A DNA stretch of 52,800 nt, taken from Candidatus Falkowiibacteriota bacterium (GTDB lineage Bacteria > Patescibacteriota > Patescibacteriia > Patescibacteriales > UBA12465). Both the position numbers and the translations under genes were made by a program. The notes under the pieces were generated by a model. That model made no database searches. It saw only the letters and a list, made by a program, of their open reading frames with translations, and was not told the DNA's origin. The stretch is from NCBI GenBank assembly GCA_903847415.1, contig CAINDR010000021.1:1-52800 (forward strand), written 5' to 3'. Shown here piece by piece: positions 1 to 52,800 of this stretch; within the stretch, counting starts at the first letter, position 1; each line of letters opens with the position of its first letter.

Positions 1-40
1 AGGCCTGTAGTGTAAACCTTTCGCTGCAATGCTACATTTC

Positions 41-69
41 TTGACAATTCCAATAACTTATATTAATAT
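41..69 (+). promoter_or_regulatory. Putative sigma70-like promoter for the lipoprotein gene
   Basis: TTGACA (41-46), 17-nt spacer, TAATAT (64-69), ~50 nt upstream of the ATG at 118. Confidence 0.45.
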
Positions 70-117
70 TATAATATAGTTAGTAAAATCAAATTCATTA
101 ATAAATAAATAGAAATC

Positions 118-618
118 ATGAAAAAGTTTTTTTTCATTTTTGTAGTGATCGGATTATTATTATCCGCCTGCGAAAAGGAGAAGGTGGTGAAACCGCCTGA
201 TCCTCCGCCAGTAATTAGTAACATCAAAGTAACTGGATCCTTAGATTTTCCAGCCCCAGGTGTGCCTTCCGGGCTTGATGTCAGGATCGTTATTCTGAGA
301 AATGGCAGAAGTTTTGAATGCTCGGAGCCAAGTATGCTTCGGTCCAACGCTAGTGCATCAGATTTTTCGGTTAATTTGCCCGCTTCCTTCAATTATTTGA
401 AGGGAACCACCAAGGAAATTGTATTCCGGGTGGATTATTATTATAATCTGGCAAGTTGGGGTGCAATCATCATCAAACCAGTAACTTTCACTGATAGTGA
501 TACTACTGATTATGTGGTGAATGTGGATTTGGGGAAAATCGGTTTCAGTGATTATGACTGGTTTAGTGTTCCAAAATTAGAAATGGTAGTTCTTCCTTCG
601 GGTGAGAAATACTATTAG
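118..618 (+). CDS. Putative secreted lipoprotein, unknown function
   Basis: N-terminal MKKFFFIFVVIGLLLSAC: signal peptide plus lipobox (LSAC); 166 aa. Confidence 0.7.
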   Translation: MKKFFFIFVVIGLLLSACEKEKVVKPPDPPPVISNIKVTGSLDFPAPGVPSGLDVRIVILRNGRSFECSEPSMLRSNASASDFSVNLPASFNYLKGTTKEIVFRVDYYYNLASWGAIIIKPVTFTDSDTTDYVVNVDLGKIGFSDYDWFSVPKLEMVVLPSGEKYY

Positions 619-685
619 TCAGTAACAAATTAAATGTGCTGTTTAGAACAGCAAGAAAGGAAAAACATGTTTTACGATGAGAAAT

Positions 686-729
686 AACCCGAGTTAATTT
701 AGATTATTCTAGATGCTCGGGTTTTTATT
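686..729 (+). terminator. Rho-independent terminator after the lipoprotein gene
   Basis: AACCCGAG (686-693) / CTCGGGTT (716-723) followed by a T tract. Confidence 0.6.
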
Positions 730-833
730 ATTTATGGGGTTTAATGGTCAACAGATCAATTAAGAGCTATGATATAAAATAATAGTTATTTTTTTAAAAA
801 CAACTTCAGTGTCCTTAATTAAAATAATTTTTT

Positions 834-1307
834 ATGTTAACTTTTCGATCTATTAAAATTAATCACACCAACCTTCCTGAACTAGCACATCTGATTTCTC
901 GGACTTATCAGAGTTTCAATAATCAAGAAGGTAGTCCACAAGCAGTTAAGAACTACCTCCAACAGTTTAATCTAGAGGAAAATTCATTAGCTGATTTACA
1001 AAAAAGATTTAATTCTTCAACTATTAATTTTGCTGCTTTTGTTGATGGTAAAATGGTTGGGATTGTTCGGGGGAGAAAAGATCGGCTTGTGAATTTGTTT
1101 GTTGCTGGAGAATTTCATCGTCAAGGAATCGGTCGAGAATTGGTGCGCCGTTTTGAAGAATCTGCCAAAAAAGAGCAAGCCAAAGTGATTAAAATCAGAG
1201 CCTCCTTATTTGCTAGGGAATTTTATGGTCGATTGGGCTATCAAAAAACAACAGGAGTGAGAATGTTTCATGGATTAAAAATTCAGCCAATGAAGAAAGT
1301 GTTATGA
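834..1307 (+). CDS. GNAT family N-acetyltransferase
   Basis: GNAT acetyl-CoA signature GEFHRQGIGRELVRRF and C-terminal FYGRLGYQKT. Confidence 0.85.
   Translation: MLTFRSIKINHTNLPELAHLISRTYQSFNNQEGSPQAVKNYLQQFNLEENSLADLQKRFNSSTINFAAFVDGKMVGIVRGRKDRLVNLFVAGEFHRQGIGRELVRRFEESAKKEQAKVIKIRASLFAREFYGRLGYQKTTGVRMFHGLKIQPMKKVL
1109..1303 (+). repeat. Direct repeat A, left copy (GNAT 3' end)
   Basis: Ungapped 195-bp match to 4959-5153 with 14 mismatches counted by eye. Confidence 0.9.
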
Positions 1308-1399
1308 GTTTTTTAGGGTAAATTAGTTAGTAGCCAATCTTGTTACCAGGGCCAAAAATATAGATTATAACAACGTTTTTAACAATAATTTGTAGATTA

Positions 1400-1428
1400 T
1401 TGACTTGTAGATACTTTTTTGCTATCAT
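1400..1428 (+). promoter_or_regulatory. Putative promoter of the RloA/RloB (AbiL-like) pair
   Basis: TTGACT (1400-1405), 17-nt spacer, TATCAT (1423-1428), ATG at 1450. Confidence 0.5.
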
Positions 1429-1449
1429 ATAGATATAAATAATAAATAT

Positions 1450-2667
1450 ATGATTCATTCATTTTCGTGCAAAAACTTTTATTCTTTTAGTGAACTTACT
1501 GTTGTCGATTTTTCTGTGAACGACAAGGCGCCTGTTAATAAAAGCTATTTTACAGCCCCCTCTGGAAATCGTCTTTCTAAGATTGAAACCGTGGTGGGAC
1601 CAAATGCGTCCGGCAAGACAAATCTCTTAAAAGTTTTGCCTTTTTTGAAGTGGCTGATCTCGGATTCATTTATCGCCAATCCACTATCCTCTTTGCCGGT
1701 AAAGCCTTTTTTATTTGGTGAATTAAAAAGCAAACCAACTGAACTCTCAGTTGATTTTGAAATTAATGGGAATATTTATTCTTATCGCTTTGTTTTGACT
1801 GAAAGCAAAATATTAGCAGAAGAACTACGGGTTAAAAATAAAACTAAACAAAAAATTACTAGCAAAAAGCTATTCTCTCGTCAGTGGGACCAAAAAACAG
1901 AAAAATACATTCTTGATGACAAAAACTTTAATTTGCCAAAAGATTTTGATAACTTACTTCGAACTAATGCTAGTGTCATTAGCGTTGCTGTTCGATTAAA
2001 TCACAAAGGCAGTCAAGATATTTTAAATTTTTGGCAGAAAGTTGAAACAAACGTTGTCGAAGCGGGCTGGGTTGGTGATCATTTGTTGCCAAATTCCGGA
2101 CAACAATTAATTGAAGCCCTAGATTTTTATAGCGATGATAAAAATGAAATTTTAAAGAAAGAGGCAGAAAAATTACTATCTCGTTTTGATTTAGGATTAG
2201 AATCTTTTGAGATAAAAAAAGAAAAAAAGGAAAATGGGCTGTCGCTAAATGTAAAGGTTTCTCACTCATTTAAAGGACACATTGAAAACCTCCCGATGCA
2301 ATATGAATCATCTGGTACTAAACAACTATTTGTCTTATTAAAAACAATTCTACTCGTTCTAAATAATGGCGGTGTTGCAATTTTGGATGAATTTGATGTT
2401 AACTTACATCCCGATATAGTTATGTCGTTATTTGAATTATTTATTCAGTCAGAAACAAATCCAAAGAATGCCCAAATATTGTTTAGCACTCATAGTCATC
2501 GGATACTAAGCCGTTTAGACAAATATCAAATCATTTTTGCTGAAAAAAATAAAAAAGGAGCTAGTGAATCTTGGCGTTTAGATGAAATGGGAAGTAGTGT
2601 TCGTGCTGATGACAATTATTATACAAAATATATCGCTGGCGCATATGGATCTGTTCCTAAATTGTAA
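1450..2667 (+). CDS. AAA/ABC-type ATPase, RloA / AbiLi-like
   Basis: Walker A GPNASGKTNLL, Walker B GGVAILDEFD, H-loop FSTHSHRIL; immediately followed by an RloB-like gene. Confidence 0.8.
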   Translation: MIHSFSCKNFYSFSELTVVDFSVNDKAPVNKSYFTAPSGNRLSKIETVVGPNASGKTNLLKVLPFLKWLISDSFIANPLSSLPVKPFLFGELKSKPTELSVDFEINGNIYSYRFVLTESKILAEELRVKNKTKQKITSKKLFSRQWDQKTEKYILDDKNFNLPKDFDNLLRTNASVISVAVRLNHKGSQDILNFWQKVETNVVEAGWVGDHLLPNSGQQLIEALDFYSDDKNEILKKEAEKLLSRFDLGLESFEIKKEKKENGLSLNVKVSHSFKGHIENLPMQYESSGTKQLFVLLKTILLVLNNGGVAILDEFDVNLHPDIVMSLFELFIQSETNPKNAQILFSTHSHRILSRLDKYQIIFAEKNKKGASESWRLDEMGSSVRADDNYYTKYIAGAYGSVPKL

Positions 2668-2679
2668 TTATGTAAAAAT

Positions 2680-3150
2680 ATGTCGAGAACCAATCCCTAT
2701 AAAAAAAAGAAGCGCCAAGCAAGCAAAACTCTTTTGGTGTTTGGTGAAGGTTTTAACGAAGAAATGTTTTTAAAGCATTTAAGGGCTTTGTATTCCTATG
2801 AGAGTAATGTAGCGATAACCGTTAAGAAAGGTAAGGGTGGAGACGCCCAAAATATAATAATTGATGCTGATAAAATATTAGGTAGCTATGATCGGAAAAT
2901 AGTAGTTCTTGATAATGATAAATCGAAAGTCGAAATGCTTAAAGCAAGAAAGGAAGCTCAAGATAGAAACATTGAACTGATTGAAAATACACCTTGCTTA
3001 GAAAGCCTGTTATTATCGATTCTTGAAAAAAAACCAAGCGGAAAAACTTCTGCGTGGTGTAAAAGTGAATTTGAAGAGAAATATCTGGATCAGAAAAAGC
3101 GAGGAGAGCCTAACGAATACATAAAATTATTTCCGAAGAAGTTGCTATAA
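2680..3150 (+). CDS. RloB-like (AbiLii-like, TOPRIM-related) protein
   Basis: GEGFNEEMFLKHL and ENTPCLESLLLSIL resemble RloB motifs (xEGxTExxYF ... NPCFExWLLLHF); adjacent to the RloA-like ATPase. Confidence 0.65.
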   Translation: MSRTNPYKKKKRQASKTLLVFGEGFNEEMFLKHLRALYSYESNVAITVKKGKGGDAQNIIIDADKILGSYDRKIVVLDNDKSKVEMLKARKEAQDRNIELIENTPCLESLLLSILEKKPSGKTSAWCKSEFEEKYLDQKKRGEPNEYIKLFPKKLL

Positions 3151-3272
3151 GCACGAAGGTTAAAAATAATAGAATTAAATAAATTGATTTTAATTATGGA
3201 GGGGAAATAAATAACTTAATTTCTAGAATCTAACGCAACAACTAAGAATGCTGAATAATCTCTGTTGATAAT

Positions 3273-3869
3273 ATGAAAAAAGATAATCAAACTAAATCGC
3301 CGATTAATGTTGGTGAGGATTTAAAACCTAGTCAGACTCTTAGTATTGTTTGGAAAAGTTTTTTACCAAAAAGTAAAATTCTTGATTTGGGTTGTGGGGC
3401 AGGAGTCGACTCTCTATTTTTAGCACAAAATAATTTTTTAGTAACCGCAGTTGATCATTCCGCACCAGCAATACGTGAGTTAAAAAAATTTGACTACAAA
3501 AATTTAGAGGTGATTCTTGATGATATAAGAAGTTTTTCTATCACTAAATCTTCTTATGATGTCGTTATTTGTCGTAATGTTTTAAATTTTATAGACAAAA
3601 AAGATGCAAATAAAAAGATTGAGGAAATTATAACTAACATTTCCAAAGGGTCATATGTGATTATTGAGGTATTCACTAATAACGATCCCAGTTTTTTAGG
3701 AGAGAATCGATTTGCTTGTTACTTTGAAGAACAAGAACTTCTTAAAATTTTTAGTAGTTTTAAGATTTTATATTACCTTGAAAACATGATTTTAGACCAA
3801 GGGCACCCTGGATTTCCTGCGCCACATCGTCATGGTGTGGCTAGAATTATTGCTCAAAAATTAAATTAA
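3273..3869 (+). CDS. Class I SAM-dependent methyltransferase
   Basis: Motif I KILDLGCGAGVDSLFLA; TehB-like overall pattern. Confidence 0.8.
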   Translation: MKKDNQTKSPINVGEDLKPSQTLSIVWKSFLPKSKILDLGCGAGVDSLFLAQNNFLVTAVDHSAPAIRELKKFDYKNLEVILDDIRSFSITKSSYDVVICRNVLNFIDKKDANKKIEEIITNISKGSYVIIEVFTNNDPSFLGENRFACYFEEQELLKIFSSFKILYYLENMILDQGHPGFPAPHRHGVARIIAQKLN

Positions 3870-3968
3870 GTTAAATAAACATCAAAAAATAAATAAAAAA
3901 TTTAATACTGATCTTGTATCAATTGAGGATATTAAAAGTCAGATTATTGTTGAAATTTTAAAAAATAT

Positions 3969-4430
3969 ATGAACAACATTAGCTTGGGCGTAAGAGCTTT
4001 AATTAAAACTGATAAAGGTTTAATTATGGTCGAGCATAATGAGGAAAAAAATGGAGAAATTTTAATTTTTCCTGGTGGCGGCATGGAGTCTGGTGAAAAT
4101 ATTTTCAAGGCTATTGAAAGAGAGGTAAAAGAAGAAACTAATTTAATAGTTAAGTCTGAAAAAATTATCTATATTCGTGAAACTTTTTATAATGGGGATA
4201 GTGGTATCGAATTCTATATTATCTGTTCTTTGATTGGTGGAAATTTATTACTAGGAGTTGATCCAGAGTTAGAAGATAATAAACAAATTTTACAAGGAGT
4301 TCGTGAAGTTAATTGGAATGAGATAAAAAATAATAAGTGGTATCCAGAAGAATTGCATGATCGTTTGGAGGGTGATTTAAAAAATAATATTGATACTATT
4401 CTGTATTTAGGGATTAAAGATTTTAGTTAA
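3969..4430 (+). CDS. NUDIX hydrolase
   Basis: NUDIX box GGGMESGENIFKAIEREVKEETNL. Confidence 0.85.
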   Translation: MNNISLGVRALIKTDKGLIMVEHNEEKNGEILIFPGGGMESGENIFKAIEREVKEETNLIVKSEKIIYIRETFYNGDSGIEFYIICSLIGGNLLLGVDPELEDNKQILQGVREVNWNEIKNNKWYPEELHDRLEGDLKNNIDTILYLGIKDFS

Positions 4431-4470
4431 ACTCATTAATATTTTTCAATTTTTCAGGGGGATTTTTTTA

Positions 4471-4788
4471 TCACTCTAGTGGAAGACCTGGTCTTCTATT
4501 AGATTCCTGTTTAAAAGCCCACCTTATACCTTTGCCTTGAAGGGGTTCGTCTGGAAATCTAGCAATCACATGAAGGTGCGCATGATTGACGTTTTGTCCT
4601 GCATCAACGCCAATATTCCAACCAATATTATAACCCGAGGGATTATGTTTATCTAAAATAACTTTGACTTCTGGCAGCAGCTCTTTAATGGCTAACCATT
4701 CCTCGGTATTAATATCAAAAGGAGTTAGAGTATGTCGATAAGTGATAATCATTCCAGCGTGCCTGATAATTGGGTCAATACTCTCCAC
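4471..4788 (-). CDS. HIT family protein (true N-terminus probably further upstream)
   Basis: Histidine triad motif HAHLHVIARF; the same frame upstream of the GTG reads ...KCNFCLENETLKGEILAKNNLCYF, the usual HIT N-terminal CxxC element. Confidence 0.75.
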   Translation of the reverse strand: MESIDPIIRHAGMIITYRHTLTPFDINTEEWLAIKELLPEVKVILDKHNPSGYNIGWNIGVDAGQNVNHAHLHVIARFPDEPLQGKGIRWAFKQESNRRPGLPLE

Positions 4789-4929
4789 AAAATAACAGAG
4801 GTTATTCTTAGCTAAAATCTCTCCTTTAAGTGTTTCATTTTCCAGGCAAAAGTTGCATTTCTGTATATATTTATAAATATTATCGATTAATTAAAATTTT
4901 ATTTTATCTAACTACATTCAAGATAGTTA

Positions 4930-5157
4930 ATGCATTCGATTAAGTCAACAGGAATTGTAGAATTTCATCGTCAAGGAATTGGTCGAGAATTGGTTCGCCT
5001 TTTTGAAGAATCTGCGCGAAAAGATGAAGCCAAAGTGATTAAAATTAGAGCGTCCTTATTTGCTAGAGAATTTTATGGTCGATTGGGCTATCAAAAAACA
5101 ACAGGAGTGAGAATGTTCCATGGACTAAAAATTCAACCAATGAAGAAAGTGTTTTAA
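4930..5157 (+). pseudogene. Truncated GNAT duplicate (C-terminal part only)
   Basis: Near-identical to residues ~93-157 of the ORF 834-1307; N-terminal half of the domain missing. Confidence 0.8.
4959..5153 (+). repeat. Direct repeat A, right copy
   Basis: Ungapped match to 1109-1303. Confidence 0.9.
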
Positions 5158-5160
5158 ATA

Positions 5161-5196
5161 AAAAATAACCACAACGAGCAGTTGCGGTTATTTTTT
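5161..5196 (+). terminator. Rho-independent terminator
   Basis: AAATAACC-A-CAAC gagca GTTG-C-GGTTATTTTTT. Confidence 0.6.
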
Positions 5197-5309
5197 GTTT
5201 CCTGATTTTGCTTAGTTTTCCAAGATTAATCTTCGGTATCCTTTTTTAGTCTAAGTAGTTAGCCTGTTTTTTAAATAGTTAAATTATATCCACCTTTCTG
5301 TTGCTGAGG

Positions 5310-5639
5310 TTATTTTGTGAGGTAGCGCATAAAAGCTCTGCGGAATTGGCTTTCTTCTTTTGTCTCTTTTTTTTCTTTCTTGGCTTCTTTCTTTGGTTTG
5401 CTTTTTTCTTCTTCTTTAAATTTTGCAAAACGACCATAATACTCATCCCCCGGATCATCTTTCTCAGCTCTTGCCAGTTCTGTTCTCACTTTTTCCAGCT
5501 CCTCTTGATCATTATTTTTGACCATTTCTTTTGCCGATTCTTCGATTTTCTCATCTTTTCTAAAAGCCAAAGAATAATCTTCCGGGTTTGGCTTGATTTC
5601 ATGAGGAGGGAACTCAATTTTATATTGTTCACCGTTCAT
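5310..5639 (-). CDS. Lys/Glu-rich hypothetical protein
   Basis: 109-aa ORF, highly charged and coil-like; no recognisable motif. Confidence 0.5.
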   Translation of the reverse strand: MNGEQYKIEFPPHEIKPNPEDYSLAFRKDEKIEESAKEMVKNNDQEELEKVRTELARAEKDDPGDEYYGRFAKFKEEEKSKPKKEAKKEKKETKEESQFRRAFMRYLTK

Positions 5640-5726
5640 AAATAGATTATAGCATTTTTGGATATAATTTGTAATAGGATAATAGTTAATTTTTTTAATT
5701 GACTAGTCTTATTCGGGTTTTATTAA

Positions 5727-5756
5727 AAAGACGCTTTTTGATATAAGCGTCTTTGT
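5727..5756. terminator. Hairpin terminator
   Basis: AAAGACGCTT (5727-5736) / AAGCGTCTTT (5745-5754). Confidence 0.5.
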
Positions 5757-5787
5757 TGATGAAATTTTTGTGATTTATTTTTTTAAA

Positions 5788-5943
5788 TCACTTTCTAATG
5801 AAACCGGACACTTTTTTAATCATCGAGATTAAGGCGTGAATCAAGTCGCTTTCTTTTAAATATTGATCGTAATCTTTTGGTGAAAGAAACTTGGCGGTTA
5901 TGGCATCTTCATCATTTTGTAATTGTAAAAGATCTGTAGTCAT
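5788..5943 (-). CDS. Small hypothetical protein
   Basis: Internal ATG at 5943 (MTTDLLQLQNDEDAITAKFL...) is more plausible than the ORF-track start at 6000. Confidence 0.35.
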   Translation of the reverse strand: MTTDLLQLQNDEDAITAKFLSPKDYDQYLKESDLIHALISMIKKVSGFIRK

Positions 5944-6046
5944 GATTACTATTTTTATATGGTTATTTATATTATAGCAAATTATTTTGTTAAAAACCAA
6001 TATTTTGTAAACTATTACTATTCTGAGCGCTTGTTTATTTTTAAAT

Positions 6047-6358
6047 TTAAGTCATTTTAGTCGTTTCAATTTCAATTGCCCTAGTTATCATTTTAGTGTT
6101 AACCATTGACTCTGGACGAGCCACTACCTTTCCGGTTACTGACAAAACCCATTTCACACCAACCTCTTGGGCTAAATTTATTAATTGTTCATTATTTCGT
6201 GATGGATCTAGAGTTATTTGTGTAACACCATAACGATCACGCAAGTCAAGAAAAATTAAAGCACCGACATTACGACGACTGGCAACCCAACCGGTTAAGG
6301 TTATAATGTTACCAATAGATTTGTTCGTCAATTCTCCACAAGTATATGTTCTTAACAT
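6047..6358 (-). pseudogene. N-terminal OB-fold (anticodon-binding) fragment of aspartyl-tRNA synthetase
   Basis: MLRTYTCGELT...ITLTGWVASRRNVGALIFLDLRDRYGVTQITLDP matches the AspRS N-terminus; stops after 103 aa without a catalytic domain. Confidence 0.75.
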
Positions 6359-6487
6359 ATGGTTATTATTATAGTAATTATCCCTTAAATCCTATCATGG
6401 GGATAATTTTGTATCAACCGCGTGCTTTGGACCTCATTTTACTTTTTTTCGCAATTATGTTATTGTTGTGTATGAATTTTATAATCC

Positions 6488-6643
6488 ATGGCAACTTACA
6501 AACAGATAATTAAAGGTCTTGGTATACGCCCTGTGATAGGCTTTTTTGGGTATTCAAGTGTCACACTTGTAAAGGATGGAGAAGAAACAATTTTGTTTGA
6601 CACTGGCGGACCCGGAGTAAGATTGCCTCTCCAAAATAGCTGA
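6488..6643 (+). pseudogene. N-terminal fragment of a metallo-beta-lactamase-fold hydrolase
   Basis: 51-codon ORF MATYKQIIKGLGIRPVIGFFGYSSVTLVKDGEETILFDTGGPGVRLPLQNS*; typical MBL N-terminal strands, no HxHxDH. Confidence 0.55.
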
Positions 6644-6681
6644 TAGTATTTATAATACAATTATAAAAATCAAATCAAGTG

Positions 6682-6761
6682 AAAGCCGGGACTAAACCAT
6701 TAATACACTTACAAAAATTACCAAAGCACTGAGTGTCAGTGTTGATAAATTAATAAAATAA
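6682..6761 (+). pseudogene. C-terminal remnant of an Xre-type HTH regulator (frameshifted)
   Basis: KAGTKP then, in another frame, TINTLTKITKALSVSVDKLIK*, the usual Xre C-terminal signature; no start codon region. Confidence 0.5.
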
Positions 6762-6766
6762 TCTCT

Positions 6767-8245
6767 ATGAATAAAAATGATGCTATTAGTAAAATAACTA
6801 CTCGGGAAGAAAATTTTTCAGAATGGTATTTAGATGTAATTCGTGAAGCAGATTTGGCCGAAAATTCTCCAGTTAGAGGTTCTATGATTATAAAACCTTA
6901 TGGTTATGCTATTTGGGAAAATATACAGAAAGTTTTAGATGGTGAATTTAAAAAACGTGGCACACAAAACGCATATTTTCCACTTCTTATCCCAAAAAGT
7001 TTTCTAGAAAAAGAAGCTGAGCATGTAGAAGGCTTTGCAAAAGAATGTGCGGTTGTCACACATCATAGACTTGAAGAAAAAGATGGGAAGCTTATCCCTG
7101 CAGGTGAGATGGATGAGCCACTTGTTATTCGCCCAACATCAGAGACAATTATTTATGATGCATTTTCCAAATGGATTAATTCATACAGAGATTTACCTCT
7201 CATTATTAACCAATGGTGCAATGTAGTCCGCTGGGAAATGCGTCCAAGGCTTTTTTTGCGTACAACAGAATTTCTCTGGCAGGAAGGACATACAGCTCAT
7301 TCCACAAGAAAAGGGGCGGACGAAAAAACACTTGAAATGCTTGAGGTTTATAGACAGTTTGTCGAAGAGTATTTAGCCGTTTCACTTGTTAAGGGTAAAA
7401 AAACCGAACTAGAAAAATTTCCTGGGGCTGAATACACAGCTACTATTGAGGCCATGATGCAAGATGGTAAGGCTTTGCAGTCGGGGACTTCGCATATGTT
7501 AGCTCAAAATTTTGCAAAATCTTTTAACGTTTCGTTTTTAGATGAAAATCAAGAGAAACAATATGTATGGCAAACAAGTTGGGGTCTTAGTACAAGAATT
7601 ATTGGCGCTCTTATTATGTCGCATTCTGATGACAAGGGTCTCGTTCTACCACCAAAAATCGCTCCAATACAAGTCGTGATAATTCCAATTTGGACCAATG
7701 ACGGCGAAAAGAATGTTGTCTTTGCAGAAGTACAGAAAATTAAAAACGAATTTGAAGCTGGTGGAATTACATGTAAAACGGATGACAGAGAAGGGAGACC
7801 TGGCCCCAAGTATTTTGAATGGGAACGAAAAGGTGTTCCACTTCGCATTGAGATTGGTCCTAAAGATGTTCAAAAACAGTCAGTGATTATTGTTGATAGG
7901 ATTACAGGTAAAAAAGAGTGTGTCTTAAACACAAATATAGCTATCAGTGTAAAAGAAAGCTTGGAACAAATACAAAAAACATTACTTGAAAATTCAAGAA
8001 AATTTCGATTAGAAAATACTCGTGAGGTCTTAGATTATGAGGAGTTTAAGAAAGTTATAAATGAAAAAAAAGGATTTATTTTTGCTCATTTGTGTTCAGA
8101 CAAAAATTGTGAAGAAAAAATAAAAGAAGAAACAAACGCAAGTACAAGATGTATTCCTTTTGATGGAGGGTTGGGTGATACTGGTAAGTGTATTTTTTGT
8201 AAAAAAGATGCACAAAACAAAGTCCTATTCGCAAAGTCATATTAA
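6767..8245 (+). CDS. proS: Prolyl-tRNA synthetase, archaeal/eukaryotic-type (short form)
   Basis: RGSMIIKPYGYAIWENIQ, RPTSETIIYDAFSKWI, WQEGHTAH; 492 aa. Confidence 0.93.
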   Translation: MNKNDAISKITTREENFSEWYLDVIREADLAENSPVRGSMIIKPYGYAIWENIQKVLDGEFKKRGTQNAYFPLLIPKSFLEKEAEHVEGFAKECAVVTHHRLEEKDGKLIPAGEMDEPLVIRPTSETIIYDAFSKWINSYRDLPLIINQWCNVVRWEMRPRLFLRTTEFLWQEGHTAHSTRKGADEKTLEMLEVYRQFVEEYLAVSLVKGKKTELEKFPGAEYTATIEAMMQDGKALQSGTSHMLAQNFAKSFNVSFLDENQEKQYVWQTSWGLSTRIIGALIMSHSDDKGLVLPPKIAPIQVVIIPIWTNDGEKNVVFAEVQKIKNEFEAGGITCKTDDREGRPGPKYFEWERKGVPLRIEIGPKDVQKQSVIIVDRITGKKECVLNTNIAISVKESLEQIQKTLLENSRKFRLENTREVLDYEEFKKVINEKKGFIFAHLCSDKNCEEKIKEETNASTRCIPFDGGLGDTGKCIFCKKDAQNKVLFAKSY

Positions 8246-8324
8246 AATATGATGAAAAAGTTTAACGGATATTATGAAGCTATTAATTATCTATAAGTAT
8301 CGACAGGGCGCTGCTGTTAATTTA

Positions 8325-8333
8325 TGCTATAAT
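8325..8333 (+). promoter_or_regulatory. Extended -10 promoter for argS
   Basis: TGCTATAAT (8325-8333), ~50 nt upstream of ATG 8382. Confidence 0.5.
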
Positions 8334-8381
8334 TGTTAATAGCCTTGATTTCCTTAAGTTTTAATGGCAAAATAAGCAAAT

Positions 8382-10076
8382 ATGAAAAATAAACTTGCCA
8401 AGCTATTGGCAGAAAAAGTGCAAGAGCTTGGAGGCCAAGAAATTTCCCCAGCTCAATTATTAGCAAAAATTGAAATTCCCCCATTGCGTGATTTGGGTGA
8501 TTTTGCTTTTCCTTGTTTTGTGTTAGCAAAAGATCTCGCGCTTCCACCAGCAGTAATTGCCGAAAAGCTAGTTAATTTAATGACGACTCAGGATGGCATT
8601 CAGAAAGCAGTAGCAGTAGGGCCTTATCTTAATCTGTTCGTTGATCGGCTAGTTTTTGCTGGCGCTGTTTTGGATGAGGTTCTAACTCTTGGTGAAAAAT
8701 TTGGTAAAGCGGAAAGTAATCAACAAAAGATTGTCATCGAATACCCCTCACCAAACACCAACAAACCTTTGCATCTGGGGCATTTGCGCAATTTATCAAT
8801 TGGCGAATCATTAGCTCGTTTATTGACAGAAAATGGGGCAGAGGTGGTTCGAACAAATCTTTTTAATGACCGAGGAATTCATATTTGCAAATCGATGATT
8901 GCTTACCAAAAAGAAGGTCAGAATGCTGAGCCAGATAAAAAATCCGATCATTTTGTCGGCGATTATTATGTAAAATTTTCAAGCCTAGCTCAAGAGGATA
9001 AAAACTTGGAACAAGAAACTCAAGAGCTTCTTGTGAAATGGGAAAACGGAGATGAAGAAACCAGAGCGCTCTGGCAAAAAATGAATAATTGGGCTTTTAC
9101 AGGATTTAAAGAAACTTTTCAATTGGTTGGGATTAAGCATGACAAAAACTATTTTGAGAGTGAAATGTATCAACAGGGAAAAGAATTGGTCCTCAAAAAT
9201 TTAGCTGCTGGTCTTTTTGCGAAACGGGCTGACGGGGCAATTATTCTAGATCTCACTACAGAGGGTTTGGATGAGAAAGTTTTGTTGCGTGCCGATGGCA
9301 CTAGCGTTTACATGACTCAAGATCTGTATTTAGCTTTTCTCAAGGATGCCGATTACCATTACGATGATTCAATTTATATTGTTGGTAATGAACAAGATTA
9401 TCATTTTCAAGTTTTAGCAATTATTTTAAAGAAGTTGGGGTTTGCCAAGAAAATTAGTCATCTTTCCTATGGAATGATTGCTTTGCCGGAAGGACGCATG
9501 AAATCACGTGAAGGAACAGTGGTTGATGCTGATAATCTCATCTGGGAATTAACCGATTTAGCAAAAGAGGGAATTATTACTAGAACGAGCGACCTTGATC
9601 CGATCGAAACTAATATTCGCGCTCAGAAGATTGCTTTAGCGGCAATTAAATATAAATTACTCAAGACCAATATTTTTAAGGACATGATTTTTGATCCCAA
9701 AGAATCCTTAAGTTTTGATGGTGATACTGGACCATACCTTTTGTATTCTTTCGCCCGAGCTAAGTCGATTTTGGTGAAAGTTTCTCAAGAAGAAACTACT
9801 GACAAACTCACTGAGCTAGAAGATGTTGAATTTGCTTTAATTCAAAAAATTGCTGACTTCAAAGAATTACTCGTTTTTGCAGGTGCAAATCGCAATCCAT
9901 CACTGGTGGCTCACTACGCTTTTGAGTTAGCTCAAATCTTTAATGAATTTTATCACACCTGTCCGGTCGTTAGTTCTCATCAAATTAATTTACGCTTAAA
10001 GTTAGTGGAAGCTTTTACGATTGTTTTAGGAAAATCATTAAACATTTTAGGAATCGAAACTTTAGAGAAGATGTAG
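8382..10076 (+). CDS. argS: Arginyl-tRNA synthetase
   Basis: YPSPNTNKPLHLGHLRN, FNDRGIHICKS, GMIALPEGRMKSREG; 564 aa. Confidence 0.95.
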   Translation: MKNKLAKLLAEKVQELGGQEISPAQLLAKIEIPPLRDLGDFAFPCFVLAKDLALPPAVIAEKLVNLMTTQDGIQKAVAVGPYLNLFVDRLVFAGAVLDEVLTLGEKFGKAESNQQKIVIEYPSPNTNKPLHLGHLRNLSIGESLARLLTENGAEVVRTNLFNDRGIHICKSMIAYQKEGQNAEPDKKSDHFVGDYYVKFSSLAQEDKNLEQETQELLVKWENGDEETRALWQKMNNWAFTGFKETFQLVGIKHDKNYFESEMYQQGKELVLKNLAAGLFAKRADGAIILDLTTEGLDEKVLLRADGTSVYMTQDLYLAFLKDADYHYDDSIYIVGNEQDYHFQVLAIILKKLGFAKKISHLSYGMIALPEGRMKSREGTVVDADNLIWELTDLAKEGIITRTSDLDPIETNIRAQKIALAAIKYKLLKTNIFKDMIFDPKESLSFDGDTGPYLLYSFARAKSILVKVSQEETTDKLTELEDVEFALIQKIADFKELLVFAGANRNPSLVAHYAFELAQIFNEFYHTCPVVSSHQINLRLKLVEAFTIVLGKSLNILGIETLEKM

Positions 10077-10144
10077 GGAGGTATACCTAAACTAAATAAT
10101 GATAACTTTGGTAATTTTCTTTAATTATTTTTTTTGACTTTGCT
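10044..10144 (+). repeat. Direct repeat B, left copy (argS 3' end + toxin 3' end)
   Basis: 101-bp ungapped match to 14508-14608 with one mismatch (a10098/g14562). Confidence 0.95.
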
Positions 10145-10226
10145 TTTAAATAAGTTGCAGTTTTAAACTCAGTTATTTTGAGCTAAACAGTTATGAAATT
10201 TAAATAATTTAACTTGGTATATTTAT

Positions 10227-10940
10227 ATGCATAATAGTGCAAAGCAACTATTAAAAAATAAATTGTTAGAAAAATGGATAGCTGACGGGTATTTGGTGAA
10301 AAAATATTATGAGAAAAAAATTGCTAAATATTCTATTAATTCAGAAGCTTCTTTGGACTGGAGAACAAAAGAAATGCACGATTTATTTTTTTCTCATGTA
10401 TTAGATGGTGTTAATTTTTCTTCAGTAAATTCAATTTTGGACGTCGGATGTGGTATTTGTGGTATTGTTGATTATTTAGATTCTCTGGGTGTAGAGAATT
10501 TTAACTATTTAGGTATTGATATAGTGGACAGTTTTATTTCTGTTGCTCAAAATAAATATTTTGAAAGGGATGTTGATGTTTTGAATAAAAATTTTTTAAA
10601 CGAAGACTTTTGGCCCAAGAGAAATTTTGATTTAGTGTTAAATCTTGGTGGTTTAAATTCAAAGGTTAGATTTCAATATAGCTTCCTGCAGTACAATATT
10701 GAGAAAATGATTTTATGTAGTAGTAAATATGTTGCATTTAATGTTTTAATTAAAGTTAAAAATACATATTTTAAAAAAAATAAGCTTAGAGCTGTGGGAG
10801 CAATTGCTTCTTTCGATGAAGACAAGCTTATTGCTATTTTAAAAAAAATTAGTCTTAAATATAACATTGATTTTGATATTAAAAAAATCTCTATATTCGA
10901 AGGTAGTATCGACGCCTTTGTATTAATTAAATTATTATGA
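10227..10940 (+). CDS. Class I SAM-dependent methyltransferase (cassette B)
   Basis: SILDVGCGICGIVDYLDSLGVENFNYLGIDI motif I/II. Confidence 0.75.
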   Translation: MHNSAKQLLKNKLLEKWIADGYLVKKYYEKKIAKYSINSEASLDWRTKEMHDLFFSHVLDGVNFSSVNSILDVGCGICGIVDYLDSLGVENFNYLGIDIVDSFISVAQNKYFERDVDVLNKNFLNEDFWPKRNFDLVLNLGGLNSKVRFQYSFLQYNIEKMILCSSKYVAFNVLIKVKNTYFKKNKLRAVGAIASFDEDKLIAILKKISLKYNIDFDIKKISIFEGSIDAFVLIKLL

Positions 10941-11485
10941 AGTTAATAAATAAGCCAAATAAAATAGTAGTTGATCAAATAAATAACATTATTCATCTCG
11001 ATTGGCAGGCCATTGAAGTTGCTGTCGGTTTGTTTCATAAAAAAATAGAAAAAATATCACCATTTGATTCTTTGTTGGTACTTGTCAGAGGGGCAATGGT
11101 ACCAGCCGCCATGTTGTCTCATTCGCTAAATAATAGGAACATGAAATTTTATCAGGGAGTTAAAACGAACTCAAACAAACCGCATGATTATGGAAAATTT
11201 CGTAGTTTGTTGCTACCAAAACTGATGCCAGGAGAGAGGTTATTAATTGTAGAAGATATTATTTTTGAAGGTGATACTGTTAATAATGCTATTGATTATG
11301 TAATAAAATGTGGTTGCGTATGTGTTGGAGTTTGTAGTATAGTAATCGATGAAAATCTAAAAAATTTACCAGCTATAAAAAGAAATTCGGTGCCACTGAT
11401 AGGTGCTTACGAATGTGAAAATCTAAAATGGATAAGATTTCCATGGGAAATAAAGATAGATAATGAAATATCTATTAATTTTTAA
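10937..11485 (+). CDS. Type I phosphoribosyltransferase, Gpt/HGPRT-like (cassette B)
   Basis: LVLVRGAMVPAAMLS, PRPP loop LLIVEDIIFEGDTV, C-terminal WIRFPWE; ATGA overlap with previous gene. Confidence 0.75.
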   Translation: MKLINKPNKIVVDQINNIIHLDWQAIEVAVGLFHKKIEKISPFDSLLVLVRGAMVPAAMLSHSLNNRNMKFYQGVKTNSNKPHDYGKFRSLLLPKLMPGERLLIVEDIIFEGDTVNNAIDYVIKCGCVCVGVCSIVIDENLKNLPAIKRNSVPLIGAYECENLKWIRFPWEIKIDNEISINF

Positions 11486-11499
11486 ATAACATTATTGTT

Positions 11500-12057
11500 A
11501 TGATTGTGGTGTTAGAGGGGTTGCCTGCTAGCGGCAAAACAACAATTGCTAATTATTTGCAAGTAAATTGTAATTTTAATAAAGTTAACGAATCCCTTGG
11601 TTACCTGGGTGGAGTTAATCTTTCGGATGATCAAGGGGAAATTTTTCAAGAAACCCTTAAAAAATATAATTTAGCAAAGATTTCAAAATCGCACTCCGTG
11701 ATAGATCGTGGTTATGCATCGATGCTCGCATGGGATTATTGTGCTGCGCACTTAAAAATAGCTGACAATCTATCTACTAAAAATAAATGGGTTACCAAGG
11801 CAATAAAAAAAGGCTTATTATACGAGCCAGATATTTACATTTATTTAGCTATTAGCGAAGAAACTAGTTTAACAAGAAGACCCAGGAGGGAAAACATTAA
11901 AGATGTTTGGACTAGCGTTTTAGGATTAAAATATTGTTTGGATTATTATGCATATTTTTTTGGAAAAGAAGAAAACAAGAAAAAAACTATTTTTATTGAT
12001 GCCGAAATGAACACAAAAGAAGTGATCAAAATTTTAAAGGCTAAATTGTTAATATGA
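11500..12057 (+). CDS. P-loop nucleoside/nucleotide kinase, thymidylate-kinase-like (cassette B)
   Basis: Walker A EGLPASGKTTIANYL, VIDRGYASMLAWDY, DIYIYLAISEETSLTRRPRRE. Confidence 0.7.
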   Translation: MIVVLEGLPASGKTTIANYLQVNCNFNKVNESLGYLGGVNLSDDQGEIFQETLKKYNLAKISKSHSVIDRGYASMLAWDYCAAHLKIADNLSTKNKWVTKAIKKGLLYEPDIYIYLAISEETSLTRRPRRENIKDVWTSVLGLKYCLDYYAYFFGKEENKKKTIFIDAEMNTKEVIKILKAKLLI

Positions 12058-13343
12058 AAAAATCTGTTCATATAATTTATATAGCTGAAGATGGAGTATC
12101 TTCTTTGGTCTGTGGTGTCGGGACGATAGTCCATAATTTTTTATTATCTTTTGATAAAATCGCGTCAAATTTTGAAAAACATTCCGTTGTTTTAAGGTTG
12201 TCTATAATATCATTAAAATACAAAAAAACAGATATAGGTTTTAGGCCTGATTTTTTAAAAAGATCTGCTGATTTATGCAAATTCTATAAAGGTTCACTCA
12301 TATTAATTGACAAGCCTAATAATCATTCAAGTGATTATTTTAATTTTTCTAATTGGAAAATTCTTAATCGCAAAGTAAGATTTATTTTAAAAGAAATATT
12401 TAGCAAGAATGATGATCTTACAGTTATTATTTCAAACGATACTATATTCGCCGAATCTTATTTTGTAGAGTCAAAAGTAATTAATATCTGGCTACCAAAT
12501 AGTTTGGGTATTTTACATAAGCAATCTTACGTCCAACAACCAAAACGAATATCTTGGGAATTAAGTGCGATGAATAGATCAAAAAAAGAAAATTTTTTTA
12601 TAGGTAGTGTATCGAGATATATTTTTAAAATTATAATACAAAAATACGATTTAAATCCTAACAAGGTACTATCTCTACATAATGGGTTTAACTTATCGTC
12701 CCTTAAATTGTTTTTAAGGAACGATTTCGAAATATCTAGTTATTTAAAAAAAAGAAAGATACCTCTAGACAAGAATATAATTTTTTGCTTCGCCAGAGCA
12801 GATGAATATAAAGGCCTCGATGTTGCATTAAAAGCTATGCTTAAAATTTCTAGAAAATATGGATTGCATCCAGTCTTAATTGCTTCTAAGTTTAGTGATG
12901 AAAAATTTATAGAGAATATACAAGAGCAGTTAAAATTTATAGCGAATAAATCTCAACAACCTGTATCTTTATTTTTTGATTACGAATTTGAACTACCAAA
13001 ATATCTTTTGCAATATAAACGAGTGAAATATTTGCTTAATATGCCTAAAAATGATTTTTGTCCTCTAGTTCCTTTTGAAGCTGAAATTTTGGGGCATAGA
13101 GATTTATGTGTTGTTAATAGTAATATTGCTTGTATTAGAGATGTAATAACAGACATGCAAGATGGATTTCTTTGTTTGCCGGCGTCAAAACATATAGTTA
13201 AAAAAATTGCTAAAATATTTGACTTATCTCCTGATGTGAGAAATACTATTATTGCTTCAGGTAAGGCAAGAGCCTTGAAAGCAATGGATATTAAAAAAAG
13301 CTATTTAGCAACTTTAAAAATGCTTATAGATACTAATATATGA
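12054..13343 (+). CDS. GT-B glycosyltransferase (group 1/4-like; cassette B)
   Basis: C-terminal FCFARADEYKGLDVALKAMLKI...PFEAEILGHRDLCVVNSNIACIRDVI...DGFLC typical of GT-B donor-binding domain; ATGA overlap. Confidence 0.7.
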   Translation: MKKSVHIIYIAEDGVSSLVCGVGTIVHNFLLSFDKIASNFEKHSVVLRLSIISLKYKKTDIGFRPDFLKRSADLCKFYKGSLILIDKPNNHSSDYFNFSNWKILNRKVRFILKEIFSKNDDLTVIISNDTIFAESYFVESKVINIWLPNSLGILHKQSYVQQPKRISWELSAMNRSKKENFFIGSVSRYIFKIIIQKYDLNPNKVLSLHNGFNLSSLKLFLRNDFEISSYLKKRKIPLDKNIIFCFARADEYKGLDVALKAMLKISRKYGLHPVLIASKFSDEKFIENIQEQLKFIANKSQQPVSLFFDYEFELPKYLLQYKRVKYLLNMPKNDFCPLVPFEAEILGHRDLCVVNSNIACIRDVITDMQDGFLCLPASKHIVKKIAKIFDLSPDVRNTIIASGKARALKAMDIKKSYLATLKMLIDTNI

Positions 13344-13750
13344 AAATTTATTCTGCGGGTGGAGTATTAACCAAAAAAGAAAATAACCAGATTTTTGTGT
13401 TGTTAGTAGAACATCTTGATGGTACTTTTGTTTTTCCAAAGGGTCATGTTGAGGAAGGTGAAACTTTTCAGGAGGCAGCTAAAAGAGAAATAAGGGAAGA
13501 AGTTGGTCTCTCGGATATTGTTATTGATAAACAATTAGGTGTAATAAAAAGAGTTTCAAAAAATTTAGGCAATCAGCTAATAGAAAAAAGGATTGTTATG
13601 TTTAGTGTAATTATAAATAATTATGATCATCTAAAAAACACTGAAGAAGAGTACCGTTGGTTTGATATTGATGATGTAGCGGGTCGCTTAAGATATAGCG
13701 AAGATAGAAGATTTTTTTTAGGAATAAAAGGTTTTTTAACATTAAAATAA
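13340..13750 (+). CDS. NUDIX hydrolase (cassette B)
   Basis: NUDIX box GHVEEGETFQEAAKREIREEVGL. Confidence 0.88.
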   Translation: MKIYSAGGVLTKKENNQIFVLLVEHLDGTFVFPKGHVEEGETFQEAAKREIREEVGLSDIVIDKQLGVIKRVSKNLGNQLIEKRIVMFSVIINNYDHLKNTEEEYRWFDIDDVAGRLRYSEDRRFFLGIKGFLTLK

Positions 13751-13763
13751 AGATTGAGGAGGG

Positions 13764-14378
13764 TTGAAGATGAGAAAACAAGTTGTGTTTATTGGTGGAA
13801 TCCATGGTGTTGGTAAATCAACTATATGTCATGAGGTGCACTTAGCGACGTCAGCTATTATTGTAAAACAAAGACACTTAGTGAAAGAGGTGGCAATAAA
13901 ACTTGGGGCTATTACCTGGGAAGATGCAGGCCTGGTTCATAATTTAGTTATAAAGGATGCTGCCAGTTTGGTTATAGAAAGAGTAAAAGCTAAAAAAAGT
14001 TCGCTTGTTTTAGTCGACTGTCATTATTCAATAAGGCAAGCCAAAGCTTTAAGAATAAGTTCCAGTCCAGGCTTTAAGGGATACATCCCGGACTTAGACG
14101 AAAAATTTGTTTCTGTGCTAAGAAAATATTTTGAATTAAAATTTATTTTAGTGCAAACTGCCCCAGAAATTGCTTTTGCAAGAATTGTAAACAGACCAAT
14201 AGAGATTAGAGATGTCGATTGTAGTTTGGAGTTAATGGTAAAAAGTGAACGAATTGAACAAATATATTTTATCCAAATGGTTCAGAATTTTCAAATTGAT
14301 CAGAAAAACTTTGTGATATTAAATAATAATGGTGACCTAAGCCAGACTTTAAAATCTTTTAATAATTTCGTTTTTTAA
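13764..14378 (+). CDS. P-loop kinase, adenylate-kinase-like/AAA (cassette B)
   Basis: Walker A GGIHGVGKSTICHEV; SD GGAGGG upstream. Confidence 0.65.
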   Translation: MKMRKQVVFIGGIHGVGKSTICHEVHLATSAIIVKQRHLVKEVAIKLGAITWEDAGLVHNLVIKDAASLVIERVKAKKSSLVLVDCHYSIRQAKALRISSSPGFKGYIPDLDEKFVSVLRKYFELKFILVQTAPEIAFARIVNRPIEIRDVDCSLELMVKSERIEQIYFIQMVQNFQIDQKNFVILNNNGDLSQTLKSFNNFVF

Positions 14379-14400
14379 GGACTATAAAATAGTCCTTTTT
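14377..14400 (+). terminator. Rho-independent terminator closing cassette B operon
   Basis: AAGGACTAT AAA ATAGTCCTT TTT overlapping the stop codon of the last gene. Confidence 0.8.
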
Positions 14401-14507
14401 AATTGGTCAGTAAACCTAATAAAATAAAAGGTTAGCTATGTATTAGACTTTTTGAGCGCAGGAGAAGATATTTTTTTATTAATAAAGAACAAAATAACTT
14501 TATAAAT

Positions 14508-14608
14508 ATTTTAGGAATCGAAACTTTAGAGAAGATGTAGGGAGGTATACCTAAACTAAATGATGATAACTTTGGTAATTTTCTTTAATTATTTTTTTTG
14601 ACTTTGCT
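14508..14608 (+). repeat. Direct repeat B, right copy
   Basis: See 10044-10144. Confidence 0.95.
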
Positions 14609-14943
14609 GTTTCATTGCCACCCTCTAAATCATTTTTATGATAAACCAATAAAACATTAATCAATTTTTTCTCGTTATGCATGGCAACAATACAGCGGTT
14701 CCCAGATCCATGGCGAGATTTTTTTGTTCCTGCGATACTAAATTCAGTTTTTATAATTTTAATATCAAAATCTTTTGCAATTATTTCGGCAATAGATTTT
14801 TCTAAGATAACGTCAAAACTTTGAAACTCTCTCACGAGAGCTTCTATTGTAATATCCCAGGATCGTCCATATTTTTTAGCAAATTTTTTGATGAAGTGGC
14901 GATGGGCGTATTCTTCGAAATTTACTGAATATTTAGTAAACAT
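14551..14943 (-). CDS. Putative toxin partner of a Panacea antitoxin
   Basis: 130-aa ORF downstream of and overlapping (11 bp) the Panacea-domain gene; contains SRHGSGNRCIVAMHNEKKLINVLLVYHKNDL; no confident family. Confidence 0.6.
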   Translation of the reverse strand: MFTKYSVNFEEYAHRHFIKKFAKKYGRSWDITIEALVREFQSFDVILEKSIAEIIAKDFDIKIIKTEFSIAGTKKSRHGSGNRCIVAMHNEKKLINVLLVYHKNDLEGGNETAKSKKIIKENYQSYHHLV

Positions 14944-15622
14944 GGTTTGGGTCCTCTTGGGTTATTAGACTATAAGGGATTATTTCATTATCTTCGCAGA
15001 TTGCATATGGTAGTTGGTCATGAGTAAATTTGACGATATCTTGAGTTCTTTTTCCGCGCCATTTTAAGGAGATATCTTTAATCATTTTTAGCTCCACTGC
15101 GTTTAGTTCTGATAACTTTTCCCGTTCACCGGAACGAGTCTGAGAAATAAAAAAGACACCATCCTTTGTGGTTTTATCTACCTCGATAATTCCAGCCTCA
15201 AAAAGTTCTTCAATGGCGCGGAAATAATTATCTGGCACTGGACCGTATTGAATTTTTCGATAAGGCATTCCGCTCATACTTTCTAGATGTTCATAGAACC
15301 AAGCAAAATCAGCCAAGTAGAGCATTTTTGCTAACTTGGTTTTTGGTATTTTGCTATGAGAGTCTTTTTCTGATCGCAAATAGGCTAAAATCATTTGCTT
15401 GTATTTTTTGTAGTTTGGTTTTAGCCCGCCACGCATTTCTTCTAAAGAAATGCCAAAAAGATCCGCTAGTTTTATCGCCTCAAATAGGCTTAGTTCGTTT
15501 TTTCCTTGTTCAAAGCCAATATAGGAAGATCGGGAAATGCCAATTTTTTCGGCGGTTTCTAGCTGAGAAAGACCTCTTTTTAGTCTTAGTTCTTTGATAA
15601 ACTTGTAATAATCTTTAGTCAT
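14933..15622 (-). CDS. HTH (Xre) + Panacea/DUF4065 (SocA-like) antitoxin
   Basis: HTH LKRGLSQLETAEKIGISRSSYIGFEQGK, then TKLAKMLYLADFAWF...YRKIQYGPVPDNYFRAIEEL...QDIVKFTHDQLPYAICEDNEIIPYSL typical of Panacea; ATG at 15622 preferred. Confidence 0.8.
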   Translation of the reverse strand: MTKDYYKFIKELRLKRGLSQLETAEKIGISRSSYIGFEQGKNELSLFEAIKLADLFGISLEEMRGGLKPNYKKYKQMILAYLRSEKDSHSKIPKTKLAKMLYLADFAWFYEHLESMSGMPYRKIQYGPVPDNYFRAIEELFEAGIIEVDKTTKDGVFFISQTRSGEREKLSELNAVELKMIKDISLKWRGKRTQDIVKFTHDQLPYAICEDNEIIPYSLITQEDPNHVY

Positions 15623-15631
15623 ATTACTAAG

Positions 15632-15685
15632 ATTATAAGGCAATAATGTTTAAAAGTCAAACAAAGCTTGTCTATATTTTAGACA
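15632..15685 (-). promoter_or_regulatory. TA promoter plus candidate operator
   Basis: Minus strand TTGACT (15660-15655), 17 nt, TATAAT (15637-15632); inverted repeat TGTCTA-TATTT-TAGACA at 15669-15685. Confidence 0.55.
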
Positions 15686-16564
15686 TTATAATTTTAAAGT
15701 AGTCACTAATAATTTCTGATAATCTTGCCAACGCTTTTCTTCTTCCTGGAGAGATTTCTTAGCCCAAGAGACGAGAAAATTATTCTTTTCTAAAACTGAT
15801 ATTTTTTTTGCTTTGGTAATTGCTAAAGCTAAAGTTTCAATTAAATAATTGTGAAAGTGGGGATAGATATTTTGGAAAATTTCTATTTCCAGGTCAGAGA
15901 GATTGTCTTTTTTATTTTTAAATTTTTTCATTAAACTGACTGTGACTGCGGTGGGAATATTATTTTTTAAATCATCATGCCAATCATATAAGTCATCAGC
16001 AAGTTGCCGACAATTAAGAAATAGCACGAGAAAATCCCAAAACTTCTTTTGCTCTGTTGAGTTAATGTCGCGATTTTCTAAAAATAAAAAGACTGAAATA
16101 TAGAGCCCCAAAGATTTTTGGTGGCCCTTTTTTAAAAGAGAATCTTCATCAAGTGTTTGCCAATAATTTGGATTCTTTTTTAGTTCACTAACTCGTGAAA
16201 ATTCGGTTTGATTGGCAATTTCCATTATTAAAAAAGCTTTGTCGACCAATTTACTTTTTCCGCCCAGAACTTTGGCGCTTTCAAATAACAAAAGATTAGC
16301 AATAGGAAGTTCGGCCAAACTGGCGCCACCATCCATTATGTGATCATAAATAGTATAGGATCCCCAGAGTTTCAAATTGGCTTGTTTCCAGGATTTCTTG
16401 TCGGCTTTTGGTAAGGGAGAAAAAGCCTTTTTGTCTCGCCAAGATTTTTCTAGACTAGTAATGATTTCTACGGAAGCAAGACCTTCGGGGCTTTTGAGAA
16501 TTTTATCATAAATTGGTTTCACCGTTTTTTGAATAGAAAATAAAGATAATTTTTGTGTTTTCAT
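15686..16564 (-). CDS. All-alpha isoprenoid-synthase-like protein (divergent)
   Basis: Asp-rich NCRQLADDLYDWHDDLKNN and DHIMD motifs resemble the class I isoprenoid synthase fold; ATGA overlap with the HK gene. Confidence 0.45.
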   Translation of the reverse strand: MKTQKLSLFSIQKTVKPIYDKILKSPEGLASVEIITSLEKSWRDKKAFSPLPKADKKSWKQANLKLWGSYTIYDHIMDGGASLAELPIANLLLFESAKVLGGKSKLVDKAFLIMEIANQTEFSRVSELKKNPNYWQTLDEDSLLKKGHQKSLGLYISVFLFLENRDINSTEQKKFWDFLVLFLNCRQLADDLYDWHDDLKNNIPTAVTVSLMKKFKNKKDNLSDLEIEIFQNIYPHFHNYLIETLALAITKAKKISVLEKNNFLVSWAKKSLQEEEKRWQDYQKLLVTTLKL

Positions 16565-17973
16565 ATCTCGTGTTTGAAATCGATGGGCAAGATAATTGAA
16601 AATAAGCAGCCACCTTCTTTGTTATTTTTTGCCTCTATTTTTCCGCGGAAATCTTGCTCTACTAAATGTTGAATTGAAGAAAGTCCCAACCCCAATCCCT
16701 TTCCTTGTTTTGTACTAAAAAATGGAGTAAAGATTTTTTCAAAATTTTCTGAGCTAATTCCTGGGCCGTTGTCCTTAATGGTTAATTTAATTTCTTGGTT
16801 ATTTTGGTAGTTTAATTTGATACTTATTTTTTTGTTTAATGATGAATTTTCACCAAGAGCATCAAGAGCGTTAGTGATTAAATTCATAATTATCTGGCTA
16901 AATTTTAAAGGGTCACCAAAAATTTTAATATCTTCTTCGTAGCGAAACTTCAGTAGCACTTTCTCTCGAATGGCTCGGTGGTTTAAAAGACTAATCATTC
17001 CCTTGACTTCTTGGTTAATCGAAAATTGACGACGACACTCTTCTTTCTGAAGTTGTTTTTTAACACTGATTACCAATACTTCCATTCTTTTTGCTGCTTC
17101 CACTGCTTGTTCAACTTGATAGGAAGTTTTTTGATATTGTTTATCTCGAGAAAGTTGTTCCAGATTCAAAGAAACGGCAGTAAGAGGGTTGATTAGGTCA
17201 TGAAAAATTCCTGCGGAAATTCGACCAAATTCGGCAAAACGATAAAGTTGGCTAATTTTTTCCATTTGCATTTTTTGTAATTGCTCAGTTCTTTTTTTAA
17301 CCGTTATTTCGAGATTATCTCTTTCTATTTTGAGCGCCTGTTCAGAATTAAGAGCTTTTCTAAGGGAATTTTCAATTTCTCGGTTAGCTAGCCAGGAAAG
17401 AGTAGCCATAATCGAAAGAGTAATAATAATTGGGATGGCGTCATAAATTGTCACCATTTCTGTTGCCCAATAGGTATTTGGAGTGATAATTTGATGGCCC
17501 TGAAGATATCCAAGGGTCGCAAGATAGAGGCTAATAAATAGAGTTGTAATCAGAGAAAAACGAGTACTAATTAAAATTCCAGCGCTTAAGATGGTGAAGG
17601 CATAAAGTAAAAGACTTTGAGGTAAATCTATTCCCCAGTGAAAAGAGAGATATAAATTTGGAATAAAGAAAATACTTAAAAAAAGGAGAGAAGCGATTTT
17701 AATCTTTTGTTTTCTAGAAAGATAATGAGCAAAAACGAAAACAGCACCCATTAAAATAAAGACCGCAGGTTGGAAACCGCGGTCTTCACCAGAAATAATA
17801 TCGATAACTTCACGAATAAAGGATAATAACAAAATTGTGGCCATTAAAATCTCTGAAGAAATTAAGAGAATGTTAAGAATAAATTCTTTTCTTTTTTGCT
17901 CCTCATTTTCACTTTGAGCTTCGATTAGGTGGTGATAAATTTTTTGACTTAATTTTTTTAAAATTTTTTTCAT
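16561..17973 (-). CDS. Multi-TM sensor histidine kinase
   Basis: Several TM helices, H-box ISAGIFHDLINPLTAVSLN, N-box IIMNLITNALDAL, DNGPGIS, GKGLGLGLS. Confidence 0.9.
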   Translation of the reverse strand: MKKILKKLSQKIYHHLIEAQSENEEQKRKEFILNILLISSEILMATILLLSFIREVIDIISGEDRGFQPAVFILMGAVFVFAHYLSRKQKIKIASLLFLSIFFIPNLYLSFHWGIDLPQSLLLYAFTILSAGILISTRFSLITTLFISLYLATLGYLQGHQIITPNTYWATEMVTIYDAIPIIITLSIMATLSWLANREIENSLRKALNSEQALKIERDNLEITVKKRTEQLQKMQMEKISQLYRFAEFGRISAGIFHDLINPLTAVSLNLEQLSRDKQYQKTSYQVEQAVEAAKRMEVLVISVKKQLQKEECRRQFSINQEVKGMISLLNHRAIREKVLLKFRYEEDIKIFGDPLKFSQIIMNLITNALDALGENSSLNKKISIKLNYQNNQEIKLTIKDNGPGISSENFEKIFTPFFSTKQGKGLGLGLSSIQHLVEQDFRGKIEAKNNKEGGCLFSIILPIDFKHEI

Positions 17974-17976
17974 ATT

Positions 17977-18111
17977 TTAAAGCCAAGGTTTTCCAGGGGT
18001 AAAAATACTAATGATATTTGCCATGGTGCCCCCAATTGCCAGAAGACCAGTTTTTTTAATTAGATTTTTTTTGTTTAATTTTTCAATTTTTTTTGTTTTT
18101 TTGTTTTTCAT
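17977..18111 (-). CDS. Small single-TM peptide (44 aa) between RR and HK genes
   Basis: ATG at 18111: MKNKKTKKIEKLNKKNLIKKTGLLAIGGTMANIISIFTPGKPWL*; fits the gap exactly. Confidence 0.5.
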   Translation of the reverse strand: MKNKKTKKIEKLNKKNLIKKTGLLAIGGTMANIISIFTPGKPWL

Positions 18112-18141
18112 TTTTTTGATTTGTTTGCTTGGTGAAGATTT

Positions 18142-18816
18142 TTATGGTTTTGGAATTTCCAACTTATATCCACGACCGGGCAAAGTGCTAATTATTTTTT
18201 GTTTTTTGTCGTTTAATTTTTTTCTTAATTTTAGAATATGCATTTCGATTGTGTTTGAAAAAGGATCACCATTGATGTCCCAAACTCCCTCCAATAATTT
18301 GGTTCGAGATAAAACTTTCCCCTGATGCTTGACCATGAATTCTAGTAGAGCATATTCTTTTCCAGTTAAGACGACAGTTTTTCCTTTTTTGGTGGCGGAA
18401 AAATTTTCGGGATCAAGGGTGATTTGTCCGCAAGAAAGATTTTTTTCTTCTCTAATAACTGGTCGCCTACCAAGAGCTTGGATGCGAGCTGATAGTTCGG
18501 TCATTGAAAAAGGTTTGGTGAGATAGTCATCTGCTCCAGATTCAAAACTTGCTACTTTGTCATCCAATTCCGTTCGAACGGTGAGCATGATGATTGGCGT
18601 CCAAATTTTTTCTGATCGAATTTCTTTGATTACTTCTAAGCCATTTATCCCTGGCAATAAATAATCCATAATGATAACATCGTAGTCATTGGTTCGAGCC
18701 AGAAAAGAACCTTCTTCGCCATTGCGCGCTGAATCGACAACATGATTTTCCGCTTTTAAAGCTTGAACTAAAAAGGCATTAAGAGCCACCTCATCTTCAA
18801 CAAGCAAAATTTTCAT
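18142..18816 (-). CDS. OmpR/PhoB-family response regulator
   Basis: Receiver MKILLVEDE...IIMDYLLPGINGLEV...LTKPF and C-terminal wHTH LTGKEYALLEFMVKHQGKVLSRTKLLEGVW. Confidence 0.92.
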   Translation of the reverse strand: MKILLVEDEVALNAFLVQALKAENHVVDSARNGEEGSFLARTNDYDVIIMDYLLPGINGLEVIKEIRSEKIWTPIIMLTVRTELDDKVASFESGADDYLTKPFSMTELSARIQALGRRPVIREEKNLSCGQITLDPENFSATKKGKTVVLTGKEYALLEFMVKHQGKVLSRTKLLEGVWDINGDPFSNTIEMHILKLRKKLNDKKQKIISTLPGRGYKLEIPKP

Positions 18817-18929
18817 AAAAGAAAAATTAAAGATTAAAATTGTTTTTCAAAAATACTTTTTTATTTTATCACAAGCCAGATAAATAACCGATAAATAAAA
18901 TTTTTCATCTGGGTAAAACTTTTTTTCGG

Positions 18930-18958
18930 TTGTTTTTCCTTGATTTACCTGCTATAAT
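18930..18958 (+). promoter_or_regulatory. Promoter of PBP2
   Basis: TTGTTT (18930-18935), 17 nt, TGCTATAAT extended -10 (TATAAT 18953-18958), ATG at 18968. Confidence 0.55.
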
Positions 18959-18967
18959 CCAAGTATT

Positions 18968-21085
18968 ATGCATAAAAAATGGGCATTTTCCAATAAAGCA
19001 TTATTAGAAAAAGAAAGCAGTCAGGAAAATCCTTTTATTGTGAAAGAGGGTGGTTTTGGTGCTCTCAAGGACTCTTTCTACTACACCGACTGGACCGAAC
19101 ACTCTTTTATTGCTGATCACACCAAGAGCTCAGAAGCAGTTGGCCTCACTTTTGATTTTCGCCGTTTATTTTGGTTGCGTTTAATTTTAGTTTTTTTTAT
19201 TGGAATTCTAATTTTTCGATCAATTTTTCTTCAAATGATTAAAGGTGATTACTATTATGGTTTATCCGAAGGTAATCGTTTGCGCCTAGAAATAATTGAA
19301 CCCAAAAGAGGGATTATTTATGATCGAAATTTGATTCCCCTAGTGCACAACTCTGCCAACTTTGTTCTATATGTAATTCCTCACGATTTACCAAAAGATG
19401 AGGAATCTCGTGATGCTATTTTGCGTCGGATGGTTAACATTCTGGAGATGAATAAAATTCAGAATATCCAAGGCCAGAAAAGTGCTTCCGCCAATTTAAT
19501 TGAAGATAGCCCGCTTTTTTTTCAACTGAAAGATCAGTTGGCAGAAATCAAAATGTCTTCTTTTAAGGCTTATTCTCCTTTTTTCATTGCCGATAATATT
19601 GAGTATGATCAGGCCTTGCGTTTATATCTAGAGTGCAATGGTGAGCCCGGAGTTTTTCTTTCAAATAAAATTCGCCGAACCTATGAGATTTCTGCTCTTG
19701 ATTATAGTTCATCACTATCTCATTTACTTGGTTACACTGGTAAAATCAGTGAGAAAGAGCTCAAGGAACAGCCAGGAAAATACACGCCAATTGATTATCT
19801 CGGCAAATCTGGATTAGAGTATATTTGGGAAAAAGAGTTAAAAGGGATTCCAGGAAGAAAAAGCTCAGAAGTAGATGCAATGGGGAAGCTTAGCAAGGTG
19901 GTCAGCGAAACTGTTGCGGTTGATGGTCTAAATTTAGAATTAGCGATTGATAAAGGTCTGCAACAGCAAAGCGAAATGGTTTTGCGTCGTTATTTAGAAA
20001 AATTAAATCTTAGTTCTGGTTCGATCGTTGCCCTCGATCCTCGCAATGGTGAAGTTTTAGCAATGGTTTCTTTGCCAGCCTATGATAACAATTTGTTTGC
20101 CAAAGGTATTAAGAAAGAGGATTATCAAAAATTTTTAGAAGATCCGGCGATGCCTCTTTTTAATCGCTCAATCTCAGGAGAATATCCTTCGGGCTCAACG
20201 GTAAAAATTGTGGTGGCAACCGCAGCTTTAGAGGAAAATATAATTTCTGAAAGCACCAGCGTCGTTTCATCCGGTGGTTTAACTATCGGTGTTTGGACTT
20301 TTCCAGATTGGAAACCTGGTGGTCATGGAGTGGTTGATGTTCGGAAGGCAATTGCTAATTCGGTAAATACCTTTTTCTACTATATCGGAGGTGGTTATCA
20401 GGGATTTGTTGGTTTAGGCGTTGATCGCCTGGAAAAATATCTTAAAATATTTGGCCTCAATGAAAAAACCGGCATTGACCTTACTGGAGAGCGATCTGGT
20501 TTTGTGCCGAATGCAGACTGGAAAAAACAAACCAAAAAAGAGTCGTGGTATATTGGTGATACCTATCATTTAGCGATTGGGCAGGGAGATTTATTAGTGA
20601 CTCCGATTCAGGTTGCTAATTATACGGCCGCTTTGGCTAATGGTGGTACATTATATCAACCAAGGCTAGTTAAAGCGATTTTAAATGATCAAAATCAGTT
20701 AGTGCGCAGTATTCCGGTGAAAATTATTCGTAGTAATCTGGCTAGTCCTAGTAATTTAGAAATCGTTCGGGAGGGAATGAGGGAGACTGTTGTAAATGGT
20801 AGTGCTCGCAGTCTTCAATCAGTTCCAGTGCCAGTTGCTGGAAAAACAGGAACAGCCCAATGGAGTAGCAAAAAAGATCCGCACGCTTGGTTCTCTGGTT
20901 TTGCACCTTACGACAACCCGCAAATAGCAATTGCTGTCTTAGTTGAAGAGGGGCGAGAAGGGAGCTCGGTTGCTACGCCGATTGCCAAAGAAATTTTAAC
21001 TTGGTATTTTGGTGGTCGCGGTGAAGTAAAACCAGAAGTTATTAATGTCACTCCTTTGATTGCTACTAGTACAATCATTGATTAA
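18968..21085 (+). CDS. mrdA: Penicillin-binding protein 2 (transpeptidase)
   Basis: YPSGSTVKI (SxxK), SVNTFFYYIG, VAGKTGTAQ (KTG); N-terminal TM; 705 aa. Confidence 0.9.
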   Translation: MHKKWAFSNKALLEKESSQENPFIVKEGGFGALKDSFYYTDWTEHSFIADHTKSSEAVGLTFDFRRLFWLRLILVFFIGILIFRSIFLQMIKGDYYYGLSEGNRLRLEIIEPKRGIIYDRNLIPLVHNSANFVLYVIPHDLPKDEESRDAILRRMVNILEMNKIQNIQGQKSASANLIEDSPLFFQLKDQLAEIKMSSFKAYSPFFIADNIEYDQALRLYLECNGEPGVFLSNKIRRTYEISALDYSSSLSHLLGYTGKISEKELKEQPGKYTPIDYLGKSGLEYIWEKELKGIPGRKSSEVDAMGKLSKVVSETVAVDGLNLELAIDKGLQQQSEMVLRRYLEKLNLSSGSIVALDPRNGEVLAMVSLPAYDNNLFAKGIKKEDYQKFLEDPAMPLFNRSISGEYPSGSTVKIVVATAALEENIISESTSVVSSGGLTIGVWTFPDWKPGGHGVVDVRKAIANSVNTFFYYIGGGYQGFVGLGVDRLEKYLKIFGLNEKTGIDLTGERSGFVPNADWKKQTKKESWYIGDTYHLAIGQGDLLVTPIQVANYTAALANGGTLYQPRLVKAILNDQNQLVRSIPVKIIRSNLASPSNLEIVREGMRETVVNGSARSLQSVPVPVAGKTGTAQWSSKKDPHAWFSGFAPYDNPQIAIAVLVEEGREGSSVATPIAKEILTWYFGGRGEVKPEVINVTPLIATSTIID

Positions 21086-21102
21086 CACTTAAATTAATTT
21101 TT

Positions 21103-21615
21103 ATGCCTCTTTGGCTTCATTTATTAACCCATTTTTTATTAGCAGTTCTGGTTGGTCTGATTTTTTGGCGCGCTTCAAAATTGTTTTGGCTCTCATTAAT
21201 AGCCGCAATAATTGGTGGTTTTTTAATTGATGTTGACCACTTAATTGAATACTGGATTGTTTTTCATCGGTTTTCCTGGTTTGGTTTTTTAAATGGTTGG
21301 CAATTTTTGTGGAGTGGAAAAAATTATTTAATTTTTCATGCTTGGGAATATTTACCAATTTTATTATTAGGAGCTTTTTTATTGCGTCGTCGTCAAAAAA
21401 TAGCAGTATTTTTGGCAGTTTTGGCAGCGGCTGGTTTTATTCATTTAGTTACTGATTGCTTTATTAACCAATATTCTCCAAAATTCTATTCTCTTAGCTA
21501 TCGCTTTGTTTATCATTTTTCAGCTCAAGATTTGTTGCCAGCGAGCAACTTGGAGTTAAATAACTATTATTATCAAAAATGGTTTGGCGAGATGGAGCAG
21601 GAGATAAATAAATGA
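21103..21615 (+). CDS. Small membrane protein, YdjM-like metal-dependent hydrolase candidate
   Basis: Four hydrophobic segments with DVDHLIEYW, HAWEYLP, HLVTDCF. Confidence 0.45.
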   Translation: MPLWLHLLTHFLLAVLVGLIFWRASKLFWLSLIAAIIGGFLIDVDHLIEYWIVFHRFSWFGFLNGWQFLWSGKNYLIFHAWEYLPILLLGAFLLRRRQKIAVFLAVLAAAGFIHLVTDCFINQYSPKFYSLSYRFVYHFSAQDLLPASNLELNNYYYQKWFGEMEQEINK

Positions 21616-21696
21616 TATTTAATAAATAGCTAATATTGGATAAATTTATTCTTTTGAAAGTCTTTTCTTTTAAATTGACAACAATAATTGTAGCTA

Positions 21697-21726
21697 TTGA
21701 CAACACTTTGGATAATGCTTTACAAT
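21697..21726 (+). promoter_or_regulatory. Promoter of the DUF4325 gene
   Basis: TTGACA (21697-21702), 18 nt, TACAAT (21721-21726), ATG at 21734. Confidence 0.5.
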
Positions 21727-21733
21727 AGATAAT

Positions 21734-22783
21734 ATGAATAATAAAAACAGTAGAATTAAAGAGTTTATTTATAAACATGTATTTGAGCATCCGTCGGATA
21801 TTGCTCTGCTTGTTTCTAATGAATTTGGTTTTTCCCGCCAGAATGCTTTGCGTTATATTTCTAGAGAAGTAAGAGATGGGAAAATTATCAAAGTGGGCAG
21901 AACAAATTCAACCCGTTATTTTGAAGTTGGTGGCAAGAAGATTGAGTTTAATTGTGAGATAAATAAAAATCTTGCAGAAGATCAGGTTTGGTCAAAATAC
22001 ATTAAACCGATGACTTCTGGTTTTAATGATAATATCAAAAGAATTATTGCCTATGGTTTTACGGAAATTTATAACAATGCAATTGATCATTCAGGAGGAA
22101 CAATCATCAATACAAACGTTGAGATAAAAAATAATAACATAGAAATAAGTATTATTGATAACGGAATAGGGATATTTAAAAAAATTCACCAGGCACTCAA
22201 ATTAGATTCTGTTAGAGAGGCGATTCTTCATCTTTCTAAAGGAAAATTCACCACTGACCCTTCAAGGCATTCGGGGGAGGGAATATTCTTTACCTCAAGA
22301 ATATTCACGAAGTTTTCTATTCTTTCTGGTGACCTATTCTATAGTTTTGAGAATCAAGAATGGCTTCTATCTCATGAAAAAGAGGAAAGATTCGGTGACG
22401 GCACTTTAATCAAAATGGTTCTAAACCTCGACGCAACCCACACGTCAAAAGATATTATGGATAAATATGCCGACGTGGATTTTGATATTGGTTTTTGGAA
22501 AACTATTGTTGCGGTTTCATTGAGTTCCAGTCCCGATGACCCACATGTATCAAGGTCGCAAGCAAAAAGACTAATGATGGGATTGGATAAATTTAAAACT
22601 GTTGTCTTGGACTTCAAGAACGTATCTTCAGTTGGACAGGCCTTTGTTGATGAGATATTTAGAGTTTTTAGAAATAATTTTCCTGAAATTTCCATTGAGT
22701 ACATAAATGCCAATCAGGAAGTAGATGAAATGATTAAAAGAGGGTTGACACAAAATAAATTAAGTGGTAATTTTGGGACATAA
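21734..22783 (+). CDS. wHTH + HATPase + STAS-like DUF4325 protein
   Basis: N-terminal wHTH, GHKL boxes EIYNNAIDHSGG / SIIDNGIGI / SGEGIFF, C-terminal VVLDFKNVSSVGQAFVDEIFRVF (DUF4325). Confidence 0.8.
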   Translation: MNNKNSRIKEFIYKHVFEHPSDIALLVSNEFGFSRQNALRYISREVRDGKIIKVGRTNSTRYFEVGGKKIEFNCEINKNLAEDQVWSKYIKPMTSGFNDNIKRIIAYGFTEIYNNAIDHSGGTIINTNVEIKNNNIEISIIDNGIGIFKKIHQALKLDSVREAILHLSKGKFTTDPSRHSGEGIFFTSRIFTKFSILSGDLFYSFENQEWLLSHEKEERFGDGTLIKMVLNLDATHTSKDIMDKYADVDFDIGFWKTIVAVSLSSSPDDPHVSRSQAKRLMMGLDKFKTVVLDFKNVSSVGQAFVDEIFRVFRNNFPEISIEYINANQEVDEMIKRGLTQNKLSGNFGT

Positions 22784-22811
22784 AAACAGGACTTTAAAAT
22801 CTTAATAATAA

Positions 22812-22874
22812 ACTTTGTTATAGCTGAAAGTAGTCTAATTTTCAAGGATTAGTGATTTTCAGCTGTAGCAAAGT
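22812..22874. other. Long imperfect inverted repeat / RNA hairpin
   Basis: 22812-22831 pairs with 22855-22874 (G-U wobbles, no bulge), inner stem CTAAT (22835-22839)/ATTAG (22848-22852). Confidence 0.65.
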
Positions 22875-22915
22875 CAACAAAGATTTGAGAACGGCAAACC
22901 AAAAAAAATACTGTC

Positions 22916-23539
22916 ATGAGTAACGGAAAAGAAGAATCTGTTTTAGACGGAAAAGAAAAATTAACCGACGAGCAACTGGGTAAGTTGCATCGGAAATTCA
23001 GTGAAGTTATTAAAAGAATTAATGAGGGGGTAATAAATTATGAAGATGCCAAGGATGTCCTGCAATTCATTATTGTTGAGGGGAAATCTTCTGATTTTCT
23101 GAAAGTAATAAACAAGACCCATGAAATTCGTGAGATTGAATACCTCATCGATTGTAATGCTCGCCCTTTTATCCCACAAGGATCGACGGTGGAAGTACAC
23201 AAAAAAGGCGGAATGTGGAAATGGAATCCAAATATCTCCTTCTATCTGTCCAAAAAGCAGAAAAAAGGTGGATATTCCAAAGGGAATGATTTACGCAAAG
23301 AACTGGAAAATCAACCAGTGCTTAATGCTAATGTCTTGGATTACCTGCTTGCTCATCCAGAATTAATTCCAGAATCTTGGAAAAGCAAAATAACTTTTTT
23401 CTCGGGCACTATTTATCGCAATTCCGGCAGTAATCTCTTTGTTCGTTACCTCTACTGGCATGGCTTTCGCTGGGACTGGGGCAACGGCTGGCTCGGTTAC
23501 AATTTTAACAGCGATTACCAGGCCGCCCTCGCAAGTTAG
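22916..23539 (+). CDS. Hypothetical protein with aromatic-rich C-terminal motif
   Basis: ITFFSGTIYRNSGSNLFVRYLYWHGFRWDWGNGWLGYNFNSDYQAALAS; 207 aa. Confidence 0.6.
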   Translation: MSNGKEESVLDGKEKLTDEQLGKLHRKFSEVIKRINEGVINYEDAKDVLQFIIVEGKSSDFLKVINKTHEIREIEYLIDCNARPFIPQGSTVEVHKKGGMWKWNPNISFYLSKKQKKGGYSKGNDLRKELENQPVLNANVLDYLLAHPELIPESWKSKITFFSGTIYRNSGSNLFVRYLYWHGFRWDWGNGWLGYNFNSDYQAALAS

Positions 23540-23609
23540 TACTTAGTTCTTTGGCCCTTAGCTTTTTAGCCATCGGTCTTTTACCCTTTGTCCTTTGCGC
23601 TTTGTCCTC

Positions 23610-23648
23610 AAGCTCAGTTTACTTTTAGTAAATTGAGCTTATTTTTTA
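23610..23648 (+). terminator. Rho-independent terminator
   Basis: AAGCTCAGTTTACT TTT AGTAAATTGAGCTT followed by ATTTTTTATT. Confidence 0.75.
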
Positions 23649-23663
23649 TTCAAAAAACCTTTA

Positions 23664-23690
23664 TTAGCACTCTCTTGACTGGAGTGCTAA
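23664..23690 (+). promoter_or_regulatory. CIRCE operator (HrcA-binding)
   Basis: Perfect TTAGCACTC-N9-GAGTGCTAA. Confidence 0.97.
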
Positions 23691-23703
23691 TTTAATATAC
23701 AAT
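23675..23703 (+). promoter_or_regulatory. Heat-shock operon promoter embedded in CIRCE
   Basis: TTGACT (23675-23680, inside the CIRCE spacer), 17 nt, TACAAT (23698-23703). Confidence 0.7.
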
Positions 23704-23723
23704 AAAAAAGTAAGTCTAAAAAT

Positions 23724-24416
23724 ATGATTTCTGATCGCAAAAAACTGATTTTGCAAACAATTATCAAAGAACATGTGAAAACTGCTCAGCCAGTTTCTTC
23801 AGGTCTTTTGGTTGAGAAGTATAAGCTGGGAGTTTCCACCGCCACTGTTCGCAATGACATGATGGAGCTCGAGGAAGAAGGCTATATCTTTCAACCGCAC
23901 ACTTCAGCTGGTCGAATTCCTACTCCTTTGGCTTATGAAAACGAGGCAAAGACAATTAGCGAGGACGGTAAACATCGGGCCCTGAAAGAAGCCGAGCGTG
24001 TTGCTCTGCAAGAGATTTTTGTTAACAATGAAACCGCTTTTAAGCAAGTCGCCAAATTAATTTCAGAATTTTCTGGTAGTGCAATTTTTTGGGCTTTTCA
24101 TAAAAATAGTTTTTTTCACACCGGTTTGGCTAATTTGTTTTCTCAACCAGAATTTCGTCAAGTGGAAGCGGTTTGTGATGTCTCTGGCGTGATTGATAAA
24201 ATGGAGGAGATTATTAGTAGTTTATTTGAAGAATTACCATTGGGAGCAAAAATTTTAGTCGGCGACCTTAATCCTTTTGGTAATTTTTTAAGCGTTACTT
24301 TATTAAAATATAATAATTCTGGTCAACTGGGTGTTTTTGGAATTTTGAGTCCAATTCGAGCAGATTATTCTCACAATCTCGCGCTAGTTGAATTTTTAGA
24401 GGAACAATTTAAATAA
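23724..24416 (+). CDS. hrcA: Heat-inducible transcription repressor HrcA (short form)
   Basis: Downstream of CIRCE; KYKLGVSTATVRNDMMELEEEGYIFQPHTSAGRIPTPLAY; 230 aa. Confidence 0.92.
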   Translation: MISDRKKLILQTIIKEHVKTAQPVSSGLLVEKYKLGVSTATVRNDMMELEEEGYIFQPHTSAGRIPTPLAYENEAKTISEDGKHRALKEAERVALQEIFVNNETAFKQVAKLISEFSGSAIFWAFHKNSFFHTGLANLFSQPEFRQVEAVCDVSGVIDKMEEIISSLFEELPLGAKILVGDLNPFGNFLSVTLLKYNNSGQLGVFGILSPIRADYSHNLALVEFLEEQFK

Positions 24417-24423
24417 TATCTAT

Positions 24424-25224
24424 ATGGAAAAAAAACAAGAAAACAGTATTAAGCTGGCAGCTCATGGTTTTATCTTTAACTCTCAAAATGAGATCTTACT
24501 TCTAAAAGAAAAAGGAGAGGAATTGTGGCTTGGTTTATCGGGAATAATTTCTCAAAACCAGGAACCATTGGAAGTGATCAAGCAAAAAGCCTTGAAGGAG
24601 TTGGATTTAAAAGTAAACAATTTCAAGATTTTTGATACTGGCTTGGTTGGTGATTTGGTAGTTTTGCGTTTTATCGCTAATGATGTTTCTGGCGAGATCA
24701 AGCTAACTGGAAAATATCAGGAATTTGCTTGGTATAGTTTTACTGAAGCTAAAGAATTGAAAAATATTTGTCCGATTGTAAAGAAGAATTTAATTAAAAT
24801 GGAAGCAGAAATTGAGGGTGGTGCAGCGGATCAAAAGTATTTGCGGGCTCTTGCTGATTATCAAAATTTACTTCGTCAACATGCTGCTGATAAAACAAAC
24901 TTTATTAAATTTGCTCTCGCTAATTTTTTAGAAGAAATTTTGCCAGTCTATGATCACTTAAAACTCTCAGTTGCCAGTTTACCAGAAGCAGAAAAAAATA
25001 ATTCCTGGGTGGCAGGCGTCACTTATGTCTTGAAACAATTTAAGGATACCTTGGAGAGTCATGGGATTGAAGAGATCAAGACGGTTGGAGAAAAATTTGA
25101 CCATCACAATATGGAAGCAATGGAAGGTGAAGGTGAAGAGGTAATTAGGGAAGTGATGGCGGGTTATAAGTTAAACGGAAAATTAATTCGCGCCGCCAAG
25201 GTGGTGGTTGGCGAATCAAAATAA
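24424..25224 (+). CDS. grpE: NUDIX-like domain fused to GrpE
   Basis: N-terminal NUDIX fold pattern (IKLAAHGFIFNSQNEILLLKEKGEELWLGLSG...) with degenerate box, C-terminal GrpE (YLRALADYQNLLRQ...FDHHNMEAMEGEGEEVIREVMAGYKLNGKLIRAAKVVVG). Confidence 0.85.
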   Translation: MEKKQENSIKLAAHGFIFNSQNEILLLKEKGEELWLGLSGIISQNQEPLEVIKQKALKELDLKVNNFKIFDTGLVGDLVVLRFIANDVSGEIKLTGKYQEFAWYSFTEAKELKNICPIVKKNLIKMEAEIEGGAADQKYLRALADYQNLLRQHAADKTNFIKFALANFLEEILPVYDHLKLSVASLPEAEKNNSWVAGVTYVLKQFKDTLESHGIEEIKTVGEKFDHHNMEAMEGEGEEVIREVMAGYKLNGKLIRAAKVVVGESK

Positions 25225-25290
25225 TAATATTTTTTTTGTTTATTATTTTAATCTTAGAATTAAAACTTAAACAAAGAAATTTTAAAAAAT

Positions 25291-25713
25291 ATGTCATTAA
25301 TCAAATGGACTCCATTCTTCTCTGATGATGAAATGGACAAAGCCTTCGGCGATTTTCTGCCAGCAGTGCGTGGTGATCAATTTGGTTTCACGCCAGCGGT
25401 AGATATGTATGAAGACAAGGATAATATTATTATCGAAACACAATTAGCGGGAATTGATCCCGAAAAAGTGGATATTTCTATCGAAAACAATGTTCTTTGT
25501 TTGAAGGGAGAAAGTGAAAAGAAAAGCGAAGTTGATGACAAAAATTATTATCGCAAAGAAATTCGTCGGGGTTCTTTTTATCGCAGTATCGCCCTTCCTT
25601 CTAAAGTGGATAGCGATAAGGCGGTCGCAACAAATGAAGGCGGATTACTAAAAATTGTTATCCCCAAGGCAGCTGAATTAAAAGCGAAAAAAATTGAAAT
25701 TCAGAAAAAATAA
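25291..25713 (+). CDS. Hsp20/alpha-crystallin family small heat-shock protein
   Basis: PAVDMYEDKDNIIIETQLAGIDPEKVDISIENNVLCLKGE. Confidence 0.92.
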   Translation: MSLIKWTPFFSDDEMDKAFGDFLPAVRGDQFGFTPAVDMYEDKDNIIIETQLAGIDPEKVDISIENNVLCLKGESEKKSEVDDKNYYRKEIRRGSFYRSIALPSKVDSDKAVATNEGGLLKIVIPKAAELKAKKIEIQKK

Positions 25714-25744
25714 TTATTAATAAAAAATTTAACTAATAAAAATT

Positions 25745-27634
25745 ATGGGAAAAATTCTTGGAATCGATCTCGGAACAACTAACTCCGCCATGGCGATTAT
25801 GGAAGGTGGTGCACCGAAGATTATTGAAAACATTGAAGGAAATCGCACAACGCCTAGTACAGAAGCGATTTCAAAAAACGGTGAAAGATTAGTCGGTGCT
25901 GCTGCTAAAAGACAGGCAGTCATTAATCCGGAGAACACTGTTTATGCGGTGAAACGTTTAATTGGTCGTCATTTTAAAGATGATGAAGTTCAGCGTGATT
26001 TAAAAACCATGCCTTATAAAATAATTCAGGCTGGCGAAGGAGTAAAGGTAAAAATGGGAGAAAAAGACTATACTCCTCAAGAAATTTCAGCAATGGTTTT
26101 ATCCAAACTTAAGTCTGATGCGGAAGCAAAAATTGGTGAAAAAATTACTCAAGCGATTATCACCGTTCCGGCTTATTTTGATGACGCTCAGCGTCAAGCA
26201 ACTAAGGACGCTGGTGTGATTGCTGGTTTAGAGGTAATGAGAATTATCAATGAGCCAACAGCTGCTGCTCTTGCTTATGGTTTTGATAAAAAACAGGGAC
26301 AAAAAATTGTTGTTTATGATTTAGGTGGGGGAACTTTTGATGTTTCGGTTTTGGATATTTCTGCCGACACCGTTGAGGTAAAATCTACTAACGGTGACAC
26401 TCATCTCGGTGGTGAAGATTTTGATAAAAGAATTATTGATTGGATTATTGAAGAATTCAAGAAAGATCAAGGAATTGATTTATCTAAAGATACTCTTTCT
26501 TTGCAGAGAATTAAAGAAGCTGCTGAAAAGGCAAAAATTGAATTATCAACTGCCATGGAAACTGAGATTAATCAACCATTTATCACTACTGACGCTAATG
26601 GTCCAAAGCATTTAGTAATGAAAATGACTCGCGCCCAATTAGAAAATTTGGTTGGCGATTTAGTTGCCAAAACTATTGAACCATGCAAAAAGGCTTTAGC
26701 TGATTCTGGTTTTAAACTAAGCGATATCAATGAAGTAATTATGGTTGGTGGAATGACCAGAATGCCTTTGGTATTAAAACAGGTTAAAGAATTTTTTGGT
26801 AAAGAGCCAAATTTGAGTGTTAATCCAGACGAAGTGGTTGCTTTAGGTGCTGCAGTTCAAGCTGGTGTTTTGCAGGGAGATGTTAAAGATGTTTTACTTC
26901 TTGATGTTACCCCTTTAACTTTAGGTATCGAAACTTTAGGTGGTGTAGCAACTCCGCTCATCGAAAGAAACACTACTATCCCAACCGCTAAATCTCAAGT
27001 TTTCTCAACTGCTGCCGATGGACAAACTAGTGTTGAAATTCATATTGTCCAAGGTGAAAGACCAATGGCTTCCGATAACAAAACTTTAGGTAAGTTTATG
27101 TTGGACGGAATTCCAAATGCTCCACGTGGCGTTCCTCAGGTGGAAGTTAATTTCGATCTCGATGCCAATGGCATTTTAAATGTTAGCGCTACTGATAAAG
27201 CAACAGGTAAGGTTCAAAAAATTACGATCACCGCTTCTTCTGGTTTGTCCAAGGAAGAGGTTGAAAAGATGAAGCAAGAAGCCGAACTTCACGCTGAAGA
27301 AGATAAAAAGAAGAAAGATCAGGTGGAGGTAAAAAATCAGGCCGATGCCGTTGTTTTCACTACTGAAAAAATGATTAAGGAATCTGGCGATAAAATGAAG
27401 GCCGAAGATAAAACCGAGTTAGAGGCAAAAGTTGAGGCACTAAAGAAATTAAAAGATTCTACTGACACCGAAGCCATCACCAAGGCGATGGCCGAACTCA
27501 ATGAAGTTGCTCAAAAGATTGGAGCCGCAATGTATCAACAACCAGGAGGAGAGACGCCAACTGGTGCGGAAACTCCAGGCGAAGAAAAGAAAGACGAGAA
27601 CATTGTTGAGGGAGAGGTCGAAGAAAAGAAGTAA
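25745..27634 (+). CDS. dnaK: Chaperone DnaK
   Basis: [33 protein letters not shown]; 629 aa. Confidence 0.98.
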
Positions 27635-27648
27635 TTGTTAATTGCTAG

Positions 27649-27671
27649 GCTGCCTCTTTAAAAGAGGCAGC
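27649..27671. terminator. Perfect hairpin after dnaK
   Basis: GCTGCCTCTTT A AAAGAGGCAGC. Confidence 0.5.
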
Positions 27672-27690
27672 TTGTGGAATTAATAAAAAA

Positions 27691-28452
27691 ATGGAAAAAA
27701 TATTTATTGAAAATAAGCATGGTGAGAAAATTGCCATTTTGGTTAACGAGGTTAAAGAGCCGGTTGGTTTAGTTTTTATTGCTCATGGTCAGGGCGACTC
27801 TAAAAATTCCTTACATATCGAAAAAATCGCTGAGACTTTTTTAGTCAACAATTATAATGTCGTTCGTTTTGATGCTCGTAATTCTTTCGGTGAGAGTTTT
27901 GGAAAATTTGAAGACGCCACTGTGACTGGTTACCTGGAAGATTTAGAAGATGTGATTTCCTGGGCCAAGAAGCAGGATTTTTTTATTCAGCCTTTTATTA
28001 TTTGCGGGCACAGTATTGGCTCAATGACGGCGGCACTTTACGCCGAAGAACATCCTTTGGAAATAAAAGCTTTAGCACCATTTTCGGTGGTGGTGAATGC
28101 CGAATTAAGTAAGGAGCAGTATACTCCAGAAGAATTACAAAATTGGAAGGATAGTGGTTGGTTAGTTGAAGACTGGGGGCAGACTAAGATTCATCTCAAA
28201 TACGCCTATTGGGAGAGTAAAATGAAATATAATCTTCTGTCTGCTGTCGATAAATTAACAATGCCAGTTCTACTTGTGGTTGGCGAAAATGATCGCTGCA
28301 CTCCTTCGCGTCATCAAGAAATATTATTTGATCACTTGCCTGGCAAGAAAGAATTTCATATTATTAAAGATTCTCCCCATACTTTTCGGAGCGAAAAAAA
28401 TTTGCAAGAACTACAAACAATTTTAGATCACTGGCTTAAAACTTTAAATTAA
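27691..28452 (+). CDS. Alpha/beta hydrolase
   Basis: Nucleophile elbow CGHSIGSM, VVGENDRCTP, DSPHTF. Confidence 0.85.
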   Translation: MEKIFIENKHGEKIAILVNEVKEPVGLVFIAHGQGDSKNSLHIEKIAETFLVNNYNVVRFDARNSFGESFGKFEDATVTGYLEDLEDVISWAKKQDFFIQPFIICGHSIGSMTAALYAEEHPLEIKALAPFSVVVNAELSKEQYTPEELQNWKDSGWLVEDWGQTKIHLKYAYWESKMKYNLLSAVDKLTMPVLLVVGENDRCTPSRHQEILFDHLPGKKEFHIIKDSPHTFRSEKNLQELQTILDHWLKTLN

Positions 28453-28479
28453 GTTATACCCCAATTTATTTTTAAAAAT

Positions 28480-29514
28480 ATGAATTTTGAAAAGTTTATC
28501 CCAAAAATAGAAGGAGTTGCCGATACAGTTAATAAGGCGATGTATGAATCATCCTTTCCTAACGAGAACTACCAAAGTACTCTCGGTGTTTATGGTGGAA
28601 AAATGAAGATGGAAGAAGGAAAGTTGGTTTGGAATAATACTGGCTTAATTTCAAAACTGGATAAATGGGGCGATGCAATTTTACGAACTTATGATGACCA
28701 TTTAGTTAAAGATCTGGGGGCGCTATTTAGGAGAGATCCAAAACTGTTTTTTAAATTTTTAGCACCAGGACCTAAAAAATATCGAGGCAGTAAAGAAGAA
28801 ATATTTGAGAACATCAAGCGTCTGGGGCTGGAAGCAACATATGGAATTCATGAACACGGAATTGAGGTAAAGGATCAAGAGCTTTTCCGTCAAGGGGTAC
28901 CACTTCAGGATATCTGTCGTTCTGATTTAATAGATGAAGACGGAATTAAAAGTCTTGATAGGTTTCAGGCCTTGGCTGAGACGGGGAAATATATTAACAA
29001 AGTTCACGAAGAATACGGTGCAATTGGCGAGCTAGTTAGCGGTGATATTATTTTTAAAAAATATGATAATGGACAGGTCTATGAACCAGTGTTAAATATT
29101 CCAGATATTGTATTTAATAAAGATAAGGAGGCGAGTGTTAGTGAAAAAAATAATAAAGCGACTGATATTCTAGAGTTATTAATAAATATTGGAGCAGAGG
29201 AGTTTCGTCGCTCAGACGGTGACTTAAATAGTGTTAAAGAGGCGCTAGGAGTTTTATTGGAAAGTTATAACGATAAAGAGGTTATTAGTTTAGTAAAATC
29301 TTATATCAAAAGAGGCCGTTTAGTTCTGGCTGGAGATAAAAATTCAAAAGAGATTGATTTGCCGGAAGATAATTTCACGACTAAACACCGAGAAACTTTT
29401 GCTACTCACAATAAGGTGCGTCAGATTGTTAACTCTTCAGAGTTAGAAACTTCTTTGAAGGAAATTAGTTTAGAACTTTGTGAAAAAATCTGCAATTCAG
29501 ATAACCAAAAATAA
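28480..29514 (+). CDS. Hypothetical protein
   Basis: 344-aa ORF; HEEYGAIGELVSGDIIF...VLNIPDIVFN is weakly reminiscent of a kinase-like catalytic/metal loop. Confidence 0.55.
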   Translation: MNFEKFIPKIEGVADTVNKAMYESSFPNENYQSTLGVYGGKMKMEEGKLVWNNTGLISKLDKWGDAILRTYDDHLVKDLGALFRRDPKLFFKFLAPGPKKYRGSKEEIFENIKRLGLEATYGIHEHGIEVKDQELFRQGVPLQDICRSDLIDEDGIKSLDRFQALAETGKYINKVHEEYGAIGELVSGDIIFKKYDNGQVYEPVLNIPDIVFNKDKEASVSEKNNKATDILELLINIGAEEFRRSDGDLNSVKEALGVLLESYNDKEVISLVKSYIKRGRLVLAGDKNSKEIDLPEDNFTTKHRETFATHNKVRQIVNSSELETSLKEISLELCEKICNSDNQK

Positions 29515-29515
29515 T

Positions 29516-30730
29516 ATGGATAATCAAGAAGAGTCTTTAATTTTCCCGCCACATTTTTTTTGGGGTTGTGCTACTTCAGCGCACCAAATTGAGGGCGGTT
29601 TAAATAATGATTGGAGTGAATGGGAAAAATCTCCACGTCGCCTTAAAGACTTAAAAAACAAACAGCGTGATCCTTTAGATTTTATATCTGGTGGTGCAGC
29701 CAATTCTTTTATTGATAATAATGCCGACATTGCTTGCTTAAAAAATCTGAATGCCAATGCTTATAGGTTCTCAGTTGATTGGTCACGTATTGAGCCAGAA
29801 GAGGGAAGGTTTGACTTAAAAGCACTGAACTATTATAAAGATTTAGTAAAAAAATTACGAGCACAGGGAATAGAGCCTTTTGTTACTTTGTGGCATTGGC
29901 CGCTTCCTCTTTGGCTGAGGGATAAAGGGGGTTGGGAAAATCGCCAGATAGTTACTTATTTTGAAAAATTTACAGAAAAAGTTGTAACGTATTTAAACGA
30001 AGAAGTAAATTTTTGGATTACCTTGAATGAGCCGATGGTTTATGCTTCGCAAAGTTATTTAACTGGTGAGTGGCCACCAAACAAGAAGAATCCGCTTGCA
30101 CTTTGGCGAGTAATAAATAATTTAGTTCTTGCACATCGTGCCAGTTATCAAATTTTAAAAAAAATTGATCAAAATAACCGAGTCGGTATTGCAAAACATA
30201 ATATCTATTTTGAAGCCGCCAATAATTCTTTAATTAATAAGGTTTTAAAAAATATTGCTGATTGGTGGTGGAATTTTCGATTTTTAAATAAAATAAAAAA
30301 TTGCCAAGATTTTATCGGTTTGAACTATTATTTTCATAATCTTGTAAATTACGGTTTTGGTAAACAGAAAATTTACGAAAAACAATCCGATTTGGAATGG
30401 GGTTTACATCCAGAAGGCATTTATCATTTATTAAAGGATTTAAAGAAATACAACAAACCAGTGTATATCACAGAGAATGGTTTGGCTGATAAGGGTGATC
30501 AGCACCGCTCTTGGTATATTGAAGAGATTTTAAAAAATGTCCATCGGGCTATCGGAGAAGGAGTCGAAGTAAAAGGATACTTGCACTGGTCCTTGGCTGA
30601 TAACTTTGAGTGGGCCGAGGGTTTCAAGCCGCGTTTTGGTTTATATGAAGTAAATTTTCAGACTTACGAAAGAGTTGCTCGCCCTTCAGCACAGTTCTAC
30701 GCGGATATCTGTAAAAATAATCGAATTTAA
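29516..30730 (+). CDS. GH1 family beta-glycosidase
   Basis: FFWGCATSAHQIEGG, acid/base WITLNEPMVYA, nucleophile YITENGLAD. Confidence 0.93.
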   Translation: MDNQEESLIFPPHFFWGCATSAHQIEGGLNNDWSEWEKSPRRLKDLKNKQRDPLDFISGGAANSFIDNNADIACLKNLNANAYRFSVDWSRIEPEEGRFDLKALNYYKDLVKKLRAQGIEPFVTLWHWPLPLWLRDKGGWENRQIVTYFEKFTEKVVTYLNEEVNFWITLNEPMVYASQSYLTGEWPPNKKNPLALWRVINNLVLAHRASYQILKKIDQNNRVGIAKHNIYFEAANNSLINKVLKNIADWWWNFRFLNKIKNCQDFIGLNYYFHNLVNYGFGKQKIYEKQSDLEWGLHPEGIYHLLKDLKKYNKPVYITENGLADKGDQHRSWYIEEILKNVHRAIGEGVEVKGYLHWSLADNFEWAEGFKPRFGLYEVNFQTYERVARPSAQFYADICKNNRI

Positions 30731-30733
30731 TCT

Positions 30734-31795
30734 ATGTCCAAAGACTACTACAACATTATTGGTGTCCAAAAAAACGCATCAGCCGATGAAATAAAAACTG
30801 CTTTTCGAAAGAAGGCTCATCAACACCATCCAGACAAGGGTGGTGATGCTGAAAAATTCAAAGAGCTTAATGAGGCTTATCAAGTTCTCAGCAATTCTCA
30901 AAAGCGTCAACAATACGACCAGTTTGGTTCAGATTTTCAAAGTGGTCAAGCTGGTGGTGGTTATGGCGGTTTTGGCGGCCAGGGAATGAATATTAACATG
31001 GATGACCTTGGTGATTTATTTGGTGGCTTTGGTGATATTTTTGGTGGTTTTGGTGGCGGTCGTTCTCGAAAATCCACCAAAGGAAGAGATTTAGTTTTAG
31101 AAGTTAAAATTACTTTTCAAGAAGCAGCTTTTGGTGTTGAAAAAGAATTGTCTTATCCCCGGGTAGGTGCTTGTTCTTTTTGCCAGGGAAGTGGAGCGGC
31201 TCCTGGCACCAAAATTAATAACTGCCATAATTGTCATGGGACTGGTAGAGTCTCTCAGATTCAAAGAACTATTTTAGGGAATATTCAAACTCAAGCAAGT
31301 TGTCCAGAGTGTCATGGTGAAGGAAAAATTCCTGAAAAAAAATGTTCACACTGTCAAGGAACAGGGCGAGGACGAGTTGAAGAAAAGTTTACTATCAAAA
31401 TTCCTGCGGGAATCGATAACGGAGAATCAATTCGAGTCAGTGGTCGGGGTGAGGTTAGCGAAAAAGGAATTCCAGCTGGAGATTTGTTGGTACAAGTTCA
31501 GGTTTTGAATCATCGCAGGCTAGTCCGTGACGAAGATGATGTTCGTAGTGTTGAGGTTATTGATATTAAAACTGCAATTTTGGGAGGAAAAATTGAAATC
31601 GAAACTCTCGATGGTTCTTTTGATTTAAAAATTCCCGAAGGTACTCAGCCAAACACAATTTTTCGTCTGAAAGAAAAAGGAATTAACCATTTGCGTAGTC
31701 GGGGTCGAGGTGATCATTTTGTTGAGATCAAGGTCGAGATTCCTAAAGGTATTAGTCGTCAAAACAAAAAGATTTTGGAAGAATTAAAATTTTAG
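30734..31795 (+). CDS. dnaJ: Chaperone DnaJ
   Basis: J domain with HPDKGG, G/F region, four CxxCxGxG motifs. Confidence 0.97.
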   Translation: MSKDYYNIIGVQKNASADEIKTAFRKKAHQHHPDKGGDAEKFKELNEAYQVLSNSQKRQQYDQFGSDFQSGQAGGGYGGFGGQGMNINMDDLGDLFGGFGDIFGGFGGGRSRKSTKGRDLVLEVKITFQEAAFGVEKELSYPRVGACSFCQGSGAAPGTKINNCHNCHGTGRVSQIQRTILGNIQTQASCPECHGEGKIPEKKCSHCQGTGRGRVEEKFTIKIPAGIDNGESIRVSGRGEVSEKGIPAGDLLVQVQVLNHRRLVRDEDDVRSVEVIDIKTAILGGKIEIETLDGSFDLKIPEGTQPNTIFRLKEKGINHLRSRGRGDHFVEIKVEIPKGISRQNKKILEELKF

Positions 31796-31798
31796 ATT

Positions 31799-32653
31799 AT
31801 GCAATTTTTTGATACCCATGCTCATGTTAACTTTAAAGATTTCAAGGATGATGCTGATGAAGTGATTCGTCGGTCTCTTGATAACAATACTTGGCTTGTT
31901 TTGGTGGGAGCTGAATACAAGACCTCAAATCGTGCTTTAAATTATGCTAATAAATATGAAAGTGGTGTTTATGCCGCGATTGGCCTTCATCCAACACACC
32001 TTGAGGAAGTTATTGCGCACAGTAGTGACGAGAAGGGATCAACTCAGTATTTAACGAGGGGGGAGGATTTTGATTATGCCACTTATGAAAAATTAGCAAA
32101 ATTTGAAAAAGTAGTTGCTATTGGTGAAATTGGTTTAGATTATTATCACCTCGATTTGTCTGGTGATATCGCAGCAATTAAGAAAAAGCAAAAAAAAGTA
32201 TTATTAGAGCAATTAAGGTTAGCCCGCTCTTTAAATTTGCCAGTTATCATTCATTGTCGGCAAGCTCATGATGACCTCCTTCCGCTTCTGCAAGATTTTA
32301 GAAAGGAAAATCGTCATTTGATTGATTCCACTAAACCATGGGGGGTTATTCATTGTTATTCTGGTGATGAAAATTTGGCTTGGGAATATTTTAAGTCGGG
32401 ATTAATGATTTCTTTTACGGGGCTGATTACTTTTAGTCAGATGTGGGATGATTTAATTCGCAAAATTCCTTTAGAAAAAATTATGATCGAGACCGATTGT
32501 CCTTATATGACCCCAGAACCATATCGCGGACAGCGCAATGAGCCATTATTGGTTCAATATGTGGCCAATCGAATTGCTGAAATTAAGAATATAAAATTAG
32601 AGAAGGTGGCAGAAGTCACCACCGAGAACGCGAAAAGATTTTTTGGAATTTAA
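31799..32653 (+). CDS. tatD: TatD family hydrolase
   Basis: FDTHAHVNF, IGEIGLDYY, PVIIHCRQA, IETDCPYMTPEPYRGQRN. Confidence 0.92.
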   Translation: MQFFDTHAHVNFKDFKDDADEVIRRSLDNNTWLVLVGAEYKTSNRALNYANKYESGVYAAIGLHPTHLEEVIAHSSDEKGSTQYLTRGEDFDYATYEKLAKFEKVVAIGEIGLDYYHLDLSGDIAAIKKKQKKVLLEQLRLARSLNLPVIIHCRQAHDDLLPLLQDFRKENRHLIDSTKPWGVIHCYSGDENLAWEYFKSGLMISFTGLITFSQMWDDLIRKIPLEKIMIETDCPYMTPEPYRGQRNEPLLVQYVANRIAEIKNIKLEKVAEVTTENAKRFFGI

Positions 32654-32679
32654 CTTAAACGCTTTACTCCCTATAAATA

Positions 32680-32712
32680 AAAAGCTGTCTCAATCAGACA
32701 GCTTTTGTTTTT
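32680..32712. terminator. Bidirectional terminator between tatD and a convergent gene
   Basis: AAAAGCTGTCT caatc AGACAGCTTTT. Confidence 0.75.
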
Positions 32713-33412
32713 AGTAAATTAATTGGCGACCAGGGAGTGCCATGCTTCGGGCTTTTCCTTTTTGATATACAAATGCATAACCATCTCCGTGCAGAGTAGC
32801 TTGATTATTTACTACTATCAACCAATTGCTCTCGCTAAATTGGATTACTGGCAAGTCGTTTTCTTGGTGATAGATTGTTGAGTTATTTTGTGTAGTCAGT
32901 TGAAAGTCTAACAAGCTTAATCCGTTAAAATCTTTTGGCATTATTATTGCCGTTTGATTCGTTGTTTTAATGCTTGGGCAAGCAAGTAACATGCTTTCAT
33001 CGCCAGCGATTAATCTAACCCCATTAAAGATTTTATTTCGCATAGGTTCCATTAGTTCTTCTTCTTGCAATTTTGTAAGCAGGCGAAAAATATTACCTTC
33101 TTCCGGGTGACAATCCAAAAGAATTGTAGCAATCCCAGAAAGATTTAAAAGCATTTCTTTCGGCGATTTAAAATTATATTTTTCGTACTCATGTATGGAA
33201 ATCAGGCTGTTGGCCCAGCCAATAGTTGTAAAAAATCTTTGAGTAGCCTGAAAATAGCAATCATAATCTTTGTAGCCATATGGTATATAAAGAATATATC
33301 GCAGAAGGCCATTTTCATCTTTGTGTTTAAAAGATGTTAAGAATTCTTGAAGCTGTGCTCCATATTCTTGTAGATATTTGTGGCGCAAGGCGCCCACCAG
33401 AAAAAGTTCCAT
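32711..33412 (-). CDS. Hypothetical protein
   Basis: 233-aa ORF with no recognised motif. Confidence 0.55.
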   Translation of the reverse strand: MELFLVGALRHKYLQEYGAQLQEFLTSFKHKDENGLLRYILYIPYGYKDYDCYFQATQRFFTTIGWANSLISIHEYEKYNFKSPKEMLLNLSGIATILLDCHPEEGNIFRLLTKLQEEELMEPMRNKIFNGVRLIAGDESMLLACPSIKTTNQTAIIMPKDFNGLSLLDFQLTTQNNSTIYHQENDLPVIQFSESNWLIVVNNQATLHGDGYAFVYQKGKARSMALPGRQLIY

Positions 33413-33612
33413 TTTTTCCCCTTTCTAAATTGTTAATGATTATTTTTATTAGCTCCATCCTAGGATAAGCTGTTAAATATGTCAAATTTATTAGTAAATC
33501 CTGGTGATTTAGATTTTAAACAATTGACTTCCTCCATTATTTGCGCTATAAATGTAAAGGAACATTAATTTTTATCAATAAAAAGGGGTTTTCCTTTTTT
33601 ATTTTTGCCTTG

Positions 33613-33873
33613 ATGCCAATAAACAATCAAGAAACAAAGAAAAACTGGTCAATTGCCATGAGAACCATGGGAGTTACTTCTGCTTGGATTGTTGGTCCGG
33701 TTTTGATTGGGTTAATGATTGGCAAATGGCTTGATCAGAGATATTCTTCTGATCCCTGGTTAATGATTATTTCTTTAGCCTTTTTCTTCCTGATTTCCAT
33801 GTTTGGCATTGTTAAGAATGCTCTTAAGGAATTCAAAAAGATTGAAGAAGAGGCTAAAAAAGATAAAGAATAG
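33613..33873 (+). CDS. AtpI/AtpZ-like ATP synthase-associated membrane protein
   Basis: ATG at 33613; two TM helices with LIGLMIGKWLDQRY; directly upstream of atpB. Confidence 0.75.
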   Translation: MPINNQETKKNWSIAMRTMGVTSAWIVGPVLIGLMIGKWLDQRYSSDPWLMIISLAFFFLISMFGIVKNALKEFKKIEEEAKKDKE

Positions 33874-33876
33874 TTT

Positions 33877-34695
33877 ATGTCAGCAGGAAGCGAGATTTTA
33901 CACGAAAATACTTTGTTTGCCGAACCGCTTTTTGAGGTTGGGCATTTCACAGTCACTAATTCCTTGTTGAATTCTTGGTTAGTGGTTTTTGTGGTGTTGA
34001 TTCTCGGTTTATTGATTAGGAATAAAATTAAATTAGTCCCTCGGGGAATCCAAAATGCCTTTGAAATTATTTTTGAAGGCTTTTTAAGTATTTTTGATGG
34101 AGTTACTGGTGACCGGAAACGTTCTTTAAAGTTTGCGCCCTTGGTGTTGGCTTTTTTCTTTTTTGTTTTGCTGAATAATTGGCTTGGTTTATTGCCGGGA
34201 GTTGGTTCAGTTGGGCAAGTGATCAGTAAACACGGAGAATTAATTTTTGTGCCTTATTTTCGCGGTGCTACCGCTGATTTGAACACCACTCTGGCTCTAG
34301 CGACTATCGGAGTTGTTTTGAGTCATATTTTTGGTGTTATGGCTGTTGGGGGCTGGAATTATTTAAACAAATTTATTAATATTAAAGCCTTCTTAGAAAT
34401 TCCAAAGAAGGTTTGTAAGGATCCAACTATTTTTTTGGTTAATCCAATCAAAGCTTTCGTTGGTTTAATTGAAGTGGTTGGTGAAGTTGCTAAAATTGCC
34501 AGTCTATCCTTTCGTTTGTTTGGTAATATTTTTGCCGGAGAAGTTCTCTTGGCGGCGATGTCTGCTATCTTGGCCTTTGGTGTGCCGATTCCATTTATGT
34601 TTTTAGAGGTGATTGTTGGTTTAATTCAGGCACTTATTTTTGCGATGCTAATTTTAACTTATCTTACTATCGCAACTACCGCCGAAGAACACTAG
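33877..34695 (+). CDS. atpB: F0F1 ATP synthase subunit a
   Basis: SFRLFGNIFAGEVLL and C-terminal TM pattern. Confidence 0.95.
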   Translation: MSAGSEILHENTLFAEPLFEVGHFTVTNSLLNSWLVVFVVLILGLLIRNKIKLVPRGIQNAFEIIFEGFLSIFDGVTGDRKRSLKFAPLVLAFFFFVLLNNWLGLLPGVGSVGQVISKHGELIFVPYFRGATADLNTTLALATIGVVLSHIFGVMAVGGWNYLNKFINIKAFLEIPKKVCKDPTIFLVNPIKAFVGLIEVVGEVAKIASLSFRLFGNIFAGEVLLAAMSAILAFGVPIPFMFLEVIVGLIQALIFAMLILTYLTIATTAEEH

Positions 34696-34739
34696 TTATT
34701 ATTTTATATATAAAGAATTAAGTAATTCAGTTTTCCTAG

Positions 34740-34994
<255 letters not shown>

Positions 34995-35056
34995 TAATTT
35001 GGTTCGCTGGATCTGGAAATTCCGGGTCTAGTCATTAGTTTATTATTATCAAAAAT

Positions 35057-35545
35057 ATGGAATCTTTAGTATCCGTTTTTCATCTTGATTTAAAATTATT
35101 CATCGCTCAAATAATCAATTTTTCGATTGTTTTGGCGGTTCTTTATTATTTTGCCTTTAAGCCAATCTCTAAGGTGATGGAAGAAAGAAGTCAAAAAATT
35201 GAGAAAAGTTTAAATGATGCTCAGGAAATTGCTTCTAAATTAAGTGAGGCAGAGATTGAGAAAAAAAATATTATTGCTGAGGCTAAAAAAGCAGCCACAG
35301 AAATTTTGGAAAACGCAAATTTTCAAGGAGAAGAGAAGCAAAAAGAGATGATTAATAAAGCAAAAGAGGATATTGGTCAGATTATTAATGCCGAAAAAGC
35401 GAAGATTCAAATTGAAAAAGCAGAAACCCTGAAAGCTTTAAAAGCAGAAACCGCAGAGTTGGTTGTGTTAACAGTGGAAAAAATATTAAAAGAGAAAATC
35501 AATGGCGAAAAAGACCAAGAGTTAATCAAAAATCTGGTTAAATAG
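35057..35545 (+). CDS. atpF: F0F1 ATP synthase subunit b
   Basis: N-terminal TM plus long charged helix; operon position. Confidence 0.92.
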   Translation: MESLVSVFHLDLKLFIAQIINFSIVLAVLYYFAFKPISKVMEERSQKIEKSLNDAQEIASKLSEAEIEKKNIIAEAKKAATEILENANFQGEEKQKEMINKAKEDIGQIINAEKAKIQIEKAETLKALKAETAELVVLTVEKILKEKINGEKDQELIKNLVK

Positions 35546-35550
35546 TTTTT

Positions 35551-35952
35551 ATGAAAATTACTGCGAAACAATACGCTCAGAGTTTATATGATTCAATTGT
35601 TGGTAAATCTGAAGAGGAGGCCAGCGCTGTTTTGCGTAGCTTTGTAGCAGTTTTAGGAAGAGACAGGGTGTTAAATCGCGAGAAGGAAATTATTGCTGCT
35701 TTCACGGAAATTTGGAATTCTGAAAATGGGGAACTAGCAGCCTCAATTTCTAGCGCTCACGAACTCGTTGAAAATTCTCGCGTGGTGATTACAGATTATT
35801 TGAAAAACCGAACTGGTGCGAAAAAGGTTGTTTTAGCAGAAAGTGTTGACGCTAATTTACTTGGAGGTTTTATTTTAAAATATGAAAGTAAAGTTTTAGA
35901 TGGAAGCTTAAAGACGAATTTGGAGGATTTGAAGGCAAGTATGAAAAAGTAG
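35551..35952 (+). CDS. atpH: F0F1 ATP synthase subunit delta
   Basis: Operon position; C-terminal LLGGFILKYESKVLDGSLKTNLEDLKASM. Confidence 0.88.
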   Translation: MKITAKQYAQSLYDSIVGKSEEEASAVLRSFVAVLGRDRVLNREKEIIAAFTEIWNSENGELAASISSAHELVENSRVVITDYLKNRTGAKKVVLAESVDANLLGGFILKYESKVLDGSLKTNLEDLKASMKK

Positions 35953-36011
35953 TTGTTCTTTTGGAAATAAAAAAACAGTATATACGAATATAGACTGCTT
36001 TAAAGAGAATA

Positions 36012-36206
36012 TCAAGGTTTGTTTTCTTTGATTGCTTTAATAATTTTTCTTTCAGCGATGGCGATAGAAGTAATTATTAATAAACTAAAAGTTAGAATTA
36101 CTGAAACCAAATCCACAGGAGTAAGATGACCACTAGTATCGACAAGACGAATAAGCATATTTATAAAAGAAAATATTCCTAGGACAGTAAAAATTTTGAC
36201 TTTCAT
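36012..36206 (-). CDS. Small two-TM membrane protein antisense within the atp cluster
   Basis: 64-aa ORF MKVKIFTVLGIFSFINMLIRLVD...VSVILTFSLLIITSIAIAERKI; fits the gap between atpH and atpA. Confidence 0.5.
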   Translation of the reverse strand: MKVKIFTVLGIFSFINMLIRLVDTSGHLTPVDLVSVILTFSLLIITSIAIAERKIIKAIKENKP

Positions 36207-36272
36207 TTTTTTTAATTTTAAAGAATTTATACTAAAATTTACTCACACTAACTATATCATAATATAAAATAT

Positions 36273-37787
36273 ATGTCAACTAAGGACTTTATTATCGAAC
36301 AACTGAAGACGGAAATTTCCGGATTTAAGGCTGAAATTAGTGAGAAATCAGTCGGAAGAGTTTTGAAGATTTCTGACGGCATCGCTCTTGTTTCTGGTTT
36401 ATCAGAAGCAATGATGTCTGAAATTTTAATTTTTAAAACCGCTCATGGTGATGTTTCCGGTGTGGCTTTGAATTTAGAGGAGAATCTCGTTGGTGCCATT
36501 ATTTTGGGCGAATTCACTCACATTAAAGAAGGTGATGAAGTTTTGGCGACAAAGCGTATTTTGGAAGTGCCAGTTGGTGAAGCTTTGGTTGGTCGTGTGG
36601 TTGATCCTCTTGGTGAACCAGTCGATGGCAAGGGAAAAATTGAAGCTAGTAAGTTCTATCCAGTAGAAAAGATTGCTCCTGGTGTTATTACCCGCGCTTC
36701 CGTTAATCAACCAGTCCAGACGGGTATCAAATCTATTGATGCGATGATTCCGATTGGTCGTGGTCAACGCGAATTGATTATCGGTGATCGTCAGTTGGGA
36801 AAAACCGCAATTGCGATTGATACAATCATCAACCAGAAAGGACAAAACATGAAATGTGTTTACGTTGCCATTGGTCAGAAAGAATCGAAAATTGCTGGCA
36901 TTGTTGCCAAACTTGAAGAAGCGGGCGCAATGGAATACACCACAATCGTTTTAGCTGGTGCTTCCTCTCCAGCTTCATTGCTTTACATTGCTCCATATGC
37001 TGGCTGTGCCATGGCTGAATATTTCTTAGATAAAGGTGAAGATGTTTTAATCGTTTACGATGATTTGTCTAAACATGCTGTTTCTTATCGCGAAATTTCA
37101 CTTTTACTCCGCCGCCCACCAGGTCGCGAAGCTTATCCTGGTGATGTTTTTTACCTCCATTCTCGTTTACTCGAGCGTGCTTGTAAATTAAATTCTGATT
37201 TTGGTGGAGGTTCAATTACTGCTTTACCAATCATTGAAACTCAGGCCGGAGATTTATCTGCCTATATTCCAACTAACGTGATTTCCATTACTGATGGTCA
37301 AATCTTCTTAGAGCCAGAATTATTCTATAAGGGAAATCGTCCAGCAGTTAACGCCGGGTTATCAGTTTCTCGCGTTGGATCTTCTGCTCAGATTAAGGCG
37401 ATGAAAAAAGTGGCCGGAAAAATGCGTCTTGAAGCAGCTCAATATCGGGAACTCGCTGGTTTTGCTCAATTTGGCTCTGATCTCGATGAAGATACCAGAA
37501 AGAAATTGGAACGCGGCAAGAGATTATATGAAATTTTAAAGCAAGATCAATATCAACCATTGGCAGTAGCCAAGCAGGTTTTGATTTACTGGTCTTTATT
37601 GGGCGGTCATTTGGATGATATCGCTGTTGAAGATATTCGCACTTTTGAAGCTGGTTTGTATAAATACGCCGATACCAATGATGAAGTACTCAAATTAATT
37701 ACTGAAAAGAAGGAGTTGTCCGAAGAGATTGAAGAAAAAATGAAGACCCTTTTGAACGATTATAAGCTTGTTTATGGCCAAAACTAA
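36273..37787 (+). CDS. atpA: F0F1 ATP synthase subunit alpha
   Basis: [19 protein letters not shown]-loop; 504 aa. Confidence 0.98.
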
Positions 37788-38724
37788 GGAGATATCCCGC
37801 CGCATTAAATCTGTTGCTAACACTAAAAAGATTACCAGAGCAATGGAAATGGTCGCCGCGGCTAAAATGAGAAAAGCATTAGAAGCGGTTTTGAAAACTC
37901 GCACTTACGCAAATTTAAGTTGGGAGACAGTTTTGCGTTTGGCTAAGTTATCTCAGGCACAAAGTGAACCACTTCATCGTTTATTGACGAAGAGAAAAAA
38001 AATTAACCGCGTTGCAATTATCGTTATTACCTCTAATCGCGGTCTTTGCGGTGGTTTTAACTCCGCCTTGATTGCAAAAATAAAAGAATCCATTGTTCGT
38101 CATCCAGTTAAAACTGATTTTATTTTAGTTGGACGCAAGGGAACTCCTTTGTATGGATTACCAAACACAGAGGTGGCCGCTGAATTTTCCAAAGAAGACA
38201 TTTTAACCAGCATTTCGGAGATAGCTCCAATTGGTAAAATGGCTGCTAGCGATTACTTGAGTCGTAAGTATGATAAAGTTCTGGTTGCTTATACAGATTT
38301 TATTAGTGCTAGTAGTCAAATAGCTCGAGTGAAGCAAATTTTACCAGTTGATTTGAATGTTGATGAATATCTTGGGGTGGCGAGTTCAAACCCAAAGATT
38401 GGTGTTACCAAGGAAATGATCACCGAGAAGAGCAACGAGCATTTAGCAGTTGAACAAGGAAAATATGAATTTGTTTTTGAGCCAAGTCCGAGAGCGGTAT
38501 TAGACAAAATCATTCCTCGTCTTTTAGAAATTCAGTTATATCAAGCATTTTTAGAATCAAATGCTTCTGAGCACAGCGCCCGAATGAGTGCAATGCATCA
38601 GGCAACTGAAGCAGCAAGTGATATGGTTGCAGAGTTAACTTTATTTTATAACAAAGCGCGTCAAGCTGGTATTACCGCCGAGATTGCAGAAATCAGCGCG
38701 GGCGCAAACGCTCTTGCCGAATAA
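37774..38724 (+). CDS. atpG: F0F1 ATP synthase subunit gamma
   Basis: [35 protein letters not shown] at 37774 preferred over the upstream TTG. Confidence 0.96.
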
Positions 38725-38747
38725 TTTTTAAGGATAAAAATAATTAA

Positions 38748-40142
<1,395 letters not shown>

Positions 40143-40145
40143 GCT

Positions 40146-40592
40146 ATGTCTGAAAATAAAAGTATTAAATTTGAAATTGTGACACCAGAAAGAGTTCTTT
40201 TGAAAGAACAAATTTTGTCTGTCAGCGTCCCAACAACCAGTGGCGAGGTAACAATTTTACCAGACCACATCCCTTTGATATCTATTTTAAAGCCAGGTGT
40301 ATTGGAAATTCATTTAGTAAACGGGGAAATTTCTCTGATGTCTGTTTCTGGTGGTTTTTTGGAAGTCTTAAAAAACAAGATTGTGATTCTTGCTGATACT
40401 GCTGAAAAAGCGGAAGAATTAGATGAAGAAAGAATCAAAAATGCTCGCTTGAAAGCTGAAGAAATGCGAACGAGTGAGAAGTTTAAGGATGATGTTGAGT
40501 TTGCCGATTTGGCAGTTCGCCTAGAAAAAGAATTAGCCCGTGAACATACTTTGAATAAGTGGCGTAAATTGAAAGGATTTAAAAAAGAATAA
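40146..40592 (+). CDS. atpC: F0F1 ATP synthase subunit epsilon
   Basis: FEIVTPERVLLKEQILSVSVPTTSGEVTILPDHIPLIS. Confidence 0.95.
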   Translation: MSENKSIKFEIVTPERVLLKEQILSVSVPTTSGEVTILPDHIPLISILKPGVLEIHLVNGEISLMSVSGGFLEVLKNKIVILADTAEKAEELDEERIKNARLKAEEMRTSEKFKDDVEFADLAVRLEKELAREHTLNKWRKLKGFKKE

Positions 40593-40678
40593 ATTTTTTC
40601 AAAATTAATTATTGACAGTTATGTTTTTTTAGTGTTAACTAAAGACTTCAGCTGTTTAACAATTTAAAAATTATCAAT

Positions 40679-42262
40679 ATGAAAGATTTTTTACCAGAAA
40701 TCAGTTTATTGCCTAGCTTAGAGGCTTATACGACTAAAAGTTACGAAACTTTTAGCTTAAAAGACGAAAGATTCTTCAAAATGACCATGCTAAAAATGGC
40801 TCATTTTATCTCAACTAGAAATGATCGAATTGACGATTTAAAGTCTACCGAGATTTTAGAGGCCTTAGAGATAAAAAAGAATTTTTTTCCATACGAAACT
40901 CCATATTTGGTTCTTTGTGTGGATGGAAGGTTGATGCAGAAGGTTTTTGCTTGTCTTCATGGCAAGGCTTTTTCAGCTCCTGCCGGTGATGTTAAATCTG
41001 ATTTTTTGCCGGTTAGAGGAAGTGAAAAACTTTTTCTTAAAAAGGGTCGATTCTCAGAGATGCTTCAAGAGGCTCATCAAAAACAAAATGGTCTTTTTCA
41101 TCTAGTTTTTGATAGTCATCTTCACTGTGCAGCCGGGAAAATTGCTGCCGAAGATTGTCATTGTGGTCCAGTTTCCGATGAGGGATTATTTGATGATGTG
41201 GTGAAAAAAATTGCTAAAAAACAAGCAGTTTTGGAATTTTGTCAAAAAGAATTTCCCAATGATGAAGTTTTTGTTTCTCAAACCTCTTTTAATCCTAGCG
41301 ATGGCTTTTTGTTTGTTGGTTTAGAAAAAACAGAATGTCTAGAATTAGCCAAAGGATCTTACACAAATGAGCTTCTGATGGAGTTGGTGGATAAAAATTT
41401 GATTATTTCGACCGCCAAAGAATCTGAGAAATTTCAGAAATTATTGCAAAATCATTTTTTTGATTGTGATTATCGCAATGATTATCGAAAATCAACAATT
41501 AATTTCTGGAAGAATTTTACCGAAATGTCTGAAATTTTACTTCCTCATTTTGAAGAAAAAATTAGAAGCGTTCTTGGTTTTAATAACGAAAAAAGAATCA
41601 AACAGTTGGCTGCTCTTTTAGCTGCTAACACCTTCAATGGTTATTTGCATAATCATCAAGCCGATGGATCTTTAAAGGAATATCCTTATAAAGACCACAA
41701 AGAAAGCGTTATTTCAGTTACTCTTTCGGAAAAGGGTCCATTTTCTGGGGCAGAATCTTTCTTCGTTTATCCAGGAAACAAAATGGTTTCCAGTGGTATT
41801 AAATTAGGTCGCACCTTGGTGATTAAGAATCGAAGTAACGGCAACATGTCACCACTAGAAATAGAAGCTGTTGATCATATTTTTGGGAATCAATTCGCTG
41901 ATTATGCAAAGGCACCAGTTCCAGTAGTTTTTTTTCAAAGAACTAGGAAAGAAATTTCTTTAGAAGAGAAGGAAAAATTACAGGGAATTAACTGGACTGA
42001 TTTAGTGGATAGTCAATGGTTTGATTGGAGTGATCAAGATTTCTCTTCTTATTTAGAAGAAAAACTTCCTGACGTGTCGATGAATATCTTCAATGCCATG
42101 AATGAACTTCGAAAAATGGCTATTGAGCTTTATGAACCAGGTCAACCATCTTCAGATGATTTTCTAGCTGGTCGAATTATTCCTTTTTGGTTTCTTTCCG
42201 GACCAGATCGCGAAATAATCGCTCCAATACCATTTATAATGAATGGTTATCGAAAAGAATAG
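40679..42262 (+). CDS. Hypothetical protein with beta-carbonic-anhydrase-like Cys/His motifs
   Basis: CVDGR (C80) and HLHC (H147/C150) in the N-terminal third; remaining ~350 aa unrecognised. Confidence 0.5.
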   Translation: MKDFLPEISLLPSLEAYTTKSYETFSLKDERFFKMTMLKMAHFISTRNDRIDDLKSTEILEALEIKKNFFPYETPYLVLCVDGRLMQKVFACLHGKAFSAPAGDVKSDFLPVRGSEKLFLKKGRFSEMLQEAHQKQNGLFHLVFDSHLHCAAGKIAAEDCHCGPVSDEGLFDDVVKKIAKKQAVLEFCQKEFPNDEVFVSQTSFNPSDGFLFVGLEKTECLELAKGSYTNELLMELVDKNLIISTAKESEKFQKLLQNHFFDCDYRNDYRKSTINFWKNFTEMSEILLPHFEEKIRSVLGFNNEKRIKQLAALLAANTFNGYLHNHQADGSLKEYPYKDHKESVISVTLSEKGPFSGAESFFVYPGNKMVSSGIKLGRTLVIKNRSNGNMSPLEIEAVDHIFGNQFADYAKAPVPVVFFQRTRKEISLEEKEKLQGINWTDLVDSQWFDWSDQDFSSYLEEKLPDVSMNIFNAMNELRKMAIELYEPGQPSSDDFLAGRIIPFWFLSGPDREIIAPIPFIMNGYRKE

Positions 42263-42320
42263 TATTTCAAAAGCCCTTGAATTTTCAGGGGCTTGTTTTT
42301 TTATCCAAGACTATAGCCTT

Positions 42321-43112
42321 TTAAAATAGTAGACTAATTAATATTAAGAATCCAATCACAATCCGATACCAGCCAAAAGCCTGAAAGTCGTTCTTTTGAA
42401 TATATTTGATTAAGAATTTAATGCCGATAATTGCTGTGATAAATGAGGTTATAAAACCAACCATCCAGAGAGTCAACTGTTCTCCTGATAAGGCGCTAGG
42501 ATTTTTATAAATATCCAAAACTGTTGCCGCAAGCATCGTTGGAATTGCCAGTAAAAAAGAAAACTCAACAATCGTTTTTCGGTTAATTCCCAGACCCAAA
42601 CCGCCAATAATTGTTGCTGCAGATCTTGAGACACCAGGAATCATTGCTAAGGATTGAGCGACACCAAGAATAACCGCTTGGCGATAACTTATTTTTTCCA
42701 GTTCCATTGTTTCGGTTTTTGCATCAATTATTTTACTCTTTTTTGCGTGCCATTTTTCAAAGAAAATCAGTAATATTCCGCCGATTAGTAAGGATAAGGC
42801 AATTACCAATAAGCTTTCTAGTAAAAAGTTTTTAATAATTTTGTACATCACAAGACCGATAATAGCCGTTGGAATAAAGGCAGCTGCCAGTTTCCAAATA
42901 ATGGAAAAATTTTGCCAAAGACGTTTCCAATATAGAACAACAACTGCCAAAATTGCTCCAAGCTGAATTGAGATTTCAAAAGTCTTGAGAAACTCTGATG
43001 AAGGAATGCCCAGTATTTTTCCGGTAATAATTAGATGGGCGGTTGAAGAAATTGGTAGAAATTCTGTGATACCTTCAACGATTCCGAGAATAATGGATTG
43101 AATAATAGTCAT
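42321..43112 (-). CDS. uppP: Undecaprenyl-diphosphatase UppP/BacA
   Basis: GIVEGITEFLPISSTAHLI and AMIPGVSRSAATIIGGL. Confidence 0.96.
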   Translation of the reverse strand: MTIIQSIILGIVEGITEFLPISSTAHLIITGKILGIPSSEFLKTFEISIQLGAILAVVVLYWKRLWQNFSIIWKLAAAFIPTAIIGLVMYKIIKNFLLESLLVIALSLLIGGILLIFFEKWHAKKSKIIDAKTETMELEKISYRQAVILGVAQSLAMIPGVSRSAATIIGGLGLGINRKTIVEFSFLLAIPTMLAATVLDIYKNPSALSGEQLTLWMVGFITSFITAIIGIKFLIKYIQKNDFQAFGWYRIVIGFLILISLLF

Positions 43113-43221
43113 AAATTGAGATTATATTTTTTATTTTAGCGCACTCTTGTCAGCCTGGCTACTACTTGACAAAAATAAGAATAATTATAATATATATAAA
43201 CATTCCTTTAAAAATAAAATC

Positions 43222-43707
43222 ATGGTTCTAAAAAATGAATTAATAAGTAGGAGTTCCTATCTAGAGTTAGTGGGAGATATTTTTTTTAATCCACTTGCTT
43301 CTAATGACTTTTTGTTTTTACCAATTATTTCTGACCGAGAACATCTTCCAGAAAATATGAAGAATTTGGCGCGAATTTATCGAGTGATTCAAGAGGGCAG
43401 TTATCGAGAGTTAGCTCTTTCTTTGCAGGTCGGCTTTAATCAATTGTTTTTTAGCGAAGACAATCTCTTGTCCTCTTGTGTTGTAGATGCAAAAATCTTG
43501 CCGATTTATAAGACTGGCAATCGGATTTTTTTTCTTTTTAAAAGAAAAACTGGTAAGGCTTATTCGGTGGTCATCGCTAAAAAGATTTATTTTCGCAGTC
43601 TAGCAAAAGTGAACAAACTACCTTTTGGTGTTTGTTTGGATGTAAAAAATTTAGAAAATCAAGAAATTATTGCTTGTCAGGGAAATTTTTTAGCATTTCC
43701 TTGTTGA
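43222..43707 (+). CDS. Hypothetical protein
   Basis: ATG at 43222 preferred; no recognised motif. Confidence 0.5.
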   Translation: MVLKNELISRSSYLELVGDIFFNPLASNDFLFLPIISDREHLPENMKNLARIYRVIQEGSYRELALSLQVGFNQLFFSEDNLLSSCVVDAKILPIYKTGNRIFFLFKRKTGKAYSVVIAKKIYFRSLAKVNKLPFGVCLDVKNLENQEIIACQGNFLAFPC

Positions 43708-43709
43708 CC

Positions 43710-43740
43710 AAAACAGCTTTAAATTAAAGCTGTTTTTTTT
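43710..43740 (+). terminator. Rho-independent terminator
   Basis: AAAACAGCTTTAA ATTAAAGCTGTTTTTTTT. Confidence 0.75.
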
Positions 43741-43801
43741 GTTAACTATTTTCGCCAAAAACTTCTTTTTTTGTTATAATATTTATACTATTAGAAATTA
43801 T

Positions 43802-44305
43802 ATGAAAAAAATAAATAATTCAAAAAAATCTTCTAAAAAACCAGTTATTGTTGCAGTTTCTGGCTACTTTAATCCACTTCATGTTGGTCATCTGGATATG
43901 ATCGAGAAGGCCAAAAAACTTGGCGATAAATTAGTGGTAATTGTGAATAATGACAAACAAGTTGCTCTCAAGGGAAGGGTGCCTTTTATGTCCGAAAAAG
44001 ATCGTGTGAGAATTATTAAATCTTTGCGTGATGTTGATCAAGTTATTTTGGCAATTGATGATTATCAACTGCCGAGCGGGGAAGTGCCAGTGATTAAGTC
44101 ATTAGCAAAATTAAAACCAAATATTTTTGCCAATGGCGGTGATCGACACAGTGTTGTGAATGTTCCCGAATTTGAAGTTTGTCAAAAATATCAAATTAAA
44201 ATGGTTGATGGTCTTGGAAAAAAAATTAGAGCTAGTTCAGTGATGATTAAGGAGGCAGCAGAAAAAAAGATTGCTCTCGATAAAAAACTGGCTAAAAACA
44301 AATAA
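43802..44305 (+). CDS. Cytidylyltransferase-like nucleotidyltransferase (TagD/RfaE-like)
   Basis: VSGYFNPLHVGHLDMIEKAKKLGDKLVVIVNND; ATG at 43802. Confidence 0.88.
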   Translation: MKKINNSKKSSKKPVIVAVSGYFNPLHVGHLDMIEKAKKLGDKLVVIVNNDKQVALKGRVPFMSEKDRVRIIKSLRDVDQVILAIDDYQLPSGEVPVIKSLAKLKPNIFANGGDRHSVVNVPEFEVCQKYQIKMVDGLGKKIRASSVMIKEAAEKKIALDKKLAKNK

Positions 44306-45232
44306 ATGAATAAAATAAAAATAATTAAAATATTGGTATTTTTTGTGGTCGCAATTTTTTTGTTGATTTTTTCAGAAAGAATTTGGCAAAACCTTGAAAC
44401 CAAAGTGCCAACTGGCCTAGAATCTCGTTTAAATAATTTTTTTGGCAGAAAAACTATTTTAGAGCGTCAAGCTAAAAAAGAAGAAATTTCAGTTGCTGTT
44501 CTGGAGGGAAAAAATATTTCAGAAATTACTAGTCTTTTGGTCGCAAAAAAATTAGTCAATTCTGAGGATTTCTATCTTTTTGCCGGAAAAGCAAAAACCG
44601 ATTATCGTTTAATGAGCGATCTCCTTTGGCCAAAAGATTATTCCTTAACCTTCACGTTTCTAAAAGACAAACCAAAATACTATAGTTTAGAAGGATATCT
44701 TTTTCCGGATACTTATCGGTTTTTTTCCGATGCGCGTGCTGATGAAATTATTGTAAAAATGTTAGAAAATTTTGACAAAAAATTAACACCAAAAATGCGT
44801 GAAGATATTGCTGCGCAAGGGAGATCAATTTTTGAAATTGTGACCATGGCATCTTTAATTGAAAAGGAAGCGCCAATCAATTATGCAAGTGGCGAAAATC
44901 ATGACGCGAAAATCATTTCTGGTATTTTTTGGAATCGTTTAAAGAATGGACAAGCTCTGCAATCTTGCGCGACACTTGCTTATGTTCTTGGTGAAAACAA
45001 GCCTCAATACAGCGAAGCAGATACTAAAGTTAATTCGCCATTTAATACTTATTTGAACAAAGGATTACCACCAGCGCCAATTGCGAATCCGGGAATTTTG
45101 GCAATTGAAGCTGCTATTTATCCAATTGATAATGAGTATAATTATTTCCTCACTCCAGCCGGAACCAAGAAAATTATTTTTTCTCGAACTTATGAGGAGC
45201 ATTTAATTAATAAAAATAAGTATCTTGATTAA
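44306..45232 (+). CDS. mltG: Endolytic transglycosylase MltG
   Basis: LEGYLFPDTYRF, MASLIEKEAP, NTYLNKGLPPAPIANPG. Confidence 0.93.
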   Translation: MNKIKIIKILVFFVVAIFLLIFSERIWQNLETKVPTGLESRLNNFFGRKTILERQAKKEEISVAVLEGKNISEITSLLVAKKLVNSEDFYLFAGKAKTDYRLMSDLLWPKDYSLTFTFLKDKPKYYSLEGYLFPDTYRFFSDARADEIIVKMLENFDKKLTPKMREDIAAQGRSIFEIVTMASLIEKEAPINYASGENHDAKIISGIFWNRLKNGQALQSCATLAYVLGENKPQYSEADTKVNSPFNTYLNKGLPPAPIANPGILAIEAAIYPIDNEYNYFLTPAGTKKIIFSRTYEEHLINKNKYLD

Positions 45233-45236
45233 TCAT

Positions 45237-47492
45237 ATGTTTGAAGAACATCCATCATCAGAAGCGCTATCATCTTTAGTGGTTCAAGGCCCAGAGCCAG
45301 ACGATAAGCCGCAGACCATGAAAAAATTGTTCAGGTTTTTATTGATTGACGCAGTAATTTTAGTTGTTCTGGGTGCCGGAGTTTATGGTTATGGACAATA
45401 CAAAAAAAGACCAAAGGCTGTCGTCAAAGAAGCTCCAGCGGTAGTCCAGGAATATACGGGGCCAACAGAAGTGACTAATCAACTTGGAGAAAGCGCCAGC
45501 TCAACTGAGATTAAGGCCGGAGATTTTTTGATTGAGCAGGTTTCTTTTAAAAATTTTTATCAAGCCCCTGTCAGTAATTTTCAGGCAAATATTGATGATT
45601 ATCTTTTGCCAATTAATGTTAAAACAGAGGTGGTCAACTACTTTGATGTTTCTCGTAAATTAGATTTAAACCCGTTGCTTCCTAATTTGAATCAGGATGG
45701 TTTTGTAATCTTTGATAATCCTGATCCAAAAAATAATAAAGATTTTTATTCTTCTTATCTCTGGCTTCAAGGGAAGGGATTGCCTATCCTTGTTACTTCC
45801 GACCTTATTGCTCATCATTATCAAAATAACGTCAAACTTAGCTTTAAAGAACTAGAGGAGGATCTTTTTTATACTAGTCTGAATGAGATTAGTCAGGATT
45901 TGTATAATACCGCTCAAGCCCGTTATGAGGGACGCCTTGCTCAGGTTGGAAAAACAAATGATCGTTTACTTGAAGGGGAGCGCTTGGAATTAGCTTTTTT
46001 TGCGGTTGCACTTCAATTACTTCAGGTCCCAAACAAAGATGGTGTTTTAGAGATAGTAATTTCTGACTACTTGAAGGATGATGTTGTTCGAGAACTGGAA
46101 TTAATTAGAGGGGCAAAAGTAGTTGCTAAATCGCCAGTTCTTTTATATACTCGCGATTATCGAGATTTTAATATTCCCGGAGAATATCGAGGGAATGTTC
46201 GTTTGAATAATTTTTATTTAACTGCTAAATGGCTAAATTCTGTTTTCCCTTTATATTATCAAGGAAAAGATTGCCCAGAGTGTCAACTGGATGAGGTTGA
46301 TTGGCATGTTAACTTAACCGCCGCTTCTTTAATCGCTCATGATTTTTATCAGAGCTATAAGATTAAAAATCAGTGGGCAAGAGTTTATAAGACCCTCACT
46401 TTTTTCAAGGGCTTGAGAGAGGACTTAACTTATCTTGATTATCAAAAAGTTTTAGAATCATCTTTTGGACCGGATTATAATTTAGAGTTTGAGTTAGCGG
46501 GGGAGAATCCACAATCTGATCAAAATTTTAATAAATTACGGAGTAATCTACTCGCTTTAAGTTTTCCAGAGTGGTCAGGTGGTTTTAGTCGGACTAATGA
46601 AAAAATGAGACCACAAATTGGTTTTAGAATTTTAGCTGATTTTTACTCTGCTAATGATTTTTTGGCTTCGGAGTTAACTGCTCCAAAAGTCGGAGCCTAT
46701 GAAGGGTCTGGAGATGTTGATTCTTTGTGTTCCGGTTCTATTCGTTGTCGTTTATTACCATTAGATTTAGTAAATTTAATTTTTTCTTTCCCCGATCCTA
46801 GTTGGATTGCCAATACTAGTTACAAGGGATTTAAAGAACAGTTTTTACTAATTAAGGAGACCTTAAATAAGTTTCCTTCCTGGCAAACTAATCATTATTA
46901 CACCAATTTGAACACTTTGAAAAACTTTTTAGAAGCTTCTCGTGATAATTTACCAATTTTTGGCCGCAATGATTCTTGGCGCAAACGGGAAATTGATTTA
47001 GCAAAAGCCCTGTGGTTAAATTTGCAATCTTCAGTAGATTCCGTTAAAGTATTGGAGATTAGCAATGCTTTGGGGCAAAAAAAAGACTTACAAGGACTTG
47101 ATTATTATTATCTTGAACCAAACCTAGCCTTGATTGATAGCATGATTGCGGACAACAAAATGCTTCTCGGGATGTATGATGTTTTAGAGGTAGATATTGA
47201 GGCACCGAGGGCCTACCAAAGACTTGAGGCATTGGGAAAAGATTTAGAATTCTTTCGCGCAATCATGATTAAGGAATTATCTGGACAAAAATTGGAAGTA
47301 ACTGATTCGGTGGATTTGGGAAATTTTGTGAACAAATATCAATTAACAGCAAATAATGGAAAATTTAGAGTAGGGTCGGCTAGTTTAAATTATAATTTTA
47401 ATCCACCAAAGTTTTTGTTATTAGTTTTTAAAACTGGTGATAAAAAAGCTTTGACTATTGGTCCGATTTTTTCTTATTCAGAAAGTCGTTAA
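45237..47492 (+). CDS. DUF3160 domain membrane-anchored protein
   Basis: N-terminal TM, GLPILVTSDLIAHHYQNNVKLSFKELEEDLFY; ~751 aa. Confidence 0.75.
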   Translation: MFEEHPSSEALSSLVVQGPEPDDKPQTMKKLFRFLLIDAVILVVLGAGVYGYGQYKKRPKAVVKEAPAVVQEYTGPTEVTNQLGESASSTEIKAGDFLIEQVSFKNFYQAPVSNFQANIDDYLLPINVKTEVVNYFDVSRKLDLNPLLPNLNQDGFVIFDNPDPKNNKDFYSSYLWLQGKGLPILVTSDLIAHHYQNNVKLSFKELEEDLFYTSLNEISQDLYNTAQARYEGRLAQVGKTNDRLLEGERLELAFFAVALQLLQVPNKDGVLEIVISDYLKDDVVRELELIRGAKVVAKSPVLLYTRDYRDFNIPGEYRGNVRLNNFYLTAKWLNSVFPLYYQGKDCPECQLDEVDWHVNLTAASLIAHDFYQSYKIKNQWARVYKTLTFFKGLREDLTYLDYQKVLESSFGPDYNLEFELAGENPQSDQNFNKLRSNLLALSFPEWSGGFSRTNEKMRPQIGFRILADFYSANDFLASELTAPKVGAYEGSGDVDSLCSGSIRCRLLPLDLVNLIFSFPDPSWIANTSYKGFKEQFLLIKETLNKFPSWQTNHYYTNLNTLKNFLEASRDNLPIFGRNDSWRKREIDLAKALWLNLQSSVDSVKVLEISNALGQKKDLQGLDYYYLEPNLALIDSMIADNKMLLGMYDVLEVDIEAPRAYQRLEALGKDLEFFRAIMIKELSGQKLEVTDSVDLGNFVNKYQLTANNGKFRVGSASLNYNFNPPKFLLLVFKTGDKKALTIGPIFSYSESR

Positions 47493-47495
47493 ACA

Positions 47496-48815
47496 ATGAA
47501 GAAAAACACTTACTACATTATCACAATTGGCTGTCAGATGAACAAGGCTGACAGTGAGCGCGTTGCTTCCTTCCTGGAAGAACGCGCTTTTCAGCTAGCA
47601 GCAAATTCAAAAGAAGCAGATTTAACAATCATCACCACCTGCGGTATTCGCCAGTCAGCAGAAGATCGAGCTTATGGTCTGGTTAACCAAATTAAAAAAG
47701 CAAATCCCACGGGGAGTTTGGTTATCACCGGGTGTTTGGCTAAAAGAAAAGATGTTATTCGTCGTTTAAAAAATCAAGTCGATCTTTTTTTGCCAATTAA
47801 TGAGCTACCAAATCTTTTTGAGTTGTTAAAGAAAAATAATTTTCAGGAAAAATTAAATGCAGATGAGTTGAGAGTGATTAATGGTGAAAAATATCTTTCA
47901 ATTATCCCTAAATACCATAGCCCCTACACAGCCTTTGTGCCAATTGGTAATGGATGTAACAATTTTTGTTCCTATTGCGTTGTCCCTTATGCTCGTGGTC
48001 GAGAAGTGTATCGACCAATTGAAGAGATTCTTTCCGAGGTTAAAGGCCTGCTGGCTCAAGGCTGTAAAGAAATTATTTTAATTGCTCAAAATGTAAATAG
48101 TTACCATAGTAGTGAAAAAAATTTTGCTGACTTACTTCGTTTAATCCTTCTTATTCCCGGAGAATTTTGGTTAAGATTTTCTTCGAGCCACCCCAAAGAT
48201 TTGGATGATGATTTAATTAATTTAATGTCTGAACCAAAAATTTGCCCACACCTTCACTTAGCCCTTCAAAGTGGCGATGATGAAATTTTAACGAAAATGA
48301 ATCGCAAGTATAGTGCCGATCATTTTCGTGAACTGATTAGAAAAGTGCGCGGAGTTCGTGCTGATTTAGCAGTAACGACAGATGTAATTGTTGGTTTTCC
48401 TGGTGAGACGAAAGAGCAGTTTGAAAATTCAGTGAAAATTTTTCAGGAGTTACAATTTGATTTTGCCTATATTTCTCGATATAGTCCTCGACCAGGAACA
48501 GTTTCCTCGCTTCTTGTAGATGATGTAAAAAGGGAAGAAAAAAAACGGCGCGAGGAAGTTTTAAGTAAAATTATTGAAGAAAGTAGTTTGAAAAAAAATC
48601 AACAATATTTAGGGAAAGAGATGGTTGTCCTGATTGATGGCGTTAATAAAAAAGGAAGATGTTATGGCAAGACAGCTAGTTTTAAGAATTTATGGCTTTT
48701 TGTGCAAGACCAAGAATTAGCAAAATCACTGTGCGGAAAATTTATCAAGGTCAAGATTGTTTCTGCTACTAGCTCTGGTTTAGAGGGGGAGTTAGTAATT
48801 GAGAATAATTTTTAA
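47496..48815 (+). CDS. miaB: tRNA methylthiotransferase MiaB
   Basis: IGCQMNKADSER, GCNNFCSYCVVPYARGRE radical SAM CxxxCxxC, TRAM-like C-terminus. Confidence 0.93.
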   Translation: MKKNTYYIITIGCQMNKADSERVASFLEERAFQLAANSKEADLTIITTCGIRQSAEDRAYGLVNQIKKANPTGSLVITGCLAKRKDVIRRLKNQVDLFLPINELPNLFELLKKNNFQEKLNADELRVINGEKYLSIIPKYHSPYTAFVPIGNGCNNFCSYCVVPYARGREVYRPIEEILSEVKGLLAQGCKEIILIAQNVNSYHSSEKNFADLLRLILLIPGEFWLRFSSSHPKDLDDDLINLMSEPKICPHLHLALQSGDDEILTKMNRKYSADHFRELIRKVRGVRADLAVTTDVIVGFPGETKEQFENSVKIFQELQFDFAYISRYSPRPGTVSSLLVDDVKREEKKRREEVLSKIIEESSLKKNQQYLGKEMVVLIDGVNKKGRCYGKTASFKNLWLFVQDQELAKSLCGKFIKVKIVSATSSGLEGELVIENNF

Positions 48816-48869
48816 ATAGTTTTTTTTGGCATCACCTTTTGTTTAATCACTTTAAAGATAATATTTTTT

Positions 48870-49805
48870 ATGTCTGATCGAGTAATTAAAAAAGAAAAAG
48901 TTTTAGTTATTTTGGGACCGACTGCGAGCGGAAAAACGGCTCTTGGGGTTTTTTTGGCTGCTCAGTTTAACGGAGAAATAATTTCCGCTGATAGCCGACA
49001 AGTTTTTAGAGGTATGGATATTGGTACCGGAAAAGATCTTGGTGAGTATTTAATTGATGGAAAAAAAATTGGTTATCATTTAATTGATGTTGTTCATCCA
49101 AATACCAATTTTAATTTAGCAAAATACCAACGCTTATCTTCTGTGGCGATTAAGGAGATTTTGGCACGCAAGAATCTGCCCATGATTGTTGGTGGTTCTG
49201 GTCTTTATCTTCAGGCAGTGGTTGATAACTTTACTCTTGCCAAAGGGAAGAGTGATCTGAAACTTCGGGGGGAATTAGAGCTTCTAGGGGCAGATGAATT
49301 ATTTTTAAAATTAAAAAAACAAGCACCCGATTTTGCAAATCAACTTAATAATAGTGATCGCCATAATGCGAGGCGTTTAGCGCGTTATTTAGAAATAGCA
49401 GCGATGGGAAGACTGGGGGAGGTTGGTAAACAAGAAGCAAAATATGATTTTTTAATTCTTGGAACTTATCGTCCGGGTGAAGAATTACGATCTCGGATTG
49501 CTTGTCGCTTGAGAGATCGCTTGGAAAAAGAAGGTTTGGTTGAAGAGGTAAAAAATTTACATCAAAAAGGGGTTTCCTGGAAACGGCTAATTTATTTTGG
49601 CTTAGAATATAAATTCGTGAGTTGGTTTTTGATGGGCAAATTAGATTACGACACAATGGTTTTTCGTTTAGAAACGGAAATTTGTCAGTTTGCGAAGCGG
49701 CAAAAATCTTGGTTTAAAAGATGGGAGGGGCAAGGAACAAAAATTAATTGGGTTAGCGGTAAGGATGAAGCGATTGAGTTGGTGCGGAAATGGATCAGTA
49801 ATTAA
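48870..49805 (+). CDS. miaA: tRNA dimethylallyltransferase MiaA
   Basis: GPTASGKTALGVFLA, SADSRQVFRGMDIGTGK, GGSGLYLQAVV. Confidence 0.95.
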   Translation: MSDRVIKKEKVLVILGPTASGKTALGVFLAAQFNGEIISADSRQVFRGMDIGTGKDLGEYLIDGKKIGYHLIDVVHPNTNFNLAKYQRLSSVAIKEILARKNLPMIVGGSGLYLQAVVDNFTLAKGKSDLKLRGELELLGADELFLKLKKQAPDFANQLNNSDRHNARRLARYLEIAAMGRLGEVGKQEAKYDFLILGTYRPGEELRSRIACRLRDRLEKEGLVEEVKNLHQKGVSWKRLIYFGLEYKFVSWFLMGKLDYDTMVFRLETEICQFAKRQKSWFKRWEGQGTKINWVSGKDEAIELVRKWISN

Positions 49806-49817
49806 AAATTTAAATTT

Positions 49818-49852
49818 AAAAAAAATCCATTGTTTTTGACAATGGATTTTTA
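49818..49852. terminator. Bidirectional terminator between miaA and gatB
   Basis: AAAAATCCATTGT ttttg ACAATGGATTTTT. Confidence 0.8.
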
Positions 49853-49867
49853 GTATGAATATTTTTT

Positions 49868-51340
49868 TTATTTTAAATTATTTTCCAAGATTTCTTTGGT
49901 AATTTTTGGATCAGCTTTGCCAGCAGTTGCGGCCATCACCTTGCCCAGGAAAAACGCCATTAGTGGTAATTTTCCACCTTTATATTCAGCGACTTGGCTT
50001 GGGAATTGAGAAATAATTTTTTTGGCGATTTTATCAATAGCTTCATTGTCGCTAATTATTTCTAGTCCAGATTCTTTAATGATTTCTTTGGCACCCATAT
50101 CAGTAGCAAGCATTTTGCTTAATACCTCTTGACCAATATTGCTGGTTATTTTTCCTTCATTAATAATAATGATTAACTCAGAAAATTTTTCTGGGTTAAT
50201 TTTTGCGTCACCAATTTTAGTACCAGTGCTATTAAGATTCTTAAGTAATTCACTAACAATCCAGCCGGCTGCGTTTGGTGCTAAATTTATTTTTTTGGCT
50301 TTTTCTAGATGACTAAAAACTTCTTCAGCGAAATTAACTAATTTTTGGTCGTCAACTAATTGGTCGGCAATTTCTTTTTTTAAAGCATAGGTGGACATGA
50401 GTCTATTTTTTTTATCTTCTGGTAACTCGATTAGCTCTTCTCTGATTTTTGCTAACCACTGATCATCAATTCTAATTGGCGGAATATCTGGCTCAGGGAA
50501 ATAACGATAATCAGCAGCGCTTTCTTTGACGCGTTGAGAAACGGTAATATTCTTTGAATCGTCAAAGCCACGAGTTTCAGCGATAATTTTTTGACCATTA
50601 TCTAGCTCTTGGGATTGTCTATTAATTTCAAAATTAATTGCTTTTTCAACAGCCCGAAAAGAGTTGATATTTTTTACTTCAACTTTGTGATTTAATTTTT
50701 TTGAGCCAATTGGTAAAATCTGGCCATTTTCGTATTTCCAGGTTCCGACCTCTTGAACACTGATATTTGCCTCACAACGCATTTCTCCTTTTTCAAGATC
50801 AGCATTGCTAGCTCCAAGATAACGCAAAATTCTCTGGTAATTTTGACAGAATTTTTTGGCTTCTTCGGCGCTCCGAATTGTTGGCTCGGTCACAAGTTCT
50901 AGTAATGGAGCACCGGCACGATTAAAATCAATTAGGGTATAGTTAGAGTTCTTGGGGTGAAAAGACTTGCCAGTATCTTCCTCTAAATGAATGCGGGTAA
51001 TAAGAATATCATTGCCATCTAGGTTGATTTTTCCATGATGAGCGAAGGGAAGATTGTATTGAGAAATTTGATATCCTTTTGGTAGATCTGGATAAAAATA
51101 ATTTTTACGATCAAATTTGGAAAAAAGGTTGATTTCACAGTTGTGAGCCAAGCCAACCAAAATATTTAGTTCGATTGCCCTTTTATTTGGCACTGGCAAA
51201 GTTCCTGGGTGGCCAAGACAAATTGGGCAGGTGGCACTATTTTGAATCATCCCCGAAGAATTAGGGCAGGAGCAAAACATTTTACTAGCAGTTTTTAGCT
51301 CAGCATGGATTTCCAGGCCAATAATTATATCGTATTTCAT
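49868..51340 (-). CDS. gatB: Asp-tRNA(Asn)/Glu-tRNA(Gln) amidotransferase subunit B
   Basis: IIGLEIHAELKTASKMFCSC, CLGHPGTLPVPN, YFYPDLPKGYQISQY. Confidence 0.97.
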   Translation of the reverse strand: MKYDIIIGLEIHAELKTASKMFCSCPNSSGMIQNSATCPICLGHPGTLPVPNKRAIELNILVGLAHNCEINLFSKFDRKNYFYPDLPKGYQISQYNLPFAHHGKINLDGNDILITRIHLEEDTGKSFHPKNSNYTLIDFNRAGAPLLELVTEPTIRSAEEAKKFCQNYQRILRYLGASNADLEKGEMRCEANISVQEVGTWKYENGQILPIGSKKLNHKVEVKNINSFRAVEKAINFEINRQSQELDNGQKIIAETRGFDDSKNITVSQRVKESAADYRYFPEPDIPPIRIDDQWLAKIREELIELPEDKKNRLMSTYALKKEIADQLVDDQKLVNFAEEVFSHLEKAKKINLAPNAAGWIVSELLKNLNSTGTKIGDAKINPEKFSELIIIINEGKITSNIGQEVLSKMLATDMGAKEIIKESGLEIISDNEAIDKIAKKIISQFPSQVAEYKGGKLPLMAFFLGKVMAATAGKADPKITKEILENNLK

Positions 51341-51411
51341 AGTATTATCTTAGCTTAAAAGTGCTTCAAAGGTCAAAGTTGTTTTTAAAAAAATCCTTTT
51401 TTGAAGGATTT

Positions 51412-51723
51412 TTAATTTTGAAGTTCGCGAGCCGTTTCGATTAGCCAGCGGTTGTCTTTATCTGGAAAAATTTCCTTAAGAGATCCGATGATGTAAGCCG
51501 CTATTTTTGTTGGCATTCCTCCGAAGAGGTCATTCATGATGATCATCGCCCCAATTTCAATTTTTTCTAATTTTTCTGGTGAATTTTCAAAGTTTTTTTC
51601 TAGGGCTTGTTTTTTAATTTCTTGAATTTCTTGTTCATAGCCAATAAGTTCCGATTTTAATTCCGGAATATTTTTTTTCAGTTTGTCTGTAAAATTAAAT
51701 AATGGCATAAATTCATTCTGCAA
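51412..51723 (-). CDS. Hypothetical protein
   Basis: 103-aa helical ORF between gatB and the dUTPase fusion. Confidence 0.5.
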   Translation of the reverse strand: MQNEFMPLFNFTDKLKKNIPELKSELIGYEQEIQEIKKQALEKNFENSPEKLEKIEIGAMIIMNDLFGGMPTKIAAYIIGSLKEIFPDKDNRWLIETARELQN

Positions 51724-51744
51724 TATTAATCAAAGGAAGTCAAG

Positions 51745-52800
51745 TTAAAACTTTCCAGTACTGCCAAATCCTCCATTTTCTCGTTTTGTGCTGTCTATAA
51801 TCTCTGACTCAATTAATTTGGTTTGGTTAATTGCTTGAATCAGAATCTGGGCAATTTTTTGCCCCTTGGTAATATTAAAAAAATCTTCGCTAAGGTTTTT
51901 GGCAATAATGATGATTTCTCCTCGATAGCCAGAATCAATAACTCCGCCCATTGTTTTTAATCCTTGGGCTGCAAGACTACTTTTATCCCAAATTAAACCG
52001 GCAAATCCCTGAGGAATAGCCATTTTAATGCCAGTGCTAATTTTAGTTTGTCCGTAAGGGGGAATTGAATAGTGGTCGATAGCGAAGAGGTCATAACCAG
52101 CATCAGAATCATGAGCTTTTTGGGGAAGTTTTGCGTCAGGAGTTATTTTTTCAACAAAAATAGATTCTGATTGTTTATTTTGATCTTGAGTTTCAGTCTC
52201 GATTTTTTCAAGAATATCTTCAGCTTGAAGACTTTCAACCTCCCTTACTTCTTCTTCGTTTTCGGAATTTTTTTCGATAGCGTTTAGTGATAAACTAAAA
52301 GCTTGGCGGTGGTTTTTGGTAATAATATCGGCTAAAACTGTGAAATTAGCAGTTTTTTTCACATTTTCGGCTTTTAGCATTTGGGAGACATAGATCCAAA
52401 TTAAAAAACCAATTTCTTCTCGGTCCATTACTCCTTTTTCATCAGTGCAGTTAACGAGGCGGTAGTTATGATTGTTTTCGGCAATTTCGCAATAGACCCC
52501 TTCTGCTTTTTTGAGATGCTCCAGGTTTTCTTCGTGAATATCTCTTGTTTTTCCGCTCCAATCTTCTCGTCCCCGATCTTTAGCAAGTTGTTGAGCAATT
52601 TCAGCATTTACCCTCAGGACCAAACAAAGGTCGGGGCGGGGAATCTTTAAGATGTCATGCTCTAATTCGCTGAGCCAGTTAAAAAATACTTTGCGCTCCA
52701 GAGGGTTATCAATTTTTCCCCCTTGATGAGCCATATTGGAGGAAGTGTAGCGGTTACAAAGGACAATCTTTCCTTCCGATAGCCATTCTCGAATTTGGCG
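51745..52800 (-). CDS. Bifunctional thymidylate kinase-dUTPase fusion (partial, continues past the window edge)
   Basis: Frame is open to the window edge: RQIREWLSEGKIVLCNRYTSSNMAHQG (Tmk) ... C-terminal dUTPase HDSDAGYDLFAID, WDKSSLAAQGLKTMGGVIDSGYRGE, ENGGFGSTGKF. Confidence 0.85.
   Translation of the reverse strand, partial: RQIREWLSEGKIVLCNRYTSSNMAHQGGKIDNPLERKVFFNWLSELEHDILKIPRPDLCLVLRVNAEIAQQLAKDRGREDWSGKTRDIHEENLEHLKKAEGVYCEIAENNHNYRLVNCTDEKGVMDREEIGFLIWIYVSQMLKAENVKKTANFTVLADIITKNHRQAFSLSLNAIEKNSENEEEVREVESLQAEDILEKIETETQDQNKQSESIFVEKITPDAKLPQKAHDSDAGYDLFAIDHYSIPPYGQTKISTGIKMAIPQGFAGLIWDKSSLAAQGLKTMGGVIDSGYRGEIIIIAKNLSEDFFNITKGQKIAQILIQAINQTKLIESEIIDSTKRENGGFGSTGKF

Follow-up and report, generated by a model that had tools for sequence, protein, structure and literature searches.

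A repeat-bounded six-gene cassette in two classes of Patescibacteria and its possible role in nucleotide-conjugate synthesis

The operon and its flanking repeats

In the window, a 52,800-nt stretch of a Candidatus Falkowiibacteriota genome, six open reading frames on the same strand occupy positions 10227–14378 and encode a methyltransferase (MT), a phosphoribosyltransferase (PRTase), a P-loop kinase (K1), a GT-B glycosyltransferase (GT), a NUDIX hydrolase and a further P-loop kinase (K2) (Table 1). The ORF coordinates and a terminator-like hairpin bear out the layout given in the preliminary description, namely six genes, three ATGA start/stop overlaps (at 10937, 12054 and 13340) and one terminator. 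The best start for K2 is the ATG at 13770, which has AGGAGG immediately 5′ of it; the TTG at 13764, listed as the K2 start, adjoins this ribosome-binding sequence. A hairpin scan was by itself not significant (one found, 1.6 expected in shuffled sequences), and the position of the hairpin coincides exactly with the end of the operon. No RNA families were found near the locus and no tRNAs within the window.

Table 1. Features of the locus (window positions)
Feature	Position	Strand	Support or relation
Left direct repeat: argS last codons (NILGIETLEKM*) and downstream intergenic DNA	10039..10147	+	97% to 14503–14611
MT, class I SAM-dependent methyltransferase, 237 aa	10227..10940	+	Methyltransf_25, Methyltransf_11
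PRTase, purine-type phosphoribosyltransferase, 182 aa	10937..11485	+	Pribosyltran, E 1.7e-8
K1, deoxynucleoside/dTMP-kinase-like P-loop kinase, 185 aa	11500..12057	+	Sub-cut-off profiles, fold
GT, GT-B (GT4-like) glycosyltransferase, 429 aa	12054..13343	+	Glycos_transf_1, E 1.3e-8
NUDIX hydrolase, Ap4A-hydrolase-like (FPKGH), 136 aa	13340..13750	+	NUDIX, E 5e-16
K2, archaeal adenylate-kinase-like P-loop kinase, 202 aa	13770..14378	+	Predicted fold, PRK04040 sub-cut-off
Terminator-like hairpin, operon end	14377..14397	+	AAGGACTAT-AAA-ATAGTCCTT, then TTTAA
Right direct repeat: second copy of the argS 3′ end, NILGIETLEKM* in frame	14503..14611	+	97% to 10039–10147

The operon is flanked by direct repeats of 109 nt that are 97% identical and are the only two strong copies genome-wide. 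These repeats, which the preliminary description did not mention, show the operon to be an island: they include a gene 3′ end, and the corresponding site is unoccupied in relatives. The GC content of the island is 26–33%, compared with mostly 33–41% for the other genes of the window. An assembly artefact is a disfavored source of the repeat, as substitutions distinguish its two copies and the arrangement recurs in two other genomes.

Families of the six enzymes

The earlier family calls hold at the Pfam level for MT (Methyltransf_25, E 9.9e-7, with Methyltransf_11 also above its cut-off), PRTase, GT and the NUDIX hydrolase, whereas the two kinases match families of P-loop nucleoside/nucleotide kinases only below curated cut-offs. 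Catalytic motifs are conserved in all six families across the three genomes in which we found the genes together. In MT the DxGCG and ASLDW motifs are invariant, and GT retains the GVG loop, RAD-YKG and D-x7-E. The NUDIX hydrolase contains the box GX5EX7REUXEEXGU (GHVEEGETFQEAAKREIREEVGL), intact in all three genomes, and its nearest solved structures are Ap4A hydrolases; the sanitizing role first proposed for it is a guess.

The PRTase displays the features of a type I enzyme (an acidic pair in its PRPP-binding loop, a PPi loop and the aromatic FPWE tail), with VEDI..G, VRG and KWIRFPWE conserved in the three genomes and both the ED of the PRPP loop and the FPWE tail invariant. Its best PDB matches are purine PRTases, the nearest solved structures being the P. 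horikoshii purine PRTase (1vdm) and GPT-2 (4z1o), and in profile searches it falls short of the curated equivalog cut-offs. By sequence and fold it places near archaeal GPT-2; guanine, hypoxanthine and xanthine are candidate bases. K1 scores 31.5 bits against the dTMP kinase profile TIGR00041 (cut-off 83.25) and 26.3 against the dNK profile (cut-off 27). Its fold, in a low-confidence model (pLDDT 66), resembles those of deoxyadenosine kinase, dCK and TMPK, and its P-loop, DRG and RR-R motifs are invariant in the three genomes; sequence and fold place it near the deoxynucleoside and dTMP kinases.

The predicted fold of K2 (pLDDT 83) is closest to archaeal adenylate kinases, with 6ln3, OdinAK, 1nks and 1ki9 as the top Foldseek matches at a TM of about 0.7. 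Both the AdkA fold and a P-loop are present, the latter (GGIHGxGK) invariant in the three genomes, and the score against PRK04040 (AdkA) is 24.6 bits against a cut-off of 155. K2 is AdkA-like in its modeled fold and is no AdkA member by score. Archaeal adenylate kinase, although its nearest solved relative, is distant (15–18% identity in structural alignments), and K2 differs from it in having DCHY...IPDLD motifs, which lie in a low-confidence lid region. In all, four of the six proteins (PRTase, K1, K2 and the NUDIX hydrolase) have enzymes of nucleotides or nucleosides as their closest matches. This lends support to part of the nucleotide-type pathway put forward in the preliminary description, within which GT and MT would also act on a nucleotide.

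Recurrence and probable mobility of the cassette

Among roughly 750 genomes searched, the cassette is present in only three. In the two others, Parcubacteria Athens0714_12 (locus L043) and G227 (locus L044), all six families lie contiguously in one operon, and G227 belongs to another class, so that the three genomes span two classes of Patescibacteria. MT and PRTase are adjacent in each copy, as are K1 and GT, and K2 comes last; the NUDIX gene is relocated in one further copy, and in L044 it is fused to GT. The cassette was not found in genomes of the same genus, nor in nearly all others searched. ArgS is 48% identical to that of G605 and 27% to that of G227, and the corresponding values are 49% and 51% for K1, 39% and 38% for MT, and 31% and 43% for the NUDIX hydrolase. 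Measured against ArgS in this way, the similarity of the cassette proteins does not follow how closely the species are related.

The functional link had first been drawn from operon structure only, with the caveat that it would fail if the genes did not co-occur elsewhere. They do, and because all six families are found together in three genomes from two classes, in rearranged order and with one fusion, the link no longer depends on operon structure alone. Since two distant relatives carry the same six genes, these probably form one pathway. Each family is common in bacteria and the Patescibacteria hosts here depend on salvage, but it is very unlikely that these are unrelated accessory salvage or modification genes sharing an operon by chance. 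That reading is strongly disfavored by the rearranged and fused copies, by the repeats that bound the unit and by a separate dTMP kinase gene elsewhere in the same genome. The cassette also differs from housekeeping salvage, the fallback offered in the preliminary description, in being missing from close relatives and in coexisting with that dTMP kinase gene.

A further feature, new here, is that all three copies sit between direct repeats of a duplicated gene 3′ end, that of argS in the window and those of a histidine kinase gene and tRNA-Ala in the others. Repeats at the cassette islands are about 60–230 nt long, and others on the G605 contig reach 383 nt; their identity is 84–97%. The space between them holds exactly the six genes in the window and L043; the L044 unit has two extra genes, neither with a Pfam family. 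Because repeats bound all copies, with exactly the six genes between them in two genomes, the cassette is a self-contained, transferable unit. Like genomic islands at gene 3′ ends (tRNA and guaA types), it has flanking gene-end repeats, cargo missing in close relatives and an AT-rich composition; it differs from them in its long repeats and in that no integrase or recombinase was recognized inside the repeat boundaries of the window, L043 or L044 copies.

The surroundings of the island raise the question of a nucleotide-based conflict or defense module, in which a nucleotide signal or toxic nucleotide would act against phage or competitors with the NUDIX hydrolase as off-switch. An HTH-Panacea antitoxin pair lies just downstream of the cassette, an AbiL island 5 kb upstream likewise has a duplicated gene 3′ end at its borders, a Fic gene occupies the same site in G001, and the distribution of the cassette is sporadic. 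We nevertheless regard this reading as unlikely, since PADLOC gave no system-level match for any of the proteins (only weak, partial, single-protein ones), the unit has no sensor, effector nuclease or membrane effector, and islands of these genomes also carry non-defense cargo.

A phage or plasmid origin was rejected after searches of phages, plasmids and IMG/VR for relatives: PRTase and K1 had none in any of the three, K2 none in plasmids or IMG/VR, and GT none in IMG/VR. Phage base hypermodification includes P-loop kinases, glycosyltransferases and methyltransferases, which speaks for a phage-type DNA or RNA hypermodification pathway. It is nonetheless highly improbable given the lack of relatives of PRTase, K1, K2 or GT in IMG/VR, and of PRTase or K1 in phage records, and a unit that has neither a pyrimidine hydroxymethylase nor a DNA-binding part, and the DNA/RNA base-modification branch of the preliminary description finds no support. 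For MT, a Nostoc plasmid carries a full-length relative and a viral contig a partial one, neither in a similar cassette. A K1-like gene in G085 stands beside NDK and a 545-aa protein of no assigned family, with none of the remaining cassette genes, and was judged a different context; weak PRTase matches in G107, G117 and G240 have no cassette, and GT relatives of 20% identity in Agrobacterium and Rhizobium are not in a similar one.

A candidate pathway and its parallels

We put the probability at roughly 55% that the six genes move horizontally as a single biosynthetic cassette and make up the entire cargo of a small island inserted at the argS 3′ end. In such a pathway the PRTase would join a purine-like base to PRPP to give a nucleoside 5′-monophosphate, whose phosphorylation state would be set by K1, as a nucleoside- or NMP-kinase-like enzyme, and by K2. 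GT would transfer a sugar from an NDP-sugar, and MT would add a methyl group to an intermediate or to the product. By cleaving a pyrophosphate bond, the NUDIX hydrolase would free a nucleotide or keep its level down. The outcome would be a small conjugate of a nucleotide or nucleoside, both glycosylated and methylated, perhaps antibiotic-like, a signal or a surface donor. The fuller proposal, of a mobile six-enzyme Patescibacteria pathway to a novel product of this purine type, carried as sole cargo by integrase-less gene-3′-end islands that bear a homologous gene end, is more tentative.

Several observations weigh against a pathway: GT and MT belong to generic families and might act on acceptors that have nothing to do with a nucleotide, neither kinase reaches the curated cut-off of a known family, K1 has a low-confidence model, and the co-occurrence involves only three genomes. 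The unit contains no dedicated exporter, tailoring oxidoreductase or aminotransferase; an MFS transporter near L043, considered as an exporter, lies outside it, beyond the right repeat. The GT4-like character of GT, distant MT and GT relatives (20–30% identity) in polysaccharide-type regions of Rhizobium and Agrobacterium, and a GT–NUDIX fusion compatible with donor trimming would also suit glycan decoration, in which the kinases and PRTase feed a nucleotide pool from which NDP-sugars are formed, GT and MT assemble a surface glycan and methylate it, and the NUDIX hydrolase trims NDP-sugars. This we consider improbable: the unit has no sugar nucleotidyltransferase, epimerase, flippase or polymerase, a lone GT makes no glycan, and a purine PRTase with two kinases would be unusual in that role.

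The genomes of Patescibacteria are very small and their capacity for nucleotide biosynthesis is poor, and a dedicated six-gene nucleotide-modifying pathway passed around among them, carried here by a tiny symbiont-like bacterium on a small mobile island, would therefore be unexpected. If confirmed, the biosynthetic cassette would point to a new small molecule made by an uncultured group and perhaps directed against or towards host and neighbor cells. The repeat boundaries define exactly which six genes form the unit to express.

Literature searches found no description of such a gene set, and the earlier statement that no standard pathway has this composition stands, as no described pathway matched. 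Methyltransferases take part in aminonucleoside antibiotic clusters, and in that of A201A so do glycosyltransferases. The puromycin pur, A201A ata and 3′-amino-3′-deoxyguanosine clusters also include a NUDIX hydrolase (Pur7, AtaP7; PMC11641026). They share with the proposed pathway a compact gene set that builds a modified purine nucleoside via phosphorylated intermediates, and differ in a Pur10-type dehydrogenase and a Pur4 aminotransferase, neither of which is among the six cassette proteins. To our knowledge, a PRTase and a pair of P-loop kinases are both missing from these clusters. The Ter stress-response biosynthetic module, which combines nucleobase PRTases with HAD phosphoesterases and is predicted to make a nucleoside-like metabolite (PMC7824862), shares PRTase-based predicted metabolite synthesis in an accessory operon. 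Its HAD, TerB/C/D/F and TelA proteins are not among the six cassette proteins, and the Ter modules described there do not have the MT–GT–NUDIX–two-kinase set. In albomycin and 4′-thiothymidine biosynthesis, a nucleoside kinase (AbmG/ThmB) has been recruited into a nucleoside natural-product pathway (PMC12691670). The kinase of the 4′-thiothymidine cluster is paired with a radical SAM enzyme, for which the window and L043 units have no gene; the AbmG structure (8j5f) is among the fold matches of the low-confidence K1 model.

The operon and its repeats

The operon is an island. Its six ORFs lie where the preliminary description had placed them, with the three ATGA overlaps and single terminator-like element (a hairpin and T-run) also recovered, and Pfam backs a class I methyltransferase (MT), a phosphoribosyltransferase (PRTase), a GT4-like glycosyltransferase (GT) and a NUDIX hydrolase. 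The two P-loop kinases (K1 and K2) match nucleoside/nucleotide kinase families, albeit with scores below cut-off. Overlooked in that description was a 109-nt direct repeat bracketing the operon, 97% identical, with one base difference across ~100 nt of the two copies. The repeat comprises the final 38 nt of argS and DNA beyond, and its only two strong copies genome-wide are those flanking the operon. In two genomes of the same genus, argS is followed directly by a histidine kinase gene (G002), or by a Fic gene and then a homologue of the window's 292-aa gene (G001). Island genes have a GC content of 26-33%, and the remaining window genes mostly 33-41%.

The end of a 130-aa putative toxin ORF without a known family, adjacent to an HTH-Panacea antitoxin gene, overlaps the right repeat; G001 carries an HTH-Fic gene in place of this pair.

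Coordinates of the cassette copies, their repeats and associated features
Sequence	Feature	Position	Strand
Window	Second island, between GNAT gene 3' end and 198-nt duplicate (92% identical)	1106-5153	
Window	AbiLi/AbiLii-like defence pair, within second island	1450-3150	
Window	TehB-like methyltransferase, NUDIX and HIT genes, within second island		
Window	Repeat copies	10039-10147; 14503-14611	
Window	Six-gene operon	10227-14378	+
Window	ATGA overlaps	10937; 12054; 13340	
Window	Terminator-like hairpin and T-run	14377-14397	
Window	HTH-Panacea gene and 130-aa ORF	14551-15643	-
Window	Housekeeping dTMP kinase gene (apparently split, with a part on contig C60)	52435-52794	-
L043 (G605)	Intact histidine kinase gene	64-1389	
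L043	Histidine kinase 3'-end fragments	about 5049-5281; 10150-10345	
L043	Domain fused to NUDIX	6997-7623	
G227	Repeat copies	near 4465; 5934; 12043; 14775	
G227	tRNA-Ala gene 3' end	about 21980	
G227, contig C2 (L044, L073)	Segment array	4465-22055	
G085, L061	K1-like kinase row	6304-9140	

Cassette copies in other genomes

A genome-collection search with the PRTase, restricted to close relatives, yielded one true relative (57% identity), at locus L043 of Parcubacteria Athens0714_12. A second cassette came from a sample of 380 genomes of the phylum, in G227, a member of another class; in a class sample of 381 genomes, the sole cassette was again that of the Athens genome (G605). Outside the phylum sample, coverage comprised the scan of close relatives and phage, plasmid and viral collections. 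Altogether, 3 of ~750 distinct genomes searched carry the cassette.

The order is MT, PRTase, NUDIX, K1, GT, K2 in L043, where the NUDIX protein bears an additional C-terminal domain (~200 aa), and MT, PRTase, K1, GT-NUDIX fusion, K2 in G227. Constant across the three genomes are the MT-PRTase and K1-GT adjacencies and the terminal K2. Neighbourhood conservation, suggested earlier as a check, is thus observed: all six families occur together three times, rearranged and with GT and NUDIX fused once. By inference of a standard kind, this fusion, and rearrangement with content kept, point strongly to the genes working together; chance assembly of the six genes is a weaker rival than the defence or signalling role considered below.

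The domain fused to the L043 NUDIX has neither a Pfam nor a PDB match, and by eye shows a degenerate Rossmann methyltransferase-like pattern. G085 has three consecutive genes, for a K1-like kinase, an unassigned 545-aa protein and a protein with an NDK domain; the other cassette genes are missing there. In G117 (L041), an FPWE-type PRTase directly follows a QueE-like radical SAM gene and is itself followed by genes for a methyltransferase and a small MazG-like protein (families named by eye), possibly a deazapurine context.

Insertion and transfer

All three cassette copies sit between duplicated gene ends. In L043 these are histidine kinase 3'-end fragments, which together with the end of the intact gene are 84-89% identical and all still in frame. 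The G227 cassette lies between repeat copies, the longer of which share a part with the tRNA-Ala gene 3' end. The repeat-bounded unit holds exactly six genes in the window and in L043, and two more without known family in G227. Such repeats were not found in control stretches of G002 (33 kb) and G605 (12 kb), and 18 kb of G085 gave just one 57-nt pair, 216 nt apart. Either site-specific integration by an in-trans enzyme or recombination of incoming circles bearing a homologous gene end would produce the observed anatomy.

ArgS of the window is 48% identical to that of G605 and 27% to that of G227. Only PRTase (57 and 34%) and GT (45 and 30%) follow this trend, whereas K1 (49 and 51%), MT (39 and 38%), K2 (35 and 33%) and NUDIX (31 and 43%) do not. 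Because most cassette identities do not track ArgS and the cassette is absent from close relatives, passage between lineages is the simpler account.

Of the 15 codons that differ between the repeat copies of the second window island, 10 differ synonymously; its extra copy therefore resembles the terminus of a homologue that once functioned, and not simply a duplication made on the spot. The G227 array consists of segments with related repeats between them, downstream of the tRNA-Ala gene; the cassette takes up one segment. Several further stretches on contig C22 of G605 (L050, L071) are flanked by 73-383-nt repeats and include radical SAM/SPASM, methyltransferase and other genes, with an MvdD-like ATP-grasp nearby; these look like small cargo units inserted serially without integrases.

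Enzymes and candidate pathway

All six enzymes look catalytically competent. The PRTase, closest among solved structures to archaeal purine PRTases, has an invariant PRPP-loop acidic pair and FPWE tail. The NUDIX box is intact and of FPKGH type, with Ap4A hydrolases as closest solved relatives. GT retains the GVG loop, RAD-YKG and D-x7-E, and MT its SAM motif and the family-specific ASLDW and NLGGLNS. The closest folds to the K2 model (pLDDT 83) are those of archaeal adenylate kinases, at a TM of about 0.7. The three K1 proteins are ~50% identical and retain the P-loop, DRG and RR-R; the low-confidence K1 model (pLDDT 66) is closest in fold to deoxyadenosine kinases and dTMP kinases, with AbmG also among its best matches. 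Because the host carries a separate dTMP kinase gene, apparently split at contig ends, K1 is not its housekeeping enzyme.

Most likely, PRTase would convert a base and PRPP to an NMP, K1 and K2 would phosphorylate it, GT would glycosylate it, and MT would add a methyl group, with a NUDIX step coupled to GT; the order and every substrate are provisional. The strongest rival, because of the cassette's neighbourhood, is a defence or signalling module; a glycan role is weaker, and phage-type base modification is not supported.

The preliminary description recognised no standard pathway with this composition. Parts of it have precedents: puromycin-type pathways include the NUDIX protein Pur7 (PMC11641026), albomycin and 4'-thiothymidine are made with the help of a nucleoside kinase (PMC12691670), and Ter systems contain PRTase modules (PMC7824862). 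Each of these differs in composition from the cassette, which lacks defining features of each. No published description of the six-gene set was found in the open-licence literature.
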